NCBI GenBank assembly: GCA_903858275.1
Contig: CAIOIC010000136.1
Coordinates: 62,001-126,000, forward strand
Direction of reading: 5' to 3'
From: an uncultured Verrucomicrobia subdivision 3 bacterium
GTDB lineage: Bacteria > Verrucomicrobiota > Verrucomicrobiia > Limisphaerales > UBA11358
DNA: 64,000 nt
Below the pieces are notes generated by a model, which did not search any database, was not told the DNA's origin, and was given only the letters and a program-made list of their open reading frames with translations. Shown here one piece after another: positions 1-64,000 of this stretch. The position numbers and the translations under genes were made by a program. Each line of letters starts with the position of its first letter. The first letter of the stretch is position 1.

Positions 1-667
1 CGATGCGTCGCGCCGCAGTCAGCGCCTCGTCGAGGCACATGTGCGTTGGATGTGGTTTGTGGCGCAGCGCATCCAGCACGGCGATTTCCACGCCGCGGAT
101 TTTTTCCATGGTGTCGTCGGGGATTTCTTTGCAGTCGCTCAAATAGGCGAGGCGCTTGATGCCGTTTTGCTCAAAGAGAAAGCCAGTGGCCGTCATTCGT
201 CCGTGTGGCAAATCGAACGGCGTGATTTTCAAGTCGCCGATTTCAAACGATCCCGTGATGATCCGTTCTTCCGGCATGAAATAGCCTTTCGGCCACGGGC
301 CTTGGTGAAACGCATAAACGAATACGCGCCGCAGATGAACCATCGTTTCCTCGGTCGCGTAAATCGGCAATGTTTTGCCGCCGCGCAGGTCGCAGAAGCG
401 CCGGCAATCATCCATGCCGAGAATGTGGTCGGCATGCGCATGGGTAACCAGCACGGCGTCGAGGTGGTTTATTTTTTCCCGTAAACATTGGAGTCGAAAT
501 TCTGGCGGGGTGTCCACTACGAGCTTCACTTCGTCCGTGGCGATGTAGATGGCTGGGCGCGTGCGCCAATTCTTGGGGTTGGCCAGATATTCCGGCGGAT
601 AATCGACGCCGATTAGCGGCACGCCCTGCGATGTGCCGCTGCCGAGAAAGGTGAATTCAAACGCCAT
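1..667 (-). CDS. MBL-fold metallo-hydrolase (partial, C-terminus off the window)
   Basis: Read on the reverse strand from the ATG at 667, the frame stays open to the window edge, so the C-terminus is missing. The protein begins [20 protein letters not shown], the typical first strand of the PhnP/phosphoribosyl cyclic phosphodiesterase-type metallo-beta-lactamase fold. The metal-binding HxHxDH motif is present as HAHADH at residues 76-81. A later PHG histidine and a YLSDCKE aspartate fit the remaining metal ligands. It is probably a cytoplasmic phosphodiesterase or related hydrolase, but the substrate cannot be told. It is divergent from recN, with 60 bases between the two starts, so they probably share a promoter region. 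Confidence 0.88.
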
Positions 668-727
668 GTGTGTTTTTTTCTTTTACCGAGCGCCGCGAAC
701 CGCTCAAATATGCCGACGAATGTAGCC

Positions 728-2383
728 ATGTTGACGACGCTGCGCATTAAAAACCTTGCACTCGTGAGCGACCTGACGCTGGAACTCCAGCCTGGGTGCA
801 ACGCCATCACTGGCGAAACCGGCGCGGGCAAATCCATCATTCTTGGCGCGCTGAATCTTGTCCTTGGTGAACGCGCGGACCGCACCCTGATCCGCAGCGG
901 CGAGGAAAGCTGCTCGGTCGAGGCGGTGTTTGACGTAAGGAAGCTTCGGACGCCGCTGAAAAGTTTTCTGGAAGAGAACGGCTTGGAGCCATGCGAGGAT
1001 AGCCAGCTTGTCCTCAAGCGCACTTTCACCAGCGCCGGAACCAATCGCCAGTTTATCAACGGTTCGCCCACGACCCTCGCCACGCTCGCCGCGCTCGGCG
1101 AATCGCTGGTGGATATGCACGGCCCACATGATCATCAGTCGCTGCTGCATCCGGCGAAGCAGCTTTTGATTTTGGATGCGTTCGGAAAACTGGAAAGCCA
1201 GCGCGAAGCCTTTGCCGAGCTCGTCCGCCGCCGCGCCGAGCTTCTGGCAGAAAAGTCCGCGCTCATCGTGGACGAAAAAACCTACGCGCAGCAGCTTGAT
1301 TTGCTCCGCTTTCAGGTGCAGGAGATTTCTGCGGCTCGCCTGAAGGAAGGCGAGGATGCCGAAGTGGAAGTTGAATTTCATCGCGCCAGCAACGCGGCAA
1401 AGCTGCTCCAACTGAGTCAGACCGCGCTCGAAGCCTTGAGCGAGAGCGAGAGTTCGCTGCTCACGCAATCCGGCGTGGTCGGGCGCGTGCTCACGGAACT
1501 TCAGCGAGTGGATGCCGGGGCCGCGAGCCTGGTCGAGACGCATGCGCAGGTCAGTGAATCATTGCGTGAGTTGCAGTCCGCCGTTTCGCATTACGCCGAC
1601 AAGGTGGACGTGGATCCGGCTCGGCTGGCGGAACTGGAGGAGCGGCTGAATCTGCTGAACACGCTCAAGCGCAAATACGGCGCGACCATCGCGGAAGTCA
1701 TCGCCTTCGGTGACGAGGTGAAGCGTAAATTACAATCACTTGAAAGCCGCGACGCGGAACTTGCCCGGCTGAATGCGGCATTGGAAAAGCTTGATGCCGA
1801 GCTATTGGTAACCGGTAAAAAACTTTCCGCGGCGCGCAGGAAAATCATTCCGCAATTGGCCAAAGCGGTGGGCAAACAGCTTGATGATTTGGGTTTCAAG
1901 CAGAGCAAGTATGATGTGGCAATCAGTAGTGCTGTCGAATTGTCAGCTTCGGGTATGGATGTGATCGAATTCCAGTTCGCCCCCAACCTCGGCGAGCCGG
2001 CCAAATCGTTGCGGGCAATTGCTTCGAGCGGTGAAATGGCGCGGGTGATGCTGGCTTTGAAAACGGTGCTGGCAGCGGAAGACGAGATTCCTGTTTTAGT
2101 TTTTGATGAAGTTGACGCCAACGTCGGCGGCGAGACGGCCAATGCGGTGGGTGACAAGATGAAGCAGATTGCTGCGAAGCGTCAGGTGTTTTGCATCACG
2201 CATCTACCGCAGGTCGCGGCGCCGGCGGACGCGCATTATGTTGTCACAAAGCAGGTGGTCAATGGCCGGACGGTTTCCGAGATAAAGCTGCTGGATAAAA
2301 AGTCTCGTATCACCGAACTGGCGCGAATGCTTGGCGGTCAGAGTGACGCGGCCCGCAAACATGCCGAAGCGTTGTTGAAATAA
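728..2383 (+). CDS. recN: DNA repair protein RecN
   Basis: RecN is an SMC-like ATPase that acts in recombinational repair of double-strand breaks. The 551-residue length is normal for the family. I chose the ATG at 728 because the product then starts MLTTLRIKNLALVSD, the conserved RecN opening; upstream in-frame starts at 668 and 710 only add an unrelated leader. The Walker A motif GETGAGKS lies at residues 29-36. A central coiled-coil region rich in Leu, Glu and Arg follows. The C-terminal half has the ABC signature region (SSGEMARVMLAL), Walker B (VLVFDEVDANVGG) and the switch histidine (ITHLPQVAA). Confidence 0.97.
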   Translation: MLTTLRIKNLALVSDLTLELQPGCNAITGETGAGKSIILGALNLVLGERADRTLIRSGEESCSVEAVFDVRKLRTPLKSFLEENGLEPCEDSQLVLKRTFTSAGTNRQFINGSPTTLATLAALGESLVDMHGPHDHQSLLHPAKQLLILDAFGKLESQREAFAELVRRRAELLAEKSALIVDEKTYAQQLDLLRFQVQEISAARLKEGEDAEVEVEFHRASNAAKLLQLSQTALEALSESESSLLTQSGVVGRVLTELQRVDAGAASLVETHAQVSESLRELQSAVSHYADKVDVDPARLAELEERLNLLNTLKRKYGATIAEVIAFGDEVKRKLQSLESRDAELARLNAALEKLDAELLVTGKKLSAARRKIIPQLAKAVGKQLDDLGFKQSKYDVAISSAVELSASGMDVIEFQFAPNLGEPAKSLRAIASSGEMARVMLALKTVLAAEDEIPVLVFDEVDANVGGETANAVGDKMKQIAAKRQVFCITHLPQVAAPADAHYVVTKQVVNGRTVSEIKLLDKKSRITELARMLGGQSDAARKHAEALLK

Positions 2384-2444
2384 AATCTGCCGGCGGGCGG
2401 GGACAAATTCAGGTGGATCAGTTTTTCAGCTTTCTCATACCGCC

Positions 2445-4664
2445 TTAGTTCTTAGCCAGCGTTTGCCGACGATACCAACTTATCAAGCTGATGACGGTCA
2501 ACCCGACGCAGTTCCAGGCGAACCAGTCGCCATGACGATGGTAATAGGTGGAAGGGCGTTCGGTTGCCAAGGGAATCTCACTCGTCATGGCCCCGCGTCC
2601 GTGGATGCTTCCTGTTGGATCAGTGAACAGTTGTTGCATGCGGCCATGTGAATCTATCAGGCAGGTGACGCCGTTGTTCGCGCAGCGGATAATCGGCAAA
2701 TTATTTTCCACGGCGCGGAAGACTGAGGCGGCGGCATGCTGCCACTGCTCGGAACTCTCGCCGAACCAGCCGTCATTGGTCAGGTTGAACAGAAAATCAG
2801 TGTCAGCCGTCGCGGCATCGCGCCCTAGTCGCGGGAAGATGTCTTCAAAGCAGATGAGCGGCGAGGCTTTAACCAGATGGCTATGATTTGGTTTCACAGT
2901 GCCGTTGGTTCCAACGAGCGTGATGACTTGGCTGGAAACATCAGGCGCGGCAGTTTGAATCTCAAACTGAGCCGCCTTGTCGCCCGCTGTCCAGCCGCCG
3001 GTGATGGGCGTGAACCATTTCAGGAACGGCAACCATTTCGCGAGCGGAACATACTCGCCAAAAATGACCAGTTGGCGTTTGTGATAACTCTGCCGCCAGC
3101 GGCCGTCCGGGCTGATGAGAAAGGCGGAATTGAAAAAATTCGTCGCGCGTGGCGAAAACCCGACATCATCCGCATTAAGCACCAGCCAGACTTGGTTGGA
3201 GCGGACAAATTGATTGATGGCTTTGTAAATCGCTTCATCCACGGACGGCACGGCGGATTCCGGCCAAAGCAGCAGATCGGTTTTGTTGGTTAGTGCGCGC
3301 TGCGACAGGGCCAGTAGTTCCGTAAAGCGCTTTGTGTCTTCGCTGGACGACCAGATCAAAGTTTGCGGCACGCTGGGTTGAATGGTGGTGACGCGAAAAG
3401 TATTCTCCGGCGGCGCCTCGCGGTTCATCCAAAAAAATCCGCCAACATAGCAAAAGACCATCACCGTCATGGGCACCACAATTTCAGCCTGCCAAACAAA
3501 CCGGCGGGTCGGATTTTTCAAAACCATCCGCACGGCGGAAAACAGCGCGAGCGAAAACCAGACGACGAGAAACGACACGCCGTAAACGCCGGTCACCGCC
3601 GCAATTTGAATGAGCGGGATGATTTTGAATTGCGAGACGCCGATAAAATTCCAGGGAAAGCCGCTGAACAGCCAGCCGCGCAAAAATTCCAGCGAGACCC
3701 ATGCGGCCGCGCCCAGCAGCGTCCAAAGCATTCGGCTAGTCCAAGTCGCGTGGATCGTGGATCGCGAATCATGAATCGCAACCAGCCAGACCCATGCCCC
3801 CGGATACAAAGCAAGATAAGCGCACAGCGAAATCCAGCCCAGAATGGGAAAGCCGGTGACGGGAATCTCGAGAAGCCACACCAGCGAGGCGAGCCAGAAT
3901 GCGAGTCCGGTGACATAGCCGACGCGCCAGCGATCCGCGCCGCTTTTTCCCTGCGCCGCGAGCAACATCAGCGCCGGGGCGACCCACGCAAAGCCGGCAA
4001 AGCTGAAATTTGGAAATGAACTGGCCAGTAAAAGTCCAGCGATGATGGCGACGAGATAGCCACTGTCCCAGAAAAGTTCTTTGACGACACTTTTGGCTAC
4101 GGCGGTTGCGGAGAAGTTCTCGCAGAAGGTCGGGCCAAGTCGGGTGCATTTGGCCGCTTCGCGCAGCACGCGCTGGCTGGCGTTGACGATCACCGCCTGC
4201 CGCGATCCGCGCCAGACAGCGAAATCAGCGCTGGAATTTCCAGCGTAGTCAAAGCCGCGTTCGCCGAATTTATTGGTGAGCACGCGAAGTTTGTTTTCGC
4301 TGCGCAGATTGGTTTGGCCGTCGCTGGCCAGGACTTCATCGAACAGGCCGATGTGGTTGGCGACTGGTTGCGCCATTTTCATATCCGACGCCGTTGCCAA
4401 AATGATTTTTCGTCCGTTTTTTTTCTCTTCATGGAGCCAGGCGAGAAATCGTTGATGGTAGGGCAGGGTGGCGGGATCAATCTGGACGCGTTCTGCCAGT
4501 TTCTGCTTTAGATAAGCCCGTCCGCGTGTCCACCAGAATAGGATTTGAAAAATCGCGAGCGGGTTCCGCCGCAGCCGGCGGGAGAGCGACTCCCACATCA
4601 TGTCGGTGCGGATGAGCGTGCCGTCGAGGTCAACGACGAGCGGGACGTTTTGGTTGTCAGCCAT
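2445..4664 (-). CDS. lnt: HAD-family phosphatase domain fused to apolipoprotein N-acyltransferase (Lnt)
   Basis: This is a 739-residue two-domain protein. Residues about 1-200 are a haloacid-dehalogenase domain: motif I is VVDLDGTLIRTD near residue 10, followed by ILATASD and an FDYAGNSSAD motif. It closely resembles the HAD domain usually fused to UbiA-type prenyltransferases. The rest is a multi-pass membrane region followed by the nitrilase-fold domain of Lnt, which adds the third acyl chain to lipoproteins in the inner membrane. The catalytic triad is visible: Glu in LLLWPESAVPS, Lys in YHKRQLVIFGEYVP and Cys in PLICFEDIFP. The start at 4664 puts the HAD motif at the N-terminus; the frame runs further upstream, but only as low-complexity sequence that overlaps the divergent gene's upstream region. 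The fusion itself is unusual for Lnt. Confidence 0.92.
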   Translation of the reverse strand: MADNQNVPLVVDLDGTLIRTDMMWESLSRRLRRNPLAIFQILFWWTRGRAYLKQKLAERVQIDPATLPYHQRFLAWLHEEKKNGRKIILATASDMKMAQPVANHIGLFDEVLASDGQTNLRSENKLRVLTNKFGERGFDYAGNSSADFAVWRGSRQAVIVNASQRVLREAAKCTRLGPTFCENFSATAVAKSVVKELFWDSGYLVAIIAGLLLASSFPNFSFAGFAWVAPALMLLAAQGKSGADRWRVGYVTGLAFWLASLVWLLEIPVTGFPILGWISLCAYLALYPGAWVWLVAIHDSRSTIHATWTSRMLWTLLGAAAWVSLEFLRGWLFSGFPWNFIGVSQFKIIPLIQIAAVTGVYGVSFLVVWFSLALFSAVRMVLKNPTRRFVWQAEIVVPMTVMVFCYVGGFFWMNREAPPENTFRVTTIQPSVPQTLIWSSSEDTKRFTELLALSQRALTNKTDLLLWPESAVPSVDEAIYKAINQFVRSNQVWLVLNADDVGFSPRATNFFNSAFLISPDGRWRQSYHKRQLVIFGEYVPLAKWLPFLKWFTPITGGWTAGDKAAQFEIQTAAPDVSSQVITLVGTNGTVKPNHSHLVKASPLICFEDIFPRLGRDAATADTDFLFNLTNDGWFGESSEQWQHAAASVFRAVENNLPIIRCANNGVTCLIDSHGRMQQLFTDPTGSIHGRGAMTSEIPLATERPSTYYHRHGDWFAWNCVGLTVISLISWYRRQTLAKN

Positions 4665-4724
4665 GTCGCCGCTATGCTGACGGATTGAGTTGGCCGCTGG
4701 CAAGACTTCTACTACGCTGTCGCG

Positions 4725-6266
4725 GTGAAATTTAGCCTGCGATATCCGTTCTGGGTGTTCGGACTGGTGCTGCTGTGGCGCGTGGCGCTGCTGGTTTTCA
4801 CCGCCCAGCCGATACCGGCTAACGATGCGTTTTTCTTCGACGGGCCGGTGGTCAACTACCTGTTGAACGGGCATTACATCAACCCGGCGGCGGCAGAGGT
4901 GATGCAGATTTCCGGTCGGCAGGTGTATTCAGCCTACCCGCCGTTATATCAGGCCGTCCTGTGCGTCTGGATGATGGTTTTCGGCACCAGCGCGCTGGCG
5001 GCAATGTGGCTGCATTTGGTTTTGTTCGCGGTGTCAGGCTGCCTTGTTCTGGCGATCATTAAGAAACTGTTTCCCCCGTTGATGAGCTTGGCTCCGGCGC
5101 TGGTGTTTTTCTTCGGCATGACCTTCATGGACCGCCCGGATGATTTGGGGCACACGCTGGGTTTGCTTTCCTTGTGGCTGGTGGCGCGCTTGATTTCCGG
5201 TCAAGGTTCATGGCCGACATCGGTCGCCCTGGCGGCCGCTTTATCCAGCGCGCTGTATTCATCGGTGATGGTAGGCACGGTGTATTTCGGAATGGGCTTT
5301 CTGGCGGTAACCGTGACTTGGTGGTTTCGGCGACGGCTTGCGATGTTTATCCCGTTTGTGGCGACAGCAGGTTTATTTGTCGCGGTCACGTCGGCAATCG
5401 CTGTGTTTGAGCCGGTTTGGTGGCAGGGTTTTTTAGAGAATTCCGCACAAACACCCATTCGCACCCTTGGCATCCGCGCACCGCACCTGATGGATATTCT
5501 CAAGCTCATTCGCACCGCGCCGCTGTTCCTGCTCGCGGCGGCACTGCTGCCGTTCGTGCTATCGCGTTACCGGCGGCTGAGCTTTGAACCGTGGTTGGCG
5601 CTGTTGGCGGGAGTGTTTCTGATGGGACTCGTCACGCTGGTGGCGACGATGACGGTCATTTCGCCTGACTACACCACTTACCTCTTGTTCGCACAGGTCA
5701 TCCTGGCGGTCGGAATGCTGGTGCTGGTGGAAAAACTTCAGCCCGACTTCAAGCGTTCTATGCGTCTGGCCTTGGTGGCGTGCGCGTTGCTGATTTCCAT
5801 CCGGTTCATTGGCATGACGACTTGGGGCGCGGCTTGTGCGTGGAAAAACAGCTATGGCCACACGCAAGCGACCTTGCGGGCGGAACTGGCGCCGTTCAAC
5901 CAAACCAACCTGCCGGTCATCATTTCTTCGCCGTATCTGTATCAAGCTTTCAATGTGGGCACCCGACGCCCGATTCATTTCGACTGGTATTACAACCATG
6001 CCACCGCGGCGACGCAGTCCGACCTGGCCAAGCTGATTGTGCTGCGCCCGCCGAAGCTGGTGCTGACGCAGTTTGATTATTATCGTTCCGTGCTGCCGTT
6101 GCTGAACCGGCTGCGGCAACAGCCCGAACTGGTGATGGTGCGGGTGCGGGATTTTGCCCGAGTGCGGACGCCGGACTCAATCCCCTCGCTGCAACGCGTG
6201 GTGCAGCATATTTCCTGGGCGCCGGTGATTGTGGATTTGGACTGGAAAAAACCGCCTACGCCTTGA
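4725..6266 (+). CDS. Multi-pass membrane protein, GT-C glycosyltransferase-like
   Basis: The protein has 513 residues, a GTG start and roughly ten or more hydrophobic segments. After the first membrane segment comes a loop with ANDAFFFDGPVVNYLLNG, an acidic first periplasmic loop like that of GT-C polyprenyl-phosphate-dependent glycosyltransferases (ArnT/PMT type). The short soluble C-terminus carries many basic residues. I do not recognise a specific family, so the glycosyltransferase role is only inferred from topology and the acidic loop. It is divergent from the HAD-Lnt gene with 60 bases between starts, and its 3' end overlaps the convergent DUF4202 gene by 11 bases. Confidence 0.7.
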   Translation: MKFSLRYPFWVFGLVLLWRVALLVFTAQPIPANDAFFFDGPVVNYLLNGHYINPAAAEVMQISGRQVYSAYPPLYQAVLCVWMMVFGTSALAAMWLHLVLFAVSGCLVLAIIKKLFPPLMSLAPALVFFFGMTFMDRPDDLGHTLGLLSLWLVARLISGQGSWPTSVALAAALSSALYSSVMVGTVYFGMGFLAVTVTWWFRRRLAMFIPFVATAGLFVAVTSAIAVFEPVWWQGFLENSAQTPIRTLGIRAPHLMDILKLIRTAPLFLLAAALLPFVLSRYRRLSFEPWLALLAGVFLMGLVTLVATMTVISPDYTTYLLFAQVILAVGMLVLVEKLQPDFKRSMRLALVACALLISIRFIGMTTWGAACAWKNSYGHTQATLRAELAPFNQTNLPVIISSPYLYQAFNVGTRRPIHFDWYYNHATAATQSDLAKLIVLRPPKLVLTQFDYYRSVLPLLNRLRQQPELVMVRVRDFARVRTPDSIPSLQRVVQHISWAPVIVDLDWKKPPTP

Positions 6267-6828
6267 GCGCACGCTGGATAAGATTCATTTCCCGCTCGCC
6301 AAAATTCAACTTCAGCGCCTCGGCGCGCCCCGCTTCGGTCATTTTCTCCCAGGATTTGCGGACGGCGTTGATCATCTTTTCCTCCTCGCTTTTCGCGGCG
6401 AGCGCGGCGAATTGGAATTCCAGAAACACCAGGCACAGCGCGTCTTCCAGCACGCGGCCTTCGGGGCTGGCGGGGAAATCTTTCTTGAGATTCAAATCCT
6501 GGACGCGGCCGATGGTTTCCTCGTCATAGCCGACCTCGCGCAGAATCGCGCCGGACTTGTCCGCGTGGAACCTCTTCAGGTCGGCGCGCCATTTCAGGTA
6601 GCCGGCGCGGGTCATGGGGTAACGGTCGCGCGGGCTTTCCCAGCGGCAGATGTGCTGGCAGCGCGCGGCGAGGCGGAGCGCTTCGCCAGCGTCCGGGCAG
6701 AGTTTCAAAACCCAGTCCGTGAGCCGCTGCGCGTAGAGCAGTTCGCGCGGCTGGCCGTTTTCCGAATTGGGGTCGCGGGAATTCTCCGCATCGAAGCGGC
6801 GGAGGGCGGACTGAAATGTTTCGTTCAC
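6256..6828 (-). CDS. DUF4202 family protein
   Basis: The sequence matches the DUF4202 family as I remember it: YAQRLTDWVLKL, then RLAARCQHICRWE, RDRYPMTRAGYLKWR and a C-terminal EDALCLVFLEFQF block. The many conserved His, Arg and Asp residues, including AARCQHICRWE, hint at a metal-dependent HD-like hydrolase, but no activity is established. I chose the GTG at 6828 because the product then begins VNETFQSALRRFD, as family members do. The longer frame starts with TTG at 6876 and runs into the terminator hairpin of the upstream gene. It is soluble and about 190 residues long. Confidence 0.82.
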   Translation of the reverse strand: MNETFQSALRRFDAENSRDPNSENGQPRELLYAQRLTDWVLKLCPDAGEALRLAARCQHICRWESPRDRYPMTRAGYLKWRADLKRFHADKSGAILREVGYDEETIGRVQDLNLKKDFPASPEGRVLEDALCLVFLEFQFAALAAKSEEEKMINAVRKSWEKMTEAGRAEALKLNFGEREMNLIQRALKA

Positions 6829-6869
6829 CCGTTGATTTTTTCCGATGCGGGGAAAATTGCAAGTGCCGG

Positions 6870-6906
6870 AAAACAAAAACGCGCCGCCGTTCGGGCCGGC
6901 GGCGCG
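6870..6906 (-). terminator. Rho-independent terminator after the YlbF-family gene
   Basis: On the reverse strand a 10-bp GC-rich stem (arms 6897-6906 and 6880-6889, 7-nt loop) is followed directly by TTTTTGTTT. It lies 17 bases beyond the stop codon of the gene at 6923-7327, as expected for an intrinsic terminator of that gene. Confidence 0.85.
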
Positions 6907-6922
6907 CTGTGTTAAATGGATT

Positions 6923-7327
6923 TCAGTGGCTGTGGCAGCCGCAGCCTTCGTGGTTGCCGCAGGAGCTTTCGAGGTCTTCCGCTGTCGGCAGGCGGTTTAG
7001 TTCGATCGTCTTCTTGACGTGCTTCTGAACGCGGTGCTGGAGATCGTGCATTTCTTCCTGCGCGTCGAGAAAGCCGCTCGCCACGGGGTTTTTCAGCAGT
7101 GCGTCGCGTTCTTTTTCAAACGCGGAGATTTCTGTCGGTTCCAGGGTCTGGCCGCTGTGCTGTTTTTCCTGGAGCGCCTGGCCTTTGCTCATCAGGCCTT
7201 CATACGCGCCGCGCGCGCTGGCGTCGGCCAGAAAGGTGTCAATGCGCTGCTTGATGCCGCCCGACTGGATGTGTTCGATGAGGGCTTCGCAGAGTTCGCG
7301 TGTTTTGGTATCAACTTTGGTGGACAT
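6923..7327 (-). CDS. YlbF/YmcA (Com_YlbF) family protein with Cys/His-rich tail
   Basis: The protein has 134 residues and is mostly helical, with the YlbF-type pattern ALIEHIQSGGIKQRIDTFLADASARGAYEGLM followed by EKERDALLKNPVASGFLDAQEEM. In Bacillus such proteins form a complex that affects RNA processing and competence; here the role is unknown. The tail CGNHEGCGCHSH could bind metal or an Fe-S cluster, as reported for the Bacillus YlbF/YmcA/YaaT complex, but that is inference. I chose the ATG at 7327 (MSTKVDTKTREL) over an in-frame upstream start that would add 13 unrelated residues. A strong terminator follows the gene. Confidence 0.85.
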   Translation of the reverse strand: MSTKVDTKTRELCEALIEHIQSGGIKQRIDTFLADASARGAYEGLMSKGQALQEKQHSGQTLEPTEISAFEKERDALLKNPVASGFLDAQEEMHDLQHRVQKHVKKTIELNRLPTAEDLESSCGNHEGCGCHSH

Positions 7328-7472
7328 AATAATTTTTTGTGCCGCGCAATAAACCACAACTCGCACGAAAAAGCAAATGCCAACGTTGGCGCGGATGGCT
7401 TGCAGTATTGGGAGACTTTAAATGGGGCTTTTTGGTGGGGAATTCCTTGGAGCTTTGTAGCCTATCCTCATG

Positions 7473-7763
7473 TTAGAAAACAGGGTCATCTTTCTTTTTT
7501 GTTAGCCAAATCCAAACTCCCAAAAGGCTGTTGAAAAGCAACAAAACCAAAAAAGCTCCGAACAAGCGAAACAATGTTCCTCTACATTCCAGCAAAGCTG
7601 GCATAATCCAAGACTCAATCCCATCTGGAAAGTGATTGTCATGCTTGCCAAAATATAAAATAACGCCAAACACACGATTGAAACCCTGAAAAGACATAAG
7701 AATTCCGTAGAGCGCAATCAATAGATTGCCGCCAAGCCAAATAAAAAGTGTGTGCTTTTTCAT
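7473..7763 (-). CDS. Small two-pass membrane protein, unknown function
   Basis: The product has 96 residues, starting MKKHTLFIWLGGNLLIALYG, with one hydrophobic helix near the N-terminus (about residues 6-25) and a second near residues 65-88, ending in a charged WLTKKKDDPVF tail. The segment is visibly richer in A and T than its neighbours, which may reflect transferred or poorly conserved DNA. I do not recognise a family. Intact reading frame and membrane pattern support a real gene, but no neighbour explains it. Confidence 0.55.
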   Translation of the reverse strand: MKKHTLFIWLGGNLLIALYGILMSFQGFNRVFGVILYFGKHDNHFPDGIESWIMPALLECRGTLFRLFGAFLVLLLFNSLLGVWIWLTKKKDDPVF

Positions 7764-7862
7764 CGTGGTGCGACTGCCGCCTAACAGTTAATGGACGATG
7801 CCCTGTTCAGCCTATCCTTTTTCCACTGTCGAATGGATTCAGGTTGTAGATTTTTTCCGTCA

Positions 7863-8990
7863 TCAATCGCCCAGACAGGTTCCCACCCGGCGCGCGGTTT
7901 TCACCCAGGAATGGTCCACCGGAACCACCTTGCGTTTGCCGGCAACTTTTTCCAGCGGCACCGGTTCCGTGCCGTCACCGCGTGCAGCCACCATCACGCC
8001 GTAGTGTTCCTCCTCGATGAGGTCGGTCGCCGCGCTGCCGAGGCGCGTGGCCAATATGCGGTCCGCCGCGCAGGGCGTGCCGCCGCGCTGGACATAGCCG
8101 AGAATCGTCACGCGGGATTCCAGATGGGTGAGTTCCTCCAGTTGCTTGGCCAGCCGCATCGTGTTGCCCTGATGGCGGACATCGAGCGTGGCGAGTTCGA
8201 TCTTGGCTTCCTTCTTGTCGTGCAGGGTCCGGGCGCGGTCGAGTTTTTTCTCGGCGGCGGCAAAGGCGCGGGCGTCGTCCCGGCTCATCGCGCCTTCGGC
8301 CACGGCCACGATGCTGAAATTGGTTCCGCTCCGGCTGCGGCGGCGGATGGCTTCGGCAATTTTCTCCACGTTGTAGGGAATTTCGGGAATGAGAATCACA
8401 TCTGCTCCGCCCGCAATGCCCGCGCCGAGGGTGAGCCAGCCGGCGCGATGGCCCATGATTTCCGCCACGATGATGCGGTGGTGGCTGTGGGCGGTGCTGT
8501 GCAGCCGGTCGAGCGTGTCGGTGGCGATGTCCAGCGCGGTGGCAAAACCAAAGGTGGCGTCGGTCAGGCCCACGTCATTGTCAATCGTCTTGGGCAGGGT
8601 GATGACGTTCAAGCCGGCCTGCTTGAGGCGGAGGGCGTTTTTCTGCGTGCCGCCGCCGCCGAGGCAGACGACGCAATCAAGTCCCCATTTTTTGTAATTC
8701 TCCTTGATGACCTCGGTCATGTCCTTGGTGCGGCCGTCAATGACCATGCGGTGTGGCTTGTCGCGGCTGGTGCCGAGAATGGTGCCGCCCACGGTGAGGA
8801 TGCCGGCGAGGGTGGACTTGTCGAGCTTGAGCCGGCGGTTTTCAACGAGGCCGCGGAAGCCGTCGCGGAAGCCGATGATTTCCATGCCGTAGCTGATGGC
8901 GGATTTTCCGACGCCGCGGATGGCGGCGTTGAGGCCGGGGCTGTCGCCGCCAGCGGTGAGGATGCCGATGCGTTTGATTTTATTTCCCAT
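7863..8990 (-). CDS. pfkA: 6-phosphofructokinase
   Basis: This glycolytic enzyme phosphorylates fructose 6-phosphate. It has 375 residues from the ATG at 8990, giving [20 protein letters not shown]; the longer frame would overlap the upstream gene. Recognisable PFK blocks are [23 protein letters not shown], the [17 protein letters not shown] block and [12 protein letters not shown]. Two features matter for the phosphate donor. The usual GGDGS/T turn reads LGGGGTQKN, so the Mg-ATP-contacting Asp is Gly. The Lys before TIDND is the residue seen in PPi-type and mixed enzymes. Donor specificity is therefore uncertain. It is 8 bases downstream of the YfhO-type gene, probably cotranscribed. Confidence 0.93.
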
Positions 8991-8998
8991 GCCGGTTT

Positions 8999-11302
8999 CT
9001 ATTTGGATTTGTTCGGTAATATTGTCGAGAACAACTTGAAGAAATCTTGCGCGCGGCGTTGGCCGAAAAGTATCAGCAGGCAAACCGCCAGCGCCGCCAG
9101 CGAAATCTTTGCGCCGACGCCAAAGGCTATATCCTGATAAACCAGGCGGATTTTGTGCACGCCGGCGGGAATCTGCACAGCTTGAAAGGCGACGTTGGCG
9201 CGGAGCAGTTGTGTCGGCTGGCCGTCAACCTCCGCGCGCCAGTTGTGATAATACGTTTGCGCGATGACGACGAGGGATGGTTCGGTGGCCTCGGCGACAA
9301 TGTCCACGGAATTATTTCGGAATTTAGCGGTGAGGATTTTAGCGTTGGTCAGATTGGAGACGGTCACGAAATGGTTGATTTGCTGTTCTAGGAAAACAAT
9401 CTTACTGCCATCAAAATCGGGACTATAAATAGGCGGCATTGCACTTGTATTATCATTGAATATTGGTCTTTGTCCGGCGGTGACGAGCGGCCGATAGTTG
9501 GTCCGCGCCTGCCATTCCAGCAATTTGCCCGGCGCCGTGATTTGCGAAACGCCCATGAAATCTTCCAGCCGCGACCAGCTGACGTTGGTTACGCTGTAAA
9601 TCAGCGACAGCAGGCCGTCGAATTCGCGCGGGGTCATCGAGAAGAACCCGTCCACCTTCGGCACGGCGTCGAGCAGATTGGCGTTGGCGCAATAGCCGAG
9701 GCGCTTGGCGAGGAAGTTGTTTTTCGGATCGCTAAGGGCGAAGCGCGTGAGTTCCAAGGCGGCGGTCGGCGAGAGCATGGCGCGCGATCCGCCTAGCTTG
9801 GGCTGCGGGCGCATCGCCAATTTTTGGCGGGCGAGGTTCAGTTCATAAATGCTGGGCGGCACGGTTGGATTTTGCGGCGGCTCATGTGTGAACACGTCCA
9901 GCCACGCCACCAGAATCAAAGCCAGCGGCGCCAAGCGGAGCAGGGGAGATTTACTTTCGCGAAACAGGACAAATAGAACCGCGCCGGTCAAAAGCAGGAA
10001 AACCGCGCGGGATAAGCCGTTCAGCAAGGCCGCGTGGGCATCGTCGCCGGGCAGCGGTGCGTGTTGGGTCCAGACCACGATGCCGCCGATGAGCGCGAGG
10101 AGAACCGCTCCCAGCGGCAGGATCCGATTCCGGATGCTTTGGAAATTCGCCAGCGCAAAGGCCGCGAGCAGCGGCGCGGCGAAGATCGCGACCATGACAA
10201 ATTTCACCGGATAGGTGATGACGCTCAATGGCGGAATCAGTTTTCGCACCAGCGGATAAACGAACGTGTTTTCGCCGAGGGCGAAGAGCAGGGCGATGAC
10301 GGCGGCGCCGCCGAGCAGCCAGACGCGGCGTTCGCGGACGCACCATGCGGCCAGCAGCGCGAGCCACAAGGTTCCGAGGCCGAGGTAATAGGACGAGGTC
10401 CAGTATTGGCCGTGCTGGAAAAAGATGCCTTCCGTGTGCGTGGAGCCGAATGCCATCGGCACGAGAAAGTTGGCGAGGCCGAAGCCGGGCATGGACCAGC
10501 GCAAATCTGTGTAGTCCGTCTCGCGTTGCGCGTGGGCGACGAGGTCGAGGAATGGCAGCAGTTGCACGGCGCTCAAGGCGAACACCAGCGCTCCCACCAG
10601 GGGAAAACGCCACAGCATGATGGCGCGCGGCGTCGACGAGGCGTCGCGGCTACCAGCGATGAACTGTTGCAGCCATAATGCCGCGACGATGAGCCATGTT
10701 AGCAAAATGGTCTCCGGTCCGCCCGCCAGCATCTGCATCGCTCCGGCCAGGGCGGCAAGGATGATTGCCCGGCTGCCGTTGCGCCACGCCAGTTCGGTCG
10801 CCAGCACCACCCAGGGCATCCAGCTGAACGTCGCGATGTGGCTCGGCCACATGATGAGATTGAGGGTGAAACCGTTGAAGGTGAATGCCACGCCCGCGAA
10901 GGCGGCGGCGAACTGGTTGCCCGTCCAACGACGCGCAAGGAAATACATGCCGATGCCCGCCCACCACAAATGCGCGAGACTGAAAAAGCTCAACGACCAT
11001 TTTAGCGGCAGCGTCAGGTAAAGCAGCGCCGGCGGGTAGAGCGGCATGGTGTTCCATTGCGCGAGAAACGGCACGCCGCAGTTGTTGTAGGGGTTCCAGA
11101 ACGGCAGTTCGCCGTGCTGAAAACATTGCTGCTGAAAATGCGCGAGCGGATAGGCAAAGAACCCGAAGTCCCGCGCGACAAAGGTTTCGAGGCCGAGGAT
11201 GACTTGGGGGAACGAGGCGAAGACCAGCAGCCCGAGAAAGATTCCAAATCGCACGGGCGAAAAAATCTTGTCGGCCAAGGTGGCGGAGCCGGTCGGTTGC
11301 AC
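8999..11302 (-). CDS. YfhO-family multi-pass membrane protein
   Basis: The 767-residue protein has a GTG start, many hydrophobic helices and a soluble C-terminal domain. The first loop reads [19 protein letters not shown] and then [16 protein letters not shown], and the C-terminal region has [16 protein letters not shown] and [14 protein letters not shown]; both are characteristic of YfhO-type proteins. YfhO of Gram-positive bacteria is a GT-C-fold protein tied to glycosylation of teichoic acid or membrane glycolipids. In this presumed diderm it probably acts on a lipid-linked sugar for the cell envelope. It precedes the phosphofructokinase gene by 8 bases. Confidence 0.85.
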
Positions 11303-11446
11303 GCGCAGATTAAAGCCAGCGGCGGCGCGAAATGCAACTGCGCGGGCAGGCTCATGTCGGTCTATGCGGTCTTAATTCTTGTTCGCGGTTGCCGGCTGTG
11401 TTTTAATTTCTGCCCGTTCCCCGATTCACATCACAAATCATATAAC

Positions 11447-13126
11447 ATGAACATTGCCATTTGTTTTAGAAGCCTGCTTGCCGGCGCCGTGCTTTGCCAG
11501 GCCGTCAATGCCGCCGAAGTCATCAAGACCGACATCTGTATTTATGGCGGCACCGCCGCCGGCGTGGCGGCAGCCGTGCAGGCGGCGCGCATGGGCAAGA
11601 CCGCGGTCATCATCGAGCCGGGCCGACATCTGGGCGGCATGACCTCCGGCGGATTGGGGCAGACGGACATCGGCAACAAGGGGGCCATCGGCGGCATCTC
11701 GCGCGAGTTTTATCATCGCGTGGCGCAGCATTACGCGGACACCAATGCGTGGAAGTTCGGGACGGTGGCGGATTTTTTCAGCGGCAAACGCAGCTGGGAG
11801 GCGGCGGTCAGTTCGCTCTCCGGGGATGATGCCACGATGTGGCTTTTTGAACCGCACGTGGCGGAGGACATTCTTAACCGCATGGCCAAAGAGGCCAAGG
11901 CGCGGGTTGTTTACGGACAACAGCTTCTGGCTGTGAAAAAATCCGGTGCGCGCATCACGGAAATCACCACTACCGACAAAACCTTCCGCGCGGGAATGTT
12001 TATCGACACCACTTACGAAGGCGATTTGATGGCCAAAGCCGGGGTCAGTTACACCGTCGGCCGCGAAGCCAACGCCCAATACAACGAGACCTTGAACGGC
12101 ATCCGCACCAACACGCCCAAGCATCAGTTCACCGTGGCGGTTGATCCCTATGTCAAACCCGGCGATGCCAGCAGCGGTCTGCTGCCGTTCATCCAACCGG
12201 GCGGGGGCGAGGATTCCGGAGCCGGCGACCGCTCGGTGCAGGCTTACAACTTCCGGCTCTGCTACACCAAGAATCCCGCGAACCGTCTGCCGCATCTCAA
12301 GCCGGAGAATTACGACCCGGCCCGATACGAACTGCTGGCCCGTTATCTGGAAGCGCTCGTCGCCGCTGGGAAAAAGCCGTTGCTGCGCGAGTTCTGGAAG
12401 TTGGATTTGATGCCCAATCAGAAAACCGACATCAATAATAATGGCGGTTTCTCCACGGATTTCATCGGGGCCAATTTTGATTATCCCAATGCCGATTATG
12501 CCACGCGGGCAAAGATCTGGAAGGCGCACGAAAACTATATCCAGGGCTACTTGTATTTCATGGCCACCAGCCCGCGCGTGCCGGAGAACATTCGCCAGGA
12601 GATGCAAGAATGGGGACCGGCCAAGGATGAGTTTCCCGATACGGCCGGCTGGCCCCATCAGCTCTACGTCCGCGAAGCCCGGCGCATGGTTTCCGATTAC
12701 GTCATGACCGAGCACAACTGCCGGGGCGTGGCGAAGGCCGAGGAACCCGTCGGCCTGGCCGCTTACACCATGGACTCGCACAATTGCCGGCGGCTCGCCA
12801 GGGATGGACGGGCGGAAAACGAAGGCGATGTCCAGATCGGCGGCTTCCCGCCGTATCCCATCGCCTATCGCGCCATCGTGCCGAAAGCCGGCGAATGCGA
12901 AAATCTGCTCGTGCCCGTCTGCCTCTCGGCGACGCACATCGCCTATGGCAGCATCCGCATGGAGCCGGTGTTCATGCTGCTCGCCCAGTCGGCCACCACG
13001 GCTGCCGTTCTCGCGCTGGAGGCCAAGGTGCCGGTCCAGAAAGTTCCCTACGAAAAACTTCAGGCCCGCCTGCTGGCGGACAAACAGATCCTCGCCTGGA
13101 CGCCGCCGGCCAAGGCCAAGAAGTGA
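11447..13126 (+). CDS. Exported FAD-dependent oxidoreductase
   Basis: The protein has 559 residues and begins MNIAICFRSLLAGAVLCQAV, a Sec-type signal ending in NAAE. The frame extends further upstream but only as non-conserved sequence, so I chose the ATG at 11447. The dinucleotide-binding Rossmann motif is degenerate but clear: DICIYGGTAAGVAAAVQAARMGK, followed by an acidic strand end VIIEPG. GRHLGGMTSGGLGQTDIG is typical of the FAD_oxidored family abundant in Verrucomicrobia and Planctomycetes. The substrate is unknown; related genes often lie among polysaccharide genes, so a periplasmic sugar or sugar acid is plausible. Confidence 0.85.
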   Translation: MNIAICFRSLLAGAVLCQAVNAAEVIKTDICIYGGTAAGVAAAVQAARMGKTAVIIEPGRHLGGMTSGGLGQTDIGNKGAIGGISREFYHRVAQHYADTNAWKFGTVADFFSGKRSWEAAVSSLSGDDATMWLFEPHVAEDILNRMAKEAKARVVYGQQLLAVKKSGARITEITTTDKTFRAGMFIDTTYEGDLMAKAGVSYTVGREANAQYNETLNGIRTNTPKHQFTVAVDPYVKPGDASSGLLPFIQPGGGEDSGAGDRSVQAYNFRLCYTKNPANRLPHLKPENYDPARYELLARYLEALVAAGKKPLLREFWKLDLMPNQKTDINNNGGFSTDFIGANFDYPNADYATRAKIWKAHENYIQGYLYFMATSPRVPENIRQEMQEWGPAKDEFPDTAGWPHQLYVREARRMVSDYVMTEHNCRGVAKAEEPVGLAAYTMDSHNCRRLARDGRAENEGDVQIGGFPPYPIAYRAIVPKAGECENLLVPVCLSATHIAYGSIRMEPVFMLLAQSATTAAVLALEAKVPVQKVPYEKLQARLLADKQILAWTPPAKAKK

Positions 13127-13156
13127 ACCCTCGCCGGCTTTGATGTTGTCATAATG

Positions 13157-13206
13157 GGCGTGTCTGCTCGCGCTGCGAGCAGACACGCCTCGCAGTGCGA
13201 GGCGTG
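13157..13206. repeat. Two overlapping perfect hairpins between genes (REP-like)
   Basis: A 15-bp perfect inverted repeat (13157-13171 with 13175-13189, 3-nt loop) overlaps a second 10-bp perfect repeat (13184-13193 with 13197-13206, 3-nt loop). The two stems share bases 13184-13189, so only one can form at a time. No T-run follows, so it is not a standard terminator. It sits in the 159-base gap before the fumarase genes. It may be a REP/MITE-type repeat or an RNA switch. Confidence 0.75.
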
Positions 13207-13285
13207 CCACCTTAGAATAAGGACATCCACCGGCTTCAACAAAATTGACGCGCTCCGCCGCAAGGCTTACGCTGCTGCCAACTTT

Positions 13286-14164
13286 ATGAGCGAATTGCTG
13301 AATTCCCTGATCGAACTCATCCGCCGCACCTCCGCCGAGATCCCCGGCGACGTCCACAAGGTCATCCTCGCCTCGCTCGAGAACGAGAAGCAAGGTTCCC
13401 TCGCCGCCAATGCGCTGAAGATCGTGGACCAGAACATTGCGCTGGCCAAAAACAAATCCCAGCCCATCTGCCAGGACACCGGCAGCATCCTGTTCTATGT
13501 GGATGTGCCCGTCGGCTACGACCAGATCACGTTTGCCGAGACCGCCCGCGAAGCCGTGACGCTCGCGACGAAGAAGGGTTATCTCCGCCAGAACTCCGTG
13601 GATTCCCTCACCGGCAAGAACGACGGCACGAACGTCGGTCCCGGCGCGCCCGCCTTCCATTTCCATCAGCATCGCTCGGCGGAAGTTTCCGTGAAGCTCG
13701 TCCTCAAGGGCGGCGGCTGCGAAAACGTCGGCGCGCAATACTCGCTGCCGGACGACGCCCTCCATGCCAACCGCGACCTCGACGGCTGCCGCAAGGCCAT
13801 CCTTGACGCCGTGTTGCAGGCGCAGGGCAAAGGCTGCGGCCCGGGCGTGCTGGGCGTGTGCATCGGCGGCGACCGCGCGACGGGTTACGAATTGAGCAAG
13901 ACGCAGCTCCTGCGCCTGCTGGACGACCGCAATCCCGAGCCGAAGCTCGACGCGCTGGAGCAGGACATCCTCAAGACCGCGAACGAACTCGGCATCGGCC
14001 CGATGGGTTTTGGCGGCAAGACGACCCTGCTGGGCGTGAAGATCTGCGCGGCGAACCGCGTGCCCGCCTCCTATTTCGTGAGCATCAGCTACATGTGCTG
14101 GGCGTTCCGCCGTCAGGGCGTTTTGTTGAATGGCGTGAGCAAAATAGAAAAGTGGATTTACTGA
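13286..14164 (+). CDS. Class I fumarate hydratase, alpha subunit (N-terminal region)
   Basis: This is the iron-sulfur half of a two-subunit class I fumarase/tartrate dehydratase, converting fumarate and malate in the TCA cycle. It has 292 residues from the ATG at 13286 (MSELLNSLIELIRRTSAEIP); the longer frame reads through the intergenic hairpins. Three cysteines suited to the 4Fe-4S cluster are seen in QPICQDTGSILF, GGGCENVG and GKGCGPGVLGVCIGG. The region NVGPGAPAFHFHQH and the GFGGKTTLLG block are also family features. The beta subunit gene starts 16 bases downstream. Tartrate dehydratase is the main alternative. Confidence 0.93.
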   Translation: MSELLNSLIELIRRTSAEIPGDVHKVILASLENEKQGSLAANALKIVDQNIALAKNKSQPICQDTGSILFYVDVPVGYDQITFAETAREAVTLATKKGYLRQNSVDSLTGKNDGTNVGPGAPAFHFHQHRSAEVSVKLVLKGGGCENVGAQYSLPDDALHANRDLDGCRKAILDAVLQAQGKGCGPGVLGVCIGGDRATGYELSKTQLLRLLDDRNPEPKLDALEQDILKTANELGIGPMGFGGKTTLLGVKICAANRVPASYFVSISYMCWAFRRQGVLLNGVSKIEKWIY

Positions 14165-14180
14165 AAAGGAGATTTCTAAA

Positions 14181-14765
14181 ATGATCAAATTAAGCTTTCC
14201 ATTTTCCGAAGAAAAAATCCGCGCGCTGAAAGTCGGCGACGAAGTGTTGATTTCCGGCACGGTCTTCACCGGGCGAGACGCCGTGCACAAGTATCTGCAC
14301 GAGGGCGGCGCGCTGCCCGACGGCGTGAGTTTCAAGGATGGTATCATCTACCACTGCGGTCCGGTGATGATGAAACAGGCGGACGGCAGCTACATCTGCA
14401 CCGCCGCCGGTCCGACGACCTCCATCCGCGAGGAGCCGTATCAATGGCAGGTCATCCGCGACTTCGGCCTGCGCGGTGTGATCGGCAAGGGTGGCATGGG
14501 AGCAAAGACGCAGGCGGCATGCAAGGAATACGGCTGCGTTTATCTGCACGGCATCGGCGGCGCGGCCCAGGTGCTGGCCGAGTGCATCAAGAAGGTGAAC
14601 AATGTTTATTTCCTCGAAAAGTTCGGTTCGCCGGAAGCCATCTGGGAACTCGCGGTGGTGGATTTCCCCGCCGTGGTGACGATTGACGCGCACGGCAACT
14701 CGCTGCACGAGGAAGTCCTCGCGAAAAGCCAGGCGGCGCTGGCGCGCGGCTTTGATTGCCGGTGA
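14181..14765 (+). CDS. Class I fumarate hydratase, beta subunit (C-terminal region)
   Basis: This 194-residue subunit completes the class I fumarase. It shows VGDEVLISGTVFTGRDAVHKYL, HCGPVMMKQADG, AAGPTTSIREEPYQWQVI and GKGGMGAKT, all standard in the C-terminal half of FumA-type enzymes and in TtdB. A strong ribosome-binding site (AAAAGGAG) precedes the ATG. It follows the alpha gene by 16 bases, so the two are almost certainly cotranscribed and form one enzyme. Confidence 0.93.
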   Translation: MIKLSFPFSEEKIRALKVGDEVLISGTVFTGRDAVHKYLHEGGALPDGVSFKDGIIYHCGPVMMKQADGSYICTAAGPTTSIREEPYQWQVIRDFGLRGVIGKGGMGAKTQAACKEYGCVYLHGIGGAAQVLAECIKKVNNVYFLEKFGSPEAIWELAVVDFPAVVTIDAHGNSLHEEVLAKSQAALARGFDCR

Positions 14766-14850
14766 TGTAAACTTGGATAGATGAGGAAAATAGATTCTCT
14801 GTTGCAGCCTATTTGAACCACTGTTAATCTGAATAAAACCAATTAAAGCC

Positions 14851-16059
14851 ATGAAAGACCAAACCTTCTCCGCCTCGCGCCGCAATTTTCTTAAATCCGC
14901 CGCCGCCCTGCCGGTGGCGCTGGCGGCCGCGCCGTCGCTGTTGACGCAAACGGCCGCGGCGGCACCCGCTGCGGCCGGGTCGTTGCCGCGCCGGCAACTG
15001 GGCAGGGGCGGGCCGCAGGTCACGATGCTGAGCATGGGCGGCATGATGGCGGCGATGAGCCCGGATTACCTCGATATCGCGTGGTCCATGGGCATCCGCT
15101 ATTTCGACACGGCGGATTGCTACATCAAGGGCAAGTCGGAACCCATCATCGCGCAATGGCTGGCCAAATATCCGGAGCGCCGGAAGGAAATATTTTTGGT
15201 CTCCAAGGATCATCCGAAGAAAGGCCCGGAAGAGTTGCTCGAAATGATTGACCGCCGGCTAGAAGCGTGTGGCACGAAGTATCTGGACGCGTTTTATATC
15301 CATGGCATCGGCGGCGAAAACAAATTGGACTGGCCGAAGAGCGCTGCCTACAAAAAGACCGCCGAAGCGTTGAAGAAATCCGGCAAGGTCAAGATGGTGG
15401 GCTTTTCCTGCCACGACGGACGGTTGGTTGATTATTTGAATGCAGCGGCCGAAGGCGGCTTCCTGGACATCATCATGCTGGCCTACAATCCGTTTTATGA
15501 AAAAGGCGGCGCCTTTGACAAGGCGCTCGACGCCTGCCATGCGAAGGGCATCGGTCTGGTCGCCATGAAGACCATGCGCCAGGCCAAGGATGTGCCGAAG
15601 CGCCTGCCGGAATTCGACAAGATCGGCCTGACCACGCATCAGGCCGTGTTGCACGCCGCGTGGAGCGATCCGCGCATTTCCGCGATTTGCAACATGATTG
15701 ACAACGTGGATCAGATGGCCACCAGCACCGCCGCCGCGCGCAGCTACCAATCGCCGCTCAAGCTGGCGCACATGGAACTGCTCAAGGAAACGATTCTGGC
15801 CGGTCGCCGCACGATGTGCACCGGTTGTCCGGCTTGCGCGGAGTTCAGTAAGCAAACGGACTTTGCGTTCCACGACATTTCCCGGTTCGTGACCTACTAC
15901 GAGCAGGATGGAAACACCGAAGCGCGGGAATATTATCAGACCTTGGTGGCGGAACATCGGGATATAAGCAAGGTGGATCTCGCCGCGCTGCGCGACGCTT
16001 GCCAGTTCAAGACGGATTATCCCGAAATCATCCGGCGCGCCGAGCGCTACTTCGCCTGA
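14851..16059 (+). CDS. Tat-exported aldo/keto reductase with C-terminal Cys motif (copy 1)
   Basis: The protein has 402 residues. The N-terminus has a twin-arginine signal, SRRNFLKSAAALPVALAAAP, followed by an Ala-rich stretch. The body is an aldo/keto reductase barrel: RQLGRGGPQVTMLSMGG, IRYFDTADCY, VSKDHPKKG and KVKMVGFSCHD. Near the C-terminus, MCTGCPAC is what is left of a ferredoxin-like CxxCxxC motif seen in AKRs with Fe-S extensions. It probably reduces or oxidises a sugar or ketone in the periplasm, but substrate and cofactor are unknown. It is followed 2 bases later by a paralogue sharing the C-terminal block FKTDYPEIIRRAERYFA. Confidence 0.88.
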   Translation: MKDQTFSASRRNFLKSAAALPVALAAAPSLLTQTAAAAPAAAGSLPRRQLGRGGPQVTMLSMGGMMAAMSPDYLDIAWSMGIRYFDTADCYIKGKSEPIIAQWLAKYPERRKEIFLVSKDHPKKGPEELLEMIDRRLEACGTKYLDAFYIHGIGGENKLDWPKSAAYKKTAEALKKSGKVKMVGFSCHDGRLVDYLNAAAEGGFLDIIMLAYNPFYEKGGAFDKALDACHAKGIGLVAMKTMRQAKDVPKRLPEFDKIGLTTHQAVLHAAWSDPRISAICNMIDNVDQMATSTAAARSYQSPLKLAHMELLKETILAGRRTMCTGCPACAEFSKQTDFAFHDISRFVTYYEQDGNTEAREYYQTLVAEHRDISKVDLAALRDACQFKTDYPEIIRRAERYFA

Positions 16060-16061
16060 AC

Positions 16062-17285
16062 ATGAATGCCAAAAAATCCTCGCTGACGCGCAGGAATTTC
16101 CTCCGCAGCGCGATGATTGCGCCGGTGGGCGTCGCTCTGGCGCCGACTTTTTCTGCTAATGCGGAGGATTCGGTTAAGAATACCGTAGCTGGTTCTTCGC
16201 CGCTGCCCACCCGAAAACTAGGTCGCAATGGCCCGCCGGTGAGCCTGTTGAGCATGGGCGGCGACATGCCGGCGCATAGCACCAGTTTTCTTGAGCTCGC
16301 TTGGTCCATGGGTATTCGTTATTTCGACACGGCTGCAAGATATGGCAACGGCAATGATGAACTGCACGTTGCGGAGTTTCTCAAGAATCATCCCGAGCGG
16401 CGAAAAGAACTGTTTCTCGTTTCGAAGGATTATCCCAAACAAGGTCCCGAGCAGCTTCTGGAAATGATTGACCGCCGGCTGGCGCGTTGCGGCACGGAGT
16501 ATCTTGACCTGTTTTTCATCCATCAACTTTGCACGCAAGTTTACGGCGCCGACTCTGTGAACTGGCCGAAAAGCGACGCTTTCAAACGCGTAGCGGACAA
16601 GCTCAAGAGTTCCGGCAAATGCCGCATGGTGGGATTTTCATGCCATGGCGGACCCGAATTCATCCAAGCGGCTGCCGACGGCGGTTTCGTGGATGCGGTG
16701 ATGGTGTATTATACGCCCTTTTACGAACGCGGCGGCGCGTTCGACCGCGCGCTGACGGCGTGCCACGAAAAAGGCATCGGCGTCATCGCCATGAAAACGC
16801 TGCGCCACGCGGGCGAAGTTCCCGCGCGCCTGCCCGAATTTGAAAAACTTGGATTGACGACCCGTCAGGCATTGATGCAGGCCGTTTGGAGCGACCCGCG
16901 TGTTAGTGCGATCTGCAACTGCGCTCACACCGTTGACCAGATGGAATCCAGTGTGGCCGCCGCGCGCAGTTATAAAACGCCGCTCAAGACCGCAGAGATC
17001 AACCTGCTTCACGAAACCGTGCTGGCCGGTCGCCGCACGTTTTGTCCGGGCTGTCCCGGTTGCTACGAAATGGGTAGCCAGACCGATTTTGCTGGTTTGG
17101 ATATAGCTCGATTTGTCACCTACTACGAGCAGGACGGCAATACCGAGGCGCGCGAATTCTACCACGCGCTCCCGAAGGAAAACCGCGACGCTTCGAAAGT
17201 GGATCTCGCGGCGCTACGCGACCATTGCCATTTCAAGACGGATTATCCGGAAATCATCCGCCGCGCCGAACGCTACTTCGCCTGA
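16062..17285 (+). CDS. Tat-exported aldo/keto reductase with C-terminal Cys motif (copy 2)
   Basis: This 407-residue tandem paralogue of the preceding gene starts at ATG 16062, giving MNAKKSSLTRRNFLRSAMI, a twin-arginine signal. It keeps RKLGRNGPPVSLLSMGG, IRYFDTAARYGNG, VSKDYPKQG and KCRMVGFSCHGG, and ends with the same FKTDYPEIIRRAERYFA. The C-terminal Cys cluster is FCPGCPGC. The pair probably arose by local duplication. The two catalytic barrels differ at the position after FDTA (DCY versus ARY), where the catalytic Tyr sits in classical AKRs; both keep a Tyr one step later. Confidence 0.88.
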   Translation: MNAKKSSLTRRNFLRSAMIAPVGVALAPTFSANAEDSVKNTVAGSSPLPTRKLGRNGPPVSLLSMGGDMPAHSTSFLELAWSMGIRYFDTAARYGNGNDELHVAEFLKNHPERRKELFLVSKDYPKQGPEQLLEMIDRRLARCGTEYLDLFFIHQLCTQVYGADSVNWPKSDAFKRVADKLKSSGKCRMVGFSCHGGPEFIQAAADGGFVDAVMVYYTPFYERGGAFDRALTACHEKGIGVIAMKTLRHAGEVPARLPEFEKLGLTTRQALMQAVWSDPRVSAICNCAHTVDQMESSVAAARSYKTPLKTAEINLLHETVLAGRRTFCPGCPGCYEMGSQTDFAGLDIARFVTYYEQDGNTEAREFYHALPKENRDASKVDLAALRDHCHFKTDYPEIIRRAERYFA

Positions 17286-17301
17286 TCGGCGTTCTTGATT
17301 C

Positions 17302-18474
17302 ATGGCGAGCGAAAAAAAATCCGGCCCGGGCAATCGCAGGGAGTTTGTTCGCCTCAAAATTCCGCTGGCCGAGCGCATCGCGAGCGTCGTAATCATCGCA
17401 TTGCTGGCTGGCATTGGAATCTTCATTGCCATTAAAGGAAGGCACTTTGACCCGCATCTCTACAACGTCCGCACTGAATCGCTGAGATCCACTGCCGCGG
17501 TCGTGGTTGGCAAGGACGCCACCGCGCGTTCAACGGCTGAAAGCAAACCGGCTTTGGTCGCGTTCCCCAAAAAGCTCGCTGAAAAAACTGGAGTTGGTGA
17601 AGAATATCCAGCCGAAGGCGACATGGAGCATTCCGCCGCCGCGTCCAAGCCGGCCTTGAAAAACGAGCCGTTGGAAATTTCGCTGCCGGGCATCAAGCCG
17701 ATGTCGCCCACGGAATTCTACTCGGCGGACAATCTGTTCGAAAAAATTGACGGCCGGGCTCCGGCTTATCAAAGCTTCAACGTCCAGCAGATGCGCTGCC
17801 GCTCGTTCACCGTCATCGCGGCGGCGGGGAGCTATGTGGATGTTTATGAATTTCGCTTCGATAGCCCGGTGAATGCCTTCGGCATGTTCGCACTGGAGCG
17901 CGACCCGAAGGGCAAGCCGCTGAGTATTGCGGCCGACGGTTATTCCGGCGAGATGGGTTATTTTTACCGGCAGGGGGTTGTTTATGTCCAAATCATAGCG
18001 TCGGATGTGAAACCGGAGACGCTGGTGGCGGCCAAAGCCATCGCGGAAAATCGCGCCAAGGAATTGCCGGCGGATGATAGCGGGCTGGCCGGTCGCCGGA
18101 AATTGCCGGCGGAAGGAATGCTTGCCGACAGCGTCGCGTTTATTCCGGATAATGCGCAGGGGCAATCGGCGCTCAAAGAGGTGTTTCAGGCGAAATACAA
18201 ATTTGATGGCGTGGAACTGCCGTTTTTTATCATGGTGGCCACACCGAATGTCGCGGCAAATGCGTGGAAATCGTTTCAAGACTTTTGTGGCAAGTATGGC
18301 GCGGCGGAAGTTTTGCCGGATGTGAGCGGTAGTAAAATATTCCGCGCACAGGTTTTTGGAAAATGGAAGGTGGTCTATCAGCGCGACGGTGAACTGGGCG
18401 GCGCTTTCGATGCGGAGGACGCAGCCAAGGCGCAGGCATTCATCGAAAAGTATTTGCGCGGCGAGCTAAAGTGA
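17302..18474 (+). CDS. DUF6599-like membrane-anchored protein
   Basis: The 390-residue protein has a basic N-terminus, one membrane helix (about residues 30-50, IASVVIIALLAGIGIFIAI) and a large extracytoplasmic part. The stretch FYSADNLFEKIDGRAPAYQSF resembles the DUF6599 signature around the ENLYEYIDG motif, and later parts (YVDVYEFRFDSPVNAFGMFA) fit the same family. No enzymatic residues are evident. It lies 16 bases after the aldo/keto reductase pair and just before the DUF362 gene, so it probably belongs to the same exported redox module. Confidence 0.7.
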   Translation: MASEKKSGPGNRREFVRLKIPLAERIASVVIIALLAGIGIFIAIKGRHFDPHLYNVRTESLRSTAAVVVGKDATARSTAESKPALVAFPKKLAEKTGVGEEYPAEGDMEHSAAASKPALKNEPLEISLPGIKPMSPTEFYSADNLFEKIDGRAPAYQSFNVQQMRCRSFTVIAAAGSYVDVYEFRFDSPVNAFGMFALERDPKGKPLSIAADGYSGEMGYFYRQGVVYVQIIASDVKPETLVAAKAIAENRAKELPADDSGLAGRRKLPAEGMLADSVAFIPDNAQGQSALKEVFQAKYKFDGVELPFFIMVATPNVAANAWKSFQDFCGKYGAAEVLPDVSGSKIFRAQVFGKWKVVYQRDGELGGAFDAEDAAKAQAFIEKYLRGELK

Positions 18475-18493
18475 GCGAACTGTCTGGCATCAA

Positions 18494-19495
18494 ATGAGCG
18501 TGTCACCAAACCATGAGCCCTCTGTAAATCGGCGCGAGTTTCTCGTCCGCCTCGGCATCACCGGTGCGCTCATTGCCGGTTCCGGCTTGGCGGCCCGCAA
18601 ACTCTGGCAGCCGAAACATTTCGTTCCCGGTTTTGAAAAGGAAAAGGGGCTTCAGCTTCGCAGTTATGCGCCGGAGATCAGCAAGGTGCTGCCCTCGCTC
18701 GCCATTGCGCACGGCACGGAACATGAGAAGACCATTCGCGCCGCCATGGCGGTGCTCGGCGGCATGGGGCGGTTTATCCAAAAGGGCGATGTGGTGGTGA
18801 TCAAGCCGAACGTCGCGTTTGACCGGCCGCCGGCGCTGGCGGCCACGACACATCCTGACGCGCTGCGCGCGGTGGCTAAATTGTGTTACGAAGCCGGGGC
18901 CGCGAAAGTCATCATCGCCGACAATCCGATTAATTCGCCGACGGGCTGTTTTTTGAAGAGCGGCCTGACCGCGGTGGTGTCGGATATGCACCTTGATTTG
19001 TTGTATCCGGAGACGAATTCCTTCGCGCCGCTGTCGCTGGACGGCGAGATTTTGAAGGAGTGGACGTTCTTTAACACGCCGTTCAAGAAGGCTACCAAAG
19101 TGATCGGGCTGGCGCCGTGCAAGGATCACAATCTTTGTCACGCCTCGATGACGATGAAGAACTGGTATGGGCTCCTCGGCGGACGGCGGAATCAGTTTCA
19201 TCAGCACATACACAGCATTGTCTCCGATTTTGCGCTGATGATGAAACCGACCCTGGTGATACTCGATGGCATGAGTGTGCTGATGAGCAACGGTCCGACT
19301 GGCGGCCGATTGTCCGATGTGAAGCCGATGAACACCATTGTCGCCGGGACGGACATGGTGGCGGTGGACGCCTACGGCTACTCGCATCTGCTGGAGCGCA
19401 ATCTGGACGAGCTCACTTACATCCACAAAGCTCATGAACGCGGGCTGGGCAATAAAAACTGGAAAGATACCCGCTACAAAGAAGTTCAAGCGTGA
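18494..19495 (+). CDS. Tat-exported DUF362 protein
   Basis: The protein has 333 residues with a twin-arginine signal (VNRREFLVRLGITGALIAGS). The DUF362 body is seen in GDVVVIKPNVAFDRPP, THPDALRAVAKLCYEAGAAKV, LAPCKDHNLCHASMTMKNWYG and the C-terminal GTDMVAVDAYG. DUF362 proteins often come with Fe-S domains and redox partners; this one lacks an obvious CxxCxxC cluster motif. It ends the plus-strand run of aldo/keto reductases and DUF6599 protein, supporting a common exported redox job whose substrate is unknown. Confidence 0.88.
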   Translation: MSVSPNHEPSVNRREFLVRLGITGALIAGSGLAARKLWQPKHFVPGFEKEKGLQLRSYAPEISKVLPSLAIAHGTEHEKTIRAAMAVLGGMGRFIQKGDVVVIKPNVAFDRPPALAATTHPDALRAVAKLCYEAGAAKVIIADNPINSPTGCFLKSGLTAVVSDMHLDLLYPETNSFAPLSLDGEILKEWTFFNTPFKKATKVIGLAPCKDHNLCHASMTMKNWYGLLGGRRNQFHQHIHSIVSDFALMMKPTLVILDGMSVLMSNGPTGGRLSDVKPMNTIVAGTDMVAVDAYGYSHLLERNLDELTYIHKAHERGLGNKNWKDTRYKEVQA

Positions 19496-19544
19496 GCAGA
19501 TTACGAGGAGAACCCATTCTTCAATCGAGGTTTTCTCAGCTTGG

Positions 19545-20285
19545 TTAAAACAGCAGGCGGATGGAAGCCAGCACGGCTAAAATCAGAACCAGTGTTTCAA
19601 ACTTCTTCTGGTTGATATGTTTCAGTAACACCGGGCCGAGCAGGGCGCCTGGAATCATCGGGAGCAGCAGCCACGCATCCAGAAGCAGCGATTGCGGGGT
19701 GATCAATCCCAAGTTGATGCTGAAAGGCACTTTGACGGCGTTGACCAGCATGAAAAACCACGCGCCGGTGCCGATGAAAGCCAGCTTGGGCAAGCCAATC
19801 GCCAATAGGTAAATTGTCATTACCGGTCCGGCGGAATTAGCGACCATGGTGGCAAACCCGGCGAAAATTCCGACCAGGGCAGTGAACCAATGAGTATGCG
19901 GTAATGCGGAAGCGGGGTCGTCGGTATGCTTTCGCCGCCAGTAATGCAGTCCGACCATTCCCAGCAGAATTCCTCCGATCAGCCGTTGCACCAAGACATC
20001 GCTGATTTTTCCCAAAGTGAAGTAGCCCGCAAGAATTCCGAGCAGCACCCAGGGGAAAAGTTTCCAGAGATGCGGCCAGCTGGCGTGCTTGCGAAAGAAA
20101 AAAACACCAAAAATATCCGCGCCGATCAGCAGCGGCAAGAGCGCGCCGGTGGATTCTCTGGCGGGCATGGCATTCGCAAAAAACGCCACGGATAAAACCC
20201 CCAGGCCGGGCATGCCGGTTTTGGTCAGTCCGGTCAGGAACGCGCCCAGAGCGAGAAATGTCCATTGCCATACGGTAAAATTCAC
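19545..20285 (-). CDS. TauE/SafE family permease
   Basis: The 246-residue, multi-pass membrane protein has a GTG start. The first half has the family pattern LGAFLTGLTKTGMPGLGVLSV and the second half the repeat-like GIFAGFATMVANSAGPVMTIYLL. TauE/SafE proteins export or move small organic or sulfur anions such as sulfite, sulfoacetate or C2 compounds. If nearby genes handle sulfated polysaccharide, sulfite export is possible, but no sulfatase gene is seen in the window, so this is speculation. It is convergent with the DUF362 gene. Confidence 0.88.
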   Translation of the reverse strand: MNFTVWQWTFLALGAFLTGLTKTGMPGLGVLSVAFFANAMPARESTGALLPLLIGADIFGVFFFRKHASWPHLWKLFPWVLLGILAGYFTLGKISDVLVQRLIGGILLGMVGLHYWRRKHTDDPASALPHTHWFTALVGIFAGFATMVANSAGPVMTIYLLAIGLPKLAFIGTGAWFFMLVNAVKVPFSINLGLITPQSLLLDAWLLLPMIPGALLGPVLLKHINQKKFETLVLILAVLASIRLLF

Positions 20286-20415
20286 GGGCGTAAATGATGC
20301 AGAACTTGTTGTTGGGTTTCAATCCCGGTGATAGGACAATGGCGTTTTTGAAAAAAAATCTTGTCGGCTTCGGATGGCCGGGCTGTTTAATATTCCGAAC
20401 ACCCTTCAATAACAT

Positions 20416-21858
20416 ATGCGTGAATTCAAATTTTCCATAATATCGATTGTCGCCTCCGTGTTTGTGTTGATGGCTCACTTTGGTGTTCAAGCTAAGCAGG
20501 TCGTCGTTTTACCTGAAACCACCGATGAGCTTCTGGCTAATCCCGGCATGGGGTGGCAGACGTTTAATCGCACCAGCCGGCAGGATGTAAATCTGCCGGC
20601 ATGGATTCCTTCGACTGTCAATTATTCCCGGTGGGATTGGAGGCAGCTTGAACCGGAGCCGGGAAAACTAAACACCAATTTCATGGATAAGGCGCTCAAG
20701 GAAACCCGCGATGCTGGCCAGAAGCTGGCGTTTCGCGTGAAGTGCTGTTCCACCACCAAAAATCATCCCTTTCATCCGCAATGGCTCACGCAGGTCGGCG
20801 GCAAAGAGCTTCTGGCTGACTACGGCAAAGACACATTGGTTCTCATCCCCGACATGGATGACCCCGTCGTCCTGAATCGCCATCTCGATTTTATCAGGCG
20901 GTTGGGGGAGCGCTATGACGGTCATCCGGACCTTGACCATTTGGATTTGGGCTCCATCGGTTGGTGGGGCGAATGGCATCTGAGCCGGTCGAAAAACTGT
21001 AAACTGCCGGCCTTGGAAAATCGCATGAAAGTGGTGAATGCCTATCTCGCCGCCTTTAAAAAAACGCCGCTGGTGATGCTCTTGAACGGTCAGGAATGCA
21101 CGACCCACGCCATCCAGCACGGCGCGGGATGGCGGATTGATTCACTCGGCGATCTGGGCAGCTTTTCAGGGACTTGGAATCATATGCGGAACGCGTATCC
21201 GGATTGGATTAAAAACACCAAAGCGCAGGAGGCTTGGAAAACTGGGCCGATTGCCTATGAGCCCCCCAATGATGTCGGTGAGTTTGTGGTAAAGGGTTGG
21301 CCGCTCCGCTGGATCTTTAATTACGGGCTGGCTTGCCACGGCAGCTATTTCAACGGCAAGTCAGGGAAACTGCCTACCGACGCCCATTTTCGAGAGGAAC
21401 TTGAGCGGTTTTTGCGTCGACTGGGCTACCGGCTCGTTTTGACCGAAATCCAGCATCCGGCGGAAGTCCGTGCCGGTGCGAAGCTTGAACTGGCTATGAA
21501 GTGGCAGAACGTCGGCTCCGCTCCTTGTTACCAGCCGTATCGGTTGGCCTATCGGTTGACCAGTGAAAGCGGTTACAGCAAGGTGTTTGTCAGCGCCGTC
21601 CCGGTCAACCGTTGGCTGCCGGGTTCCATCGAGCTCTTCACCGCGGAATTTTTCAAAGAGCCGAAAGATCTGCCCGCTGGCGATATTAACAATGTGAAAG
21701 ACGAAATATTTCTTCCCTCGGACATAAATTCGGGAAGCTATAATCTGTCGGTGGGCGTGGTGGAATCTTCCACCGCAAAACCGGTCGTCCGGCTGGGGAT
21801 AAAAGGCCGCACGAAAGATGGCTGGTATCCGCTGAGCAAGATAACGGTGACCCGATGA
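20416..21858 (+). CDS. Exported DUF4832 glycosidase-like protein
   Basis: The 480-residue protein has a signal peptide (SIISIVASVFVLMAHFGVQA). The motif NPGMGWQTF soon after the signal, then YSRWDWRQLEPEPGKLN and GSIGWWGEWHLS, are characteristic of DUF4832 proteins, which have a TIM-barrel glycoside-hydrolase-like part followed by a beta-sandwich. The GWWGEWH glutamate could be the acid/base. The C-terminal part (residues about 340-480) looks like a beta-sandwich. The substrate is unknown. It lies alone between the divergent permease gene and a convergent AraC-family gene. Confidence 0.82.
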   Translation: MREFKFSIISIVASVFVLMAHFGVQAKQVVVLPETTDELLANPGMGWQTFNRTSRQDVNLPAWIPSTVNYSRWDWRQLEPEPGKLNTNFMDKALKETRDAGQKLAFRVKCCSTTKNHPFHPQWLTQVGGKELLADYGKDTLVLIPDMDDPVVLNRHLDFIRRLGERYDGHPDLDHLDLGSIGWWGEWHLSRSKNCKLPALENRMKVVNAYLAAFKKTPLVMLLNGQECTTHAIQHGAGWRIDSLGDLGSFSGTWNHMRNAYPDWIKNTKAQEAWKTGPIAYEPPNDVGEFVVKGWPLRWIFNYGLACHGSYFNGKSGKLPTDAHFREELERFLRRLGYRLVLTEIQHPAEVRAGAKLELAMKWQNVGSAPCYQPYRLAYRLTSESGYSKVFVSAVPVNRWLPGSIELFTAEFFKEPKDLPAGDINNVKDEIFLPSDINSGSYNLSVGVVESSTAKPVVRLGIKGRTKDGWYPLSKITVTR

Positions 21859-21902
21859 CTTGACTTGAGCCGGTCTCGCATTTTTTGCCGATACGAATCC
21901 GA

Positions 21903-22784
21903 TTACTTTCCTTTGCGATAGGCCTGAGGTGATTTTCCGAAAGTCTTTTGGAAGGCGAGGCGAAGATGCTCATCGCTGCGAAAACCGGCACGGTGAACGA
22001 TGTGTTTCACCGGCATGGCGGTTTCCTGCAGCAGTTTGGCGGCGCGGGAAATGCGGCAATATTGGATTTCTTCTAGCACGCTGCGCCCGGTGGCCGCCTT
22101 GAACCGGCGGTCCAATGTGCGCCGGGCGATTCCAGTTTTGCGGGCCACCGCCGGCACGTCCACGATGTCGTGGCTGTAATTCCAGATATATTCCACCGCG
22201 ATTTTTACCACCTCATCTTCGACTGTATCCGCTCCGCGAACCGTTTCGCCGGATTGATCCACCAGAAAATGCGACAACAATCCGATGGCCTGTCGCGAAA
22301 AATTGGCTGAGTTCACAGAAGGATTTCGATGAATGCACGCCAGTAAATGCTCAAACTGGGCCCGGAACAAGGTGCGGTTTTCGATGAGTGGAAGATTCTG
22401 CCGCAGATTAAAGGCTGCTTCGCGAAGCCAGCGGAGCGGTTCATCGCCATTGAAATGGATCCACATCAAAGTCCAGCCGGTTTTGGGTGACGGACGATGG
22501 CGATGCCATTCGCCGGGAAAGTAAAGCAGCGTATCACCCGCCCTGAGTTGGCCGCGGTGGGAGCGGGTTTGAAACTCGCCGCTGCCGGCGAGCAATAGCG
22601 ATAGGCAGAATTCCGGCAGCGTGCGCCCGTCCTTCCAATCGAAATAATAAAACGACGCGTCGCTTTGCGGGTAGGGGGCGTCCGGTTTCACGCGTTCCCA
22701 ACCGGCATGGGTCAGGTAGATCGAGTCATGAAACAAGGCTTCATTGACCGGTAGGGCGTGGCGGAATGGTTTGCTCGGGCTCAT
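21903..22784 (-). CDS. AraC-family transcriptional regulator
   Basis: The 293-residue protein has an N-terminal cupin-type sensor part (LLLAGSGEFQTRSHRGQLRAGDTLLYFPGEWH, given here in the order seen) and a C-terminal double helix-turn-helix: VDVPAVARKTGIARRTLDRRF and then MPVKHIVHRAGFRSDEHLRLAFQKTFGKSP. The architecture fits sugar-responsive activators. Its 5' end faces the motif region at 22839-22873, so it could regulate the methyltransferase run divergently, itself, or the DUF4832 gene it converges with. Confidence 0.92.
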   Translation of the reverse strand: MSPSKPFRHALPVNEALFHDSIYLTHAGWERVKPDAPYPQSDASFYYFDWKDGRTLPEFCLSLLLAGSGEFQTRSHRGQLRAGDTLLYFPGEWHRHRPSPKTGWTLMWIHFNGDEPLRWLREAAFNLRQNLPLIENRTLFRAQFEHLLACIHRNPSVNSANFSRQAIGLLSHFLVDQSGETVRGADTVEDEVVKIAVEYIWNYSHDIVDVPAVARKTGIARRTLDRRFKAATGRSVLEEIQYCRISRAAKLLQETAMPVKHIVHRAGFRSDEHLRLAFQKTFGKSPQAYRKGK

Positions 22785-22838
22785 TTATTGGTGGTATTTA
22801 ATCCAACCGTCGGCTTTTCGTCAAATATAGCGAAAACC

Positions 22839-22873
22839 AATGGCCTTAAATCAGGGGTAAATGATATTGCCGG
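22839..22873 (+). promoter_or_regulatory. Upstream motif, copy A (shared with 26641-26675)
   Basis: This 35-base block is identical at 30 of 35 positions to 26641-26675. Its core reads GGGGTAAATGATATTGCCGG here and GGGGTGAACGATATTGCCGG in copy B. Copy A lies 79 bases before the truncated UroD-like start at 22953 and so ahead of the AraC-mtaC-mtaB run. Conservation in otherwise diverged intergenic DNA suggests a regulator site or promoter element, although both copies could also be left from one duplication. Confidence 0.6.
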
Positions 22874-22952
22874 CCGGCCGGTGCAAAGTATTTAATTTGA
22901 TATAACTCCAGCCGGTTCATTATCGCCATTAACTTAAAAACTGGAGTTGGAT

Positions 22953-23090
22953 ATGAACAGAAAAGAACGCTTTATTGCGACCCTCGAACGGCGGCCGGTG
23001 GACCGGCTCGCGCTCGTCGAAATGGAAAACCTCCGCTCGCAAATGGAGGTGATCGAACTGAAGCTTGCCCCCGACTTTGAGGATCGTTAA
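22953..23090 (+). pseudogene. Truncated 5' copy of the UroD-family methyltransferase gene
   Basis: A 45-codon frame starts with MNRKERFIATLERRPVDR. The first 18 codons match those of the full gene at 26817-27848 in 17 of 18 residues, and 29 bases of leader including the GGAGTTGGAT ribosome-binding region are also similar (22924-23006 against 26788-26870). After codon 18 the sequence is unrelated (LALVEMENLRSQMEVIELK and on to a stop), with a coiled-coil look. It appears to be a gene start left by duplication followed by deletion. It could still act as a translated leader peptide for the AraC gene 20 bases on. Confidence 0.72.
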
Positions 23091-23110
23091 CTCGAACACC
23101 TGATGTTGCC

Positions 23111-23890
23111 ATGAACGATTTCCCCGCCATTACGTTGTTGCAACACCGGCCCTATGACCGGATTCGCGAACTTTATTTGATGCAAGAGCCGATGTTGCTT
23201 GCCGCCATCCAGCGCGGTGACCGGGGCGAGGCGCGTCATATCATCAACCACGTTCTCGTCCACATTTACAGCGCGGGCGAGGAGCGGAGCGATTTGCTGA
23301 AAGGGCTACTGCTCGAACTGGTGGTGATGATCTCGCGCGCGGCGGTCGAGGCCGGCGCGGAATCGACCGAGGTTTTGGGCTTAAACTTTCGTCTGATCAC
23401 TCAATTGGCAACCATTGACGATGACGAAGACCTGGCCGCTTGGCTGCGCCATACTTTGGAACACATGATCTCGACCATTGAGCGGCAGAAAGATTTTACA
23501 CCGCCACTGCTCGTCAGCAAGGCGCTCGATTTCATACGGACGAATTTGCACCGAGACATCTCGCGCGACGAGACGGCGCGGCACGCGGGCATTTCGCCCA
23601 GCCACTTTTCACGGCTGCTCAAGGAGCGGACGGGACGGACGTTCAGCGAGTTGCTGCGGCAATGCAGGATTGATCTGGCCTGTGATTTGATGCTGACCAC
23701 CGAGCAATCGCTGGCACAGATTGCGGACACTTGTGGCTTTTGTGACCAATCTCATTTCACCCACATATTTCAGGACGTAAAGGGGGCAACTCCCAAGCAA
23801 TTCCGGCAAAATTCCCAGGCAAAGCACGCAGATGCCAAACAAACGCACCGGCATACAAGACGCCCGGGGTTGGTGCGAGTTAGGATATAA
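23111..23890 (+). CDS. AraC-family regulator of the methyltransferase cluster
   Basis: The 259-residue protein has a C-terminal double helix-turn-helix: ISRDETARHAGISPSHFSRLLKERTGRTF and then QSLAQIADTCGFCDQSHFTHIFQ. The middle part (GDRGEARHIINHVLVHIYSAGEERSDLLKGLLLE, residues about 37-70) is the helical linker usually found in regulators carrying an N-terminal PocR ligand-binding domain, but no PocR domain precedes it; an in-frame stop at 23078 closes the frame. The N-terminal sensor has therefore been lost or was replaced. It is followed 5 bases later by mtaC, so it probably controls the C1 cluster. Confidence 0.9.
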   Translation: MNDFPAITLLQHRPYDRIRELYLMQEPMLLAAIQRGDRGEARHIINHVLVHIYSAGEERSDLLKGLLLELVVMISRAAVEAGAESTEVLGLNFRLITQLATIDDDEDLAAWLRHTLEHMISTIERQKDFTPPLLVSKALDFIRTNLHRDISRDETARHAGISPSHFSRLLKERTGRTFSELLRQCRIDLACDLMLTTEQSLAQIADTCGFCDQSHFTHIFQDVKGATPKQFRQNSQAKHADAKQTHRHTRRPGLVRVRI

Positions 23891-23895
23891 GCATC

Positions 23896-24531
23896 ATGAA
23901 CGATTTGCATCCGCTCACGCAGGCCATCATCGCCGGCAAACGCAAGGATGTTCCCGAACTCGTCAATCAATGTCTTGCCGCTGGGGAAAAGGCCAGTGAC
24001 ATTGTCGAGAAACGGCTCGTGCCCGGCATGGCCATCGTGGGCGACAAGTTCAAGCGGAATGAAATCTTCGTGCCGGAAATGCTCATCGCGGCCCGCGCCA
24101 TGAAGGAGGCGTTGAAAATTCTGGAACCCGCGCTGGTGGCGGCGGGCGTGAAGCCGGAACACACCGCCGTTATCGGCACGGTGGAGGGCGACCTGCACGA
24201 TATCGGCAAGAACCTCGTCGCGATGATGTGGAAGGGCGCGAACATCGAAGTCATTGACCTCGGCGTGAACGTGCCGCCCGCCAAGTTTGTCGAGGCGGTC
24301 AAACAACACAAACCAAGGCTCCTGGGCCTGTCCGCCTTGCTGACGACCACGATGCCCGCGATGCGGGAAACGGTGAAAACTATTCGAGAAGCCGGTCTGG
24401 CCGTGAAAATCTGCGTGGGCGGTGCGCCGATCACTCACGAGTATGCCCGGGAAATTGGGGCGGACGGTTACTCCGCCGATGCCGGCAGTGCGGTGGATAC
24501 GGCGATGGAATTATTGCAGGCCAAGAACTGA
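23896..24531 (+). CDS. mtaC: MtaC-like corrinoid protein
   Basis: The 211-residue protein has the two domains of methyltransferase corrinoid proteins: a helical cap (residues about 1-85) and a B12-binding Rossmann domain. The motif EGDLHDIGKNLVAMMWKGANIEV holds the DxHxxG histidine (His101) that ligates cobalt from below. LGLSALLTTTMPAMRETVK and ICVGGAPITHEYAREIGADGYSADA are further family blocks. It carries the methyl group between MtaB and a downstream acceptor methyltransferase. It sits 9 bases before mtaB. Confidence 0.93.
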   Translation: MNDLHPLTQAIIAGKRKDVPELVNQCLAAGEKASDIVEKRLVPGMAIVGDKFKRNEIFVPEMLIAARAMKEALKILEPALVAAGVKPEHTAVIGTVEGDLHDIGKNLVAMMWKGANIEVIDLGVNVPPAKFVEAVKQHKPRLLGLSALLTTTMPAMRETVKTIREAGLAVKICVGGAPITHEYAREIGADGYSADAGSAVDTAMELLQAKN

Positions 24532-24540
24532 TCGCGCCAT

Positions 24541-25923
24541 ATGTATTACCAATCTCTTGCCATCTCCGACCCGTTGGAACTGACCTTCGGCCTCGCGCCC
24601 AAACCCGTCACCACCAAGAGCGGCATGGTGATTGGTGGTGGCACGGTCTATCCCGAACTGAATTTCACGCTGCCGCCAATGACGATTGACGCGGGCACGA
24701 TGCCGGAAGTGCGGCGCAACTATGAGCAGATCATTGAAGGTGCACTCCGCCGCGCGGCGGACTTGGAAGCGCCGGGCGTCGTCATTGAGTTCGAGACTTT
24801 GCCACCAATGACCGAGCATCCGCAATGGGGTTTGGACATCGCTAAAATCCTGCTCGCAGGCATGGCCAAGGAGAAAGACCGCAGCGGTCTGAAATCCGTT
24901 CTGCGCATGACGCCCAACGACAACCGGGAGTTCGAGCGCCCGCCACTGATGCGGCGGGGGCGCTACTGGGACGCGATGCTGGAATTGTTTGAAGGTTCGG
25001 CGTCGGTAGGTGCGGAGTTATTGAGCATTGAATCCGTCGGCGGCAAGGAGCTGCACGATGAGGCGCTGGTCAATGGTGATTTGGCCGCGAGTATTTTTTC
25101 CCTCTGCATCCTCGGCGAACGCGACATGCGCTTTCTCTGGACGCATCTCCAGAAGATTGCCGACAAGCACGGCGTGAAATGCGCCGGTGATACCGCCTGC
25201 GGCTTTGGCAACACGGCGATGGTGCTGGCGGAGCAGAAGATGATACCGCGCGTATTTGCCGCCGTGGTGCGGGCCGTGACCGCTGTGCGTTCACTGGTAG
25301 CTTACGAATGTGGAGCGGTGGGGCCGGGCAAAGATTGCGGCTATGAGAACCCCATTCTCAAAGCCATCACCGGATTTCCGATGGCGATGGAAGGCAAGAC
25401 CTCGGCGTGCGCGCATCTGAGTCCGATGGGCAATCTGGCTGCTGCTTGCTGCGATACTTGGTCCAACGAGTCGGTGCAAAACATCAAGCTCCTCGGCGGT
25501 ATGGCTCCAACCTGCTACATGGAGCAACTCGCCTATGACTGTCGCCTGATGAACACCGCTCGTTCTCACGGCAAGGCTTCGGCTCAGCAGCTTCAAAGCT
25601 GGCTGGTGGAATCCGACGTGGCAACCGATCCGCAGGCGTTCATCATTTCGCCGACATCCTCAGTCGAACTCGCCAAAGCCATCGTTGCCAGTGATTCGCA
25701 TTATCACGCGGGTGTGGCGGTGGCCCGCAAGGCGGTGGAACTGCTGCGTGGCGCGCACGACAATGGCAAACTGCGCATCGCGCCAAATGAAGTTATCTGG
25801 TTCGACACATTGCAAGACACGCTGGATGACCTGCCCGAAAGCGAATCGGAATTCATCGGGCACCAACTTGTGTTGGCCGATAAGTCAAAATTCCTGCCCG
25901 CAGAATACGGATTGAAAGCCTAG
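24541..25923 (+). CDS. mtaB: Methanol:corrinoid methyltransferase MtaB
   Basis: The 460-residue protein has the length of Methanosarcina MtaB. MtaB uses zinc to activate methanol and moves its methyl group to the corrinoid of MtaC. The zinc ligands known from M. barkeri MtaB have clear counterparts: Glu164 in LLSIESVGGKE, Cys220 in AGDTACGFGN and Cys266 in GPGKDCGYENP. Other family blocks are RMTPNDNREFERPPLMRRG and ESVQNIKLLGGMAPTCYMEQLAYD. Pairing with mtaC supports the assignment. A related O-methyl substrate cannot be excluded, but the ligand pattern strongly favours methanol. Confidence 0.93.
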   Translation: MYYQSLAISDPLELTFGLAPKPVTTKSGMVIGGGTVYPELNFTLPPMTIDAGTMPEVRRNYEQIIEGALRRAADLEAPGVVIEFETLPPMTEHPQWGLDIAKILLAGMAKEKDRSGLKSVLRMTPNDNREFERPPLMRRGRYWDAMLELFEGSASVGAELLSIESVGGKELHDEALVNGDLAASIFSLCILGERDMRFLWTHLQKIADKHGVKCAGDTACGFGNTAMVLAEQKMIPRVFAAVVRAVTAVRSLVAYECGAVGPGKDCGYENPILKAITGFPMAMEGKTSACAHLSPMGNLAAACCDTWSNESVQNIKLLGGMAPTCYMEQLAYDCRLMNTARSHGKASAQQLQSWLVESDVATDPQAFIISPTSSVELAKAIVASDSHYHAGVAVARKAVELLRGAHDNGKLRIAPNEVIWFDTLQDTLDDLPESESEFIGHQLVLADKSKFLPAEYGLKA

Positions 25924-25946
25924 TTTAACCTCAACCTAATAAAATT

Positions 25947-26534
25947 ATGATACCTACCTTTACCTTGTTTATCGGCGTGGTTCTCTATCGCATCCTCGCC
26001 GGCTACTATGGCGCGGAAAATTCCTGGCTGTTGAACTTCTCGCCGTTGGCCGCCCTCGCCCTGTGCGGCCCGTTGGTTTTTCCAAGGCGCGTGGCGTTAA
26101 TTCTTCCGCTGGCCGTCTTATTGGCTTCGGACTTGGTGCTAAACGCCCATTTTGGCGCGTCCCTAATCACGGGCGAAATGCTGGCGCGGTATGTGGCGCT
26201 GGCGTTGGTGACACTGGTTGGCCTGCGCTTGCGTGAGTGTCGGAAGCTGGGAGTTTTCCTGTCCGCGAGTGTGGCGGGTTCAACCGGCTTTTATCTGATC
26301 ACGAACACTGTCTCTTGGGTGGCGGCACCTGAATATGCCAAAACTGTGGCAGGTTGGGTTCAGGCGCTCACGTTGGGAGTGCCGGGTTATCCGCCCACGT
26401 GGATGTTTTTCCGCAACTCGCTGGTCAGTGACGTCGGTTTCACGTTGGCCTTCATCGGTTGCCTCGCGCTGGCTCGTGCTGGCAGTTCATTCTCACCGAA
26501 CCGACCAACGCAGGATGCGAAGCTGGCCGTATGA
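25947..26534 (+). CDS. DUF6580-like membrane protein (possible ECF transporter S component)
   Basis: The 195-residue protein has about five to six hydrophobic segments. It begins MIPTFTLFIGVVLYRILAGY and includes NFSPLAALALCGPLVFPRR and PGYPPTWMFFRNSLVSDVGFT, which match the DUF6580 family as I remember it. Related proteins are thought to be substrate-binding components of ECF transporters. Placed 23 bases after mtaB in a corrinoid-dependent cluster, it may take up cobalamin or a precursor; that is inference from neighbourhood. No ATPase or T component is in the window. Confidence 0.75.
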   Translation: MIPTFTLFIGVVLYRILAGYYGAENSWLLNFSPLAALALCGPLVFPRRVALILPLAVLLASDLVLNAHFGASLITGEMLARYVALALVTLVGLRLRECRKLGVFLSASVAGSTGFYLITNTVSWVAAPEYAKTVAGWVQALTLGVPGYPPTWMFFRNSLVSDVGFTLAFIGCLALARAGSSFSPNRPTQDAKLAV

Positions 26535-26640
26535 TTGCTGGGTTGGGGCAGAATCAATTTCCCTTCACTCACTCCGGCTGTGGCGTAACGAGGGACACCC
26601 GGAGGCGAGGCGGGGGCGCTGTGTGGCAGTTGTCAGGTCA

Positions 26641-26675
26641 AATGGCCTAAAATATGGGGTGAACGATATTGCCGG
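26641..26675 (+). promoter_or_regulatory. Upstream motif, copy B (shared with 22839-22873)
   Basis: This 35-base block is 30/35 identical to copy A. It lies 141 bases before the start of the full UroD-family gene and so ahead of the rhamnose-related run to 35630. Between motif and gene start it carries about 62 bases more than copy A. The gap 26535-26816 holds nothing else I recognise. Confidence 0.6.
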
Positions 26676-26816
26676 TTGGTGTGGGTAAGTGTTAGAATAC
26701 ACGAACCCTGATCAAACTATTGCCGTTATGAACCAGCTTGGCTTAACCGTTTTGGCCAATTTTACTTACGAGTTGCCGCTGCATCACCGCCATTGAACTA
26801 CAGACTGGAGTAGGAT

Positions 26817-27848
26817 ATGAACAAAAAAGAACGTTTTATTGCGACTCTCGAGCGGCGGCCTGTGGATCGTCCCGCGTCCTGGCTCGGCATTCCGGCGACG
26901 GCGGCGCTGCCGGCGTTGCTGGCGCATTTTAAGGTCAATGATCTGGCCGGGCTAAAGCAGGCGATCGGGGATGATGTGTGGCCGGTGGAGCTGCCGTATC
27001 ATTCGCCGTTTTCGGACGCCATTTACATGGCCTTCGATTTTGCGAAAACCGGCCATGTCGTCAATGAGGAGCGCACCCTGAATTCCCCCGGATACTTTGA
27101 GGACCTCACCGATCCGGCGCAGGTGGAGGATTTCCACTGGCCGGATCCGCTGCAGCATATTTCCGAGGCGGAATGTCGCGCGGTGGTGGCGGAAGTTCCG
27201 GAAGATTACGCGGTGCTGGGCGTGGTGTGGTCGGCGCATTTTCAGGATGCCTGCGCGGCGTTCGGCATGGAGACCGCCTTGATGAACATGATTGCCGAAC
27301 CCGAGATGTTCCGCGCGGTCATCGACCGGATCACGGCGTTTTATCTCCAATCCAACGAACGGTTTTATCAGGCCGCCAAGGGCCGGCTGGACGCCGTGCT
27401 GATTGGTAATGATTTCGGCAGCCAGCAATGTTTGATGTTGTCTCAGGACTTGATCCGGGAATTCGTCTTTCCCGGCACGCGCGCCTTGGTCGCGCAGGCA
27501 AAAGCGCATGGGTTGAAAGTCATTCATCACTCCTGCGGCGCCATCCGGGAACTGATTCCCGACCTGACGAAAATGGGTGTGGATGCGATCCATCCGATTC
27601 AGGCTTTGGCGGTGGGCATGGATGCCGAGGGCTTGGCCCGCGAGTTCCGGGGCAAAGCCTCCTTCTGCGGCGGGGTGGATGCCCAGAATCTGCTTGTGAA
27701 CGGCACGCCGGATGCCGTCCGTCGCCGGGTGCGGGAGTTGAAGGCGTTATTTCCCACCGGCTTGATTATCTCGCCCAGTCACGAAGCGATTCTGCCGGAC
27801 ATTCCGCCGCAAAATATCCAGGCTCTGTTCGAAGCGGTGCGGGAGTGA
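26817..27848 (+). CDS. UroD-family corrinoid/cofactor methyltransferase (MtaA/MtbA-like)
   Basis: The 343-residue protein belongs to the uroporphyrinogen decarboxylase superfamily but starts MNKKERFIATLERRPVDRPA, as methyltransferases do, not as HemE does. A zinc-binding HxC pair is present as His238 and Cys240 in KVIHHSCGAIREL. In MtaA and MtbA the third zinc ligand is a Cys in a C-terminal PGC motif; here that place reads ISPSHEAILPD, so Ser or His replaces it, while a Cys lies earlier at 284 (SFCGGVDAQ). It probably accepts the methyl group from MtaC, perhaps passing it to tetrahydrofolate. A 5' fragment of a second copy lies at 22953. Confidence 0.85.
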   Translation: MNKKERFIATLERRPVDRPASWLGIPATAALPALLAHFKVNDLAGLKQAIGDDVWPVELPYHSPFSDAIYMAFDFAKTGHVVNEERTLNSPGYFEDLTDPAQVEDFHWPDPLQHISEAECRAVVAEVPEDYAVLGVVWSAHFQDACAAFGMETALMNMIAEPEMFRAVIDRITAFYLQSNERFYQAAKGRLDAVLIGNDFGSQQCLMLSQDLIREFVFPGTRALVAQAKAHGLKVIHHSCGAIRELIPDLTKMGVDAIHPIQALAVGMDAEGLAREFRGKASFCGGVDAQNLLVNGTPDAVRRRVRELKALFPTGLIISPSHEAILPDIPPQNIQALFEAVRE

Positions 27849-27907
27849 GCCCGGTCGTGAGCATCGTGCGACGCAATGGAAATACTGGCGATCGACACGG
27901 GATTGAA

Positions 27908-28258
27908 ATGAGAAACACAATTCAGCGCTACGGTACGGTGGTGGGGGTGAAAGCCGGCATGATGGCTCGTTACAAAGAACTGCATGCCGCTGCCTGGCCG
28001 GAGGTATTGGCCATCATCAAGCGCAATTACATTCAGAATTATTCCATTTACCTTCGCCAGCTGGCGGATGGCCGGCATTACCTGTTCAGCTACTTCGAAT
28101 ATGTCGGTGACGATTTCACTGCGGACATGGCGCGGATTGCCGCCGAACCGGTCACCCAACGCTGGTGGGCTGAATGCGTGCCGTGCCTGGAGTTGTTGCC
28201 CGACCGCGCGCCCGGCGAAATCTGGTCGCCGCTGGAGGAAGTTTTTCACCTCGACTAA
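27908..28258 (+). CDS. rhaM: L-rhamnose mutarotase
   Basis: The 116-residue protein interconverts alpha and beta L-rhamnose so that isomerase can use it. It has the family pattern RYGTVVGVKAGMMARYKELHAAAWPEV with the conserved Tyr and His, then NYSIYLRQLADGRHYLFSYFEYVG and PVTQRWWAECVP. I chose the ATG at 27908; the frame is open much further upstream inside the previous gene, without homology. It is 59 bases after the UroD-family gene and in the same direction as rhaT at 34566. Confidence 0.93.
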   Translation: MRNTIQRYGTVVGVKAGMMARYKELHAAAWPEVLAIIKRNYIQNYSIYLRQLADGRHYLFSYFEYVGDDFTADMARIAAEPVTQRWWAECVPCLELLPDRAPGEIWSPLEEVFHLD

Positions 28259-28303
28259 AAAAACATAAAGGATCTCCATTCAATTGAAAGAAGGACAAAT
28301 ACG

Positions 28304-29308
28304 ATGAAACACACCCTCGCCCTCCTTACCGCCCTGCTGCTGGCACCGCTTTTCGCACAGGCTCAGCAGCCAACCCCACCCGCCGCAACCGTGCACGACC
28401 GGCTCTGGCTTTTCGCCTGCCCGCCCGGAGGGGACGCGGAGTATCTCGAAATGGCCGGAGTGCGCGGCGGCTCCCGCATGACCCCGGTAGAGGGTGCTCA
28501 CTGGCTCGGTCTCAAGAACCTTCTTTTCGTCACCCAGGACCACACCCGCCCCAAAGCCATGTGGACCGAAAGCAAGTGGAAAGCGAAGACCACCATGGAG
28601 CAATGGGCAATCTCCTTTGAATCCATGCAACAGGTTAACTGGTCGGCCGTCGGCTCCAGCGGCGGCGGCGGGCTGAAGACCTTGCCCGACATCCTGACGT
28701 TGGCGAAGCGTTACCCGAACTTCACCGGCATCTATCTCGACGACTTCGTCAAAGACCGCACCAAACGCCCCGATGGTCGCTTCTCCGGCAAACCCGCCAT
28801 GACGGACGACGAGCTGAAGGCTATGCGGGAACAAGCCGCCAAACTCGGGCGTCCCATGGATATCTGGACCACCATTTACACCTATGATCTCGACTCCCGG
28901 CACGCCGATTACACGCATTGCGAGCCGCCGCTGGTCGATTCGATGAAGCATTTCGACGTGATCGTGCTCTGGACCTGGGAAAGCGCCGATTTGCGCGACC
29001 TCGAAAAGAACCTCGCCCGTCTGGAGGCGGTGAAGCCGAAGAACACCCGCATCGCCCTCGGCATCTACCTCTGGGACTACGTCGGCATTGACGAAACGAA
29101 GAAGGCGAACCCGACTTACCGGTGGGGCAAGCCCGTCCCGCTCGACCTCATGGAGCATCAATGTAACCTCGGCCTCAAGTGGCTTAAAGAAGGTCGCGTC
29201 ACCGACCTCGTAATTCTTGGCAACTCCCACCTCGACCTCGGTATCAACACCGCTCCGTGGATGCGCGACTGGATCAAGAAACATCGCGACGAGAAACTGA
29301 ACCGCTGA
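28304..29308 (+). CDS. Exported protein of unknown function, TIM-barrel-like
   Basis: The 334-residue protein has a signal peptide (MKHTLALLTALLLAPLFAQA). The mature part alternates strands and helices like a TIM barrel: FTGIYLDDFVKD, PMDIWTTIYTYDL, FDVIVLWTWESADL and RIALGIYLWDYVG. Acidic residues at strand ends (YLDDF, WTWES) could be catalytic, as in glycosidases. I do not recognise a named family. It opens a set of three exported glycan-active proteins that share nearly the same signal peptide. A glycosidase-like role in rhamnose-glycan breakdown is plausible but unproven. Confidence 0.75.
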   Translation: MKHTLALLTALLLAPLFAQAQQPTPPAATVHDRLWLFACPPGGDAEYLEMAGVRGGSRMTPVEGAHWLGLKNLLFVTQDHTRPKAMWTESKWKAKTTMEQWAISFESMQQVNWSAVGSSGGGGLKTLPDILTLAKRYPNFTGIYLDDFVKDRTKRPDGRFSGKPAMTDDELKAMREQAAKLGRPMDIWTTIYTYDLDSRHADYTHCEPPLVDSMKHFDVIVLWTWESADLRDLEKNLARLEAVKPKNTRIALGIYLWDYVGIDETKKANPTYRWGKPVPLDLMEHQCNLGLKWLKEGRVTDLVILGNSHLDLGINTAPWMRDWIKKHRDEKLNR

Positions 29309-29317
29309 AGATAAACC

Positions 29318-31981
29318 ATGAAACTCACCCTCCCACTCCTCATCGCCCTGCTGCTGGCGCAGTTGGCTCCGCTGACCGCTGCTGAGTTCTATGTTGCTCC
29401 CACCGGCAACGACGCCAACCCCGGCACGAAGGCGAAGCCATTCGCGACGTTCGAAAGAACGCGTGAGGCCGTGCGGCAATGCCAGACCCGGAGTGCAAAA
29501 TCCCAGATCGAAGTTTTTGTTCGCGGTGGGACGTATGAACTGCCGCAGACGCTTAAGCTCGGCGCGGCTGATTCCGGCACCGAGCAATCGCCGGTGGTGT
29601 GGCGGGCCTATCAGAACGAAAGGCCGGTCCTCGTCGGTGGCGGGAAGATCATGGGGTGGGTAGCTCATGAGAAAAATATCCTGAAGGCAGATGTGCGGGC
29701 ACTCGGTTTCACGAACCAGTTCCGGCAGCTTTTTTTCGATGGCCAGCGGCAGGAGCTGGCGCGCTATCCAAATTTTGACCCCGCCAAGCCGTTCGAAAGC
29801 GGCTGGACCTTCACGGACAAGGAGCCGGCGAAGACGGACACCCTGAAGCGCACGCTGCGCTATGCTGCCAAAGACGCGCGGACGTGGGCGCGACCGACCG
29901 ACGGCGAGGTCTGCATCTTCCCCAGCCACGAATGGTGGAATAATATCTGGCCCATCACCGCGGTGGATCGCGGGCAGCGCACCATCACGTTGCGGCGCGA
30001 TTGTTCCTACGATATCTCGCCCGGTGATCGTTACTTCGTGCGCGGCCTGCTGGAGGAGCTCGACGCGCCGGGCGAATGGTATCTGGACCGCGAGCAGGGG
30101 ATCCTTTATTTCTGGCCGCCGGCTCCGATCGAAGGGCGAAAGGCTTACGCGCCGAAGTTGAAGACCATCCTCGAACTTGGCTCTGGCACCGCGCATGTCA
30201 CGTTTCGCGGGTTCACGTTCGAGGTCTGCGAAGGCACTGCCGTCGTCCTCAATAATGCGACCAACTGCCTCATCGCCGGCTGTGCCATCCGCAACGTCGG
30301 CGATTACAACGGCAGCGGCGTCAGCGTGGCCGGCGGCGCGCGCAACGGCGTCGTCGGCTGTGATATTTCCGACACCGGCAACCACGGTATCAATCTTGGT
30401 GGTGGTGACGAGAAAACACTCACGCCGGCCGGCAACTTTGCCGAGAACAACCACATCACCCGCACCGGCGTGTTTCACAAGCAAGGCTGTGGTGTCAATC
30501 TTAGCGGCACCGGCAACCGCGTCGCGCACAACACGCTCCATCATTTGCCGCGATTTGGCATCATGTTCGGTGGGCAGAACCACGTCATCGAGTTGAACCA
30601 CATCCACCATGTTAGTTTGGAGACGATGGACACGGGTGCGATCTACGGTAACTCGTTGAACTGGCTCTCGGCCCACGGCTGCGTCATCCGGCACAATTTC
30701 ATCCACGACGTAATCGGTCGCAGTGGCAAAGCTGGCCAATGGCTCTCGCCCTATTTTGCCTGGGGTATCTATCTCGACTGGACCGCCATGGGCGTCACGG
30801 TCACGGGCAACATCGTCGCCCGCACGCCCCGCTCCGGCATCGACCTTCATGATGGGCGCGACAACCTCGTCGAGAACAATATCTTCGTCGAATGCGGCAC
30901 CGGCCGCAGCGAGCACGGCCAGACCAGCCAGATCGAGTTCAACGGCTGGGAGACCACCACCGGTTACTGGACGCGCGAGATTGCTAACTGGAGCCGGCAA
31001 TACGACTCGGTTGCCAATCTGCCGGCGTGGCGCAACGTCGCGAGCCTGTGCGACCCGCGCACAGTGGCGTTGCCCGATGGCCGCACCATGCAGCGGAATG
31101 TCGCGTGCCGGAACATTCTCTACTGGCGGAATCCGCAGCCGCAGGCGTTTCAGTTTCGCAACGTGTCGTTCGAGCACAACCTCTCCGACTCCAACCTCGT
31201 CTGGCACGACGGCGAACCGCTCAAGACCGGCCAGTTCAAACTCAAGTCCGTCACCGGCCCGAACCTCGCGCCGCCGAACGCCGGTTTTGAGCAAGGCGCT
31301 GCTGGGAAAATGCCTGACCGCTGGAGTTGGCATATCCAGCCCAGCACAAACGACCACGCCACGCTCAGCACCAACGCGCTGCACGACGGTCGTGGCTGCC
31401 TGTGTCTCACCGGCCAGCCTGTCGCCGCCAACCAGAACAAGGAATCTTGGGCGCGCATCCCGAGCGTGAAGAGTGCCGAAGTTGCCGTGCAACCTGGTCA
31501 GGTCTATCGCCTCATTGTCTGGCTCCGCGCCGACCGGCCGAACACGCGTGTCGAAATCGGCCTGCAAGCTTATCGACCCAACCTCTACAGTTGGCAATCA
31601 GTGAAGACCGTCAGCGTCGGCGCGGGGTGGGCGCAGCACGAATTGATCGCACGTTTTCCGTCGCAACCGCCGGAGTTGAAGAGCTGCTACGTCCGTGTCC
31701 GTTTGCCCGACGGCGACGGCGCGGTCTGCGTGGATGATGTGGAGTTGCACGCCGCCGAAACGATGGAGGAATGGGACGCGTGGCAGGTGCTCGGCATGGA
31801 TCGCCACTCGCTCATCGCCGACCCGCTGTTCATCAATGCCGCGCAGGATGACTACCGGCTCAAGCCGGAATCGCCCGCGTTCAAGCTGGGTTTCAAGCCG
31901 ATTCCCGTTGAAAAGATCGGTTGCTACCGCGATGACCTCCGCGCAAGCTGGCCCATTATCGAGAAAGAAAAGACACCGTGA
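29318..31981 (+). CDS. Exported right-handed beta-helix glycoside hydrolase, GH141-like
   Basis: The 887-residue protein has a signal peptide (MKLTLPLLIALLLAQLAPL). It begins after the signal with FYVAPTGNDANPGTKAKPFA, the opening seen in GH141-type and related beta-helix enzymes, followed by FVRGGTYELPQTLKLG. The middle (residues about 290-560) has repeated short strands with Asn ladders (GNHGINLGGGD, NRVAHNTLHHLPRFGIMFGG). Residues about 640-830 look like a carbohydrate-binding beta-sandwich (NAGFEQGAAGKMPDRWSW). GH141 members are known as alpha-L-fucosidases or xylanases acting on complex plant glycans. The exact activity here is uncertain. Its stop overlaps the next start. Confidence 0.78.
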   Translation: MKLTLPLLIALLLAQLAPLTAAEFYVAPTGNDANPGTKAKPFATFERTREAVRQCQTRSAKSQIEVFVRGGTYELPQTLKLGAADSGTEQSPVVWRAYQNERPVLVGGGKIMGWVAHEKNILKADVRALGFTNQFRQLFFDGQRQELARYPNFDPAKPFESGWTFTDKEPAKTDTLKRTLRYAAKDARTWARPTDGEVCIFPSHEWWNNIWPITAVDRGQRTITLRRDCSYDISPGDRYFVRGLLEELDAPGEWYLDREQGILYFWPPAPIEGRKAYAPKLKTILELGSGTAHVTFRGFTFEVCEGTAVVLNNATNCLIAGCAIRNVGDYNGSGVSVAGGARNGVVGCDISDTGNHGINLGGGDEKTLTPAGNFAENNHITRTGVFHKQGCGVNLSGTGNRVAHNTLHHLPRFGIMFGGQNHVIELNHIHHVSLETMDTGAIYGNSLNWLSAHGCVIRHNFIHDVIGRSGKAGQWLSPYFAWGIYLDWTAMGVTVTGNIVARTPRSGIDLHDGRDNLVENNIFVECGTGRSEHGQTSQIEFNGWETTTGYWTREIANWSRQYDSVANLPAWRNVASLCDPRTVALPDGRTMQRNVACRNILYWRNPQPQAFQFRNVSFEHNLSDSNLVWHDGEPLKTGQFKLKSVTGPNLAPPNAGFEQGAAGKMPDRWSWHIQPSTNDHATLSTNALHDGRGCLCLTGQPVAANQNKESWARIPSVKSAEVAVQPGQVYRLIVWLRADRPNTRVEIGLQAYRPNLYSWQSVKTVSVGAGWAQHELIARFPSQPPELKSCYVRVRLPDGDGAVCVDDVELHAAETMEEWDAWQVLGMDRHSLIADPLFINAAQDDYRLKPESPAFKLGFKPIPVEKIGCYRDDLRASWPIIEKEKTP

Positions 31982-34569
31982 AACACACCCTCACCCTCCT
32001 CTTTGCCCTGCTGCTGGCGCCGCTGTCGGCGCTGACCGCCGCCGATGCGCGGCCCGTTTATGTCGTGCCGAATTTTCATCCCGCCAGTTGCGGATGGCTT
32101 ACGGACTGGTCCACCGAGCGGAACTATTGCGCCAACTCCTACTTCGACCATCTCGACCGCGTCCGCGACGACGCGAGCTACAACTTCGCCCTCTCCGAGT
32201 GCAATAACCTCATCGCGATGATGAACTTCCGCCCCGATCGCATGGCGGAGTTGAAACAGCGCATTCGCGAGGGCCGCGTCGAACTTTGCAACGCGTTCTT
32301 TCTTGAGCCGACTATCAATCTCTCCGGCGGCGAGGCATTGGTGAAGATGGGCGTCGAGGGGCTGCGCTGGCAACAGCAGGTGTTGGGCGTCCGACCGCGG
32401 TTGAGTTGGATGATTGATGTCTGCGGCGTTCATGAGCAGATGGCGCAGATTGTCTCGGGCCTTGGACTCGACGCGCTGGTCTATTGCCGGCTCAATCCGA
32501 CCGGCAGCACGCTGCATTGGCTCGAATCGCCCGACGGCACGCGCACGCTCGCCATCAGCCCCGGCCACTACCTTGAATGGCGACCGATGTTCGGCGCGAA
32601 AGAGCCGCTCGCGGAAAAGCAGTTGCTGGCGCTGGCTGACGACATCCGTGCGCGCATTGAGCCGAAATCCCAGGATCAGGAAGGAAAGCGGCTGGCGGCC
32701 GACCTCAAGAGCGTGCCCAGGCTGACTCCTGCCGGCGCACCGGTCCTGATCCTCGGCGGCAGCGGCGACTACAATCTTGCGCCGCTCTACCAGTCATATC
32801 CGGCCGGGTTTCTCCAGCAGTTCAGAAAAGTCGCGCCGGAATTCGACGTGAAATTCTCCACGCCGGGCAAATATCTTGATGCCGTCCTGCCGGGCATCCA
32901 ATCGGGTGCAATCCAGTTGCCGACGCTGCGCAGCGGCACCGAGTTCACCTACAACGCGTTTTGGATCCAGAACCCGCGCGTCAAAGCGTGGTTCCGCCAG
33001 TGCGAACAGCAGCTTCAGGCCGCTGAGATGCTCGCCACCGCCGCCAGCCTGCGCGGGAACTTCGAGTATCCGGCGCAGACGCTGAATCATGCCTGGCTGT
33101 TGCTGTGCCTGAACATGGATCGCAACACGCTCTGGGGTGCGGCGGGCGGCATGGTGTTCGAACACGAGCGCAGTTGGGACGCGCGCGACCGGTTCGAGTG
33201 GGTCGAGCAAACCTCCCGCGACATCGCCACGCGCGCCGTCCGGTCCCTGCTTGGAACCGGCAAAACCAGTGTCCGTTTCAATCCGCTCAATTGGCAGCGT
33301 CACGACTTCCCCGAATTGTCCGCCTGCGCCACCGGCCCGGCATCCAAGCCGGCGGCCATGAAGGAAAATGCATTGGTTGACGCCATCCAGACAAAGTTCT
33401 ACTCCGCCCGGATCAATGCGGCCAGCGGCGCGCTGGTCAGCCTCAAGTTGAAATCCTCCGGCCGCGAATTGCTCGGCGGACCGGCCAATGTCATCGTCGC
33501 CGAGCAGCCGAAAAAGAAAATCTGGAGCGCCGCCGACCAAATGGTGGAAAGGCCGGAGCGCGAGCGCGTGGCCGATTCGAGCCAGTCCGCACCGCGACTC
33601 ACCGTTCGCGCCGGCGATGGGAAAACCATCGTGCAGGCGGAATCGGCGTTTATCGGCGGCGGTCGCTTGCGGCGCATGATGACGTTTTACCGGGATGATC
33701 CGCGGATTGATTTTGAAACTGAATTGAACGGCGTCCCTGATCGCACGATTGTTGTCGCCGAGTTTCCGCTGGCCGAGTCGGTGCGGGAAGTGCGTCGGGG
33801 TATTCCCTACGGGTTCTCCCACGCGGCCTGGGCGGTGACCAACGCCGCGTTATCCGGCATGGCCAAGGGCATCACGCCGGCGGTGCGCTGGTCGCATTAC
33901 CAGATGGTGGACACCGGCGTGGCGCTGCTGGATCAGGGACTCACTGGCCGCGAGATTACCGGCAGCACTCCGATCCTCTACCTCTACAACGCGAACGAGA
34001 CCTATCGCGGTTATACCAACTCGTGGCTCAGTGGCGAGGGCAAGCATGTGTTGCGCTACGCGCTGGTGGCGCACGATGGCGATTTCACCACGGCGCGGAT
34101 TCCGCGGGCGGCGTGGGAATTCAACAACCCGCCCGTCATCGTGGATGGCTGCGTGCCAGCCAAGGCGAAACCGTTCGTGCAGACCAGCGACAACATTATC
34201 GTCGAGGCTCTGCGGCGCGAGGGCGGCGAAATTGAACTGCGGCTCGTCGAATGCCTCGGCCGCACGGGCAAGGCGAGCGTGACGTTGAACCTCCCGCACC
34301 TCGACGCCGCGCTGACAGACATGCTCGGCGGCAATCGCCAGCCGTTGCGCGGCGGGCCGGATTACCAGTTTCCCGTGCGTCCGCAGCAGATTGTGTCCCT
34401 GCGTTTCAAGACCAAGTCCGCCGTCGCCGAAGTCAAGGCGCTGACCGGTTGGGATGAAATGGTTCCGGACAAGAAGCGCGAGGCGTTGCATCTTTATCTG
34501 CCGGATGTGAAAGGGCATCCTCCGGCGGCCGATGTTCCCCCATCCACCCCGAAAAAAACCAAGACATGA
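31978..34569 (+). CDS. Exported GH38-like alpha-mannosidase-family protein
   Basis: The 863-residue protein starts with GTG inside the stop of the previous gene (4-base overlap) and has a signal peptide (MKHTLTLLFALLLAPLSAL). The catalytic-domain pattern includes LVKMGVEGLRWQQQVLGVRP and SWMIDVCGVHEQMAQI, where the Asp of MID matches the GH38 nucleophile. The N-terminal zinc site is odd: GH38 enzymes have HxD before GW, but here the sequence is VPNFHPASCGWLTDW, with no Asp two residues after His. The C-terminal beta domain is present (VRAGDGKTIVQAE, PVIVDGCVPA). It is likely an alpha-glycosidase of altered specificity. Confidence 0.78.
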   Translation: MKHTLTLLFALLLAPLSALTAADARPVYVVPNFHPASCGWLTDWSTERNYCANSYFDHLDRVRDDASYNFALSECNNLIAMMNFRPDRMAELKQRIREGRVELCNAFFLEPTINLSGGEALVKMGVEGLRWQQQVLGVRPRLSWMIDVCGVHEQMAQIVSGLGLDALVYCRLNPTGSTLHWLESPDGTRTLAISPGHYLEWRPMFGAKEPLAEKQLLALADDIRARIEPKSQDQEGKRLAADLKSVPRLTPAGAPVLILGGSGDYNLAPLYQSYPAGFLQQFRKVAPEFDVKFSTPGKYLDAVLPGIQSGAIQLPTLRSGTEFTYNAFWIQNPRVKAWFRQCEQQLQAAEMLATAASLRGNFEYPAQTLNHAWLLLCLNMDRNTLWGAAGGMVFEHERSWDARDRFEWVEQTSRDIATRAVRSLLGTGKTSVRFNPLNWQRHDFPELSACATGPASKPAAMKENALVDAIQTKFYSARINAASGALVSLKLKSSGRELLGGPANVIVAEQPKKKIWSAADQMVERPERERVADSSQSAPRLTVRAGDGKTIVQAESAFIGGGRLRRMMTFYRDDPRIDFETELNGVPDRTIVVAEFPLAESVREVRRGIPYGFSHAAWAVTNAALSGMAKGITPAVRWSHYQMVDTGVALLDQGLTGREITGSTPILYLYNANETYRGYTNSWLSGEGKHVLRYALVAHDGDFTTARIPRAAWEFNNPPVIVDGCVPAKAKPFVQTSDNIIVEALRREGGEIELRLVECLGRTGKASVTLNLPHLDAALTDMLGGNRQPLRGGPDYQFPVRPQQIVSLRFKTKSAVAEVKALTGWDEMVPDKKREALHLYLPDVKGHPPAADVPPSTPKKTKT

Positions 34570-35630
34570 TCCCTCCCAATCCACTCCTCGGCACCGCTTT
34601 CCACGCCGTCGGTGCGGCCTTTGCGGCGCTTTGTTACACGCCGCAGAAGCGCGTCAGCGGGTGGTCGTGGCAAAGCTATTGGCTGGTGCAGGCGGCGTTC
34701 TGCTGGTTTCTGCTGCCGCTGGCTGGCGCATGGCTGACGATTCCCGAACTTGGCAAGGTATTGAGCGAGGCGCCGCGGGGCGCCATGCTTGCCTCGTTTT
34801 TGCTGGGCGCGGCGTATGGCATCGGGGGCACGGCCTTTGGCGTTTCCATCCGCTACATTGGTTTTTCGCTGACTTACGCGATTGCCGTCGGGCTTTCGAC
34901 CGTGCTGGGCACGTTGCTCCCGCCGCTGGTGAAGGGAACGCTTGGCGCGACGTTGAGCCAGCCGGGCGCGGGCTGGGTCATCGCCGGCATCATCATCGGC
35001 ATCATTGGTATCGCGTTTACCGGTTTGGCGGGGCGAATGAAGGAAAAAGATTTGAGCGCGACGGCGAGTCTGGCGGGATTTTCGCTGGTGACGGGATTGT
35101 TGCTCTCGCTGCTCGCCGGCGTTCTTTCGGCGGTTTATGGGTTTGCGCTCGAAGCGGGTGAACCGATTGCCGATGTGGCCACGGCGCATGGGGCAGGGGT
35201 GTTTCGGGGCAATGTGGTTTACATTTTTTCCAACACGGGCGCCTTTATTTCGACGGCGATTTATTGCCTGTGGCTTCATCGGAAGCACAAAACCATAGGT
35301 GAAATCGTCGAGCTTCCCGCCGGCGCTGAGAAAAGCAGCCTGCCCGTGAACTGGGCCATGGCGGTGCTGACCGGTTGCCTGTGGTATGGGCAGTTTTTCT
35401 TCTACAACCTCGGCCATGTACGGATGGGGAATTACAAATTCACCAGCTGGGCCATCCACATGATCATGCTCATCCTGTTCAGCATTGTGGTGGGCGTGGT
35501 CTTGCGCGAATGGCGCGGTGCCCGGATGACGACGAAAACCGCTGTGGGCTTTGCCTTTGTGGTGCTGGTGGGTGCGGTGCTGATGCTGACTTGGGGAAAT
35601 CATCTGGCTGAAATCCCCGTGCCGCATTGA
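34566..35630 (+). CDS. rhaT: L-rhamnose/proton symporter RhaT
   Basis: The 354-residue protein has ten hydrophobic segments. The opening NPLLGTAFHAVGAAFAALCYTP and the blocks GGTAFGVSIRYIGFSLTYAIAVG, GGVLSAVYGFALEAG-like sequence (here LLAGVLSAVYGFALEAG) and FFYNLGHVRMGNYKFTSWAIHM match RhaT. It imports L-rhamnose, and perhaps L-lyxose, with protons. It overlaps the GH38-like gene by 4 bases and ends the run. With RhaM upstream it shows that rhamnose is the sugar taken up. Rhamnose isomerase, kinase and aldolase genes are not in the window. Confidence 0.95.
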   Translation: MIPPNPLLGTAFHAVGAAFAALCYTPQKRVSGWSWQSYWLVQAAFCWFLLPLAGAWLTIPELGKVLSEAPRGAMLASFLLGAAYGIGGTAFGVSIRYIGFSLTYAIAVGLSTVLGTLLPPLVKGTLGATLSQPGAGWVIAGIIIGIIGIAFTGLAGRMKEKDLSATASLAGFSLVTGLLLSLLAGVLSAVYGFALEAGEPIADVATAHGAGVFRGNVVYIFSNTGAFISTAIYCLWLHRKHKTIGEIVELPAGAEKSSLPVNWAMAVLTGCLWYGQFFFYNLGHVRMGNYKFTSWAIHMIMLILFSIVVGVVLREWRGARMTTKTAVGFAFVVLVGAVLMLTWGNHLAEIPVPH

Positions 35631-35664
35631 GCAATGCTTAATTGTCGCCGTTTTGAAAACTGCT

Positions 35665-35689
35665 CTGCCGGATTGGCTGGCGGTTTTTT
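35665..35689 (+). terminator. Rho-independent terminator after rhaT
   Basis: A 7-bp stem (35665-35671 with 35677-35683, including two G-U pairs, 5-nt loop) is followed by TTTTTT at 35684-35689. It lies 35 bases beyond the rhaT stop and probably ends the whole plus-strand run. Confidence 0.7.
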
Positions 35690-35712
35690 AACGCAAACCT
35701 GGCGTGAGTAGA

Positions 35713-38550
35713 TTATTTTTGTATTTCCACTTCGTAAAGCATGCGGGCTTTGCCGTCGGCTGAGACGGATAGGGGAATTGTGAGTGTGCCCGCGGTGGTG
35801 ATCTTCACGGGGACTTCACTCAAACGCTTGCCGGTGACAGCGAGGGAATAAACTTTCGCCTTGCTGGCGTTGGCCAGGCGCAACGTGATGGCCGCCTTGC
35901 CGGCCCGGACAAGATGTGGCAGGTGACCCCACGCCAGCAGCACCTGAAGCGTGCGGTCGCCATAGCGGATATCGGTGTTTTGCAGGTCAGTTAGATGGGT
36001 GACCAAAAGCTGTTGGCTGGTGGAAATGGGTTTTCCATCAAGGCTGCTGACCCAGACGGTCGCATCGGTGTCGAGAATTTCAATGCTCGCGGCGCGCGTT
36101 TCAATCTTTCGTCCGGCGGGCGCAAATCCGCCGGCGGTCAGCGGCGTGTCGAGCGTAAGAATGTTTTCCGGCGCATCAATCGTGACCTCCCCGTTCTCGT
36201 TCTGAAACCGTTTCTTGTCGAATTGGGTGCGGTTGTTGGCGGGCAGCCACTGACGTTCCTGCAGCGTGTTGAGAATGGTTTTTCCGGTGTCGCTTTTCAT
36301 CGCCACGCCGGTGAAAGGCAAAGAGAGGGTGTCGGGTGCGGATTTAGTGTTGATGCTCCAGCCCACGCGGGTTAGCCAGGCCAGCCCCATCCAGGAAGGC
36401 GTCTTGTCGCAGGAAGTGTTTGCTGAGCGCAGCAAATCATTCGCATTGGCGGTGAGCGCAACGGCGTGTTTGGCCGGCTGGATGTCGCCGCGCAAAAACA
36501 GGCAGAGGCTGGCGCGTTCGGCGGCCATGTTCAGCGGATCACTGGCGATGTCGAAGTAGTTCATGGCGCTGGGGCGGTTGACGCTTTCACGGCTGTGGCT
36601 GTAGGCGAAACGCCACAGGCCGTCCCAATCCTGCACGGCGCCCAGCGCTCCGGTGAGGATGCCGCCGACGCCGCGAAAACGGCCGGGGCTGGAGTAGTTG
36701 AATTCGGTGATCGTGAACGGTTTGCCGAACACGCGCGTGAAAGCACAGGCGTTTCCTCCCCGCGCGCCTCCGGCGATCGGGCTGGTGTTGGGGCAGCTTG
36801 ACGGCAGCGCCCAGGGCCGCTCGATAAAATTGGGGTGGTCGACGTAAAAATGATCATCCACATAATCAAAGTCACCGCGCACCGCCTGCATCTGGACGGG
36901 GTTGTGCCATGCGTTGCAATCGGTCAGCAACGCTTGGCAGTGCAGCTCATCCCGCAGAAACTTTTTGGTGCGCTGGTAAAAATCGCGTTCGATTTCAGCC
37001 AGAAAGGTGTTGAAGGTGGTGGAGCCCGGTCCAGTGCCGTAGATGTTTTGAAACGGCACGTTGCCTTTCGCGGGATTCTGCTCGTCGCTTAAGTTGCCGA
37101 GCGCGCGTTTCAGTTCGGCGCGGTCGGGATAGCGGGCCGCGAGCCAGCGGTTCCACGCGCGCAGCCAGTCCTCGCGCAGCTTGCCTTTGAGTTTGGCGAT
37201 AAAATTGCCGGGGTTGTCTTCATTGATAAGGCTCAACCACGCCAGCGCCGGATCGCTGGCATAACGGAGTTTGGTGTAGGGGTTTTCGTGGCTGAGCAGC
37301 GCGCGGGCGAAAGTTTTGAAGTTTTCGAATGCACGGTCATTGACGTGGGCGGCCATCTTGAATTCATCCATGCCGATGTTGCCCGTTTCGCCGTCGTAAA
37401 CGTCACTCATCGCCACCGGGCGCGATACAAACAAATCGGTCGTGACGTAAATGCCGCGTTTTTTGAGCGCCGCAAACAAATAATCCAACTGGTCCAGTTT
37501 TTCGGGAACAAATTGTCCGGCGTTGCCCGGCCCGCGCTTGACCAGTTCGCTTTCGTAGTGGTGGATGCGCACGGAATTATAGCCGATGCGAACCAGCCGG
37601 TCGGCCAGTTGATCCGCGTCTTCATGCTTCAGGTATTGCGCCGTAAAGCAGAGGTTGATGCCGTAAAAGCGTGCCGGAGTTTGCGCGCGGCGTTCAAAGG
37701 CAAATTTGCCTTGCGGGGTGACAATGACCCGGCCGAACTGTCCCGCTGGCGCATGGCGCGGGATCACGCTGCTGAAGTCGAGGGCGGAGCCGGTCTCGAT
37801 GTCTAGGCTGGCTTCCAGCGGCAGCCATTGCTCGCTGGCGCGGATTGTCACCGGGCCGTCTTCTTCAAGTTTCACGCCATCCGGCGCGCTCAGCACCAGA
37901 TTCAGGGCCATTGTGTGACCAGCTGGCCGGTTTTCCGTTGCCTTTGCCGACTCGATGCGCACGGCAAATGTTTCGCCCCATTGACGGTCGTCCTGAACGA
38001 GCACGCGGGTGGGTTCGGCAAAATCCAGCCTAAATGATGCGCCGTCGGGTGTGGTGAACTGCAACAATTTTGTTGTCGCAGACCAAAGTTGGATGTTTGA
38101 AAGCTGCGCTGGGAATGCCATCTCTTTGCCATCGGCGGAAAACTTTCCGCCCGCCCATAGCGGCGACGGGAGAATCAACGAGACGTTCAAGCTGTTCAGC
38201 TTCAAGTCTCGTTGCGGGGTCAGCTTATACTCAAATCGCACACCGTCGGTTTGTGCTGCCGTCCGCAACTCCGCCTCCACGATCGCACCGCTGGGAGTTG
38301 GAATCTGGCCGCGATGCACGCCGTTGCTGACGCTGTTGCCGGACTTGCCGGTGTTGAGAGTCGCTCCGCGCCACGGCACCTCAAACAGGCTGGGACTCAT
38401 TACTCCCACTTCCTTCCCATCGCGCTCCAGTCGCATGTGGCCGGCTGGCGAGACGACGGCTGTCCAGCGATTTGGCGTTGCGGCCTGGATGTTTCCAGCA
38501 AATATGACGGCCGAAATGGCGATAAGCAGAATGGGCTTCACGATAAACAT
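35713..38550 (-). CDS. Exported clan GH-A glycoside hydrolase
   Basis: The 945-residue protein starts at ATG 38550, where a signal peptide begins (MFIVKPILLIAISAVIFAGN); the longer frame adds an unlikely leader. Residues about 30-290 form a beta-rich N-terminal region. The middle (residues about 290-690) is a TIM barrel: RFYGINLCFTAQYL, YNSVRIHHYES and the acid/base Glu in LAWLSLINEDNPGN. The nucleophile is likely the Glu in FTITEFNYSSPGRFR. A C-terminal beta domain follows. The pattern suits GH5-related beta-glycosidases or beta-galactosidases; family and substrate are unresolved. It is last in the fucosidase operon. Confidence 0.82.
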   Translation of the reverse strand: MFIVKPILLIAISAVIFAGNIQAATPNRWTAVVSPAGHMRLERDGKEVGVMSPSLFEVPWRGATLNTGKSGNSVSNGVHRGQIPTPSGAIVEAELRTAAQTDGVRFEYKLTPQRDLKLNSLNVSLILPSPLWAGGKFSADGKEMAFPAQLSNIQLWSATTKLLQFTTPDGASFRLDFAEPTRVLVQDDRQWGETFAVRIESAKATENRPAGHTMALNLVLSAPDGVKLEEDGPVTIRASEQWLPLEASLDIETGSALDFSSVIPRHAPAGQFGRVIVTPQGKFAFERRAQTPARFYGINLCFTAQYLKHEDADQLADRLVRIGYNSVRIHHYESELVKRGPGNAGQFVPEKLDQLDYLFAALKKRGIYVTTDLFVSRPVAMSDVYDGETGNIGMDEFKMAAHVNDRAFENFKTFARALLSHENPYTKLRYASDPALAWLSLINEDNPGNFIAKLKGKLREDWLRAWNRWLAARYPDRAELKRALGNLSDEQNPAKGNVPFQNIYGTGPGSTTFNTFLAEIERDFYQRTKKFLRDELHCQALLTDCNAWHNPVQMQAVRGDFDYVDDHFYVDHPNFIERPWALPSSCPNTSPIAGGARGGNACAFTRVFGKPFTITEFNYSSPGRFRGVGGILTGALGAVQDWDGLWRFAYSHSRESVNRPSAMNYFDIASDPLNMAAERASLCLFLRGDIQPAKHAVALTANANDLLRSANTSCDKTPSWMGLAWLTRVGWSINTKSAPDTLSLPFTGVAMKSDTGKTILNTLQERQWLPANNRTQFDKKRFQNENGEVTIDAPENILTLDTPLTAGGFAPAGRKIETRAASIEILDTDATVWVSSLDGKPISTSQQLLVTHLTDLQNTDIRYGDRTLQVLLAWGHLPHLVRAGKAAITLRLANASKAKVYSLAVTGKRLSEVPVKITTAGTLTIPLSVSADGKARMLYEVEIQK

Positions 38551-38609
38551 CGTATTAGTCGGGGTGTTTTGAAGCAAGGACGCTAAGCTGGCGGATACTG
38601 CCGGAAACT

Positions 38610-39350
38610 TTACGCCGATTTGCCGGTTTCCAACAGGTGAGCCATCGGCGTCCAAGAGCCGTTGCCGGGCACTAGTGGGTTGAGGCAGGGTTCGGTGTGG
38701 GTCCACCAGCGCCGTGTGACAGGGTCGGCAGCCATGGCGGCATCGTCTGCTGCCTTGTCGCTGCCAACATATTCGCAGTAGGTGAAGAGGAGAAGTTCAG
38801 CGCCCAATTCGATCAGAAACGTGACCCAGTAGCGGAAGTGACTGCGTCCCATCTGATCAACCACGCCCGGCCAATTGGTTTGATGCAACGTCCGGTAGGT
38901 CAATTCACATTCCGGCTTGAGCGACGACATGAGTCCGAGTCGGGCAATCGGTCGGCCACCGGCCGGAAGCGGCAAGGTCGGTCCAATTGCGTTCATAAGT
39001 TCCATCCGCAGCCACAGCCGGCCGGCAGCCGCCGCCCGCGGATGGGCTTCCAGATGCTCTGAAAGCGTGGCGAACCACACGTCGGCATCCATCACGCTGG
39101 AAAGGGCTTCCACCTCCGCCATCGCTGTCCCTTGATATTCGAGGAAGGTAAATAAACAGGTCCGCTCGCCAATGGTCCGCATGAACATGTTTAAGTTGAT
39201 GATCCGAAGGGAAGCGAGCCGCGCGGAGAGATTGGCAGGGGCCGTTTTCATCCGGGCGGTCAGGGCCGCCTCGCTGCCTCGGCGAACCAGGGCAATCAGT
39301 CCGACCCGGCGGAAGTTTTCTGCATAAAGACGGTTTTCGTATGGTGACAT
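38610..39350 (-). CDS. Tandem L-rhamnose mutarotase-like protein
   Basis: The 246-residue protein contains two RhaM-type domains. The second (residues about 134-240) is well conserved: GLMSSLKPECELTYRTLHQTNWPGV keeps Tyr and His, followed by LLFTYCEYVGSD and DPVTRRWWTHTEPCLNPL. The first (residues about 14-115) keeps the fold pattern (CLFTFLEYQG) but has lost the Tyr-xx-Leu-His motif, reading LTARMKTAPANLSARL. So probably only the second half is catalytic. It may act on L-rhamnose or L-fucose; fucose mutarotase activity fits the surrounding fucosidases. It lies 27 bases after the nucleotidyltransferase gene. Confidence 0.82.
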   Translation of the reverse strand: MSPYENRLYAENFRRVGLIALVRRGSEAALTARMKTAPANLSARLASLRIINLNMFMRTIGERTCLFTFLEYQGTAMAEVEALSSVMDADVWFATLSEHLEAHPRAAAAGRLWLRMELMNAIGPTLPLPAGGRPIARLGLMSSLKPECELTYRTLHQTNWPGVVDQMGRSHFRYWVTFLIELGAELLLFTYCEYVGSDKAADDAAMAADPVTRRWWTHTEPCLNPLVPGNGSWTPMAHLLETGKSA

Positions 39351-39377
39351 GACAGGTTGTGGTGACGGTGTTTGAAA

Positions 39378-40196
39378 TTAAAAGCCGCGCAAATCCGTGC
39401 TGCTCCGCTTGGGTAAGCCGGGGGCGGGGGTGCGTTTGAGGACGAGATATTCCATGCCCATCTCCGCGCAATACTCGCGCTTGCCGCCCTTGTCGCCGTC
39501 TTCGTTGACGACGTAAATATCCGGCTTCAAACGGCGGATTTCCGGGTCGGCGTCCACCCAGCCGGAGCCGGTGGTGATGAGTGCCTGCTTTACATATTTG
39601 ATCGAGCCGACGACATAGCGCCGCTCGGCCTCGCACAACAGCGGATGGCCTTCGCCTTTCAGTAGCCGCACATTGGCGTCATTGCCGAGGCAGACGTAAA
39701 GATCGCCGTAAGCCGAAGCTTCTTCCGTAAAGCGGACGTGGCCGGAGTGAAACCAGTCGTAACACCCCGTTGCGATAACTTTCTTTTTTCCGGGTAGGGA
39801 AGGCATCGGTGGCGGCTCGGGAAAACCTTTCAGATCCTCCGCCGTGAAGACCCGGTAGGCGATTTTGTTTTCGGCCGCGAATTGGTTGCGGGCGGCGTTT
39901 GCCATCTCTACGATATCCACCCAAATATCAGCGCGAAGGTTTTTTGGTAGCGTATCGGAATCAATGCACGTCTCGGCGGTAACCACGTTTTTGACGTAGC
40001 GAACGGCCTTTAGAAAATAATTCCGTTCCGCCAAAGGAAGTTTGGGCGTTTTGCCGGTAAACTTTTCTACCGTTGCATCCGGCCAGAGTAGCACGGTCAG
40101 TTCACCGAGCTTGGCGGATTCTTCAAGAAAACGCAGGTCGCGTGATTTGATGTCGTCGAAACCACCGCTGACGATGACGCTTTTGACAAAGTTCAT
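39378..40196 (-). CDS. Tandem cytidylyltransferase-fold nucleotidyltransferase
   Basis: The 272-residue protein has two nucleotidyltransferase folds in a row. The C-terminal one (residues about 138-272) is intact: ATGCYDWFHSGHVRFTEEAS contains the HxGH motif as HSGH, and KRSST near the end stands for the usual ISSTR signature. The N-terminal one starts IVSGGFDDIKSRDLRFLEES, where the same position reads KSRD, so HxGH is lost. Such enzymes join a sugar or polyol phosphate to CMP, AMP or GMP. Next to a GHMP-type kinase and a GDP-sugar epimerase, it may activate a sugar 1-phosphate. It overlaps the upstream fucosidase gene by 4 bases. Confidence 0.85.
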   Translation of the reverse strand: MNFVKSVIVSGGFDDIKSRDLRFLEESAKLGELTVLLWPDATVEKFTGKTPKLPLAERNYFLKAVRYVKNVVTAETCIDSDTLPKNLRADIWVDIVEMANAARNQFAAENKIAYRVFTAEDLKGFPEPPPMPSLPGKKKVIATGCYDWFHSGHVRFTEEASAYGDLYVCLGNDANVRLLKGEGHPLLCEAERRYVVGSIKYVKQALITTGSGWVDADPEIRRLKPDIYVVNEDGDKGGKREYCAEMGMEYLVLKRTPAPGLPKRSSTDLRGF

Positions 40197-41752
40197 TTGA
40201 TTTTCAAAGCGAAGGCGATTTTGCCTTCAAATTTTTCCGGCAAGGTCACCTGCAGGCCAGCTTCGTCGCGAGTGAACTTTAGCTTGCCACCGCCCACCAG
40301 CCGGACGCTGCCAATTTTGCCCGGCCAGTTTGCGGAATTTGCCGCCAGTGACTTCACTGTGACTTGGCCGTCTTTGGGGATTCCCAGCACGATGGCATAA
40401 AGCGTTTTGCCGTCCTTCGACTGCGTGAAGCGGATATCCCGCGCGCCAAATGTGAAGTCTTCCTTGAAATGGCCGCCCGCCACCTTGGTGTCGCCTTCGC
40501 CGTAAAGCAGCCACGGTCGGGTTTCGAAAATAGCCTGGCCGTTCACCCTCATCCAGGACGCGATTTCCGCGAGCAACTGTTCCACCTCGGGGTCGATCGA
40601 ACCGTCGGGGCGCTGAACGACGTTCAGTAACATATTGCCGTTCTTGCTGACCACATCCACCAGCGTGTGAATCACCCACTTTGGCGAGCGATACATTGTG
40701 CCCGTGTCTTTGGTCTTCCAGTTTTTGTTGTAAAACCAATCGCCGATGGAGGTGTCGGTCTGCCACGGTTCGGGTTTGATGCTGGAAAGTCCGCCGCGCT
40801 CCACATCCTGCACCCCGATACCCTCGACGTAGTCACCGTGACCGGGGCTCGTGCGCCAGTCTTTCAAACAATATACCGCCTCTAATTTTCCGCGATGGTC
40901 GGATTTGTTGGCGTTGTAATAATGAGCCAGCAGTGTCCGGCCGGTCTCGCCAAAAGGTAGCGCGCCGTCAGAGTAGAGCAGGTCGGGTTTGTAGTCATCC
41001 ACGAGTTGTTTGATGCGGGTGAACCACTGCTGATGCCAGCGTGGGTCGGTGCTATACCAAGCCGTGTCGCCCGGCGCGGCAGGCCAATGGTAGAGGTTCT
41101 GCCATTTCGGATCGGCGCCATCGTAGGACACGCCCGCTAGCGGGCCGTTGGTGTCCTTTCCATGGCTCGGCTGCCACCAGGTAAAACTCGCGCCAAGATG
41201 CTCTGAGACGCCGAACTTCAAACCCTGTTTCCGCGCGGCCTTTTGCCATTCTCCGACCACATCCCGCCGCGGCCCCATGTTAATGGCATTCCATTGGTGG
41301 GACTTGTCGTTCCAGAGCGAGAAGTTGTCATGATGGGACCCCATGCTGACGAAATATTTCGCACCAGCCTGCTTGTAAAGCGCCATCAGTCGGTCTGGAT
41401 TCCACTTTTCGGCCTTCCACAACGGAATGATATCCTTCCAGCCGTTGGTCGAAGCATGGCCGTAATTGGTGAGATGGTGTTGATACTGGCCGCGCGGATT
41501 GCTTTGCACATACATGTGCTTGGCATACCAGTCCCCAGCCATCGGCACGGCTTGCGGCCCCCAGTGCGACCAGATGCCGAACTTCGCGTCGCGGAACCAT
41601 TCCGGCGTCTGATAATTCGTGAGCGAATTCCAGTTGGCCTTGAACGGGCCCTCGGCAATCGGCGGGAGTTTCAGCGGATTGGTTTGGGCGACGGCTGCGG
41701 CGAGTGATAAGCCCAGCAGCAGTGCGGTGAATTGAATTTTGCCAGGTTTCAT
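40193..41752 (-). CDS. Exported alpha-L-fucosidase, GH29 (copy 1)
   Basis: The 519-residue protein starts at ATG 41752 with a signal peptide (KIQFTALLLGLSLAAAVAQ). GH29 features are WFRDAKFGIWSHWGPQAVP, YFVSMGSHHDNFSLW and the predicted nucleophile Asp in KPDLLYSDGALPFG. A C-terminal beta-sandwich ends with FEGKIAFALKIK. It removes alpha-L-fucose, or similar L-sugars such as L-galactose, from glycans outside the cytoplasm. The N-terminal mature sequence PLKLPPIAEGPFKA is shared with copy 2, so these two arose by tandem duplication. It overlaps the nucleotidyltransferase gene by 4 bases. Confidence 0.93.
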   Translation of the reverse strand: MKPGKIQFTALLLGLSLAAAVAQTNPLKLPPIAEGPFKANWNSLTNYQTPEWFRDAKFGIWSHWGPQAVPMAGDWYAKHMYVQSNPRGQYQHHLTNYGHASTNGWKDIIPLWKAEKWNPDRLMALYKQAGAKYFVSMGSHHDNFSLWNDKSHQWNAINMGPRRDVVGEWQKAARKQGLKFGVSEHLGASFTWWQPSHGKDTNGPLAGVSYDGADPKWQNLYHWPAAPGDTAWYSTDPRWHQQWFTRIKQLVDDYKPDLLYSDGALPFGETGRTLLAHYYNANKSDHRGKLEAVYCLKDWRTSPGHGDYVEGIGVQDVERGGLSSIKPEPWQTDTSIGDWFYNKNWKTKDTGTMYRSPKWVIHTLVDVVSKNGNMLLNVVQRPDGSIDPEVEQLLAEIASWMRVNGQAIFETRPWLLYGEGDTKVAGGHFKEDFTFGARDIRFTQSKDGKTLYAIVLGIPKDGQVTVKSLAANSANWPGKIGSVRLVGGGKLKFTRDEAGLQVTLPEKFEGKIAFALKIK

Positions 41753-41765
41753 TGATTTGTTTGGT

Positions 41766-43397
41766 TCAAGATGGAATTTTAAAGGCCAGAGCGGTCTGGC
41801 TGGGTAGTTTTTCCGGCAGCGCAATGTGCAGGCCGGCTTCATCGCGCGTGAATTTTAATTTTCCTGAATTCCCCAGCATTTTGACGTTGCCAATCTTGCC
41901 GGGCCAGTTTGTCAAACCGCTCGCCAGTGACTTGAAGGTGACTTTGCCGTCCTTGGGAATTTCGAGCACGATGGCATAAAGCGTCTTGCCATCCTTGGAC
42001 TGCGTGAACCGGATATCCTCCGCCGTGAACGGCTTTTTCGACACATCCGTCTGGCCGTCAAAACGGCCTTTTTCCACCGCGACGGTGGAGGGGCCTTCGC
42101 CATAAACCTTCCACGGACGCGTTGCGTAAATCGCGTCGCCATTCACCTTCAGCCACGCGCCGATTTCACTGACGATCTTGATCTCGTCCGCATCCGGCTG
42201 GCCGTCGCGCTGGAGCGGCACGCTCAGCATCAGATTGCCGTTTTTGCTGACAATATCCGCCAGCATCCGCACCACGGAGGCGGCGGATTTGTATTTGTGT
42301 TTTTTGAAGATGTCCTGGTTGTAATGCCATGAGCCGATGCAGGTGTCCGTCTGCCATGGCTGCGGTAAAATGCCTTCCGCCTTGCCGCGCTCGATGTCAT
42401 AGACCATCGTCCGGCGCTGCATTTCGTTAAGGATTTTATTGTTCATCACGGCTTCATTCCGGCCGTGCCGCTTGATGCTGGAATTGTAAAAATGCGCGGC
42501 GAGGTTCAAGCCGACTTCATCCGTGACACCCCAAAACGGCAGCACGCTGTCATCGAAGTAAATCTGGTCAGGCTGGTAATCGTCCCAGAGCTGCTGGGTG
42601 CGCTTAAAAAACTTTTCCATGTAAGCCGCGTCGGGGGTGCTGCTGCCCTTGGCCGGATCCCAGCGCCAATCCAGTTTGATGCCGGGCTTGTGGTTTTGCG
42701 CGTAAAGTTCCTGCGGATCGAGGCCATCCCACCATTTTCCATTGCCGTCGGCTTTGGTCAATTTGCCATCGTAAGGCACGCCGGCGAGCGGGCCGTTGGT
42801 GTCCATGCCCTGCGCCGGTTCATACCACGACCACGCATGCGAGGCGTGGACACTCACGCCAAAGCGCAGTCCGTTTTTGCGCGCCGCCTTGGTCCAGCCG
42901 CCCACCAAATCCTTGCGCGGTCCGACGGCGACGGAATTCCACGGCTGATATTTGGAATTGTAAAGGTCAAGGTTGTCGTGGTGGTTCGCCAGCGCCATGA
43001 AATATTTCGCGCCGTTTTCCTTGTAGAAGGCGAGCAGCTTGTCGGGATTGAAATTCGCCGCCTGCCACTGATGTATCACGTCCTTGAAACCGTTGGTGGA
43101 CTGATGGCCGTATTCGACGCGGTGCAAATTAAAATCGCTATGGCCGGGAATATACATGTTGCGCGCATACCAGTCGCCATGTTCTGGTTCGCACTGCGGT
43201 CCCCAGTGCGCCCAGATGCCGAACTTGGCGTCCCGGAACCATTCCGGCGTCTGGTAATTCGTGAGCGAGTTCCAGTCCGCCTTGAACGGCCCCTCGGCGA
43301 TCGGCGGCAGTTTTAAGGAATTGTTTTGGGCAACCGCCGTTGCAAGCGACACTCCCAGCAACAATGTTGCAATTAACTGATGATTTATTTTTCTCAT
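41766..43397 (-). CDS. Exported alpha-L-fucosidase, GH29 (copy 2)
   Basis: The 543-residue protein has a signal peptide (LIATLLLGVSLATAVAQ). It shares the mature start SLKLPPIAEGPFKADWN and the motif WFRDAKFGIWAHWGPQ with copy 1. The predicted nucleophile is the first Asp in QPDQIYFDDSVLPFWG, where copy 1 has YSDG, so the active-site surroundings differ. There is a long central insertion (KADGNGKWWDGLDPQELYAQ). The C-terminal domain resembles copy 1 (DIRFTQSKDGKTLYAIVL). Different loops suggest a different linkage or substituent. It is 13 bases from copy 1. Confidence 0.93.
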   Translation of the reverse strand: MRKINHQLIATLLLGVSLATAVAQNNSLKLPPIAEGPFKADWNSLTNYQTPEWFRDAKFGIWAHWGPQCEPEHGDWYARNMYIPGHSDFNLHRVEYGHQSTNGFKDVIHQWQAANFNPDKLLAFYKENGAKYFMALANHHDNLDLYNSKYQPWNSVAVGPRKDLVGGWTKAARKNGLRFGVSVHASHAWSWYEPAQGMDTNGPLAGVPYDGKLTKADGNGKWWDGLDPQELYAQNHKPGIKLDWRWDPAKGSSTPDAAYMEKFFKRTQQLWDDYQPDQIYFDDSVLPFWGVTDEVGLNLAAHFYNSSIKRHGRNEAVMNNKILNEMQRRTMVYDIERGKAEGILPQPWQTDTCIGSWHYNQDIFKKHKYKSAASVVRMLADIVSKNGNLMLSVPLQRDGQPDADEIKIVSEIGAWLKVNGDAIYATRPWKVYGEGPSTVAVEKGRFDGQTDVSKKPFTAEDIRFTQSKDGKTLYAIVLEIPKDGKVTFKSLASGLTNWPGKIGNVKMLGNSGKLKFTRDEAGLHIALPEKLPSQTALAFKIPS

Positions 43398-43409
43398 TTG
43401 CAGTTTTTG

Positions 43410-44933
43410 TTATGGCTGTTTGTTCTGTTTCGGAGATGCGTCGTCAGGTAGGGTTTCAGAAAGATTTCCCCATGGTTCGGATTCCACCTTGAATGCGTAG
43501 GCCTGTTTGCAGGGGCGTTTCGTTTCATTCTGCATCTCCTTTGGCATTTCAATGACGGCGGCGTCACCTTCCCGATGCCATTTTAAATCCTGATCTAAGC
43601 CGAGCATTCGAATTGCTGAACCATCCCTCGGTTTTACCAGGCTGGTTTTCAATGTTTCACCGGGCCATTTGAGGCTGATGATGTAGGTGCATTTTTTGTC
43701 TTTGGTGCGGGTGAAGCGCAGGTCGTTACCTTCGTGATAGCGGAGATAAGGGCGCGTGGCGAAAATGGCTTCGCCGTTCACCTTCAGCCAGTCGCCAACG
43801 TAATTGACATTGTCGATCATCTCCTGCTGAAACCTGCCGTCAGGTCCCGGGCCGTAGCCGGCCTGGAAATTGCCGCCCTTGGCAACGATGTCAATCAGGC
43901 TTTGCAGAATCCATTCCCGCGATTTGAATTCCCCATGTTCGTGATAGGAAAATCCGCCGCCGCATTGATAGATCACCTGCCACGGGCGTTTGACCTTGTT
44001 CGGGTCGTCGGGAATCTTTTGTTCCGGTGTCTCGTAGTCACCATACTGGTCGATACCGCGATTGCGGAGCATGATGTTTGGTTGCAGGCTGCGCGCCAGC
44101 TTGGCCACGCCATAGGCATCGGGTTGGGCTTCCTTGCCCCAGTGCATATCCAGGCAAAGCGTGTCAATCAGGCCGTATTGGGTCAGCAACTCGGTTATCT
44201 GGTCGCGCTCCTTTTGGATGAATGCCGCCCAGCGCCGAGGATCGTCTGACTTCTTGGTGAAGGTTCCGTCCTGCCAGAAGTTGCGAACCCACTGGTTGTC
44301 CCAGCCAAAATCCCAGTCGTGCCAGTCAATGTGCGAGTAATAAAGACTGACGCCCAGATGGTGCGCGCGCCCAGCTTGGACCAGTTCTCTGACGATGTCG
44401 CGCTGGAACGGTGTTTCCGCGATGCTGAAATGGTTGGTCACCTCCGTGAACGTGCCGTCGGCATTCTTGCGGAATCCTCGCTGCAGCGTTTTGGTCGGCC
44501 ACATACAGAAACCCTCGTGGTGCTTCGTCGTGAAGGAAAAATATTTCATGCCGGCGCGCTGCATGATCTCCATCCATTCATCGGCATTGAAATTGGTGGG
44601 GTTGAATTCCTGGTAGGAGGCGTAGTAATTCTTCAGCCACTCCTTGTCTTGTGCATGGGCCTTGATGACCCATGAGGCATCGCCACCGCTGTTGCCGAAC
44701 ATGCAATATAGCCCCCAGTGGATGCGCAGCCCCCATTTTAGATCCTGCCAGCGCTCCACCGCCGCCTCGCCGGCGTGGACGTAATCGGCATCCACGCCGC
44801 AGTAAGCGGAGTATTTTTCCTGCAAACGCTGTTCCTCCGCCTGCGTTATCGAAGCGCCAGTCACAGCAGCATCAGCCGCGGCGAGCGACAGCCCCAGCAG
44901 CAACGCGGTGAGTTTGCTTGGGTTCAGTTTCAT
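43410..44933 (-). CDS. Exported alpha-L-fucosidase-like protein, GH29 (copy 3, divergent)
   Basis: The 507-residue protein has a signal peptide (SKLTALLLGLSLAAADAA) similar to copy 1 but a divergent body. GH29 traits remain: LKWGLRIHWGLYCMFG, YFSFTTKHHEGFCMWPT and the likely nucleophile Asp in IDTLCLDMHWGKEA. The long N-terminal stretch before the barrel (TQAEEQRLQEKYSAYCG) is not in the other copies. Substrate may be a modified fucose or another L-sugar. It follows the kinase gene by 3 bases, the tightest spacing in the operon. Confidence 0.88.
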   Translation of the reverse strand: MKLNPSKLTALLLGLSLAAADAAVTGASITQAEEQRLQEKYSAYCGVDADYVHAGEAAVERWQDLKWGLRIHWGLYCMFGNSGGDASWVIKAHAQDKEWLKNYYASYQEFNPTNFNADEWMEIMQRAGMKYFSFTTKHHEGFCMWPTKTLQRGFRKNADGTFTEVTNHFSIAETPFQRDIVRELVQAGRAHHLGVSLYYSHIDWHDWDFGWDNQWVRNFWQDGTFTKKSDDPRRWAAFIQKERDQITELLTQYGLIDTLCLDMHWGKEAQPDAYGVAKLARSLQPNIMLRNRGIDQYGDYETPEQKIPDDPNKVKRPWQVIYQCGGGFSYHEHGEFKSREWILQSLIDIVAKGGNFQAGYGPGPDGRFQQEMIDNVNYVGDWLKVNGEAIFATRPYLRYHEGNDLRFTRTKDKKCTYIISLKWPGETLKTSLVKPRDGSAIRMLGLDQDLKWHREGDAAVIEMPKEMQNETKRPCKQAYAFKVESEPWGNLSETLPDDASPKQNKQP

Positions 44934-44936
44934 TTT

Positions 44937-45731
44937 TTATTTATTTGCGACGCGAACATTGACTTGGAAAGCCCCCGGCACCGGTTTTTCGGAAACGACA
45001 ATCAAGTAACCGCCGCCGCAGCCGGAATACATCGCGCCAAGATATTGCTGCTGATACGCCTTGAGAATGGGCATCAGCTCGACGCGGAGCAGGGGATGGC
45101 GGACGACCTGCGGCAGCAGCGTCTCCCAGCATTTCATGTTCAAATTCAGCGATGCGCCGAGCGCCGTCGCGTCCATTTTTACGATGGCATGGTAGCAGTC
45201 CTGTCCGGAGCGGCCGAGCTTGGCGACCCATGTAGGCTTCAGGTTTTTGATGCCGAGCGGGCTGTAGCCGTCCGGGCGCGGCTCGACCGGAATAAGATGC
45301 AAAACTTTGCTCAGCCAGCGGGCGACCTTCGGTGAGTTGCACGATTCAACGTGGGATGGAAAAACGCCGTCCTGAATTTTATAATCGTAATCCAGGCGGT
45401 TCACGCCGGGATAAATGAGGCCGATCATATCCTGCGAGCCGCTGGGTTCGGCTTTGCCTTTGTTCTCCGCTTCGTAAAGCTCGCGCACGAGTTCGGCGAG
45501 GGGGCGATTCGGCAGTTTGCCTTTCCACAGTTTCATCGCGATGGCGCGGGTGCCGCTGGCGATGCCGGAGCGGTCCATCGGCCGGAAATCCGGCTCGATC
45601 TGCACCACCACCATGGAGCCGGGCGGCTGGGGGTTATGGCGCGAGACGAACGGTTGGTCAATCCAGCCGCCCGCGAGTTGCAGGCGGTTCGGAATGGCTC
45701 CGATCAGCTTGGCAATGGGAGTGGTTTTCAT
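44937..45731 (-). CDS. Short GHMP-type sugar kinase
   Basis: The 264-residue protein shows GHMP kinase motifs in order: NRLQLAGGWIDQP (motif 1, as in fucokinase and heptose kinases), SGIASGTRAIAMKLW (phosphate loop, motif 2), PSGSQDMIGLIYPG and YSGCGGGYLIVVSEKP (motif 3). It is shorter than usual fucokinases because few residues separate motifs 1 and 2. Such enzymes phosphorylate the anomeric carbon of L-fucose, arabinose or heptose in the cytoplasm. It overlaps the upstream fucosidase gene by 4 bases. Substrate is unproven; L-fucose or L-galactose is the natural guess from context. Confidence 0.72.
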   Translation of the reverse strand: MKTTPIAKLIGAIPNRLQLAGGWIDQPFVSRHNPQPPGSMVVVQIEPDFRPMDRSGIASGTRAIAMKLWKGKLPNRPLAELVRELYEAENKGKAEPSGSQDMIGLIYPGVNRLDYDYKIQDGVFPSHVESCNSPKVARWLSKVLHLIPVEPRPDGYSPLGIKNLKPTWVAKLGRSGQDCYHAIVKMDATALGASLNLNMKCWETLLPQVVRHPLLRVELMPILKAYQQQYLGAMYSGCGGGYLIVVSEKPVPGAFQVNVRVANK

Positions 45732-47737
45732 TGAGCAACCGGTTCCAAGCGGACTGAGCTGAGATTAATCGGCTTCCAACTCGCAGCATCCTTGGCGAGG
45801 ACCTTCAAAGTGAAATCACCAGCTTGCTTGATCGTGACAGTGCCGATTTCAGTGGTGGCATATTTATCCCAGCCGGAGGTTGTGGGCACGGTGGCGGAAA
45901 TCTTTTCGCCGCCAACCTCCACTAGAAACTCGGCTTTGCTGTTGGCGACGGCCAGCGTGGTGGTGATTTTATATTTGCCGGGTTTGCTGATGCGGGCGTG
46001 CCACGAAGCCCATTCGTTGGCGTTGTTCCAAAAACCGATGTTGGATTTGCCGCCTTTGGTTTCCACCTTGATCTTCTGTCCGTGCAATTCGGCTTCGTCG
46101 GCGCCAAAGGTGAGGCTGCCTTTGATGTCGGGCAGGATCAGCACCGCCGCATTGGCGGATTCCGGCAATGGCGCGGGCTTGAGGTCGCTGCCGGTGATGC
46201 GGAGCGTGCAGGTCAGGCCATTGGTGGCACTGGCAGGCAACGTCACGATTAAACCATCCTGAGTCCGGTTGAATTTCAATTCGCCCTTGTGGCCGAGTAA
46301 TTCAACCCGCTTGATTTGGTTCTGGCTCGCATCTTCGGTCCTGGCGAGCGAGCGGATGAGGATTTGATTTTCCGCCGGCCAGCCCAGCGTGGTGGCGTAA
46401 AGCGTTTTGCCCTTGGTTGTGAACCGGATGTCTCTGGCGGTGAAGTTGAATTTCTCATTGAATGCCCCGCCTTTCATGCGCACCGGACCTTCGCCGGAGA
46501 CCAGCCAGGGGCGGGAGCCGTAAATGGCCTCGCCATTCACCGCAGTCCACTCGGCGAGTTGATGGAGCATGGCTTCCGCTTCCGGATCCAGCGTGCCGTC
46601 GGGCCGCAAGACAACGTTCAGCAGCAAATTGCCGTTTTTGCTCACGATGTCCACGAGCAGCGTCACCGTCCAGTTCACCGGCTGATATTTCCAATGCTTG
46701 TTGTAAAACCAGTCGCCGATGGACGTGTCGCATTGCCAGGGATAGGGGTCGATTTTGGCGCCAACGCCACGTTCATAATCCTGCACCCAGCGGCCGCCGG
46801 AAATTTGTTTGCAGTTGTAAACGGCTTCGCTTTTGCCGCCGTGGGCCTTGGCGCTGATATTGTAAAGATTGGCGATCTGGCTTAAGCCGACAACATTGCT
46901 CGCGCCGAATGCCACCCCGCCGTCGCTGTAAAGCAGGTCGGGTTTGTAATTGTCCACGAGTTCCTTGACCTCGTTATACCACTGCTGATGCCAGCGCGGA
47001 TTTTTGGAATACCAGCCGTTGTCCCCGGGTTCCGCCGGAAAATGATACAAGTCCCAATTGTTTGAGCTGGCACCGTCGTAAGGCACACCGGCAAACGGGC
47101 CGGTTTTGTCGGCTTTGTGGGCTTCTTGAAACCAGGTGAAACTGGCGCCCAGATGTTCGGAGACGCCGAACGGCAAACCGTTTTTCTTCGCTGCCGCCTG
47201 CCATTCGCCGACGACATCGCGGTGCGGCCCCATTAGCACAGAGTTCCAGCGGTGCAGCTTGGAGTTCCACAAAAAGAAATTGTCGTGGTGCGTGCCCATG
47301 CTGACAAAATATTTTGCGCCCGCTTTTTTGTAGAGTTCCATCAGCTTCTCCGGCTCCCATTTTTCCGCTTTCCACAGCGGGATGATGTCTTTCCAGCCAT
47401 TGGTGGAAGGGTGTTCGTAGGTGGCCAGATGATGGATGTAGTCCGCGCTCGGCCCGTTGGTTTTGCCGGTTTTTCGGTCCACCGTTTCCTGCTGATACAT
47501 CTTCTTCGCATACCAGTCCCCCTCCATCGGCACCGCCTGCGGTCCCCAGTGCGCCCAGATGCCGAACTTCGCATCGCGGAACCAGTCGGGGCAGGAATAG
47601 TTGGTCAGCGATTCCAGCGTGCCGGCAAACTGGCCGGGGGTGATCGGCAGTTTTAAATCGGCGTCCGTCAGTTCCGCCCGGCCGGGGACAATGGAAGCGG
47701 TGATAACAAGCGAAGCGAGCAGGGGTTTTATTTGCAT
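45728..47737 (-). CDS. Exported alpha-L-fucosidase, GH29 with C-terminal carbohydrate-binding-like domain (copy 4)
   Basis: At 669 residues this is the longest of the four. The signal peptide is MQIKPLLASLVITASIVPG. The barrel has WFRDAKFGIWAHWGPQAVP, FVSMGTHHDNFFLW and the nucleophile Asp in KPDLLYSDGGVAFG. After the usual C-terminal sandwich (to residue about 520) an extra domain follows, with SNIGFWNNANEWASWHARIS, GKYKITTTLAV and QAGDFTLKVLAKD, like CBM6/35-type or DUF5077 domains that bind glycans. It is 84 bases after the epimerase gene, with a stable hairpin between. Confidence 0.93.
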   Translation of the reverse strand: MQIKPLLASLVITASIVPGRAELTDADLKLPITPGQFAGTLESLTNYSCPDWFRDAKFGIWAHWGPQAVPMEGDWYAKKMYQQETVDRKTGKTNGPSADYIHHLATYEHPSTNGWKDIIPLWKAEKWEPEKLMELYKKAGAKYFVSMGTHHDNFFLWNSKLHRWNSVLMGPHRDVVGEWQAAAKKNGLPFGVSEHLGASFTWFQEAHKADKTGPFAGVPYDGASSNNWDLYHFPAEPGDNGWYSKNPRWHQQWYNEVKELVDNYKPDLLYSDGGVAFGASNVVGLSQIANLYNISAKAHGGKSEAVYNCKQISGGRWVQDYERGVGAKIDPYPWQCDTSIGDWFYNKHWKYQPVNWTVTLLVDIVSKNGNLLLNVVLRPDGTLDPEAEAMLHQLAEWTAVNGEAIYGSRPWLVSGEGPVRMKGGAFNEKFNFTARDIRFTTKGKTLYATTLGWPAENQILIRSLARTEDASQNQIKRVELLGHKGELKFNRTQDGLIVTLPASATNGLTCTLRITGSDLKPAPLPESANAAVLILPDIKGSLTFGADEAELHGQKIKVETKGGKSNIGFWNNANEWASWHARISKPGKYKITTTLAVANSKAEFLVEVGGEKISATVPTTSGWDKYATTEIGTVTIKQAGDFTLKVLAKDAASWKPINLSSVRLEPVAQ

Positions 47738-47767
47738 GGGGTTAATTTTGGTTTTGATGGTGGAGTG

Positions 47768-47799
47768 CCGCCGCCGAGGTGGACGACCATCGGCGGCGG
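47768..47799 (-). other. Strong intercistronic hairpin between epimerase and fucosidase genes
   Basis: A perfect 10-bp inverted repeat of CCGCCGCCGA type (47768-47777 with 47790-47799) is extended by three more pairs past a bulged A. No T-run follows on the minus strand, so it is not a standard terminator. It may stabilise or divide the mRNA between the epimerase and copy 4 fucosidase. Confidence 0.6.
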
Positions 47800-47821
47800 A
47801 TTAATCTAAATTCAGCGAGCA

Positions 47822-48871
47822 TCAGCCCACGCCCACGCGTTCGCCGGCTTTGCGTTTCTTGTATTGCTGCCGGATCCACGCGTAGGTTTCCGCGAGGCCC
47901 TTGTTCAAGGTTGTGTTCGGCTCCCATTTGAGCGTTTTCTTGATGAAGGTATTGTCCGAATTGCGGCCGGCCACGCCCTGCGGCGCGTTGAGGTCGTATT
48001 TGCGGTTCATTTTCACGCCCGCGATTTTCTCAATCTTTGTCAGTAGTTCGTTGATGGAAACCAGTTCGCTTGAACCGAGGTTGATCGGCGTCGCGATGAG
48101 GTCGTCGCAGTGCATGATCTTGTCAATGCCCTGCACGCAGTCGTCAATATACATGAAGCTGCGGGTCTGCGAGCCGTTGCCCCAAATCGTGATGTCTTTC
48201 TTGCCGGTCTCGATGGCTTCAATAACCTTGCGGCACAGCGCGGCGGGCGCCTTTTCGCGGCCGCCGTCCCAGGTGCCATGCGGGCCATAGACATTGTGGA
48301 AGCGCGCAATCGCCGTCTTCATGCCGCGCTCGTGCCAGTATTCCTCGCAGAACATTTCGGAAATCAATTTCTCCCAGCCGTAGCCGCGCTCGGCCATCGC
48401 GGGATACGCGTCGGATTCCTTGAGCGCGCGCACTTTGGGGTCTTTTTGCAGCAGCGTGTTGTAGGCACAGGCGGAACTGGAGAAAAAATAACGTCGCGCG
48501 CCGGCTTTGTAAGCTGCTTCGACCATGTTGGTGTTGATGAGGATCGAGCGCAGGCATTCGACGCGGAAGCGCTCAATAAAACCCATGCCGCCCATGTCAG
48601 CGGCGAGGTTGTAGACTTCCACCGCGCCTTCGCAAACGCGATGGCAGTTGGCTTCGTTGCTGACGTCGAGGCAGAGGTTCTCGACGCCGGGCACATGGAG
48701 ATACCACTCGTAGAGCGGCTTTTTGTCCACCGCGCGAATATTGGTGAAACCCTTCTTCTTGAAGTAAAGTGCCAGATTGCCGCCGATGAATCCGCCGGCA
48801 CCGGTGATGACGATCAAATCATCCTTCTTCAGCGGGGCGTCCTTTTCTACGATTCGTTTGTGTTCTTTCAT
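47822..48871 (-). CDS. GDP-mannose 3,5-epimerase-like NAD-dependent epimerase
   Basis: The 349-residue protein starts at ATG 48871 (MKEHKRIVEKDAPLKKDDL). The NAD-binding motif is GAGGFIGGN. It follows GDP-mannose 3,5-epimerase closely: NLAADMGGMGFIE, SSSACAYNT (Cys acid), YGWEKL (Tyr/Lys pair), RFHNVYGPHGTWDGGREKAP (Lys base) and GVAGRNSDN. The plant enzyme turns GDP-D-mannose into GDP-L-galactose and GDP-L-gulose. It heads the fucosidase operon, unusual company for this enzyme and suggestive of L-galactose-type nucleotide sugars. It is divergent from an AraC gene 142 bases away. Confidence 0.87.
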   Translation of the reverse strand: MKEHKRIVEKDAPLKKDDLIVITGAGGFIGGNLALYFKKKGFTNIRAVDKKPLYEWYLHVPGVENLCLDVSNEANCHRVCEGAVEVYNLAADMGGMGFIERFRVECLRSILINTNMVEAAYKAGARRYFFSSSACAYNTLLQKDPKVRALKESDAYPAMAERGYGWEKLISEMFCEEYWHERGMKTAIARFHNVYGPHGTWDGGREKAPAALCRKVIEAIETGKKDITIWGNGSQTRSFMYIDDCVQGIDKIMHCDDLIATPINLGSSELVSINELLTKIEKIAGVKMNRKYDLNAPQGVAGRNSDNTFIKKTLKWEPNTTLNKGLAETYAWIRQQYKKRKAGERVGVG

Positions 48872-49013
48872 AAATAGTGTGTTCGTTTTTTGCGTTGGGT
48901 TTGAGCCTGAATATAATCGCCGCCTCAATCTCAACGCCAGCCATAATAGCTTCGACAGGCATATTCTTGAATGGCTATAGTTGACCGGTGCATGGACATT
49001 ATTGACTTAAGAA

Positions 49014-49901
49014 ATGAAGCCGCTTAAGCCCGCCGCATTGGATAAATCCGGGACGCCGGAGTTTTTCTCGCCGCAAGTGGCCGCGGCGCGGCGCTTCTAT
49101 CTCAATCTTAACCCGCCCCGGCAGCGGCGGCTTTCAGTGGTCTGCGGCGGGCTGGAGCATTGCCGGCCTGACTACGCCATTCATCGTTCCACGTTTCCGT
49201 TTTACTCCATCGAATACGTTGCCCGCGGACAGGGTGAGTTGAAGCTTGCTGGCCGCTCCCATGTTTTGCAGCCGGGCCGGCTGTTTGCCTATGGCCCGCG
49301 GGTGTCGCATCACATCATCGGCAGCCCGTCGGATCCGCTCGTCAAATACTTTGTGGACTTTGCGGGCCAGTCCGCCCTCAAGCTCCTGCGCGCGTGCCGG
49401 CTGGCGCCGGGGCAGGTGGCCCAGGTGTTTCCGCCGAACGCCCTGACTCCGCTTTTTGACGAGCTGATTCAAAGCGGCTTGCAAGCCGGCCGGCAGCGCG
49501 CGGATTTGTGCGTTGGCTTGCTCGAATGCCTCGCGCTAAAAATCGTGGCGGCCCATGCGCCGGTGGGCGGTGCGGAGACGCTGGCCTTCGACACCTATCA
49601 GCAATGCCGTTTGCGCATCGAACAGCACTTTCTGCGGCTGCGCACCTTGAAGCAGATCGCCGAAGAGTGTCATGCCAATAACGCCTACCTTTGCCGCTTG
49701 TTTCGCCGCTATGATCAGCAGACCCCGTATCAATATCTGCTCCGCCTCAAAATGAACCACGCCGCCGCCCGCTTGCAGCAGCCTGGCGTGCTGGTGAAAC
49801 AGGTGGCCGAGGAGGTTGGATTTGCCGATCCGTTCCATTTTTCCCGCGTCTTCAAGAGTGTGCTGGGGCTTTCGCCGGACACGTTCCGGCGGATGCGATG
49901 A
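49014..49901 (+). CDS. AraC-family transcriptional regulator
   Basis: The 295-residue protein has an N-terminal cupin-type sensor (FPFYSIEYVARGQGELKLAG, then LQPGRLFAYGPRVSHH) and a C-terminal double helix-turn-helix: RTLKQIAEECHANNAYLCRLFRRYDQ and then VLVKQVAEEVGFADPFHFSRVFK. It is divergent from the epimerase-fucosidase operon and co-directional with the sugar operon starting at 50108, so it could control both. Confidence 0.92.
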   Translation: MKPLKPAALDKSGTPEFFSPQVAAARRFYLNLNPPRQRRLSVVCGGLEHCRPDYAIHRSTFPFYSIEYVARGQGELKLAGRSHVLQPGRLFAYGPRVSHHIIGSPSDPLVKYFVDFAGQSALKLLRACRLAPGQVAQVFPPNALTPLFDELIQSGLQAGRQRADLCVGLLECLALKIVAAHAPVGGAETLAFDTYQQCRLRIEQHFLRLRTLKQIAEECHANNAYLCRLFRRYDQQTPYQYLLRLKMNHAAARLQQPGVLVKQVAEEVGFADPFHFSRVFKSVLGLSPDTFRRMR

Positions 49902-49938
49902 CGGCGCCGTGCCGGATCATCGGGGGCCGCCGGCGTGG

Positions 49939-50017
49939 AATCCTAATCCCAATCGTAATCCTAATCTTAATCCCCTTGGAACCATGATTGCGATTAAGAA
50001 CAAGATTAAGATTAAGA
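49939..50017. repeat. Degenerate hexanucleotide array forming a long inverted repeat
   Basis: Left arm 49939-49972 is about six units of AATCNT type; right arm 49986-50017 is about five units of GATTAA type, its reverse complement. The arms pair over about 32 bases with roughly a dozen mismatches, many of which are G-U pairs if the minus strand is transcribed. The remaining gap (49902-50107) holds nothing else recognisable. It may be a spread intergenic repeat or a terminator-like structure. Confidence 0.7.
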
Positions 50018-50107
50018 CCCTGCCGGGCTGCCGACGTGGTGGACAAAGAATGAATAAACAAATAATCTGGAACCCGTCCCCCGCATAATCCGCGAATTGA
50101 AGCGAAA

Positions 50108-50947
50108 ATGAATCAGGTCAAAACCGCCCTTATCGAACGCCTGGCCGTTTGCAGTTGGTCGCTGCAAGCCGCCAGCCCCGGCGAACTCGCCGGAAAAATT
50201 CTCGCCACCGGTGTCCGCCAAGTGCAACTCGCCTTGGATCCACTTCGGGAAGCGCCCGAAATCTGGGGGCAAACGGCTGCCGTGTTTTCGCAGAATGAAA
50301 TCGCGATTGTTTCCGGCATGTTTGGCTGCGTGGGGGAAGATTACACGACGCTCGAAACCATCCGGCAGACCGGCGGCATTGCCCCGGACGCCACCTGGCC
50401 GCAGAACTTGAAGAATATTCAGGCGACCGCGGCGCTGGCGGCGAGCCTCGGCTTGAAGCTGGTGACCTTTCATGCCGGTTTTCTGCCGCACGACCGGCGC
50501 GACCCAGATTTTCATAAGCTGGCGGAGCGGCTGGGAGCGGTGGCGGATATTTTTGCGGAACGGAAGATCAAACTGGGTTTGGAGACCGGCCAGGAATCCG
50601 CCGAAGAATTGGCGGCGATTCTGCGCGCGGTGAACCGCCCCAACCTCGGCGTCAACTTCGATCCCGCCAACGTCATCCTCTACGGCCGGGACGATGTCCC
50701 CGGCGCGCTGCGGTTGCTCACCCCGTGGATCTGTCAGGTTCACCTCAAGGATGCCCGCCGCACCAAAACGCCCGGAACCTGGGGCGAAGAGGTCGTGGTC
50801 GGCACGGGCGACGTGGATTGGCGGGCCTTCTTCGCGGCGCTCAAGACCGCCGGTTATGCGGGGCACGTCGTGATTGAACGCGAGGCCGGCACGAGCCGCG
50901 TTGCGGACATCCGCGCTGCCAAAGCCGTCGTCGAACAACTCACCTGA
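50108..50947 (+). CDS. Sugar phosphate isomerase/epimerase (xylose isomerase-like TIM barrel)
   Basis: The 279-residue cytoplasmic protein has the AP-endonuclease-2/xylose isomerase-like barrel pattern: AVCSWSLQAASPGELAGKIL, LVTFHAGFLPHD, KLGLETGQESAEELAAIL, NLGVNFDPANVILYG and VHLKDARRT. The Glu, Asp and His residues at strand ends (LETGQ, NFDPAN, VHLKD, VIEREAG) fit a divalent-metal site. It probably isomerises or epimerises a keto sugar. The Gfo/Idh/MocA gene begins 13 bases later, a common pair in inositol and keto-sugar breakdown. Confidence 0.88.
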   Translation: MNQVKTALIERLAVCSWSLQAASPGELAGKILATGVRQVQLALDPLREAPEIWGQTAAVFSQNEIAIVSGMFGCVGEDYTTLETIRQTGGIAPDATWPQNLKNIQATAALAASLGLKLVTFHAGFLPHDRRDPDFHKLAERLGAVADIFAERKIKLGLETGQESAEELAAILRAVNRPNLGVNFDPANVILYGRDDVPGALRLLTPWICQVHLKDARRTKTPGTWGEEVVVGTGDVDWRAFFAALKTAGYAGHVVIEREAGTSRVADIRAAKAVVEQLT

Positions 50948-50960
50948 GCCTTAACTTGTT

Positions 50961-52013
50961 ATGCCATACTCTTCATCCGGAAAATCTGCGCGCCCAGTGA
51001 ATGTTGCCGTCGTGGGCCTCGGTTTCATGGGCGTCACGCATCTGCGGGCCTACCTTGAAAACCCGGCGGCGCGCGTCGCCGCCGTTTGCGATCCCCTCCG
51101 TTTGCCGGTCAACGGCATCATCCCCGGCATTGCCGGCAACATCAAAAGCACCGGCGACATCCATCTCGGTGCCGAGGTCAAAGCCTTTGGCAAGATCGAG
51201 GAATTGCTGGCCGATCCCGGAATTGATCTGGTGGATATTTGCACGCCGACGCCGATGCATCATGCGCAAGTCATCGCCGCGCTTCGGGCGGGACGGCATG
51301 TCCTGTGCGAAAAACCTTTGGCCCGCACCTCGGCGGCGGCGCGCGAAATTGTGGCGGCGGCGGAAGGTGCGCCGGGAATATTGATGCCCGCCATGTGCAT
51401 GCGCTTCTGGCCGGGCTGGGCATGGCTCAAGCAGGTGGTGGCAGAAAAGACTTTCGGTCCGGTTCTGGCCGCGCGTTTCCGGCGCGTGTCCGAGCTGCCC
51501 GCCTGGAGCCGGCCGGGCAACTACAGCGGCGCGGGCAGCGATCTGGGCGGCGCGCTGTTTGATCTGCACATTCACGACACCGACTTCGTCAATTATCTTT
51601 TCGGCCGGCCCCAAACGGTTTTCTCCTCCGGCGTGGTGGCGGCGGGCGGTTCCATCAATCACGTGGTGACGCAATATGGCTATGCTGACGGGCCGGCGGT
51701 TTATGCGGAGGGCGGCTGGCTGTTGACGCAGGGGTTCAACATGGCTTACACGTTGCACTGCGAGCGGGCCACGATTGATTTTGATCTGGCGCGTGGGGCA
51801 GGGGCGCTCATCGTTTCGGAAACCGGTCAGCCGCCGCGCACGGTTCCGTGTGATGGCCCGGATGGCTATGGGGCCGAAACGCGCTACTTCGTTGATTGTA
51901 TTGCCAGCCGTCGGCCCTGCACGGTGGTGACTGCGCGCGATGGCGTCACCGCGCTCGAAATCTGCGAGGCGGAGGAAACCTCCCTCCGGACCCGCTCGCT
52001 CGTGAACCTTTAA
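50961..52013 (+). CDS. Gfo/Idh/MocA family oxidoreductase
   Basis: The 350-residue protein has an N-terminal Rossmann fold (VAVVGLGFMGVTHLRAYLEN), then DICTPTPMHHAQVIAALRAGRHVLCEKPLART with the EKP motif typical of the family. The C-terminal beta-sheet domain includes DLGGALFDLHIHDTDFVNYLFG, where the DxxxHDxD-like residues are catalytic. No signal peptide, so it acts in the cytoplasm with NAD(P). It oxidises a sugar or cyclitol, probably passing the product to or from the isomerase encoded just upstream. Confidence 0.92.
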   Translation: MPYSSSGKSARPVNVAVVGLGFMGVTHLRAYLENPAARVAAVCDPLRLPVNGIIPGIAGNIKSTGDIHLGAEVKAFGKIEELLADPGIDLVDICTPTPMHHAQVIAALRAGRHVLCEKPLARTSAAAREIVAAAEGAPGILMPAMCMRFWPGWAWLKQVVAEKTFGPVLAARFRRVSELPAWSRPGNYSGAGSDLGGALFDLHIHDTDFVNYLFGRPQTVFSSGVVAAGGSINHVVTQYGYADGPAVYAEGGWLLTQGFNMAYTLHCERATIDFDLARGAGALIVSETGQPPRTVPCDGPDGYGAETRYFVDCIASRRPCTVVTARDGVTALEICEAEETSLRTRSLVNL

Positions 52014-52034
52014 TCTCCGCCACCGACTTAAATT

Positions 52035-53348
52035 ATGAATAAAACCTATCGCTTCCGTTTGTTTGTGATGATGGTGCTCGAGTTCTTCATCTGGGGCGCC
52101 TGGCTGCCGCTGATCTTCGGCTATCTGCCCAGCCTCGGCTTCTCGCCGGTGCAGCAGGCGTGGATTCTGAATGCGTTTCCCATCGCCGCCATCGTGGGCA
52201 TGTTTTTTAGCAACCAGTTTTGCGACCGGAACTTCGCGGCGGAAAAATTCCTCGCGTTCAGCCATTTCACCGGCGGGCTGGCGATGCTGGCGCTGGCGTT
52301 CACGAGCGGTTTCTGGCTGTTCTTCGGGCTGATGCTCGTGCATTGCCTCCTGTATGTGCCGACCATCTCCATCGCCAACTCCATCGCCTTCGCCCACATG
52401 AAAGACCCGCAGAAGGAATTCGGACTCGTCCGCATGGGCGGAACGGTGGGCTGGATTCTCGCCGCCTGGCCGTTCACGTTTATTCTGGTGGACTGGGACA
52501 AAGTTCATGCCGCCAACGTGACGGGATTTGCCGACTGGCTTGGCACCGTGCTCGCTTCCGGTCTGACCGGCGAGAAGCTCAAGGCCGCCACCGCCTGGAC
52601 CTTCATCGTGGCGGGCGTGGCGTCGCTGGCGCTGGCGGGATTCAGTTTTCTGCTGCCGCCCACGCCGCCGAAAAAAGCCGGAAAAGGCGCTGAAGGACTG
52701 GCGTGGCTGGAAGCGATGAAACTGCTCAAGCATCCGTTCGTGCTCGTGCTGTGGCTGGTGACGCTGGTGGATGCGTTCGTGCAGAATTGTTATTTCAACT
52801 GGACGGGAATGTTCCTCGGCACGGCCACGAGCGCCGGCGGCGTGGGCATTCCGGGCAACTGGATCATGCCCGTGATGAGCATCGGCCAGGTGGCGGAAAT
52901 CCTGACCATGCTCATCCTCGGCGCGACGCTCAAGGTGTTGGGCTGGCGGACGACGATGATCCTCGGCATTCTCGGCCAGGCCGCGCGGTTCGCCGTCTAT
53001 GCCTATTTTCCGCAGCACCGCGAACTCATCATTCTCGCGCAGATCCTCCACGGCATCTGCTACGCCTTTTTCTTCGCGACGGTTTATATCTTTGTGGATT
53101 CCTATTTTCCCAAGGACGCCCGCGCCAGTGCGCAGGGCTTGTTCAACATGATGATCCTGGGCGTGGGGGCGCTCGCGGCGAATTCCCTCTGCCCTTACCT
53201 GGGCCAGAATATCTTCACCCACGGCGGCGTGGTTCAATTCAAAGGCCTGTTCCTCGTGCCGATGATTTGCTCGCTGGCAGCGGCGGTGGGATTGGCGCTG
53301 TTCTTTCGTCCGCCGAAAACCGGGAACGAACAAGTTTCAGCCACTTGA
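52035..53348 (+). CDS. MFS permease of the nucleoside:proton symporter type
   Basis: The 437-residue protein has about 12 hydrophobic segments. The opening LFVMMVLEFFIWGAWLPLIFGYL and the block FGLVRMGGTVGWILAAW resemble the nucleoside:H+ symporter (NupG) group of MFS transporters that is widespread in Bacteroidetes and Verrucomicrobia. In these phyla such proteins often lie next to Gfo/Idh/MocA and isomerase genes and probably carry sugars. It is the uptake step of this operon. Confidence 0.88.
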   Translation: MNKTYRFRLFVMMVLEFFIWGAWLPLIFGYLPSLGFSPVQQAWILNAFPIAAIVGMFFSNQFCDRNFAAEKFLAFSHFTGGLAMLALAFTSGFWLFFGLMLVHCLLYVPTISIANSIAFAHMKDPQKEFGLVRMGGTVGWILAAWPFTFILVDWDKVHAANVTGFADWLGTVLASGLTGEKLKAATAWTFIVAGVASLALAGFSFLLPPTPPKKAGKGAEGLAWLEAMKLLKHPFVLVLWLVTLVDAFVQNCYFNWTGMFLGTATSAGGVGIPGNWIMPVMSIGQVAEILTMLILGATLKVLGWRTTMILGILGQAARFAVYAYFPQHRELIILAQILHGICYAFFFATVYIFVDSYFPKDARASAQGLFNMMILGVGALAANSLCPYLGQNIFTHGGVVQFKGLFLVPMICSLAAAVGLALFFRPPKTGNEQVSAT

Positions 53349-53364
53349 TACTGTCCCAGCATCT

Positions 53365-54627
53365 ATGAAACGCCATTTTTTATCCGCCGCTATCCTCCTC
53401 CGCAGCCTGCTGCTCACCGCCATCCTGGCCGCGCCATGGGCCGGGGCGGCAAACCTCAAAGTTTCCATCGCGGGCGATTCCACGGTGGGAACCTACAAGC
53501 CCGGCGAACCCATTGCCGGCTGGGGCCAGATGCTCGGGCTTTTTCTCAACGAGGGGATTTTGGCGGACAATCAAGCGGCCGGCGGCCGCAGCACCAAAAC
53601 TTTCCTCGGCGAGGGGCGCTGGGATAAACTCCTGGCCGGAAAACCCCGGCTGGTTTTGATCCAGTTTGGCCACAACGACAGCCATGCCAAAGAGCGGCCC
53701 GAGTCAACGGAGGCCGCCACCGATTTCAAGGATTACCTGCGCCAGTATGCCGAGACGGCGAAAGCCGCCGGCGTGACGCCGGTCTTTGTCACCCCGCCGC
53801 ATCGGCGCACCTACAATGGCAAGGAGCCTTCCACCGAGCTTGCACCTTATGCCGAGGCGATAAAAACGGTGGCTGCCGAGAAAGGATTGTTTTGCGTTGA
53901 CCTGCACGCGGACACGGGAAAGCTGCTGCGGGAACTCGGCGAAAGCGGGGCCGAGCCGCTTTATTGTCAGCCGTCCGACCGCACCCACTTTTCTCCCGCC
54001 GGCGCGTATCGGATGGCCTCCCTGATCGCCGCTTCCCTGAAAGCGAACGGCAGTCCGATGAAAACTCTTTTCCGGGATAATCCGCTGCCGCTCCCCGAGG
54101 CCGCCAAGCCCGCACCGAAAGGTTTTAAAGTCCTGCCGGGCGCGGCTGTCCATGTCTTCGGTGTGAGCGCCAAAGTGTCGATGTCGTTTGCCGGCGGCAG
54201 CGACGGGGTGACGGGTGCCCCGGCCAGCTGGATGAAGGAGAACGCGGACCAGCGCCTGGTGGTGGGCACCCAGCCGGTCACGGCGGAATGGACCCATTGC
54301 TATTTTGCCTTCACCCCGAAATCCTCGGGCAGGGTGATGCTCATCGTGATGGGCAGCGACAAGGACAATTATGTCTGCTACGACGATTTCGAAATCGCCG
54401 GGTCAGCCCTCGACAATGGCGGCTTCGAGCAGGCGGGCGCCGATGGCCGGCCGTTGCACTGGGTGCCCATGGCGAAAGCGAAGTATGATAATAGTTCGGG
54501 CCAAGCCCATGGCGGATCTGCCTTTGTGAAATGCACGGCGAATGATCGCTACAGCCAGAACCTCGAGGTGAAGGCGGGAGAGAAGGTCACGGTTTCCTTC
54601 TGGATCAAAGCCGATGGTCTTAAGTGA
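53365..54627 (+). CDS. Exported CE12-type acetylesterase with C-terminal binding-like domain
   Basis: The 420-residue protein has a signal peptide (LRSLLLTAILAAPWAGAA). The esterase part (residues about 30-230) is a rhamnogalacturonan acetylesterase-type SGNH hydrolase: SIAGDSTVGTY (Ser nucleophile), NQAAGGRSTKTF (oxyanion Gly), FGHNDSH (Asn) and SDRTHFSPAGAYRMA (Asp and His of the catalytic pair). Residues about 250-420 form a beta-sandwich (WTHCYFAFTPKSSGR, LDNGGFEQAGADG) like carbohydrate-binding modules; the frame ends abruptly after FWIKADGLK. It removes acetyl groups from pectic or similar glycans. Confidence 0.9.
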   Translation: MKRHFLSAAILLRSLLLTAILAAPWAGAANLKVSIAGDSTVGTYKPGEPIAGWGQMLGLFLNEGILADNQAAGGRSTKTFLGEGRWDKLLAGKPRLVLIQFGHNDSHAKERPESTEAATDFKDYLRQYAETAKAAGVTPVFVTPPHRRTYNGKEPSTELAPYAEAIKTVAAEKGLFCVDLHADTGKLLRELGESGAEPLYCQPSDRTHFSPAGAYRMASLIAASLKANGSPMKTLFRDNPLPLPEAAKPAPKGFKVLPGAAVHVFGVSAKVSMSFAGGSDGVTGAPASWMKENADQRLVVGTQPVTAEWTHCYFAFTPKSSGRVMLIVMGSDKDNYVCYDDFEIAGSALDNGGFEQAGADGRPLHWVPMAKAKYDNSSGQAHGGSAFVKCTANDRYSQNLEVKAGEKVTVSFWIKADGLK

Positions 54628-54689
54628 GGCTCGCATAATAAAGTGGCAGCGGGTGTCATTTTCTCGGTCAAGGCGGCAGTTTTTCCCGC

Positions 54690-57110
54690 TCACCAGGAGC
54701 CGTAGGTCTGGTTGGCCTTTTCCAGGCTCCACAGGTTCGTGGTCGAGTTGGAAATCTGATACAGTTTTGGCGACGCGGGATATCCCAAAATCATCCCGGT
54801 TTGCATCCACCAGTCATCGAGCATGCCCTGGTTGCGAGTGTCAAAGGTCCACAGCAGGCTCAACTGCACTCCGGAATCTATCAATGCCTGCATCATGCTG
54901 TTGAAAGTGGTCTGTTCGTCTGGCGTGGTCCCGTCGCCGGCGGCTCCCCACTCCCCGATGACCAACGGGCGGCCCATCCGGGCGCTGTTGGTGACAAAAT
55001 AATCCATCAGCAATTTATACTGTCCGGTGAGCCAGAGATTGGTCACCGGGCTGTCCGAAGGAAAATAAATCTCCGGCGCGCTGCCGGGTTTCTCCGGATA
55101 GATATGCGCGGTAACCGTGTCCATGGGGGCGGGGTTGTCCACCGGCAGAACAGCCGCCATTTGGGCGCGAGTGTCAGGGGTCCACGTATGAAACTGCCAG
55201 TTGTTCCAGGCACTGGTCCGCGGAATGGAGTTGCCGCTCAAGATCGGCCGCCAGGTATCGGTCTCGCGCACCGTGTCCGCAAAGTTCTGTTTGGCGGTCT
55301 GCACCTCCGCCCGGACCAGGTCGTCCGGCCCGGTCCAGGCCGGCAGCACGGTCAGATTGGTGCTGGTGTTCGGCAGCATATCCCCCTGGTTGGCGCCCCA
55401 CACCCGGCAGGTGCGAATCGCTTTAATGTTGGGATGATCCACGCCAAGGTTATACTCATTGCCAAATTCCCAGGCCCAGACGGCGGATGAATGCGCATAG
55501 CGGGCGACCATTTCCCTGGTGTAGTAGCGGATAAACCCCGCCGAGCCGCTGTTCGTCCGCCCGAGCTCCCGCTTGTATTCCGCATACGTGAGGTTCCCAA
55601 GGATGTTGGTATTGCGCGGATTCGGCGGAATGAAATCGGTTCCGGGCACCAGATAACCGGCGGCCACCGCGCCGTCCACGATCTCCCCGGTCGTTTCGAT
55701 TCGCCAGAACAGATCCAGAATCAGACCGACATGATATTGTTCGGCGCACGCCACAAAATAATCCAGCCGCCGGTAATATTCCGTCTTGTTGGTGAAATAC
55801 AGGCCCCAGTCTTTCGGCCAGAAGTCGCCCGCCAGCACCCGGGCCACGGGAATGTTATGCGCCTGAAGATACGCCAATCCCTGCACGAATGAGGTGTCGT
55901 TGGAGTTCGCCGAATACCGGGTGAACGCATCGTAATAATTCACCCCGAACGCGCGCAACGGCAGGGTGGCCCCGTTGGTGTCGTAATGGATCAGCTTGCC
56001 GGCGTATTCGCCCGCTTGCGCGACGCCAATGCCATTCGATGGGGGATAAGCCAGCACCCGCCAGAACCTGGCGGACTGCCCGCCGACCGGTTCTTCCGCC
56101 GTGACGGCCCCCCCGTCGCCCATGAAAAACTTCGAGCTGACCGACTGAAAGCGAACATCCGGACTGCCCTGCAGTTCATAATTGACGCCCCCCTGGCCCG
56201 GCCACTGCAACCGGGCCTTGCTGTTGGTTACCACCCCCGTCAGCACCGGTTTCAGCGATACGCCGTTGCCGTTGGGGCTGTGAATGAGTTCTGGAACCAG
56301 TGAAATCGTGGCGCCGTCGTTGCTCAGGCTGAAATAATTCAGCCCGCTCGCCGTGGAGCCGTTCACCTTCAATTTTCCGCCGGTGGCTGCCGCCGTCCAC
56401 GCGCTGTTGCCGAAATTATTGATCGTGACGCTGCCGGCATTTCCAGTCTGGAAATTAATCGTCGCGTCGAGGTTGGTTGTGGCCGCCCCGCCGTTGTCAT
56501 AGTTCGTCCCCAACTGCACGTCCGCACGGCCCCCGGCCAGCAAGTTGATCGTCCCGGCGTTGAGGCTGCTTCCCGCCGCTTTCAGCCGGCCGTTCTTGAT
56601 ATTCACGGTGACAAACGTTGAATTCATCTTCAATCCCCCCGCCGTTTGATTGGTCAGGATGATCACCCCGCTGAGCAGGTCAAACTCGCAGGGCTGACTA
56701 TATTGCGACCAGAGATTAAGCTGGTTTACAATGGCATTGGTGTAAGCCGCGTAATTCGTGCGCGGATCATCAATGACATACCGCGAAGTGATGCCCGAAC
56801 CGCTGGTGCCCCCGCGCATGGCTACTGTCGATTGCGCCCTGTCGTCAATAAATCCCCCCGTCTGCAAGACGGCCAGGTTATACCAGCCGCCCGCAGCCCC
56901 AAACGAGACCGGGCTGCCGGTGACTGAAACCAGCCCGGTGGAACTGCCGGAGGGCAGCGCCCCGCCCACCCAATTGGCGGCCGTGACAATCGCCCCGACC
57001 GGACTGTTCGTATTGCTGTTCTGGCCTTGAAACGGGACATAACCCGCCCGGGCCAGACCCGCACTCAGCAACACCGCCGCAATGATTCTGAAACAGCCGG
57101 TTGTTGTCAT
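54690..57110 (-). CDS. Exported GH5-like hydrolase with N-terminal repeat domain
   Basis: The 806-residue protein has a signal peptide (FRIIAAVLLSAGLARAG). Residues about 25-300 look like an autotransporter-type parallel beta region: TAANWVGGALPSGSST, GGFIDDRAQSTVAMRGG, GTINLLAGGRADVQLG. The catalytic barrel follows: RAFGVNYYDAFTRY, ILDLFWRIETTGE, acid/base Glu in VWAWEFGNEYNLG and nucleophile Glu in RPLVIGEWGAAGDG. It resembles GH5 mannanase- or cellulase-type enzymes. The N-terminal domain may display or anchor the enzyme at the surface. It is convergent with the acetylesterase gene. Confidence 0.82.
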   Translation of the reverse strand: MTTTGCFRIIAAVLLSAGLARAGYVPFQGQNSNTNSPVGAIVTAANWVGGALPSGSSTGLVSVTGSPVSFGAAGGWYNLAVLQTGGFIDDRAQSTVAMRGGTSGSGITSRYVIDDPRTNYAAYTNAIVNQLNLWSQYSQPCEFDLLSGVIILTNQTAGGLKMNSTFVTVNIKNGRLKAAGSSLNAGTINLLAGGRADVQLGTNYDNGGAATTNLDATINFQTGNAGSVTINNFGNSAWTAAATGGKLKVNGSTASGLNYFSLSNDGATISLVPELIHSPNGNGVSLKPVLTGVVTNSKARLQWPGQGGVNYELQGSPDVRFQSVSSKFFMGDGGAVTAEEPVGGQSARFWRVLAYPPSNGIGVAQAGEYAGKLIHYDTNGATLPLRAFGVNYYDAFTRYSANSNDTSFVQGLAYLQAHNIPVARVLAGDFWPKDWGLYFTNKTEYYRRLDYFVACAEQYHVGLILDLFWRIETTGEIVDGAVAAGYLVPGTDFIPPNPRNTNILGNLTYAEYKRELGRTNSGSAGFIRYYTREMVARYAHSSAVWAWEFGNEYNLGVDHPNIKAIRTCRVWGANQGDMLPNTSTNLTVLPAWTGPDDLVRAEVQTAKQNFADTVRETDTWRPILSGNSIPRTSAWNNWQFHTWTPDTRAQMAAVLPVDNPAPMDTVTAHIYPEKPGSAPEIYFPSDSPVTNLWLTGQYKLLMDYFVTNSARMGRPLVIGEWGAAGDGTTPDEQTTFNSMMQALIDSGVQLSLLWTFDTRNQGMLDDWWMQTGMILGYPASPKLYQISNSTTNLWSLEKANQTYGSW

Positions 57111-57225
57111 GGGTTATTGGATTGGCAACGCGCCTCAGCAAGGGACGAGTTTGTTTGCAACTGACAGGAAATTGCTTTTCCTGCGGGCCCATTTGTCTGA
57201 TGCGGCGCGGCTGATTTTTGGATCA

Positions 57226-59271
57226 TCATTTCTTGACGACATCAAAATCAGTCTGGAAACGGATTTCCTTCTTTGTTCCGTCCGCCAGTTGCAATCGCAT
57301 CGTGCCGCCGGAAACCGTTGCACCAGTCACCGCGCATGATGCCGTGCCCAGTGTTGGCGCGAGCACATAAACCATCTGAACTTTGCCGGTCGCTTGCTTT
57401 TTATAGATCGCCGTCGGAATCGGCCGGATGCCGCCGTAGCCGAGCGTGTGATCGGGCAGCCAGCCCTGCACCGGATCCTTCTGCCCTTTTACGATGCGAA
57501 CGCTGTCCGAACCGAAGGCGAGAATGCTGAGATTAGTCCCTGGGTTCTGCGTCGAGACCCGAAGGCCATCGACCCCGACGTCGGGCGCGTCAAGATGGAA
57601 CATGGCTTCGTAGGTGTGCGGCTGGTCGTCGGCGGGTTCGAGTTCATCGACGATGACGAAGAAATCCGGCTTTACGAAGAAGACGTGGCGCGTCTGCTTC
57701 GCGATCCGTTCGGCCTTCGGCCCCCATCCTTCGTCGTAGCGCGCTGCCGCGTGATCAAATTTCGCATTCGTTTCCCAGATCGCCGGCGGCGGCGTCTTCA
57801 CGACGTAGGTATCGCGCGGCGAGGCGTGGCGATTCTGTTCAAGGCCATCGACGAGCACGACGTTATGCGCGCGGCTGCTGAGCACATAGCTGCGCCAAAC
57901 GCTCGCGTCGTAGGTGTAAACGCCGCCTTCGACGAGCAGCGGTTTTCCGAACGCCGAAAGGATGACGCTGAGTTTGTCTTCGTGCTGGTGGCCATAGCCG
58001 AACGGCCCGCCGTCCAGGCACAGCCATTTCGCCTCGCGCTCCCAGCCGCTGCGCATGATGAACTGGCCGGCATACGGGAACCGATGCGACGCGTGATCCG
58101 GCGCTTTGCCATCCTTGCCAGCCTTCGCAACCCACCGGAAATCCTCGCGTTTGGGGAAAAGCCCCGCAGCCTGCTCGATGAATGACAACACCCGGCCCGC
58201 GCCGGAATCGTTGAGCGGTGGCGTCGTGCGGTCCGGCTGCATCGAATAGAGGAAGTAGTCGAACATCATTTCCATCTTCGCCAAATAGTCCTTTGGCACT
58301 TCGAAGCCGGTGACGGGCACGAGTTCCACCGGCCCGAGAAAATTCCGCACCGCGACGCCGTGATAGCCGGGCGCGAGTTCGACCTGCGCGCCGTCGGGAT
58401 AGACCTGCACGTCGAGCTCGCGATAGAGCCGTTCGATCGCCGTATCGCGCCAGAGCTTCGCGTCCTTGAATTCGGGGAACAGCGCGCCGACGTGATACAG
58501 GCCGTTTGCCTCCATCGTCAGCCAGTTGCCCGTCATGTGGAATTTCGTCAGATACTGCGCGTGCTCGACAAAACTTTTCACCATCAGCACCACCGCCTCG
58601 TCGTCGAACGACTTCGCTGGCAGGAATCGGAAGAAAACCCCTGGCCAGACCGATCCCGTCCGGATGCCCGCCTCGATGGTCCGCCACTTCGAAAACGCGC
58701 CGTTTGCCGGTTTGGCCATCGGCACCGGACAATCGCGCACCCAACTCCGGAGTTCCGTGACAAATTCCCGCGCGTATTTCTCGTCGCCGGTCGCGCGATA
58801 CGCGTTGCTCAGATCAACCCACATCGCATGGCGGCTGAGCTGCCACGTCCATTCGTGATTGCGCGGCCACTTCGAATCCGGCTGCGTCGTCGGATTAAAA
58901 CCCCAGTCGATCTGCTCGCCAAACTTCCACTCGATGCCGATACTGCTGAAACGGTGTTCGAGCGCCTTGTCCGCACCAGCGTTGCGGCGCGTCTTAGCAT
59001 TGCCGACCGGCGGCAGGTCGGCCGCGAACCACTGCGGCTGCTTGCGGGTTCGCAGATAGTCCGCGAAGGCGTGCTTCGCCGCAGGCCAGTCGGATTTCTC
59101 GACCGCGGATTTAACCGCGCCCAGTTCCGGACTGCTCACGTCGAGCATCTGGAAGAGCGCGGCGTCGTTCAGGCGTGGTCCTATTTCGACGGCACGCGAA
59201 ACCGAGGCGATGGTGAGAAGCATAAAGAGGCGAGCGCCTAGCTTCATTACGGATAGGAAATTGTTTTTCAT
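57226..59271 (-). CDS. Exported heparinase II/III-type polysaccharide lyase
   Basis: The 681-residue protein has a signal peptide (MKLGARLFMLLTIASVSRA starts at residue 9 and may be the true start). An alpha/alpha toroid (residues about 100-380) holds FHMTGNWLTMEANGLYHVG and DGAQVELAPGYHGVAV, where Asn, Tyr and His are catalytic candidates in heparinase-type lyases. The C-terminal beta domain begins MRSGWEREAKWLCLDGGPFG and has GHQHEDKLSVILSAFG, the family's typical block. It cleaves a uronate-containing polysaccharide; the exact substrate is unknown. The 115-base gap upstream (57111-57225) shows nothing notable. Confidence 0.9.
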   Translation of the reverse strand: MKNNFLSVMKLGARLFMLLTIASVSRAVEIGPRLNDAALFQMLDVSSPELGAVKSAVEKSDWPAAKHAFADYLRTRKQPQWFAADLPPVGNAKTRRNAGADKALEHRFSSIGIEWKFGEQIDWGFNPTTQPDSKWPRNHEWTWQLSRHAMWVDLSNAYRATGDEKYAREFVTELRSWVRDCPVPMAKPANGAFSKWRTIEAGIRTGSVWPGVFFRFLPAKSFDDEAVVLMVKSFVEHAQYLTKFHMTGNWLTMEANGLYHVGALFPEFKDAKLWRDTAIERLYRELDVQVYPDGAQVELAPGYHGVAVRNFLGPVELVPVTGFEVPKDYLAKMEMMFDYFLYSMQPDRTTPPLNDSGAGRVLSFIEQAAGLFPKREDFRWVAKAGKDGKAPDHASHRFPYAGQFIMRSGWEREAKWLCLDGGPFGYGHQHEDKLSVILSAFGKPLLVEGGVYTYDASVWRSYVLSSRAHNVVLVDGLEQNRHASPRDTYVVKTPPPAIWETNAKFDHAAARYDEGWGPKAERIAKQTRHVFFVKPDFFVIVDELEPADDQPHTYEAMFHLDAPDVGVDGLRVSTQNPGTNLSILAFGSDSVRIVKGQKDPVQGWLPDHTLGYGGIRPIPTAIYKKQATGKVQMVYVLAPTLGTASCAVTGATVSGGTMRLQLADGTKKEIRFQTDFDVVKK

Positions 59272-59325
59272 ACGGGCTCTTTTACTGGACGCTGCGTAGG
59301 CAACATAACCTTTTACTGTAACTCA

Positions 59326-60867
59326 TCAAGGCGTGCTGACCACCTTCACGTTCCGGAATATGAACGGATTGTCGCTAAGTCTCAGCGGTTTGCCGCTGGC
59401 GGTGGTGACGTTCTTTAGGATCACCTGTTCGGTCTTGATGTTCGGGTATTTCTCCTGGTAGGTGGCGTTGGTGAACTTCGAGTTGAAGTCGGCGAAAATG
59501 GCCGGCCCGCGATAATTAGCCGGATGATTGGTGTCATCGATGCGCAGCGTGTCGATGGTGATCTGTCTGGGCATGTAGCAGGTATAGCCGAAGTTGTGCT
59601 GGCCCGTATAGGATCCCCCGATCAGCGCGGCGGTGACGGGATTGCCGCCAGCGGGAACGTAAACGCAATTTTTGATGATGAAATCGCCCTGCCAGGTGCT
59701 GCCGTAATCGGAGCGCAGGCTGATGAGGCTGCCGCCGTAGAGGGTGCAGTTTTCCACGAGCAGCGTCCCGAAGCCGATGGCGTTGATCCCGGCATGGCCC
59801 AAGGTCGAATTGCGGATCGTGGCATTGGCGACGCCTTGGTGGGCATCGAAACGGGAGAAGCTGCACCGGTCGAGCAGCAGGTTCTTACAGAAGTTGGAGC
59901 CGATGATGCCCCAGCGGGTGCGGTCCTTGATGTCATTGCTTTGTTTGCAGTTGATGAAGGAGACATTCAGGGCCTGGTTGATGGAAAGGTCGTAGGTGCC
60001 CATGCTGACCGGCCTGCCCGCCGAGCCGATGGTGACGTAGGTTTTGTGCCCGGTCAGGATGGCATTCCGCACGATGACGTTGGCGCAAGCGCTGAAGTTG
60101 AGAAAGCCGCCGTAGGGCGCGCCATGGTCGCCCTCGCCGGTGACGAGGTGCTCCACGCCATCGATCACCACATTCGAGCGCCGGATCCCGATTCCGCGGG
60201 TGAAGTAGCTGTATTTGGATTCAACCGCGTTGGCTTTGGTGGTAAACCGGCCGCCGGTGATGGTCAGCCGCTTCTGGTCCATCGGCTGGGCGGTGATCTT
60301 CGTGATCTGGTCGAAATCCCAGATGATCGGCGTGTTCGTGTCCACCCGGCCGTCGGGGTATGCGATGAAGGTGTCGGTCTGCGGGGAGCCGTTGTTTTGG
60401 TTCGCTCCGAACCGGATGAAATGTTTGACGCGGTCATTCCAAACGCTGATGACGCAGGGGCCGGGCAGAGCAGCGGCGATTTTGGCCTGGTTCCGCTTGA
60501 GCGTGGTGATCCCCTGAAGCGTGAACGGCTTCAGGGAAGATTGGACATTGAAGATGTTGGCATTGCGGTTCGAGACGGCGGTGTCGTCGATGATAAACTT
60601 GGCCGTCCCCCAGTCGGTGTCCGTCTGGATGATCGCCGTCTTGTTCTTTCCCCCGATGTAGTAGGTCGCCCCATCGTCCGCTTTTACGGGCAGCCCGTGC
60701 TGGTTGGCGAATTCGTGGGCCTTGACGATGGCCTCGAGGTCATCGGTCACTCCGTTGCCGACGGCTCCGAATTTTGCATACCGGACCACCTCGGCGGAGA
60801 AAACGGACAGGCCTGACCCGAAGAAACCGAGGGCCATGACCGCGACTAACATTTCAAATCGTTTCAT
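59326..60867 (-). CDS. Exported beta-helix protein, pectate lyase/GH28-like
   Basis: The 513-residue protein starts at ATG 60867 with GGAGATTTTATTATT before it, a good ribosome-binding site; the longer frame has no signal. The signal peptide is MLVAVMALGFFGSGLSVFSA. The mature start VVRYAKFGAVGNGVTDDLEAIVKA is the pectate-lyase-3/GH28 entry motif (DGxxDD-type), and many short strands follow with repeated Asn and Cys (NFCKNLLLDRCSFSRFDAHQ). It may cleave a pectin-like glycan or modify phage-like fibres. No clear catalytic Asp pair of GH28 is seen, so lyase or lectin roles remain open. Confidence 0.8.
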   Translation of the reverse strand: MKRFEMLVAVMALGFFGSGLSVFSAEVVRYAKFGAVGNGVTDDLEAIVKAHEFANQHGLPVKADDGATYYIGGKNKTAIIQTDTDWGTAKFIIDDTAVSNRNANIFNVQSSLKPFTLQGITTLKRNQAKIAAALPGPCVISVWNDRVKHFIRFGANQNNGSPQTDTFIAYPDGRVDTNTPIIWDFDQITKITAQPMDQKRLTITGGRFTTKANAVESKYSYFTRGIGIRRSNVVIDGVEHLVTGEGDHGAPYGGFLNFSACANVIVRNAILTGHKTYVTIGSAGRPVSMGTYDLSINQALNVSFINCKQSNDIKDRTRWGIIGSNFCKNLLLDRCSFSRFDAHQGVANATIRNSTLGHAGINAIGFGTLLVENCTLYGGSLISLRSDYGSTWQGDFIIKNCVYVPAGGNPVTAALIGGSYTGQHNFGYTCYMPRQITIDTLRIDDTNHPANYRGPAIFADFNSKFTNATYQEKYPNIKTEQVILKNVTTASGKPLRLSDNPFIFRNVKVVSTP

Positions 60868-60936
60868 AATAATAAAATCTCCTGCCAACCACCGACTTCG
60901 TTCAGAATGATTGATTGTGCCGATTATGGCAAAATA

Positions 60937-60960
60937 CATTTCATAATTGAAAATGAAATG
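60937..60960. promoter_or_regulatory. Palindromic operator candidate upstream of the beta-helix gene
   Basis: A 7-bp inverted repeat, CATTTCA at 60937-60943 and TGAAATG at 60954-60960 with a 10-base spacer, lies 70 bases upstream of the start at 60867. Inside it, ATAATTGAAAA (60943-60953) recurs exactly at 63765-63775, 90 bases before the DUF1080 gene, in the same orientation. A common regulator or promoter element is possible. Confidence 0.4.
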
Positions 60961-60995
60961 CGCCTGTCCCGCTCGCCAGGCAGCGTGAACCGGTT

Positions 60996-62333
60996 CTACA
61001 ACCCTTTGACCGACCAACCGCGGCGGTATTCCCGGCGGACGAACTGGTTCGCCTCCTTGAGGTTGAACTTCATCTTCCGGCTGTTCCAGTCCAGCGTGGT
61101 TTGGGGGAAGCGCGAGGCGATGCCGCCGAGCAGAATGGCTTCGGTGAGCGGACTGGCGTAGGCAAAATCGGCGGTGGTCTTGTCCTCGCCCCGGCAGGCA
61201 TTGACGAACTGTTCCCAATGTTTGAGGCCTTTGACCGGCGGCAGTTTGAACTCCTTGAATTTTGCGGCGGGAAACAAGGCCGGTCGGGCGTCGCCATGAG
61301 GCACCAATAGAACGCCCTCGGTTCCGATCAGCATGGAGCCGGAGGTGGGAACGGGTTCGCCTTCCAACCGGGCGATAATTTCGGCAGCCGGTTTGGATGC
61401 GCCATCATACCAGGTGATGGGCAGGGTTTTGGCGGAGGTCTGGTTGTTTCCAGCGAAAATGTAAATCACCCTGCCGTCAATGGCCCAGTTCCATGGGTTC
61501 GGCGCCGGACCTTCCGAGCGGACGGAAATGGGCGCGGTCAGATTCAGCGCTTCAAACACGGGATCAAAAATATGGCAGCCCATGTCGCCTAAGGTGCCCG
61601 TGCCAAAGTCCAGCCGCCGACGCCAGTTGCCGGGATGATAATAGTGGTCGCCGATGAAAGGCCGGTCGGCGCAAACGCCCAGCCAGAGATTCCAGTCAAA
61701 GTCGGCGGGCAGGGGATCGGTCCGGTCCGGCTTGGAGGACATGTCTCCCCAGGGTTTTTTATTGCACCAGGAGTGAACCTCCTGGATTTTTCCAATGGTT
61801 CCGTCCTGCACCATCCGCACTCCCATCCGATAATAAACCGACGAGTGAATCTGGATGCCCATTTGGGTGACGACTTTTTTCTTCCGGGCGATCTCTTCCA
61901 TCCGGCGCACTTCGTAAATGTCGTGGGCGAGCGGTTTCTGGCCGTAGACGTGTTTGCCGAGCTGCATGGCACTCACGCCGATGGGCGCATGCATGTGGTC
62001 GGGCGTGGAGACGTTGACGGAATCGATGTTCTTCGCTTCTTTGTCCAGCAACTCACGCCAGTCCTGATAAATCTTGGCCATCGGAAAACGTTTTCGAGCT
62101 TCGATTGTGCGGTTGAGATCCACATCGCAAATCGCGACGATTTCAACGTTCGGACAATTGGCGATTTGCGTAAGGTCAGCCCAGGCCATGCCGCCGGCGC
62201 CGAAGCTGGCATGGCGAATTGTGCGGCTCGGGGGCAGGGCGAGCAGATGACGGGTAAGGAAGGGCGCCGCGATGGCTGCCGTGCCGAGGGTTTTAAGAAA
62301 CGAACGGCGGGTAGACTGATGGTGCGGGTTCAT
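60996..62333 (-). CDS. Tat-exported Gfo/Idh/MocA family oxidoreductase
   Basis: The 445-residue protein has a twin-arginine signal (STRRSFLKTLGTAAIAAPFL). The Rossmann-type start is altered: RHASFGAGGMAWADLTQIA instead of the usual GxGxxG, but later NVSTPDHMHAPIGVSAMQLGKHVYGQKPLAHD carries the family EKP-like QKP motif. GTLGDMGCHIFDPVFEALNL follows. Exported members carry a tightly bound cofactor; some are GH109-type glycosidases or oxidise sugars at C3. Together with the DUF1080 lipoprotein just upstream (16 bases) this suggests a 3-keto-glycoside pathway in the periplasm. Confidence 0.88.
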   Translation of the reverse strand: MNPHHQSTRRSFLKTLGTAAIAAPFLTRHLLALPPSRTIRHASFGAGGMAWADLTQIANCPNVEIVAICDVDLNRTIEARKRFPMAKIYQDWRELLDKEAKNIDSVNVSTPDHMHAPIGVSAMQLGKHVYGQKPLAHDIYEVRRMEEIARKKKVVTQMGIQIHSSVYYRMGVRMVQDGTIGKIQEVHSWCNKKPWGDMSSKPDRTDPLPADFDWNLWLGVCADRPFIGDHYYHPGNWRRRLDFGTGTLGDMGCHIFDPVFEALNLTAPISVRSEGPAPNPWNWAIDGRVIYIFAGNNQTSAKTLPITWYDGASKPAAEIIARLEGEPVPTSGSMLIGTEGVLLVPHGDARPALFPAAKFKEFKLPPVKGLKHWEQFVNACRGEDKTTADFAYASPLTEAILLGGIASRFPQTTLDWNSRKMKFNLKEANQFVRREYRRGWSVKGL

Positions 62334-62349
62334 GCGAAAAGCCGGATGT

Positions 62350-63675
62350 TTAGTTGAGCGGCTTGATGGAAATATTGCGAAACATCACCGGGTCGTTGTG
62401 GCCGGCAAACCCAAAATAGCCGCTGGTGCGGTCCTTGCCGGGATGTTTTTTGTTGCCAAGAAATTCGGTGACTTTGGACAAATCGGCATCGAGGATCACC
62501 GTGCCGTTGAGTTCTAACTTGATGATTGATCCGGTGACGGTGACTTCCTCGTAGTTCCAATCGCCCGTGGGACGCAGGTAACCGCGATGCGCCGCCACCA
62601 TGCCGTAGGCCGCGCCGTGAAACTGGCGCGGATCCAGCGCCGCGTATTTCGGATCTTCACTGTCGAGCACCTGACATTCGCACATGCCGGTGTAGGCGGT
62701 GTCGCCGCTGCCGGGATAGCGGATGGCCAGACCATTGTTGCCGGCGGGCGGAAGCTTGAACTCCAGCCGCGCGACGAAGTTGGCGAATTCGTCCTGGGTG
62801 TAAATCGTTCCGCCCTTTTTGGGTTTGCAGGTGATCGCCCAGTCCTTCACTTCGTAGTTTTCCACCGGTCCGCGCCAGCCGGTGAAATCTTTGCCGTTGA
62901 AGACGGACTTGAAACCTTTGGGGTCGGTGCCGCGCAAAAGTTTGTTGGCCTCGTCGCTGCCGATTTCGCGGATGAAGACATTGCGCCAGCGAATTTCGCC
63001 GCCGTGCGTCTGCAGTTGGATTGGCCCCTTTGGCGGCACGGGCAGCTTGCGGTTGTAATAATTTTCCATGACGCAGCCGTTGACGGTTTGTTCTCCATTC
63101 AACCAGACCCAGACGCGTGTGCCGGCCATGACAATCCGAAAATGGTTCCATTCGCCGAATGGCTTGTCTGCCTTCACGAGCGGGTCTTTGCCGGGGGCGC
63201 CGGGGGAGTTGTTCCATAATCCGCCCGAACCTTTGCCGGCCCCGATGGCGAATTTTGCCGTCTCAGTGTAATCCCAGATTTGCACCTGAGGGCAGCCGCG
63301 CAAATAAATCCCGCTGTCTGCCAGCGGCACCGTTTTATAATCCACGAGCAGTTCAAAATCGCCGTAGTATTTGTCCGTCGTGAGGAAAAGGCCTTTGCCG
63401 TCATTCACCAGTTCGCCGTTCTGCACCGACCAGTGCCGGCGGATATCGTCGAGGCTGGCCTCGTGTTTTTTCTGGAATGCCTCGGGCGGCAGCGCCATGT
63501 ATTTGCGCGGGTCTTCCGTGGTGGCGCCCCACCAATGGTCGAGGTTGCTGCCGTTGAACAAGGCGGTGAACCCGCCCGGCGCTTCATTCTTCGCGGTCAA
63601 TTTAGCTGGTGTTTGGCAGCCAGCCTGAGCTAAGACGATTGGTAAAACCAATGCAGAGAGATAATAGGGGTTCAC
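62350..63675 (-). CDS. Lipoprotein with two DUF1080 (3-keto-disaccharide hydrolase) domains
   Basis: The 441-residue protein has a GTG start and a lipobox (LPIVLAQAGCQTP, Cys20). Two concanavalin-like DUF1080 domains follow: residues about 35-240 (FTALFNGSNLDHWWG, DSGIYLRGCPQVQIWDY) and 255-440 (FKSVFNGKDFTGWRG, NGLAIRYPGSGDTAYTGMCECQVLD). DUF1080 is linked to 3-keto-disaccharide hydrolysis, matching the Gfo/Idh/MocA dehydrogenase next to it, which could form the 3-keto sugar. The mature protein is probably anchored in an outer or inner membrane. Confidence 0.88.
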   Translation of the reverse strand: MNPYYLSALVLPIVLAQAGCQTPAKLTAKNEAPGGFTALFNGSNLDHWWGATTEDPRKYMALPPEAFQKKHEASLDDIRRHWSVQNGELVNDGKGLFLTTDKYYGDFELLVDYKTVPLADSGIYLRGCPQVQIWDYTETAKFAIGAGKGSGGLWNNSPGAPGKDPLVKADKPFGEWNHFRIVMAGTRVWVWLNGEQTVNGCVMENYYNRKLPVPPKGPIQLQTHGGEIRWRNVFIREIGSDEANKLLRGTDPKGFKSVFNGKDFTGWRGPVENYEVKDWAITCKPKKGGTIYTQDEFANFVARLEFKLPPAGNNGLAIRYPGSGDTAYTGMCECQVLDSEDPKYAALDPRQFHGAAYGMVAAHRGYLRPTGDWNYEEVTVTGSIIKLELNGTVILDADLSKVTEFLGNKKHPGKDRTSGYFGFAGHNDPVMFRNISIKPLN

Positions 63676-63831
63676 AGCGATGAAATTTGTCGAGTGAGTC
63701 GCTGGATGTAAAGGAGAAGAACATTATGAAATTAAATATCGATAAAATGAAGTGGTTTACCCCTATAATTGAAAAACGTAACTTGGCATTAATACGACAA
63801 CGCTCTGGCGCTGGCGCATAATGAAAACATT

Positions 63832-64000
63832 GTGAAAACCTACCAATCTGAAATGTTTAGCGCGCTTTTTTTGGCGGTTCCCCTGACCTTGTTTGGTCTG
63901 TTGGTCCTCATCGGTGCCGCCTTAAAGGAAACGCCGTTATTTTGGCTTAACGCTGGCGGGTATCCCGAGGAATTGCGAGCGCTGTTGCTCGTTGCCTTTT
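63832..64000 (+). CDS. N-terminal part of a membrane protein (cut by window end)
   Basis: From the GTG at 63832 (or an in-frame ATG at 63853) the frame is open to the window edge. It begins VKTYQSEMFSALFLAVPLTL and continues through a hydrophobic helix (TLFGLLVLIGAALKE) and a second segment starting LRALLLVAF. It is divergent from the DUF1080 gene. The fragment is too short to name. Confidence 0.5.
   Translation, partial: MKTYQSEMFSALFLAVPLTLFGLLVLIGAALKETPLFWLNAGGYPEELRALLLVAF

Follow-up and report, generated by a model that had tools for sequence, protein, structure and literature searches.

A corrinoid methyltransferase unit adjoining a rhamnose-glycan unit in a Verrucomicrobia subdivision 3 bacterium: a possible route for the methyl groups of O-methylated sugars

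Methyl transfer by corrinoid proteins has been described in several settings that can be compared with the locus analysed here. The methanol system MtaBC of Methanosarcina barkeri (structure 2i2x) shares with it the Pfam family of MtaB, the conserved zinc ligands and an adjacent corrinoid protein. However, in the window, by which we mean the whole analysed stretch of 64,000 nucleotides from an uncultured Verrucomicrobia subdivision 3 bacterium, the proteins score below the methanogen equivalog cut-offs and the neighbours include sugar genes. Chloromethane utilisation (cmu) clusters combine a corrinoid methyltransferase with the formyl-tetrahydrofolate deformylase PurU in one cluster; the present genome has both in common with them, whereas substrate and proteins differ. 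Type 1 mlp clusters contain MtaA-like proteins together with a corrinoid protein and a Ram/RACE activase, and a role in methyl-sulfur or methyl-selenide metabolism has been proposed for them (PMC10418091). They resemble our case in that UroD-superfamily proteins, a corrinoid protein and an activase occur together outside methanogens, but the words "sugar" and "Verrucomicrob" are absent from the main text of that paper. Finally, marine bacteria are reported to demethylate 6-O-methyl-D-galactose by a P450 O-demethylase, an oxidative reaction that releases formaldehyde (PMC10033563).

Two tandem units behind copies of one control element

Open reading frames and Pfam matches confirm that the named genes, from an AraC-type regulator through mtaC, mtaB, a DUF6580 membrane protein, a UroD-type protein, RhaM and three exported proteins to RhaT, all lie on the plus strand, in the order and with the families first described (Table 1). 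The earlier note had the two halves running directly into each other. They are indeed adjacent and on the same strand, but 282 bp separate the DUF6580 and UroD genes and contain a control region of their own. The genes form two tandem units, AraC1-MtaC-MtaB-DUF6580 and UroD-RhaM-three exported proteins-RhaT, each behind one copy of the same control element, and the gene for a second regulator, AraC2, adjoins copy 1. Export of the three glycan proteins was judged by eye from their signal-like N-termini. For the fetched stretches, gene prediction relied on a home-made codon-usage script, and the gene labels denote similarity unless a Pfam match is cited.

Table 1. Features of the locus, with positions in the window.
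Feature	Position	Strand	Evidence
AraC2, AraC-type regulator with ligand-binding domain	21903..22784	-	PF02311 and PF12833
Control element copy 1, before mta unit	22839..22873	+	86% identical to 26641-26675
Scar part 1, 20 codons of UroD start	22953..23012	+	copy of 26817-26876; direct repeat 82%; translation
Scar part 2, RACo gene 3' end, premature stop	23013..23114	+	in-frame match to RACo C-terminus of relative G047
AraC1 regulator, conserved in corrinoid core	23111..23890	+	PF12833
MtaC-type corrinoid protein	23896..24531	+	PF02310 and PF02607; H101 in GDLHDIG
MtaB-family methyltransferase	24541..25923	+	PF12176, 540.9 bits
DUF6580 membrane protein, corrinoid core	25947..26534	+	PF20221, 103.5 bits
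Control element copy 2, before rhamnose unit	26641..26675	+	repeat of copy 1
UroD/MtaA-superfamily protein	26817..27848	+	PF01208, 98.9 bits
RhaM, L-rhamnose mutarotase family	27908..28258	+	PF05336, 95.1 bits (cut-off 23.4)
Exported TIM-barrel protein, possibly glycosidase	28304..29308	+	signal-like N-terminus by eye
Exported right-handed beta-helix protein	29318..31981	+	PF13229, 64.1 bits; signal-like N-terminus by eye
Exported GH38-type glycosidase	31978..34569	+	PF01074, 83 bits; signal-like N-terminus by eye
RhaT, L-rhamnose-proton symporter family	34566..35630	+	PF06379, 176.4 bits (cut-off 27)

Position 22839, where the region described in the earlier note starts, is the beginning of a repeat: 22839-22873 recurs in diverged form at 26641-26675 (86% identity), and 22911-23012 at 26775-26876 (82% identity). 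The mta half starts with a gene-fusion scar (22953-23114), in which 20 codons of a UroD start run into the final 33 codons of a gene for the corrinoid activator RACo, with a premature stop. The RACo protein of G047 that the scar matches carries RACo_C_ter. In our proposal, the scar is the deletion joint left where the corrinoid core lost its front end.

Outside this genome, the AraC2 ortholog of the same-genus relative G012 (535 bits) is divergent to an operon containing RhaM and RhaT, and a diverged element lies 62 bp from its start, compared to 63 bp here. The match covers 18 of 25 positions, or 23 of 37 when the full element is compared, and was picked up solely by an ungapped scan, whose four 25-base offsets have rates of 0.0006, 0.0008, 0.003 and 0.24 per 120 bp, 0.0006 being the best of the four; a pattern search found no element in the G012 stretch. 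In the stretch from G027, a further member of the genus, the pattern search gave one match with three mismatches, which is at chance level, and inspection by eye upstream of UroD in three other relatives (G438, G432, G135) did not find the element. We propose AraC2 as the regulator of both units, and we infer that the mta and the rhamnose unit may be co-regulated. An Rfam search of the window at gathering thresholds found no known RNA element, B12 riboswitches included (0 matches). Promoter and terminator scans were near chance (5 found versus 2.4 expected and 6 found versus 6.8 expected, respectively), and a plasmid search gave 2 distant records.

Family membership and conserved residues

MtaB exceeds the cut-off of its Pfam family (25 bits) and, aligned to 2i2x, keeps E164, C220 and C266, the last of which is aligned with C269; Glu164, Cys220 and Cys269 are what we take to be the zinc ligands of 2i2x. 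MtaC keeps the histidine of the DxHxxG motif (H101), presumably the cobalt ligand. The residues singled out in the earlier note are thus borne out. The NCBIfam equivalog cut-offs, in contrast, are not reached by MtaB (MtaB_Meth, 418 of 720 bits) or MtaC (MtaC_Meth, 126 of 420 bits), and the corrinoid protein scores higher to the glycine-betaine and dimethylamine types than to MtaC. RhaM and RhaT likewise exceed their Pfam cut-offs, but fall short of TIGR02625, L-rhamnose mutarotase (50.2 of 99.6 bits), and of the best NCBIfam model (294.8 of 468 bits), respectively. As judged from these profile scores, the family names of all four proteins appear to hold; since the curated equivalog cut-offs are not reached, the exact functions do not follow.

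The dN/dS ratios relative to G047 are 0.044 for MtaB, 0.030 for MtaC, 0.070 for AraC1 and 0.19 for DUF6580, and relative to G027 they are 0.094 for UroD and 0.037 for RhaM, where dS is saturated (2.9). The frames are therefore under purifying selection and not a chance pattern of open reading frames. AraC1 is 94% identical to the core regulator of G047, the DUF6580 gene lies beside MtaB in several relatives, and the genes of the corrinoid core are found in many contexts among relatives. The core in the window is without a RACo of its own, the single RACo match of the genome being on another contig.

The UroD-type protein does not reach the curated MtaA/CmuA cut-off (TIGR01463, 50.3 of 235.4 bits). 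It has an HxC motif (H238-S-C240), which we take to be the zinc motif of MtaA/CmuA, and H238, C240 and H322 are invariant in 29 aligned sequences. The third MtaA zinc ligand, presumably a Cys near the C-terminus, is not conserved; S-P-S-H-E stands at 319-323 instead, and H322 might replace it. The model of the protein has the UroD/MtaA fold and matches MtaA (4ay8, 4ay7) and uroporphyrinogen decarboxylases equally well, and a PDB sequence search with the protein and its profile gave no match. We regard the protein as a candidate methyl ether:corrinoid methyltransferase. It could instead belong with those UroD-family proteins that occur close to glycan genes in this class and have no known role, with the corrinoid genes acting separately on methanol; the low MtaA/CmuA scores, the altered third ligand and the equal likeness to decarboxylases would fit this, as would the frequency of UroD-family genes in the stretches, where such a gene lies no more than 1.5 kb away from 19 of the 195 control genes. 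The invariance of H238 and C240, however, and the fact that UroD-RhaM heads a RACo operon in G027 argue against such a protein, and we consider it improbable.

Corrinoid and rhamnose genes in relatives

UroD-family genes are found within 1.5 kb of RhaM in 10 of 30 loci. With the window left out the count is 9 of 29, as against the 19 of 195 control genes (p 0.0013), the controls coming from the window, the own-genome and the MtaB-centred stretches and not being a random sample. The 30 loci are among the RhaM matches listed, and 125 of 384 genomes had a RhaM match. Five full-length UroD genes of at least 60% identity were found (own, G027, G432, G438, G135; a 57-residue fragment in G177 with 65% identity and relatives of 36-41% in G131, G220 and G229 are excluded), and all five lie near RhaM or an alpha-L-rhamnosidase domain. 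Corrinoid genes adjoin the ortholog in two of the five, our genome and G027. None were seen in the stretches fetched around UroD of G432, G438 and G135, though in G432 and G135 RACo is present elsewhere, on other contigs. We refine the earlier reading: the neighbourhoods suggest that the link with rhamnose follows the UroD-type gene and not mtaB.

Corrinoid methyl-transfer genes do stand next to rhamnose genes beyond this genome. G027 has the operon UroD (81% identical)-RhaM-DUF1638-RACo-AraC1, and G090 the row MetE-type-CoA transferase-amidohydrolase-GFO/IDH-RhaM-MtaC-BHMT (homocysteine methyltransferase), with RhaT on the other strand. The earlier note had tied mtaBC to the rhamnose genes, to be abandoned if the two halves were never adjacent in relatives. 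Adjacency is seen in both genomes, and the control element precedes both halves here, but neither G027, whose contig ends just past PurU, nor G090 gave a match to MtaB. It thus appears that the corrinoid machinery, and not mtaBC as a pair, recurs with rhamnose genes, and the rhamnose function may not involve MtaB. RhaM or RhaT occur in none of 51 other MtaB stretches (50 loci plus the genome's own second copy, with flanks of at most 10 kb and many contigs shorter), a RhaM-type gene being located about 10 kb from the second copy, just outside the stretch. RhaM is also not found within 1.5 kb in any of 30 RACo loci (30 of the 32 RACo matches). The rhamnose front is therefore one of several fronts of the corrinoid core. 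Another is suggested by a desaturase-Rieske protein found in 8 MtaB stretches (one match weak, 50 bits), whose desaturase part had no match among 60 of 84 PDB rows.

A simple accidental junction, a first reading of the scar, is weakened by the G027 operon. In its full form, this explanation has a self-sufficient corrinoid core dropped beside a rhamnose operon by rearrangement, the duplicated control region being a by-product without regulatory meaning. The visible scar and duplication, the 51 MtaB stretches lacking RhaM and RhaT, the many contexts of the core genes and the three of five UroD orthologs whose fetched stretches are devoid of corrinoid genes all speak for it. Yet G027 and G090 have RhaM next to corrinoid genes, the diverged element of G012 sits at the AraC2 spacing, and MtaB, MtaC and AraC1 are under strong purifying selection, although this would be expected for an independent core too. 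On balance we hold a chance neighbourhood to be unlikely, if less so than a UroD-type protein without methyltransferase activity.

Possible sources and fate of the methyl group

The genome has a sister core on contig C80, organised as the operon MFS-P450-MtaA-like-GFO/IDH-TIM-DUF1638-RACo-AraC1, in which the distances between genes range from -28 to 42 bp. BHMT, PurU, MtaC, a UroD-type gene and MtaB follow 9 to 14 kb further along C80, and MetF is present in the genome. The PDB chain nearest to the P450 is 6g5o (368 bits; next chain 139 bits), which we take to be a sugar O-demethylase P450, and the C80 protein is accordingly a candidate sugar O-demethylase. P450 loci were seen on C80 and in G016, G135 and G266; in G266 the P450 and RACo are about 5 kb apart, and further genes intervene. 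All these loci come from neighbourhoods already fetched, so that how often P450 genes lie close to RACo is subject to selection bias. The window unit yielded no P450. The sister core and the marine pathway (PMC10033563) would both remove a sugar methyl ether, and a P450 nearest to 6g5o stands in the former; the marine route is oxidative, whereas here the P450 operon itself includes corrinoid methyltransferases and RACo.

The earlier note had named pectin as an example of a methyl source. In this reading, extracellular esterases would release methanol from methyl esters, MtaB/MtaC would capture it, and rhamnose from rhamnogalacturonan would be imported. The zinc ligands known from the methanol enzyme are retained in MtaB, and the G027 contig carries a gene of the GH28 family, but PF01095 pectinesterase, the only esterase family covered, has no match in this genome (G000, 94% complete). 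Among relatives it matches in 48 of 195, without association with MtaB (5 of 19 MtaB-bearing versus 43 of 176 others, p 0.79; within the genus 4 of 7 versus 28 of 42, p 0.68). Pectin methanol is thus unsupported as far as PF01095 goes, and we give this source little credence. Of the earlier interpretation, the association of corrinoid with rhamnose genes is supported, and pectin is not.

The neighbourhoods point to O-methylated sugars as the methyl source instead. Polysaccharides that contain methylated deoxysugars are found in algae and bacteria. At slightly under even confidence, we propose that the locus couples rhamnose-glycan uptake to the removal and capture of methyl groups, by corrinoid demethylation of O-methylated rhamnose sugars. 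As to the order of events, relatives suggest an ancestral arrangement UroD-RhaM-DUF1638-RACo-AraC1-MtaC-MtaB-DUF6580, of which the mta unit would be a remnant that lost its front end. The exported enzymes would free rhamnose residues, some of them O-methylated, which RhaT would import and RhaM mutarotate. The UroD-type methyltransferase would then use their methyl group to methylate the Co(I) corrinoid carried by MtaC, and MtaB would feed methanol into the same corrinoid, should methanol be released. RACo, encoded on the other contig, together with a homocysteine-methyltransferase-type protein and formyl-tetrahydrofolate deformylase, would reactivate the corrinoid and channel the C1 unit to methionine, tetrahydrofolate and formate.

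More tentatively, the locus may exemplify a B12-dependent, oxygen-independent removal of sugar methyl ethers. UroD-type proteins would serve as sugar methyl ether:corrinoid methyltransferases for a common core of MtaC and RACo, and the front end would be swapped according to the sugar. In the present locus it would be suited to rhamnose, whereas P450 or desaturase-Rieske oxygenases found next to this core elsewhere would provide the alternative that depends on oxygen. The C1 unit would again go to methionine, tetrahydrofolate and formate. The titles and abstract openings covered, with subscription journals mostly outside reach, contain no description of corrinoid demethylation of sugars or of rhamnose-linked MtaBC. 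If the proposal is true, the corrinoid route would work without oxygen and yield a usable methyl group, where the marine route, the one sugar demethylation route in the literature covered, is oxidative and yields formaldehyde (PMC10033563). Some UroD-family genes beside sugar genes in Verrucomicrobiota would acquire a concrete role, and the presence of mtaB- and mtaC-like genes would not by itself indicate that such genomes use methanol.

The junction and the lost front of the mta unit

The gene content and order that the earlier note described for the mta unit (AraC1-MtaC-MtaB-DUF6580) and the glycan unit (UroD-RhaM-three exported proteins-RhaT) stand. DUF6580 and UroD are separated by 282 bp, and two repeats (86% and 82% identity) link this spacer to the region preceding the mta unit. 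There, 20 codons of a UroD start continue in frame into C-terminal codons of RACo, the corrinoid activator. In the related genome G047, whose AraC1, MtaC and MtaB are 94%, 97% and 96% identical to those of the window, RACo lies immediately 5' of AraC1. Because the scar ends in the RACo C-terminus and RACo directly precedes AraC1 in G047, the mta unit is a corrinoid core that has lost its front. The remaining genes are maintained by selection, with dN/dS values of 0.030 to 0.070 for MtaC, MtaB and AraC1 and 0.19 for DUF6580.

The make-up of that front is suggested by G027, a genome of the same genus, which has the order UroD-RhaM-DUF1638-RACo-AraC1, then BHMT (homocysteine-methyltransferase-type) and PurU (formyl-tetrahydrofolate deformylase) on the opposite strand at the contig end. 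Its UroD is 81% identical to that of the window. The scar, with a UroD start at one end and a RACo end at the other, is as a deletion within a G027-like operon would leave it. The ancestor of the window would have carried the G027 order followed by MtaC-MtaB-DUF6580; a second UroD-RhaM copy would now head the glycan unit and the first would have suffered a deletion between UroD and RACo, in an order of events that we infer.

Coordinates of the features discussed (window positions unless a contig or stretch is named)
Feature	Position	Strand	Remark
AraC2, flanking regulator	21903-22784	-	divergent to scar
35-nt element, copies 1 and 2	22839-22873; 26641-26675
Second repeat	22911-23012; 26775-26876		latter takes in first UroD codons
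Scar, UroD start	22953-23012
Scar, RACo remnant	23013-23114		premature stop
Exported protein	28304-29308
Deoxysugar cluster	38610-47737	-
Consecutive genes	50108-54627
Desaturase-like fusion	L036:7371-9629
G090 row	L217:1980-10156
CoA transferase operon	L228:4535-11123
Own-genome cluster (L154, L155, L023)	C80:~29000-70000

A predicted AraC2 site

The AraC2 ortholog of G012 (535 bits) is divergent to a GFO/IDH-SBP-MaoC-CoA transferase-RhaM-MaoC-RhaT-amidohydrolase operon. The intervening gap matches the 35-nt element at 18 of 25 positions, 62 bp from the AraC2 start compared to 63 bp in the window; the expectation is 0.0006 per 120 bp (4.7 million background positions), as the best of four offsets tried. 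Pattern searches of this gap allowing up to three mismatches did not find the element, which is why we regard it as diverged. The element is probably the AraC2 site, and a copy of it precedes the mta unit; as a prediction, this is the strongest sign of real wiring. The reading of the earlier note, which couples the capture of methyl groups to a rhamnose-containing glycan, is right in kind, with putative substrate and co-regulation, but incomplete on how the two units came to be joined, lacking the scar, the repeats and the lost front.

How far the rhamnose link extends

Among 195 relatives and 384 class members, five full-length UroD genes of at least 60% identity were found (own genome, G027, G432, G438 and G135; a 57-residue G177 fragment is excluded). 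RhaM is near UroD in three (own, G027, G438) and a gene with an alpha-L-rhamnosidase domain in the other two, so that in the cases found the rhamnose link is general for UroD. Corrinoid genes adjoin UroD only in the own genome and G027; none were seen in the stretches examined around UroD of G432, G438 and G135, and RACo of G432 and G135 is on other contigs. Conversely, a UroD-family gene lies within 1.5 kb of RhaM in 10 of the 30 best RhaM loci (window excluded, 9/29 versus 19/195 control genes, p 0.0013). G205 has UroD-RhaM-RhaT and, farther along, a gene resembling the GH38-type gene of the window (1083 bits; weak Pfam support).

For MtaB and RACo the link is not general. In the neighbourhood survey, RhaM adjoins corrinoid genes in G027 and G090, but neither RhaM nor RhaT was found in any of 51 other MtaB stretches (the own second MtaB has a RhaM-type gene ~10 kb off), and RhaM is within 1.5 kb of RACo in 0 of 30 RACo loci. 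Matches to MtaB were found in 7 of the 49 congeneric genomes and in 19 of 195 relatives, and in neither G027 nor G090.

Several other loci were observed. Four alpha-L-fucosidase (PF01120) genes share the window's separate deoxysugar cluster with a second RhaM-family gene, which has an N-terminal extension, and with a gene resembling cytidylyltransferases. The tabulated exported protein and P0121-P0240 belong to a family that Pfam does not cover; it has 237 homologs at E 1e-10, a TIM-barrel model and Asp146-Asp147 invariant in 23 aligned sequences. The consecutive genes encode a xylose-isomerase-like TIM barrel, a GFO/IDH oxidoreductase, a nucleoside-type symporter and a GDSL esterase. Besides CoA transferase III, the rhamnose-type L228 operon encodes an amidohydrolase and a pair of MaoC hydratases, which suggests an unusual CoA-dependent route for a deoxysugar.

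Methyl sources, carriers and other fronts

Methyl-esterified pectin, put forward earlier as a source, is unsupported. Pectinesterase PF01095, the sole esterase family searched, has no match in the own genome; 32 of the 49 congeneric genomes have one, without association with MtaB there (4/7 MtaB-bearing versus 28/42 others, p 0.68) or among relatives (5/19 versus 43/176, p 0.79). The own genome has MetF. PurU, at 367.8 bits, exceeds its cut-off of 285.95, whereas the protein of BHMT type stays below the cut-offs of homocysteine methyltransferases, its nearest match. Since no gene for direct methyl transfer to tetrahydrofolate was identified in these clusters, homocysteine is the likelier first acceptor.

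Another contig of the own genome, C80, carries the operon MFS-P450-MtaA-like-GFO/IDH-TIM barrel-DUF1638-RACo-AraC1 (gaps -28 to 42 bp), and 9 to 14 kb beyond it the second MtaB together with BHMT, PurU, MtaC and a gene of UroD type. Against MtaA/CmuA, where the cut-off is 235 bits, the MtaA-like protein reaches 157, compared to 55 for uroporphyrinogen decarboxylase. The P450 matches 6g5o, which we take to be the Zobellia P450 that demethylates 6-O-methyl-D-galactose, at 368 bits (378/383 residues aligned), the next solved P450 scoring 139 bits. A P450 with this activity and a solved structure exists (PMC10033563), the code 6g5o not being found in that article. The surrounding C80 cluster also has GH10, GH2, GH120-insertion-domain, aldose epimerase, fatty-acid-hydroxylase-like, RhaM-type and two GH29-like genes beside the P450 and a complete corrinoid core, and is perhaps a methylated-xylan or deoxysugar locus.

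A 752-residue fusion (fatty-acid-desaturase-like, Rieske ferredoxin and NqrF-like reductase) is found in 8 of 51 MtaB stretches, one match being weak. In G090, a rhamnose-type operon of epimerase, MetE-type methyltransferase (MetE catalytic domain), CoA transferase, amidohydrolase, GFO/IDH, RhaM, MtaC and BHMT, with RhaT on the opposite strand, is possibly another kind of methyltransferase front.

The P450 and the desaturase-Rieske-reductase, as neighbours of the core, are consistent with sugar-borne methyl groups. That one operon holds both an oxygenase and a corrinoid activator suggests an oxygen-dependent and an oxygen-independent route to a common result. Judged from these gene neighbourhoods, the corrinoid core is a common module whose fronts vary, the rhamnose front being one among them.
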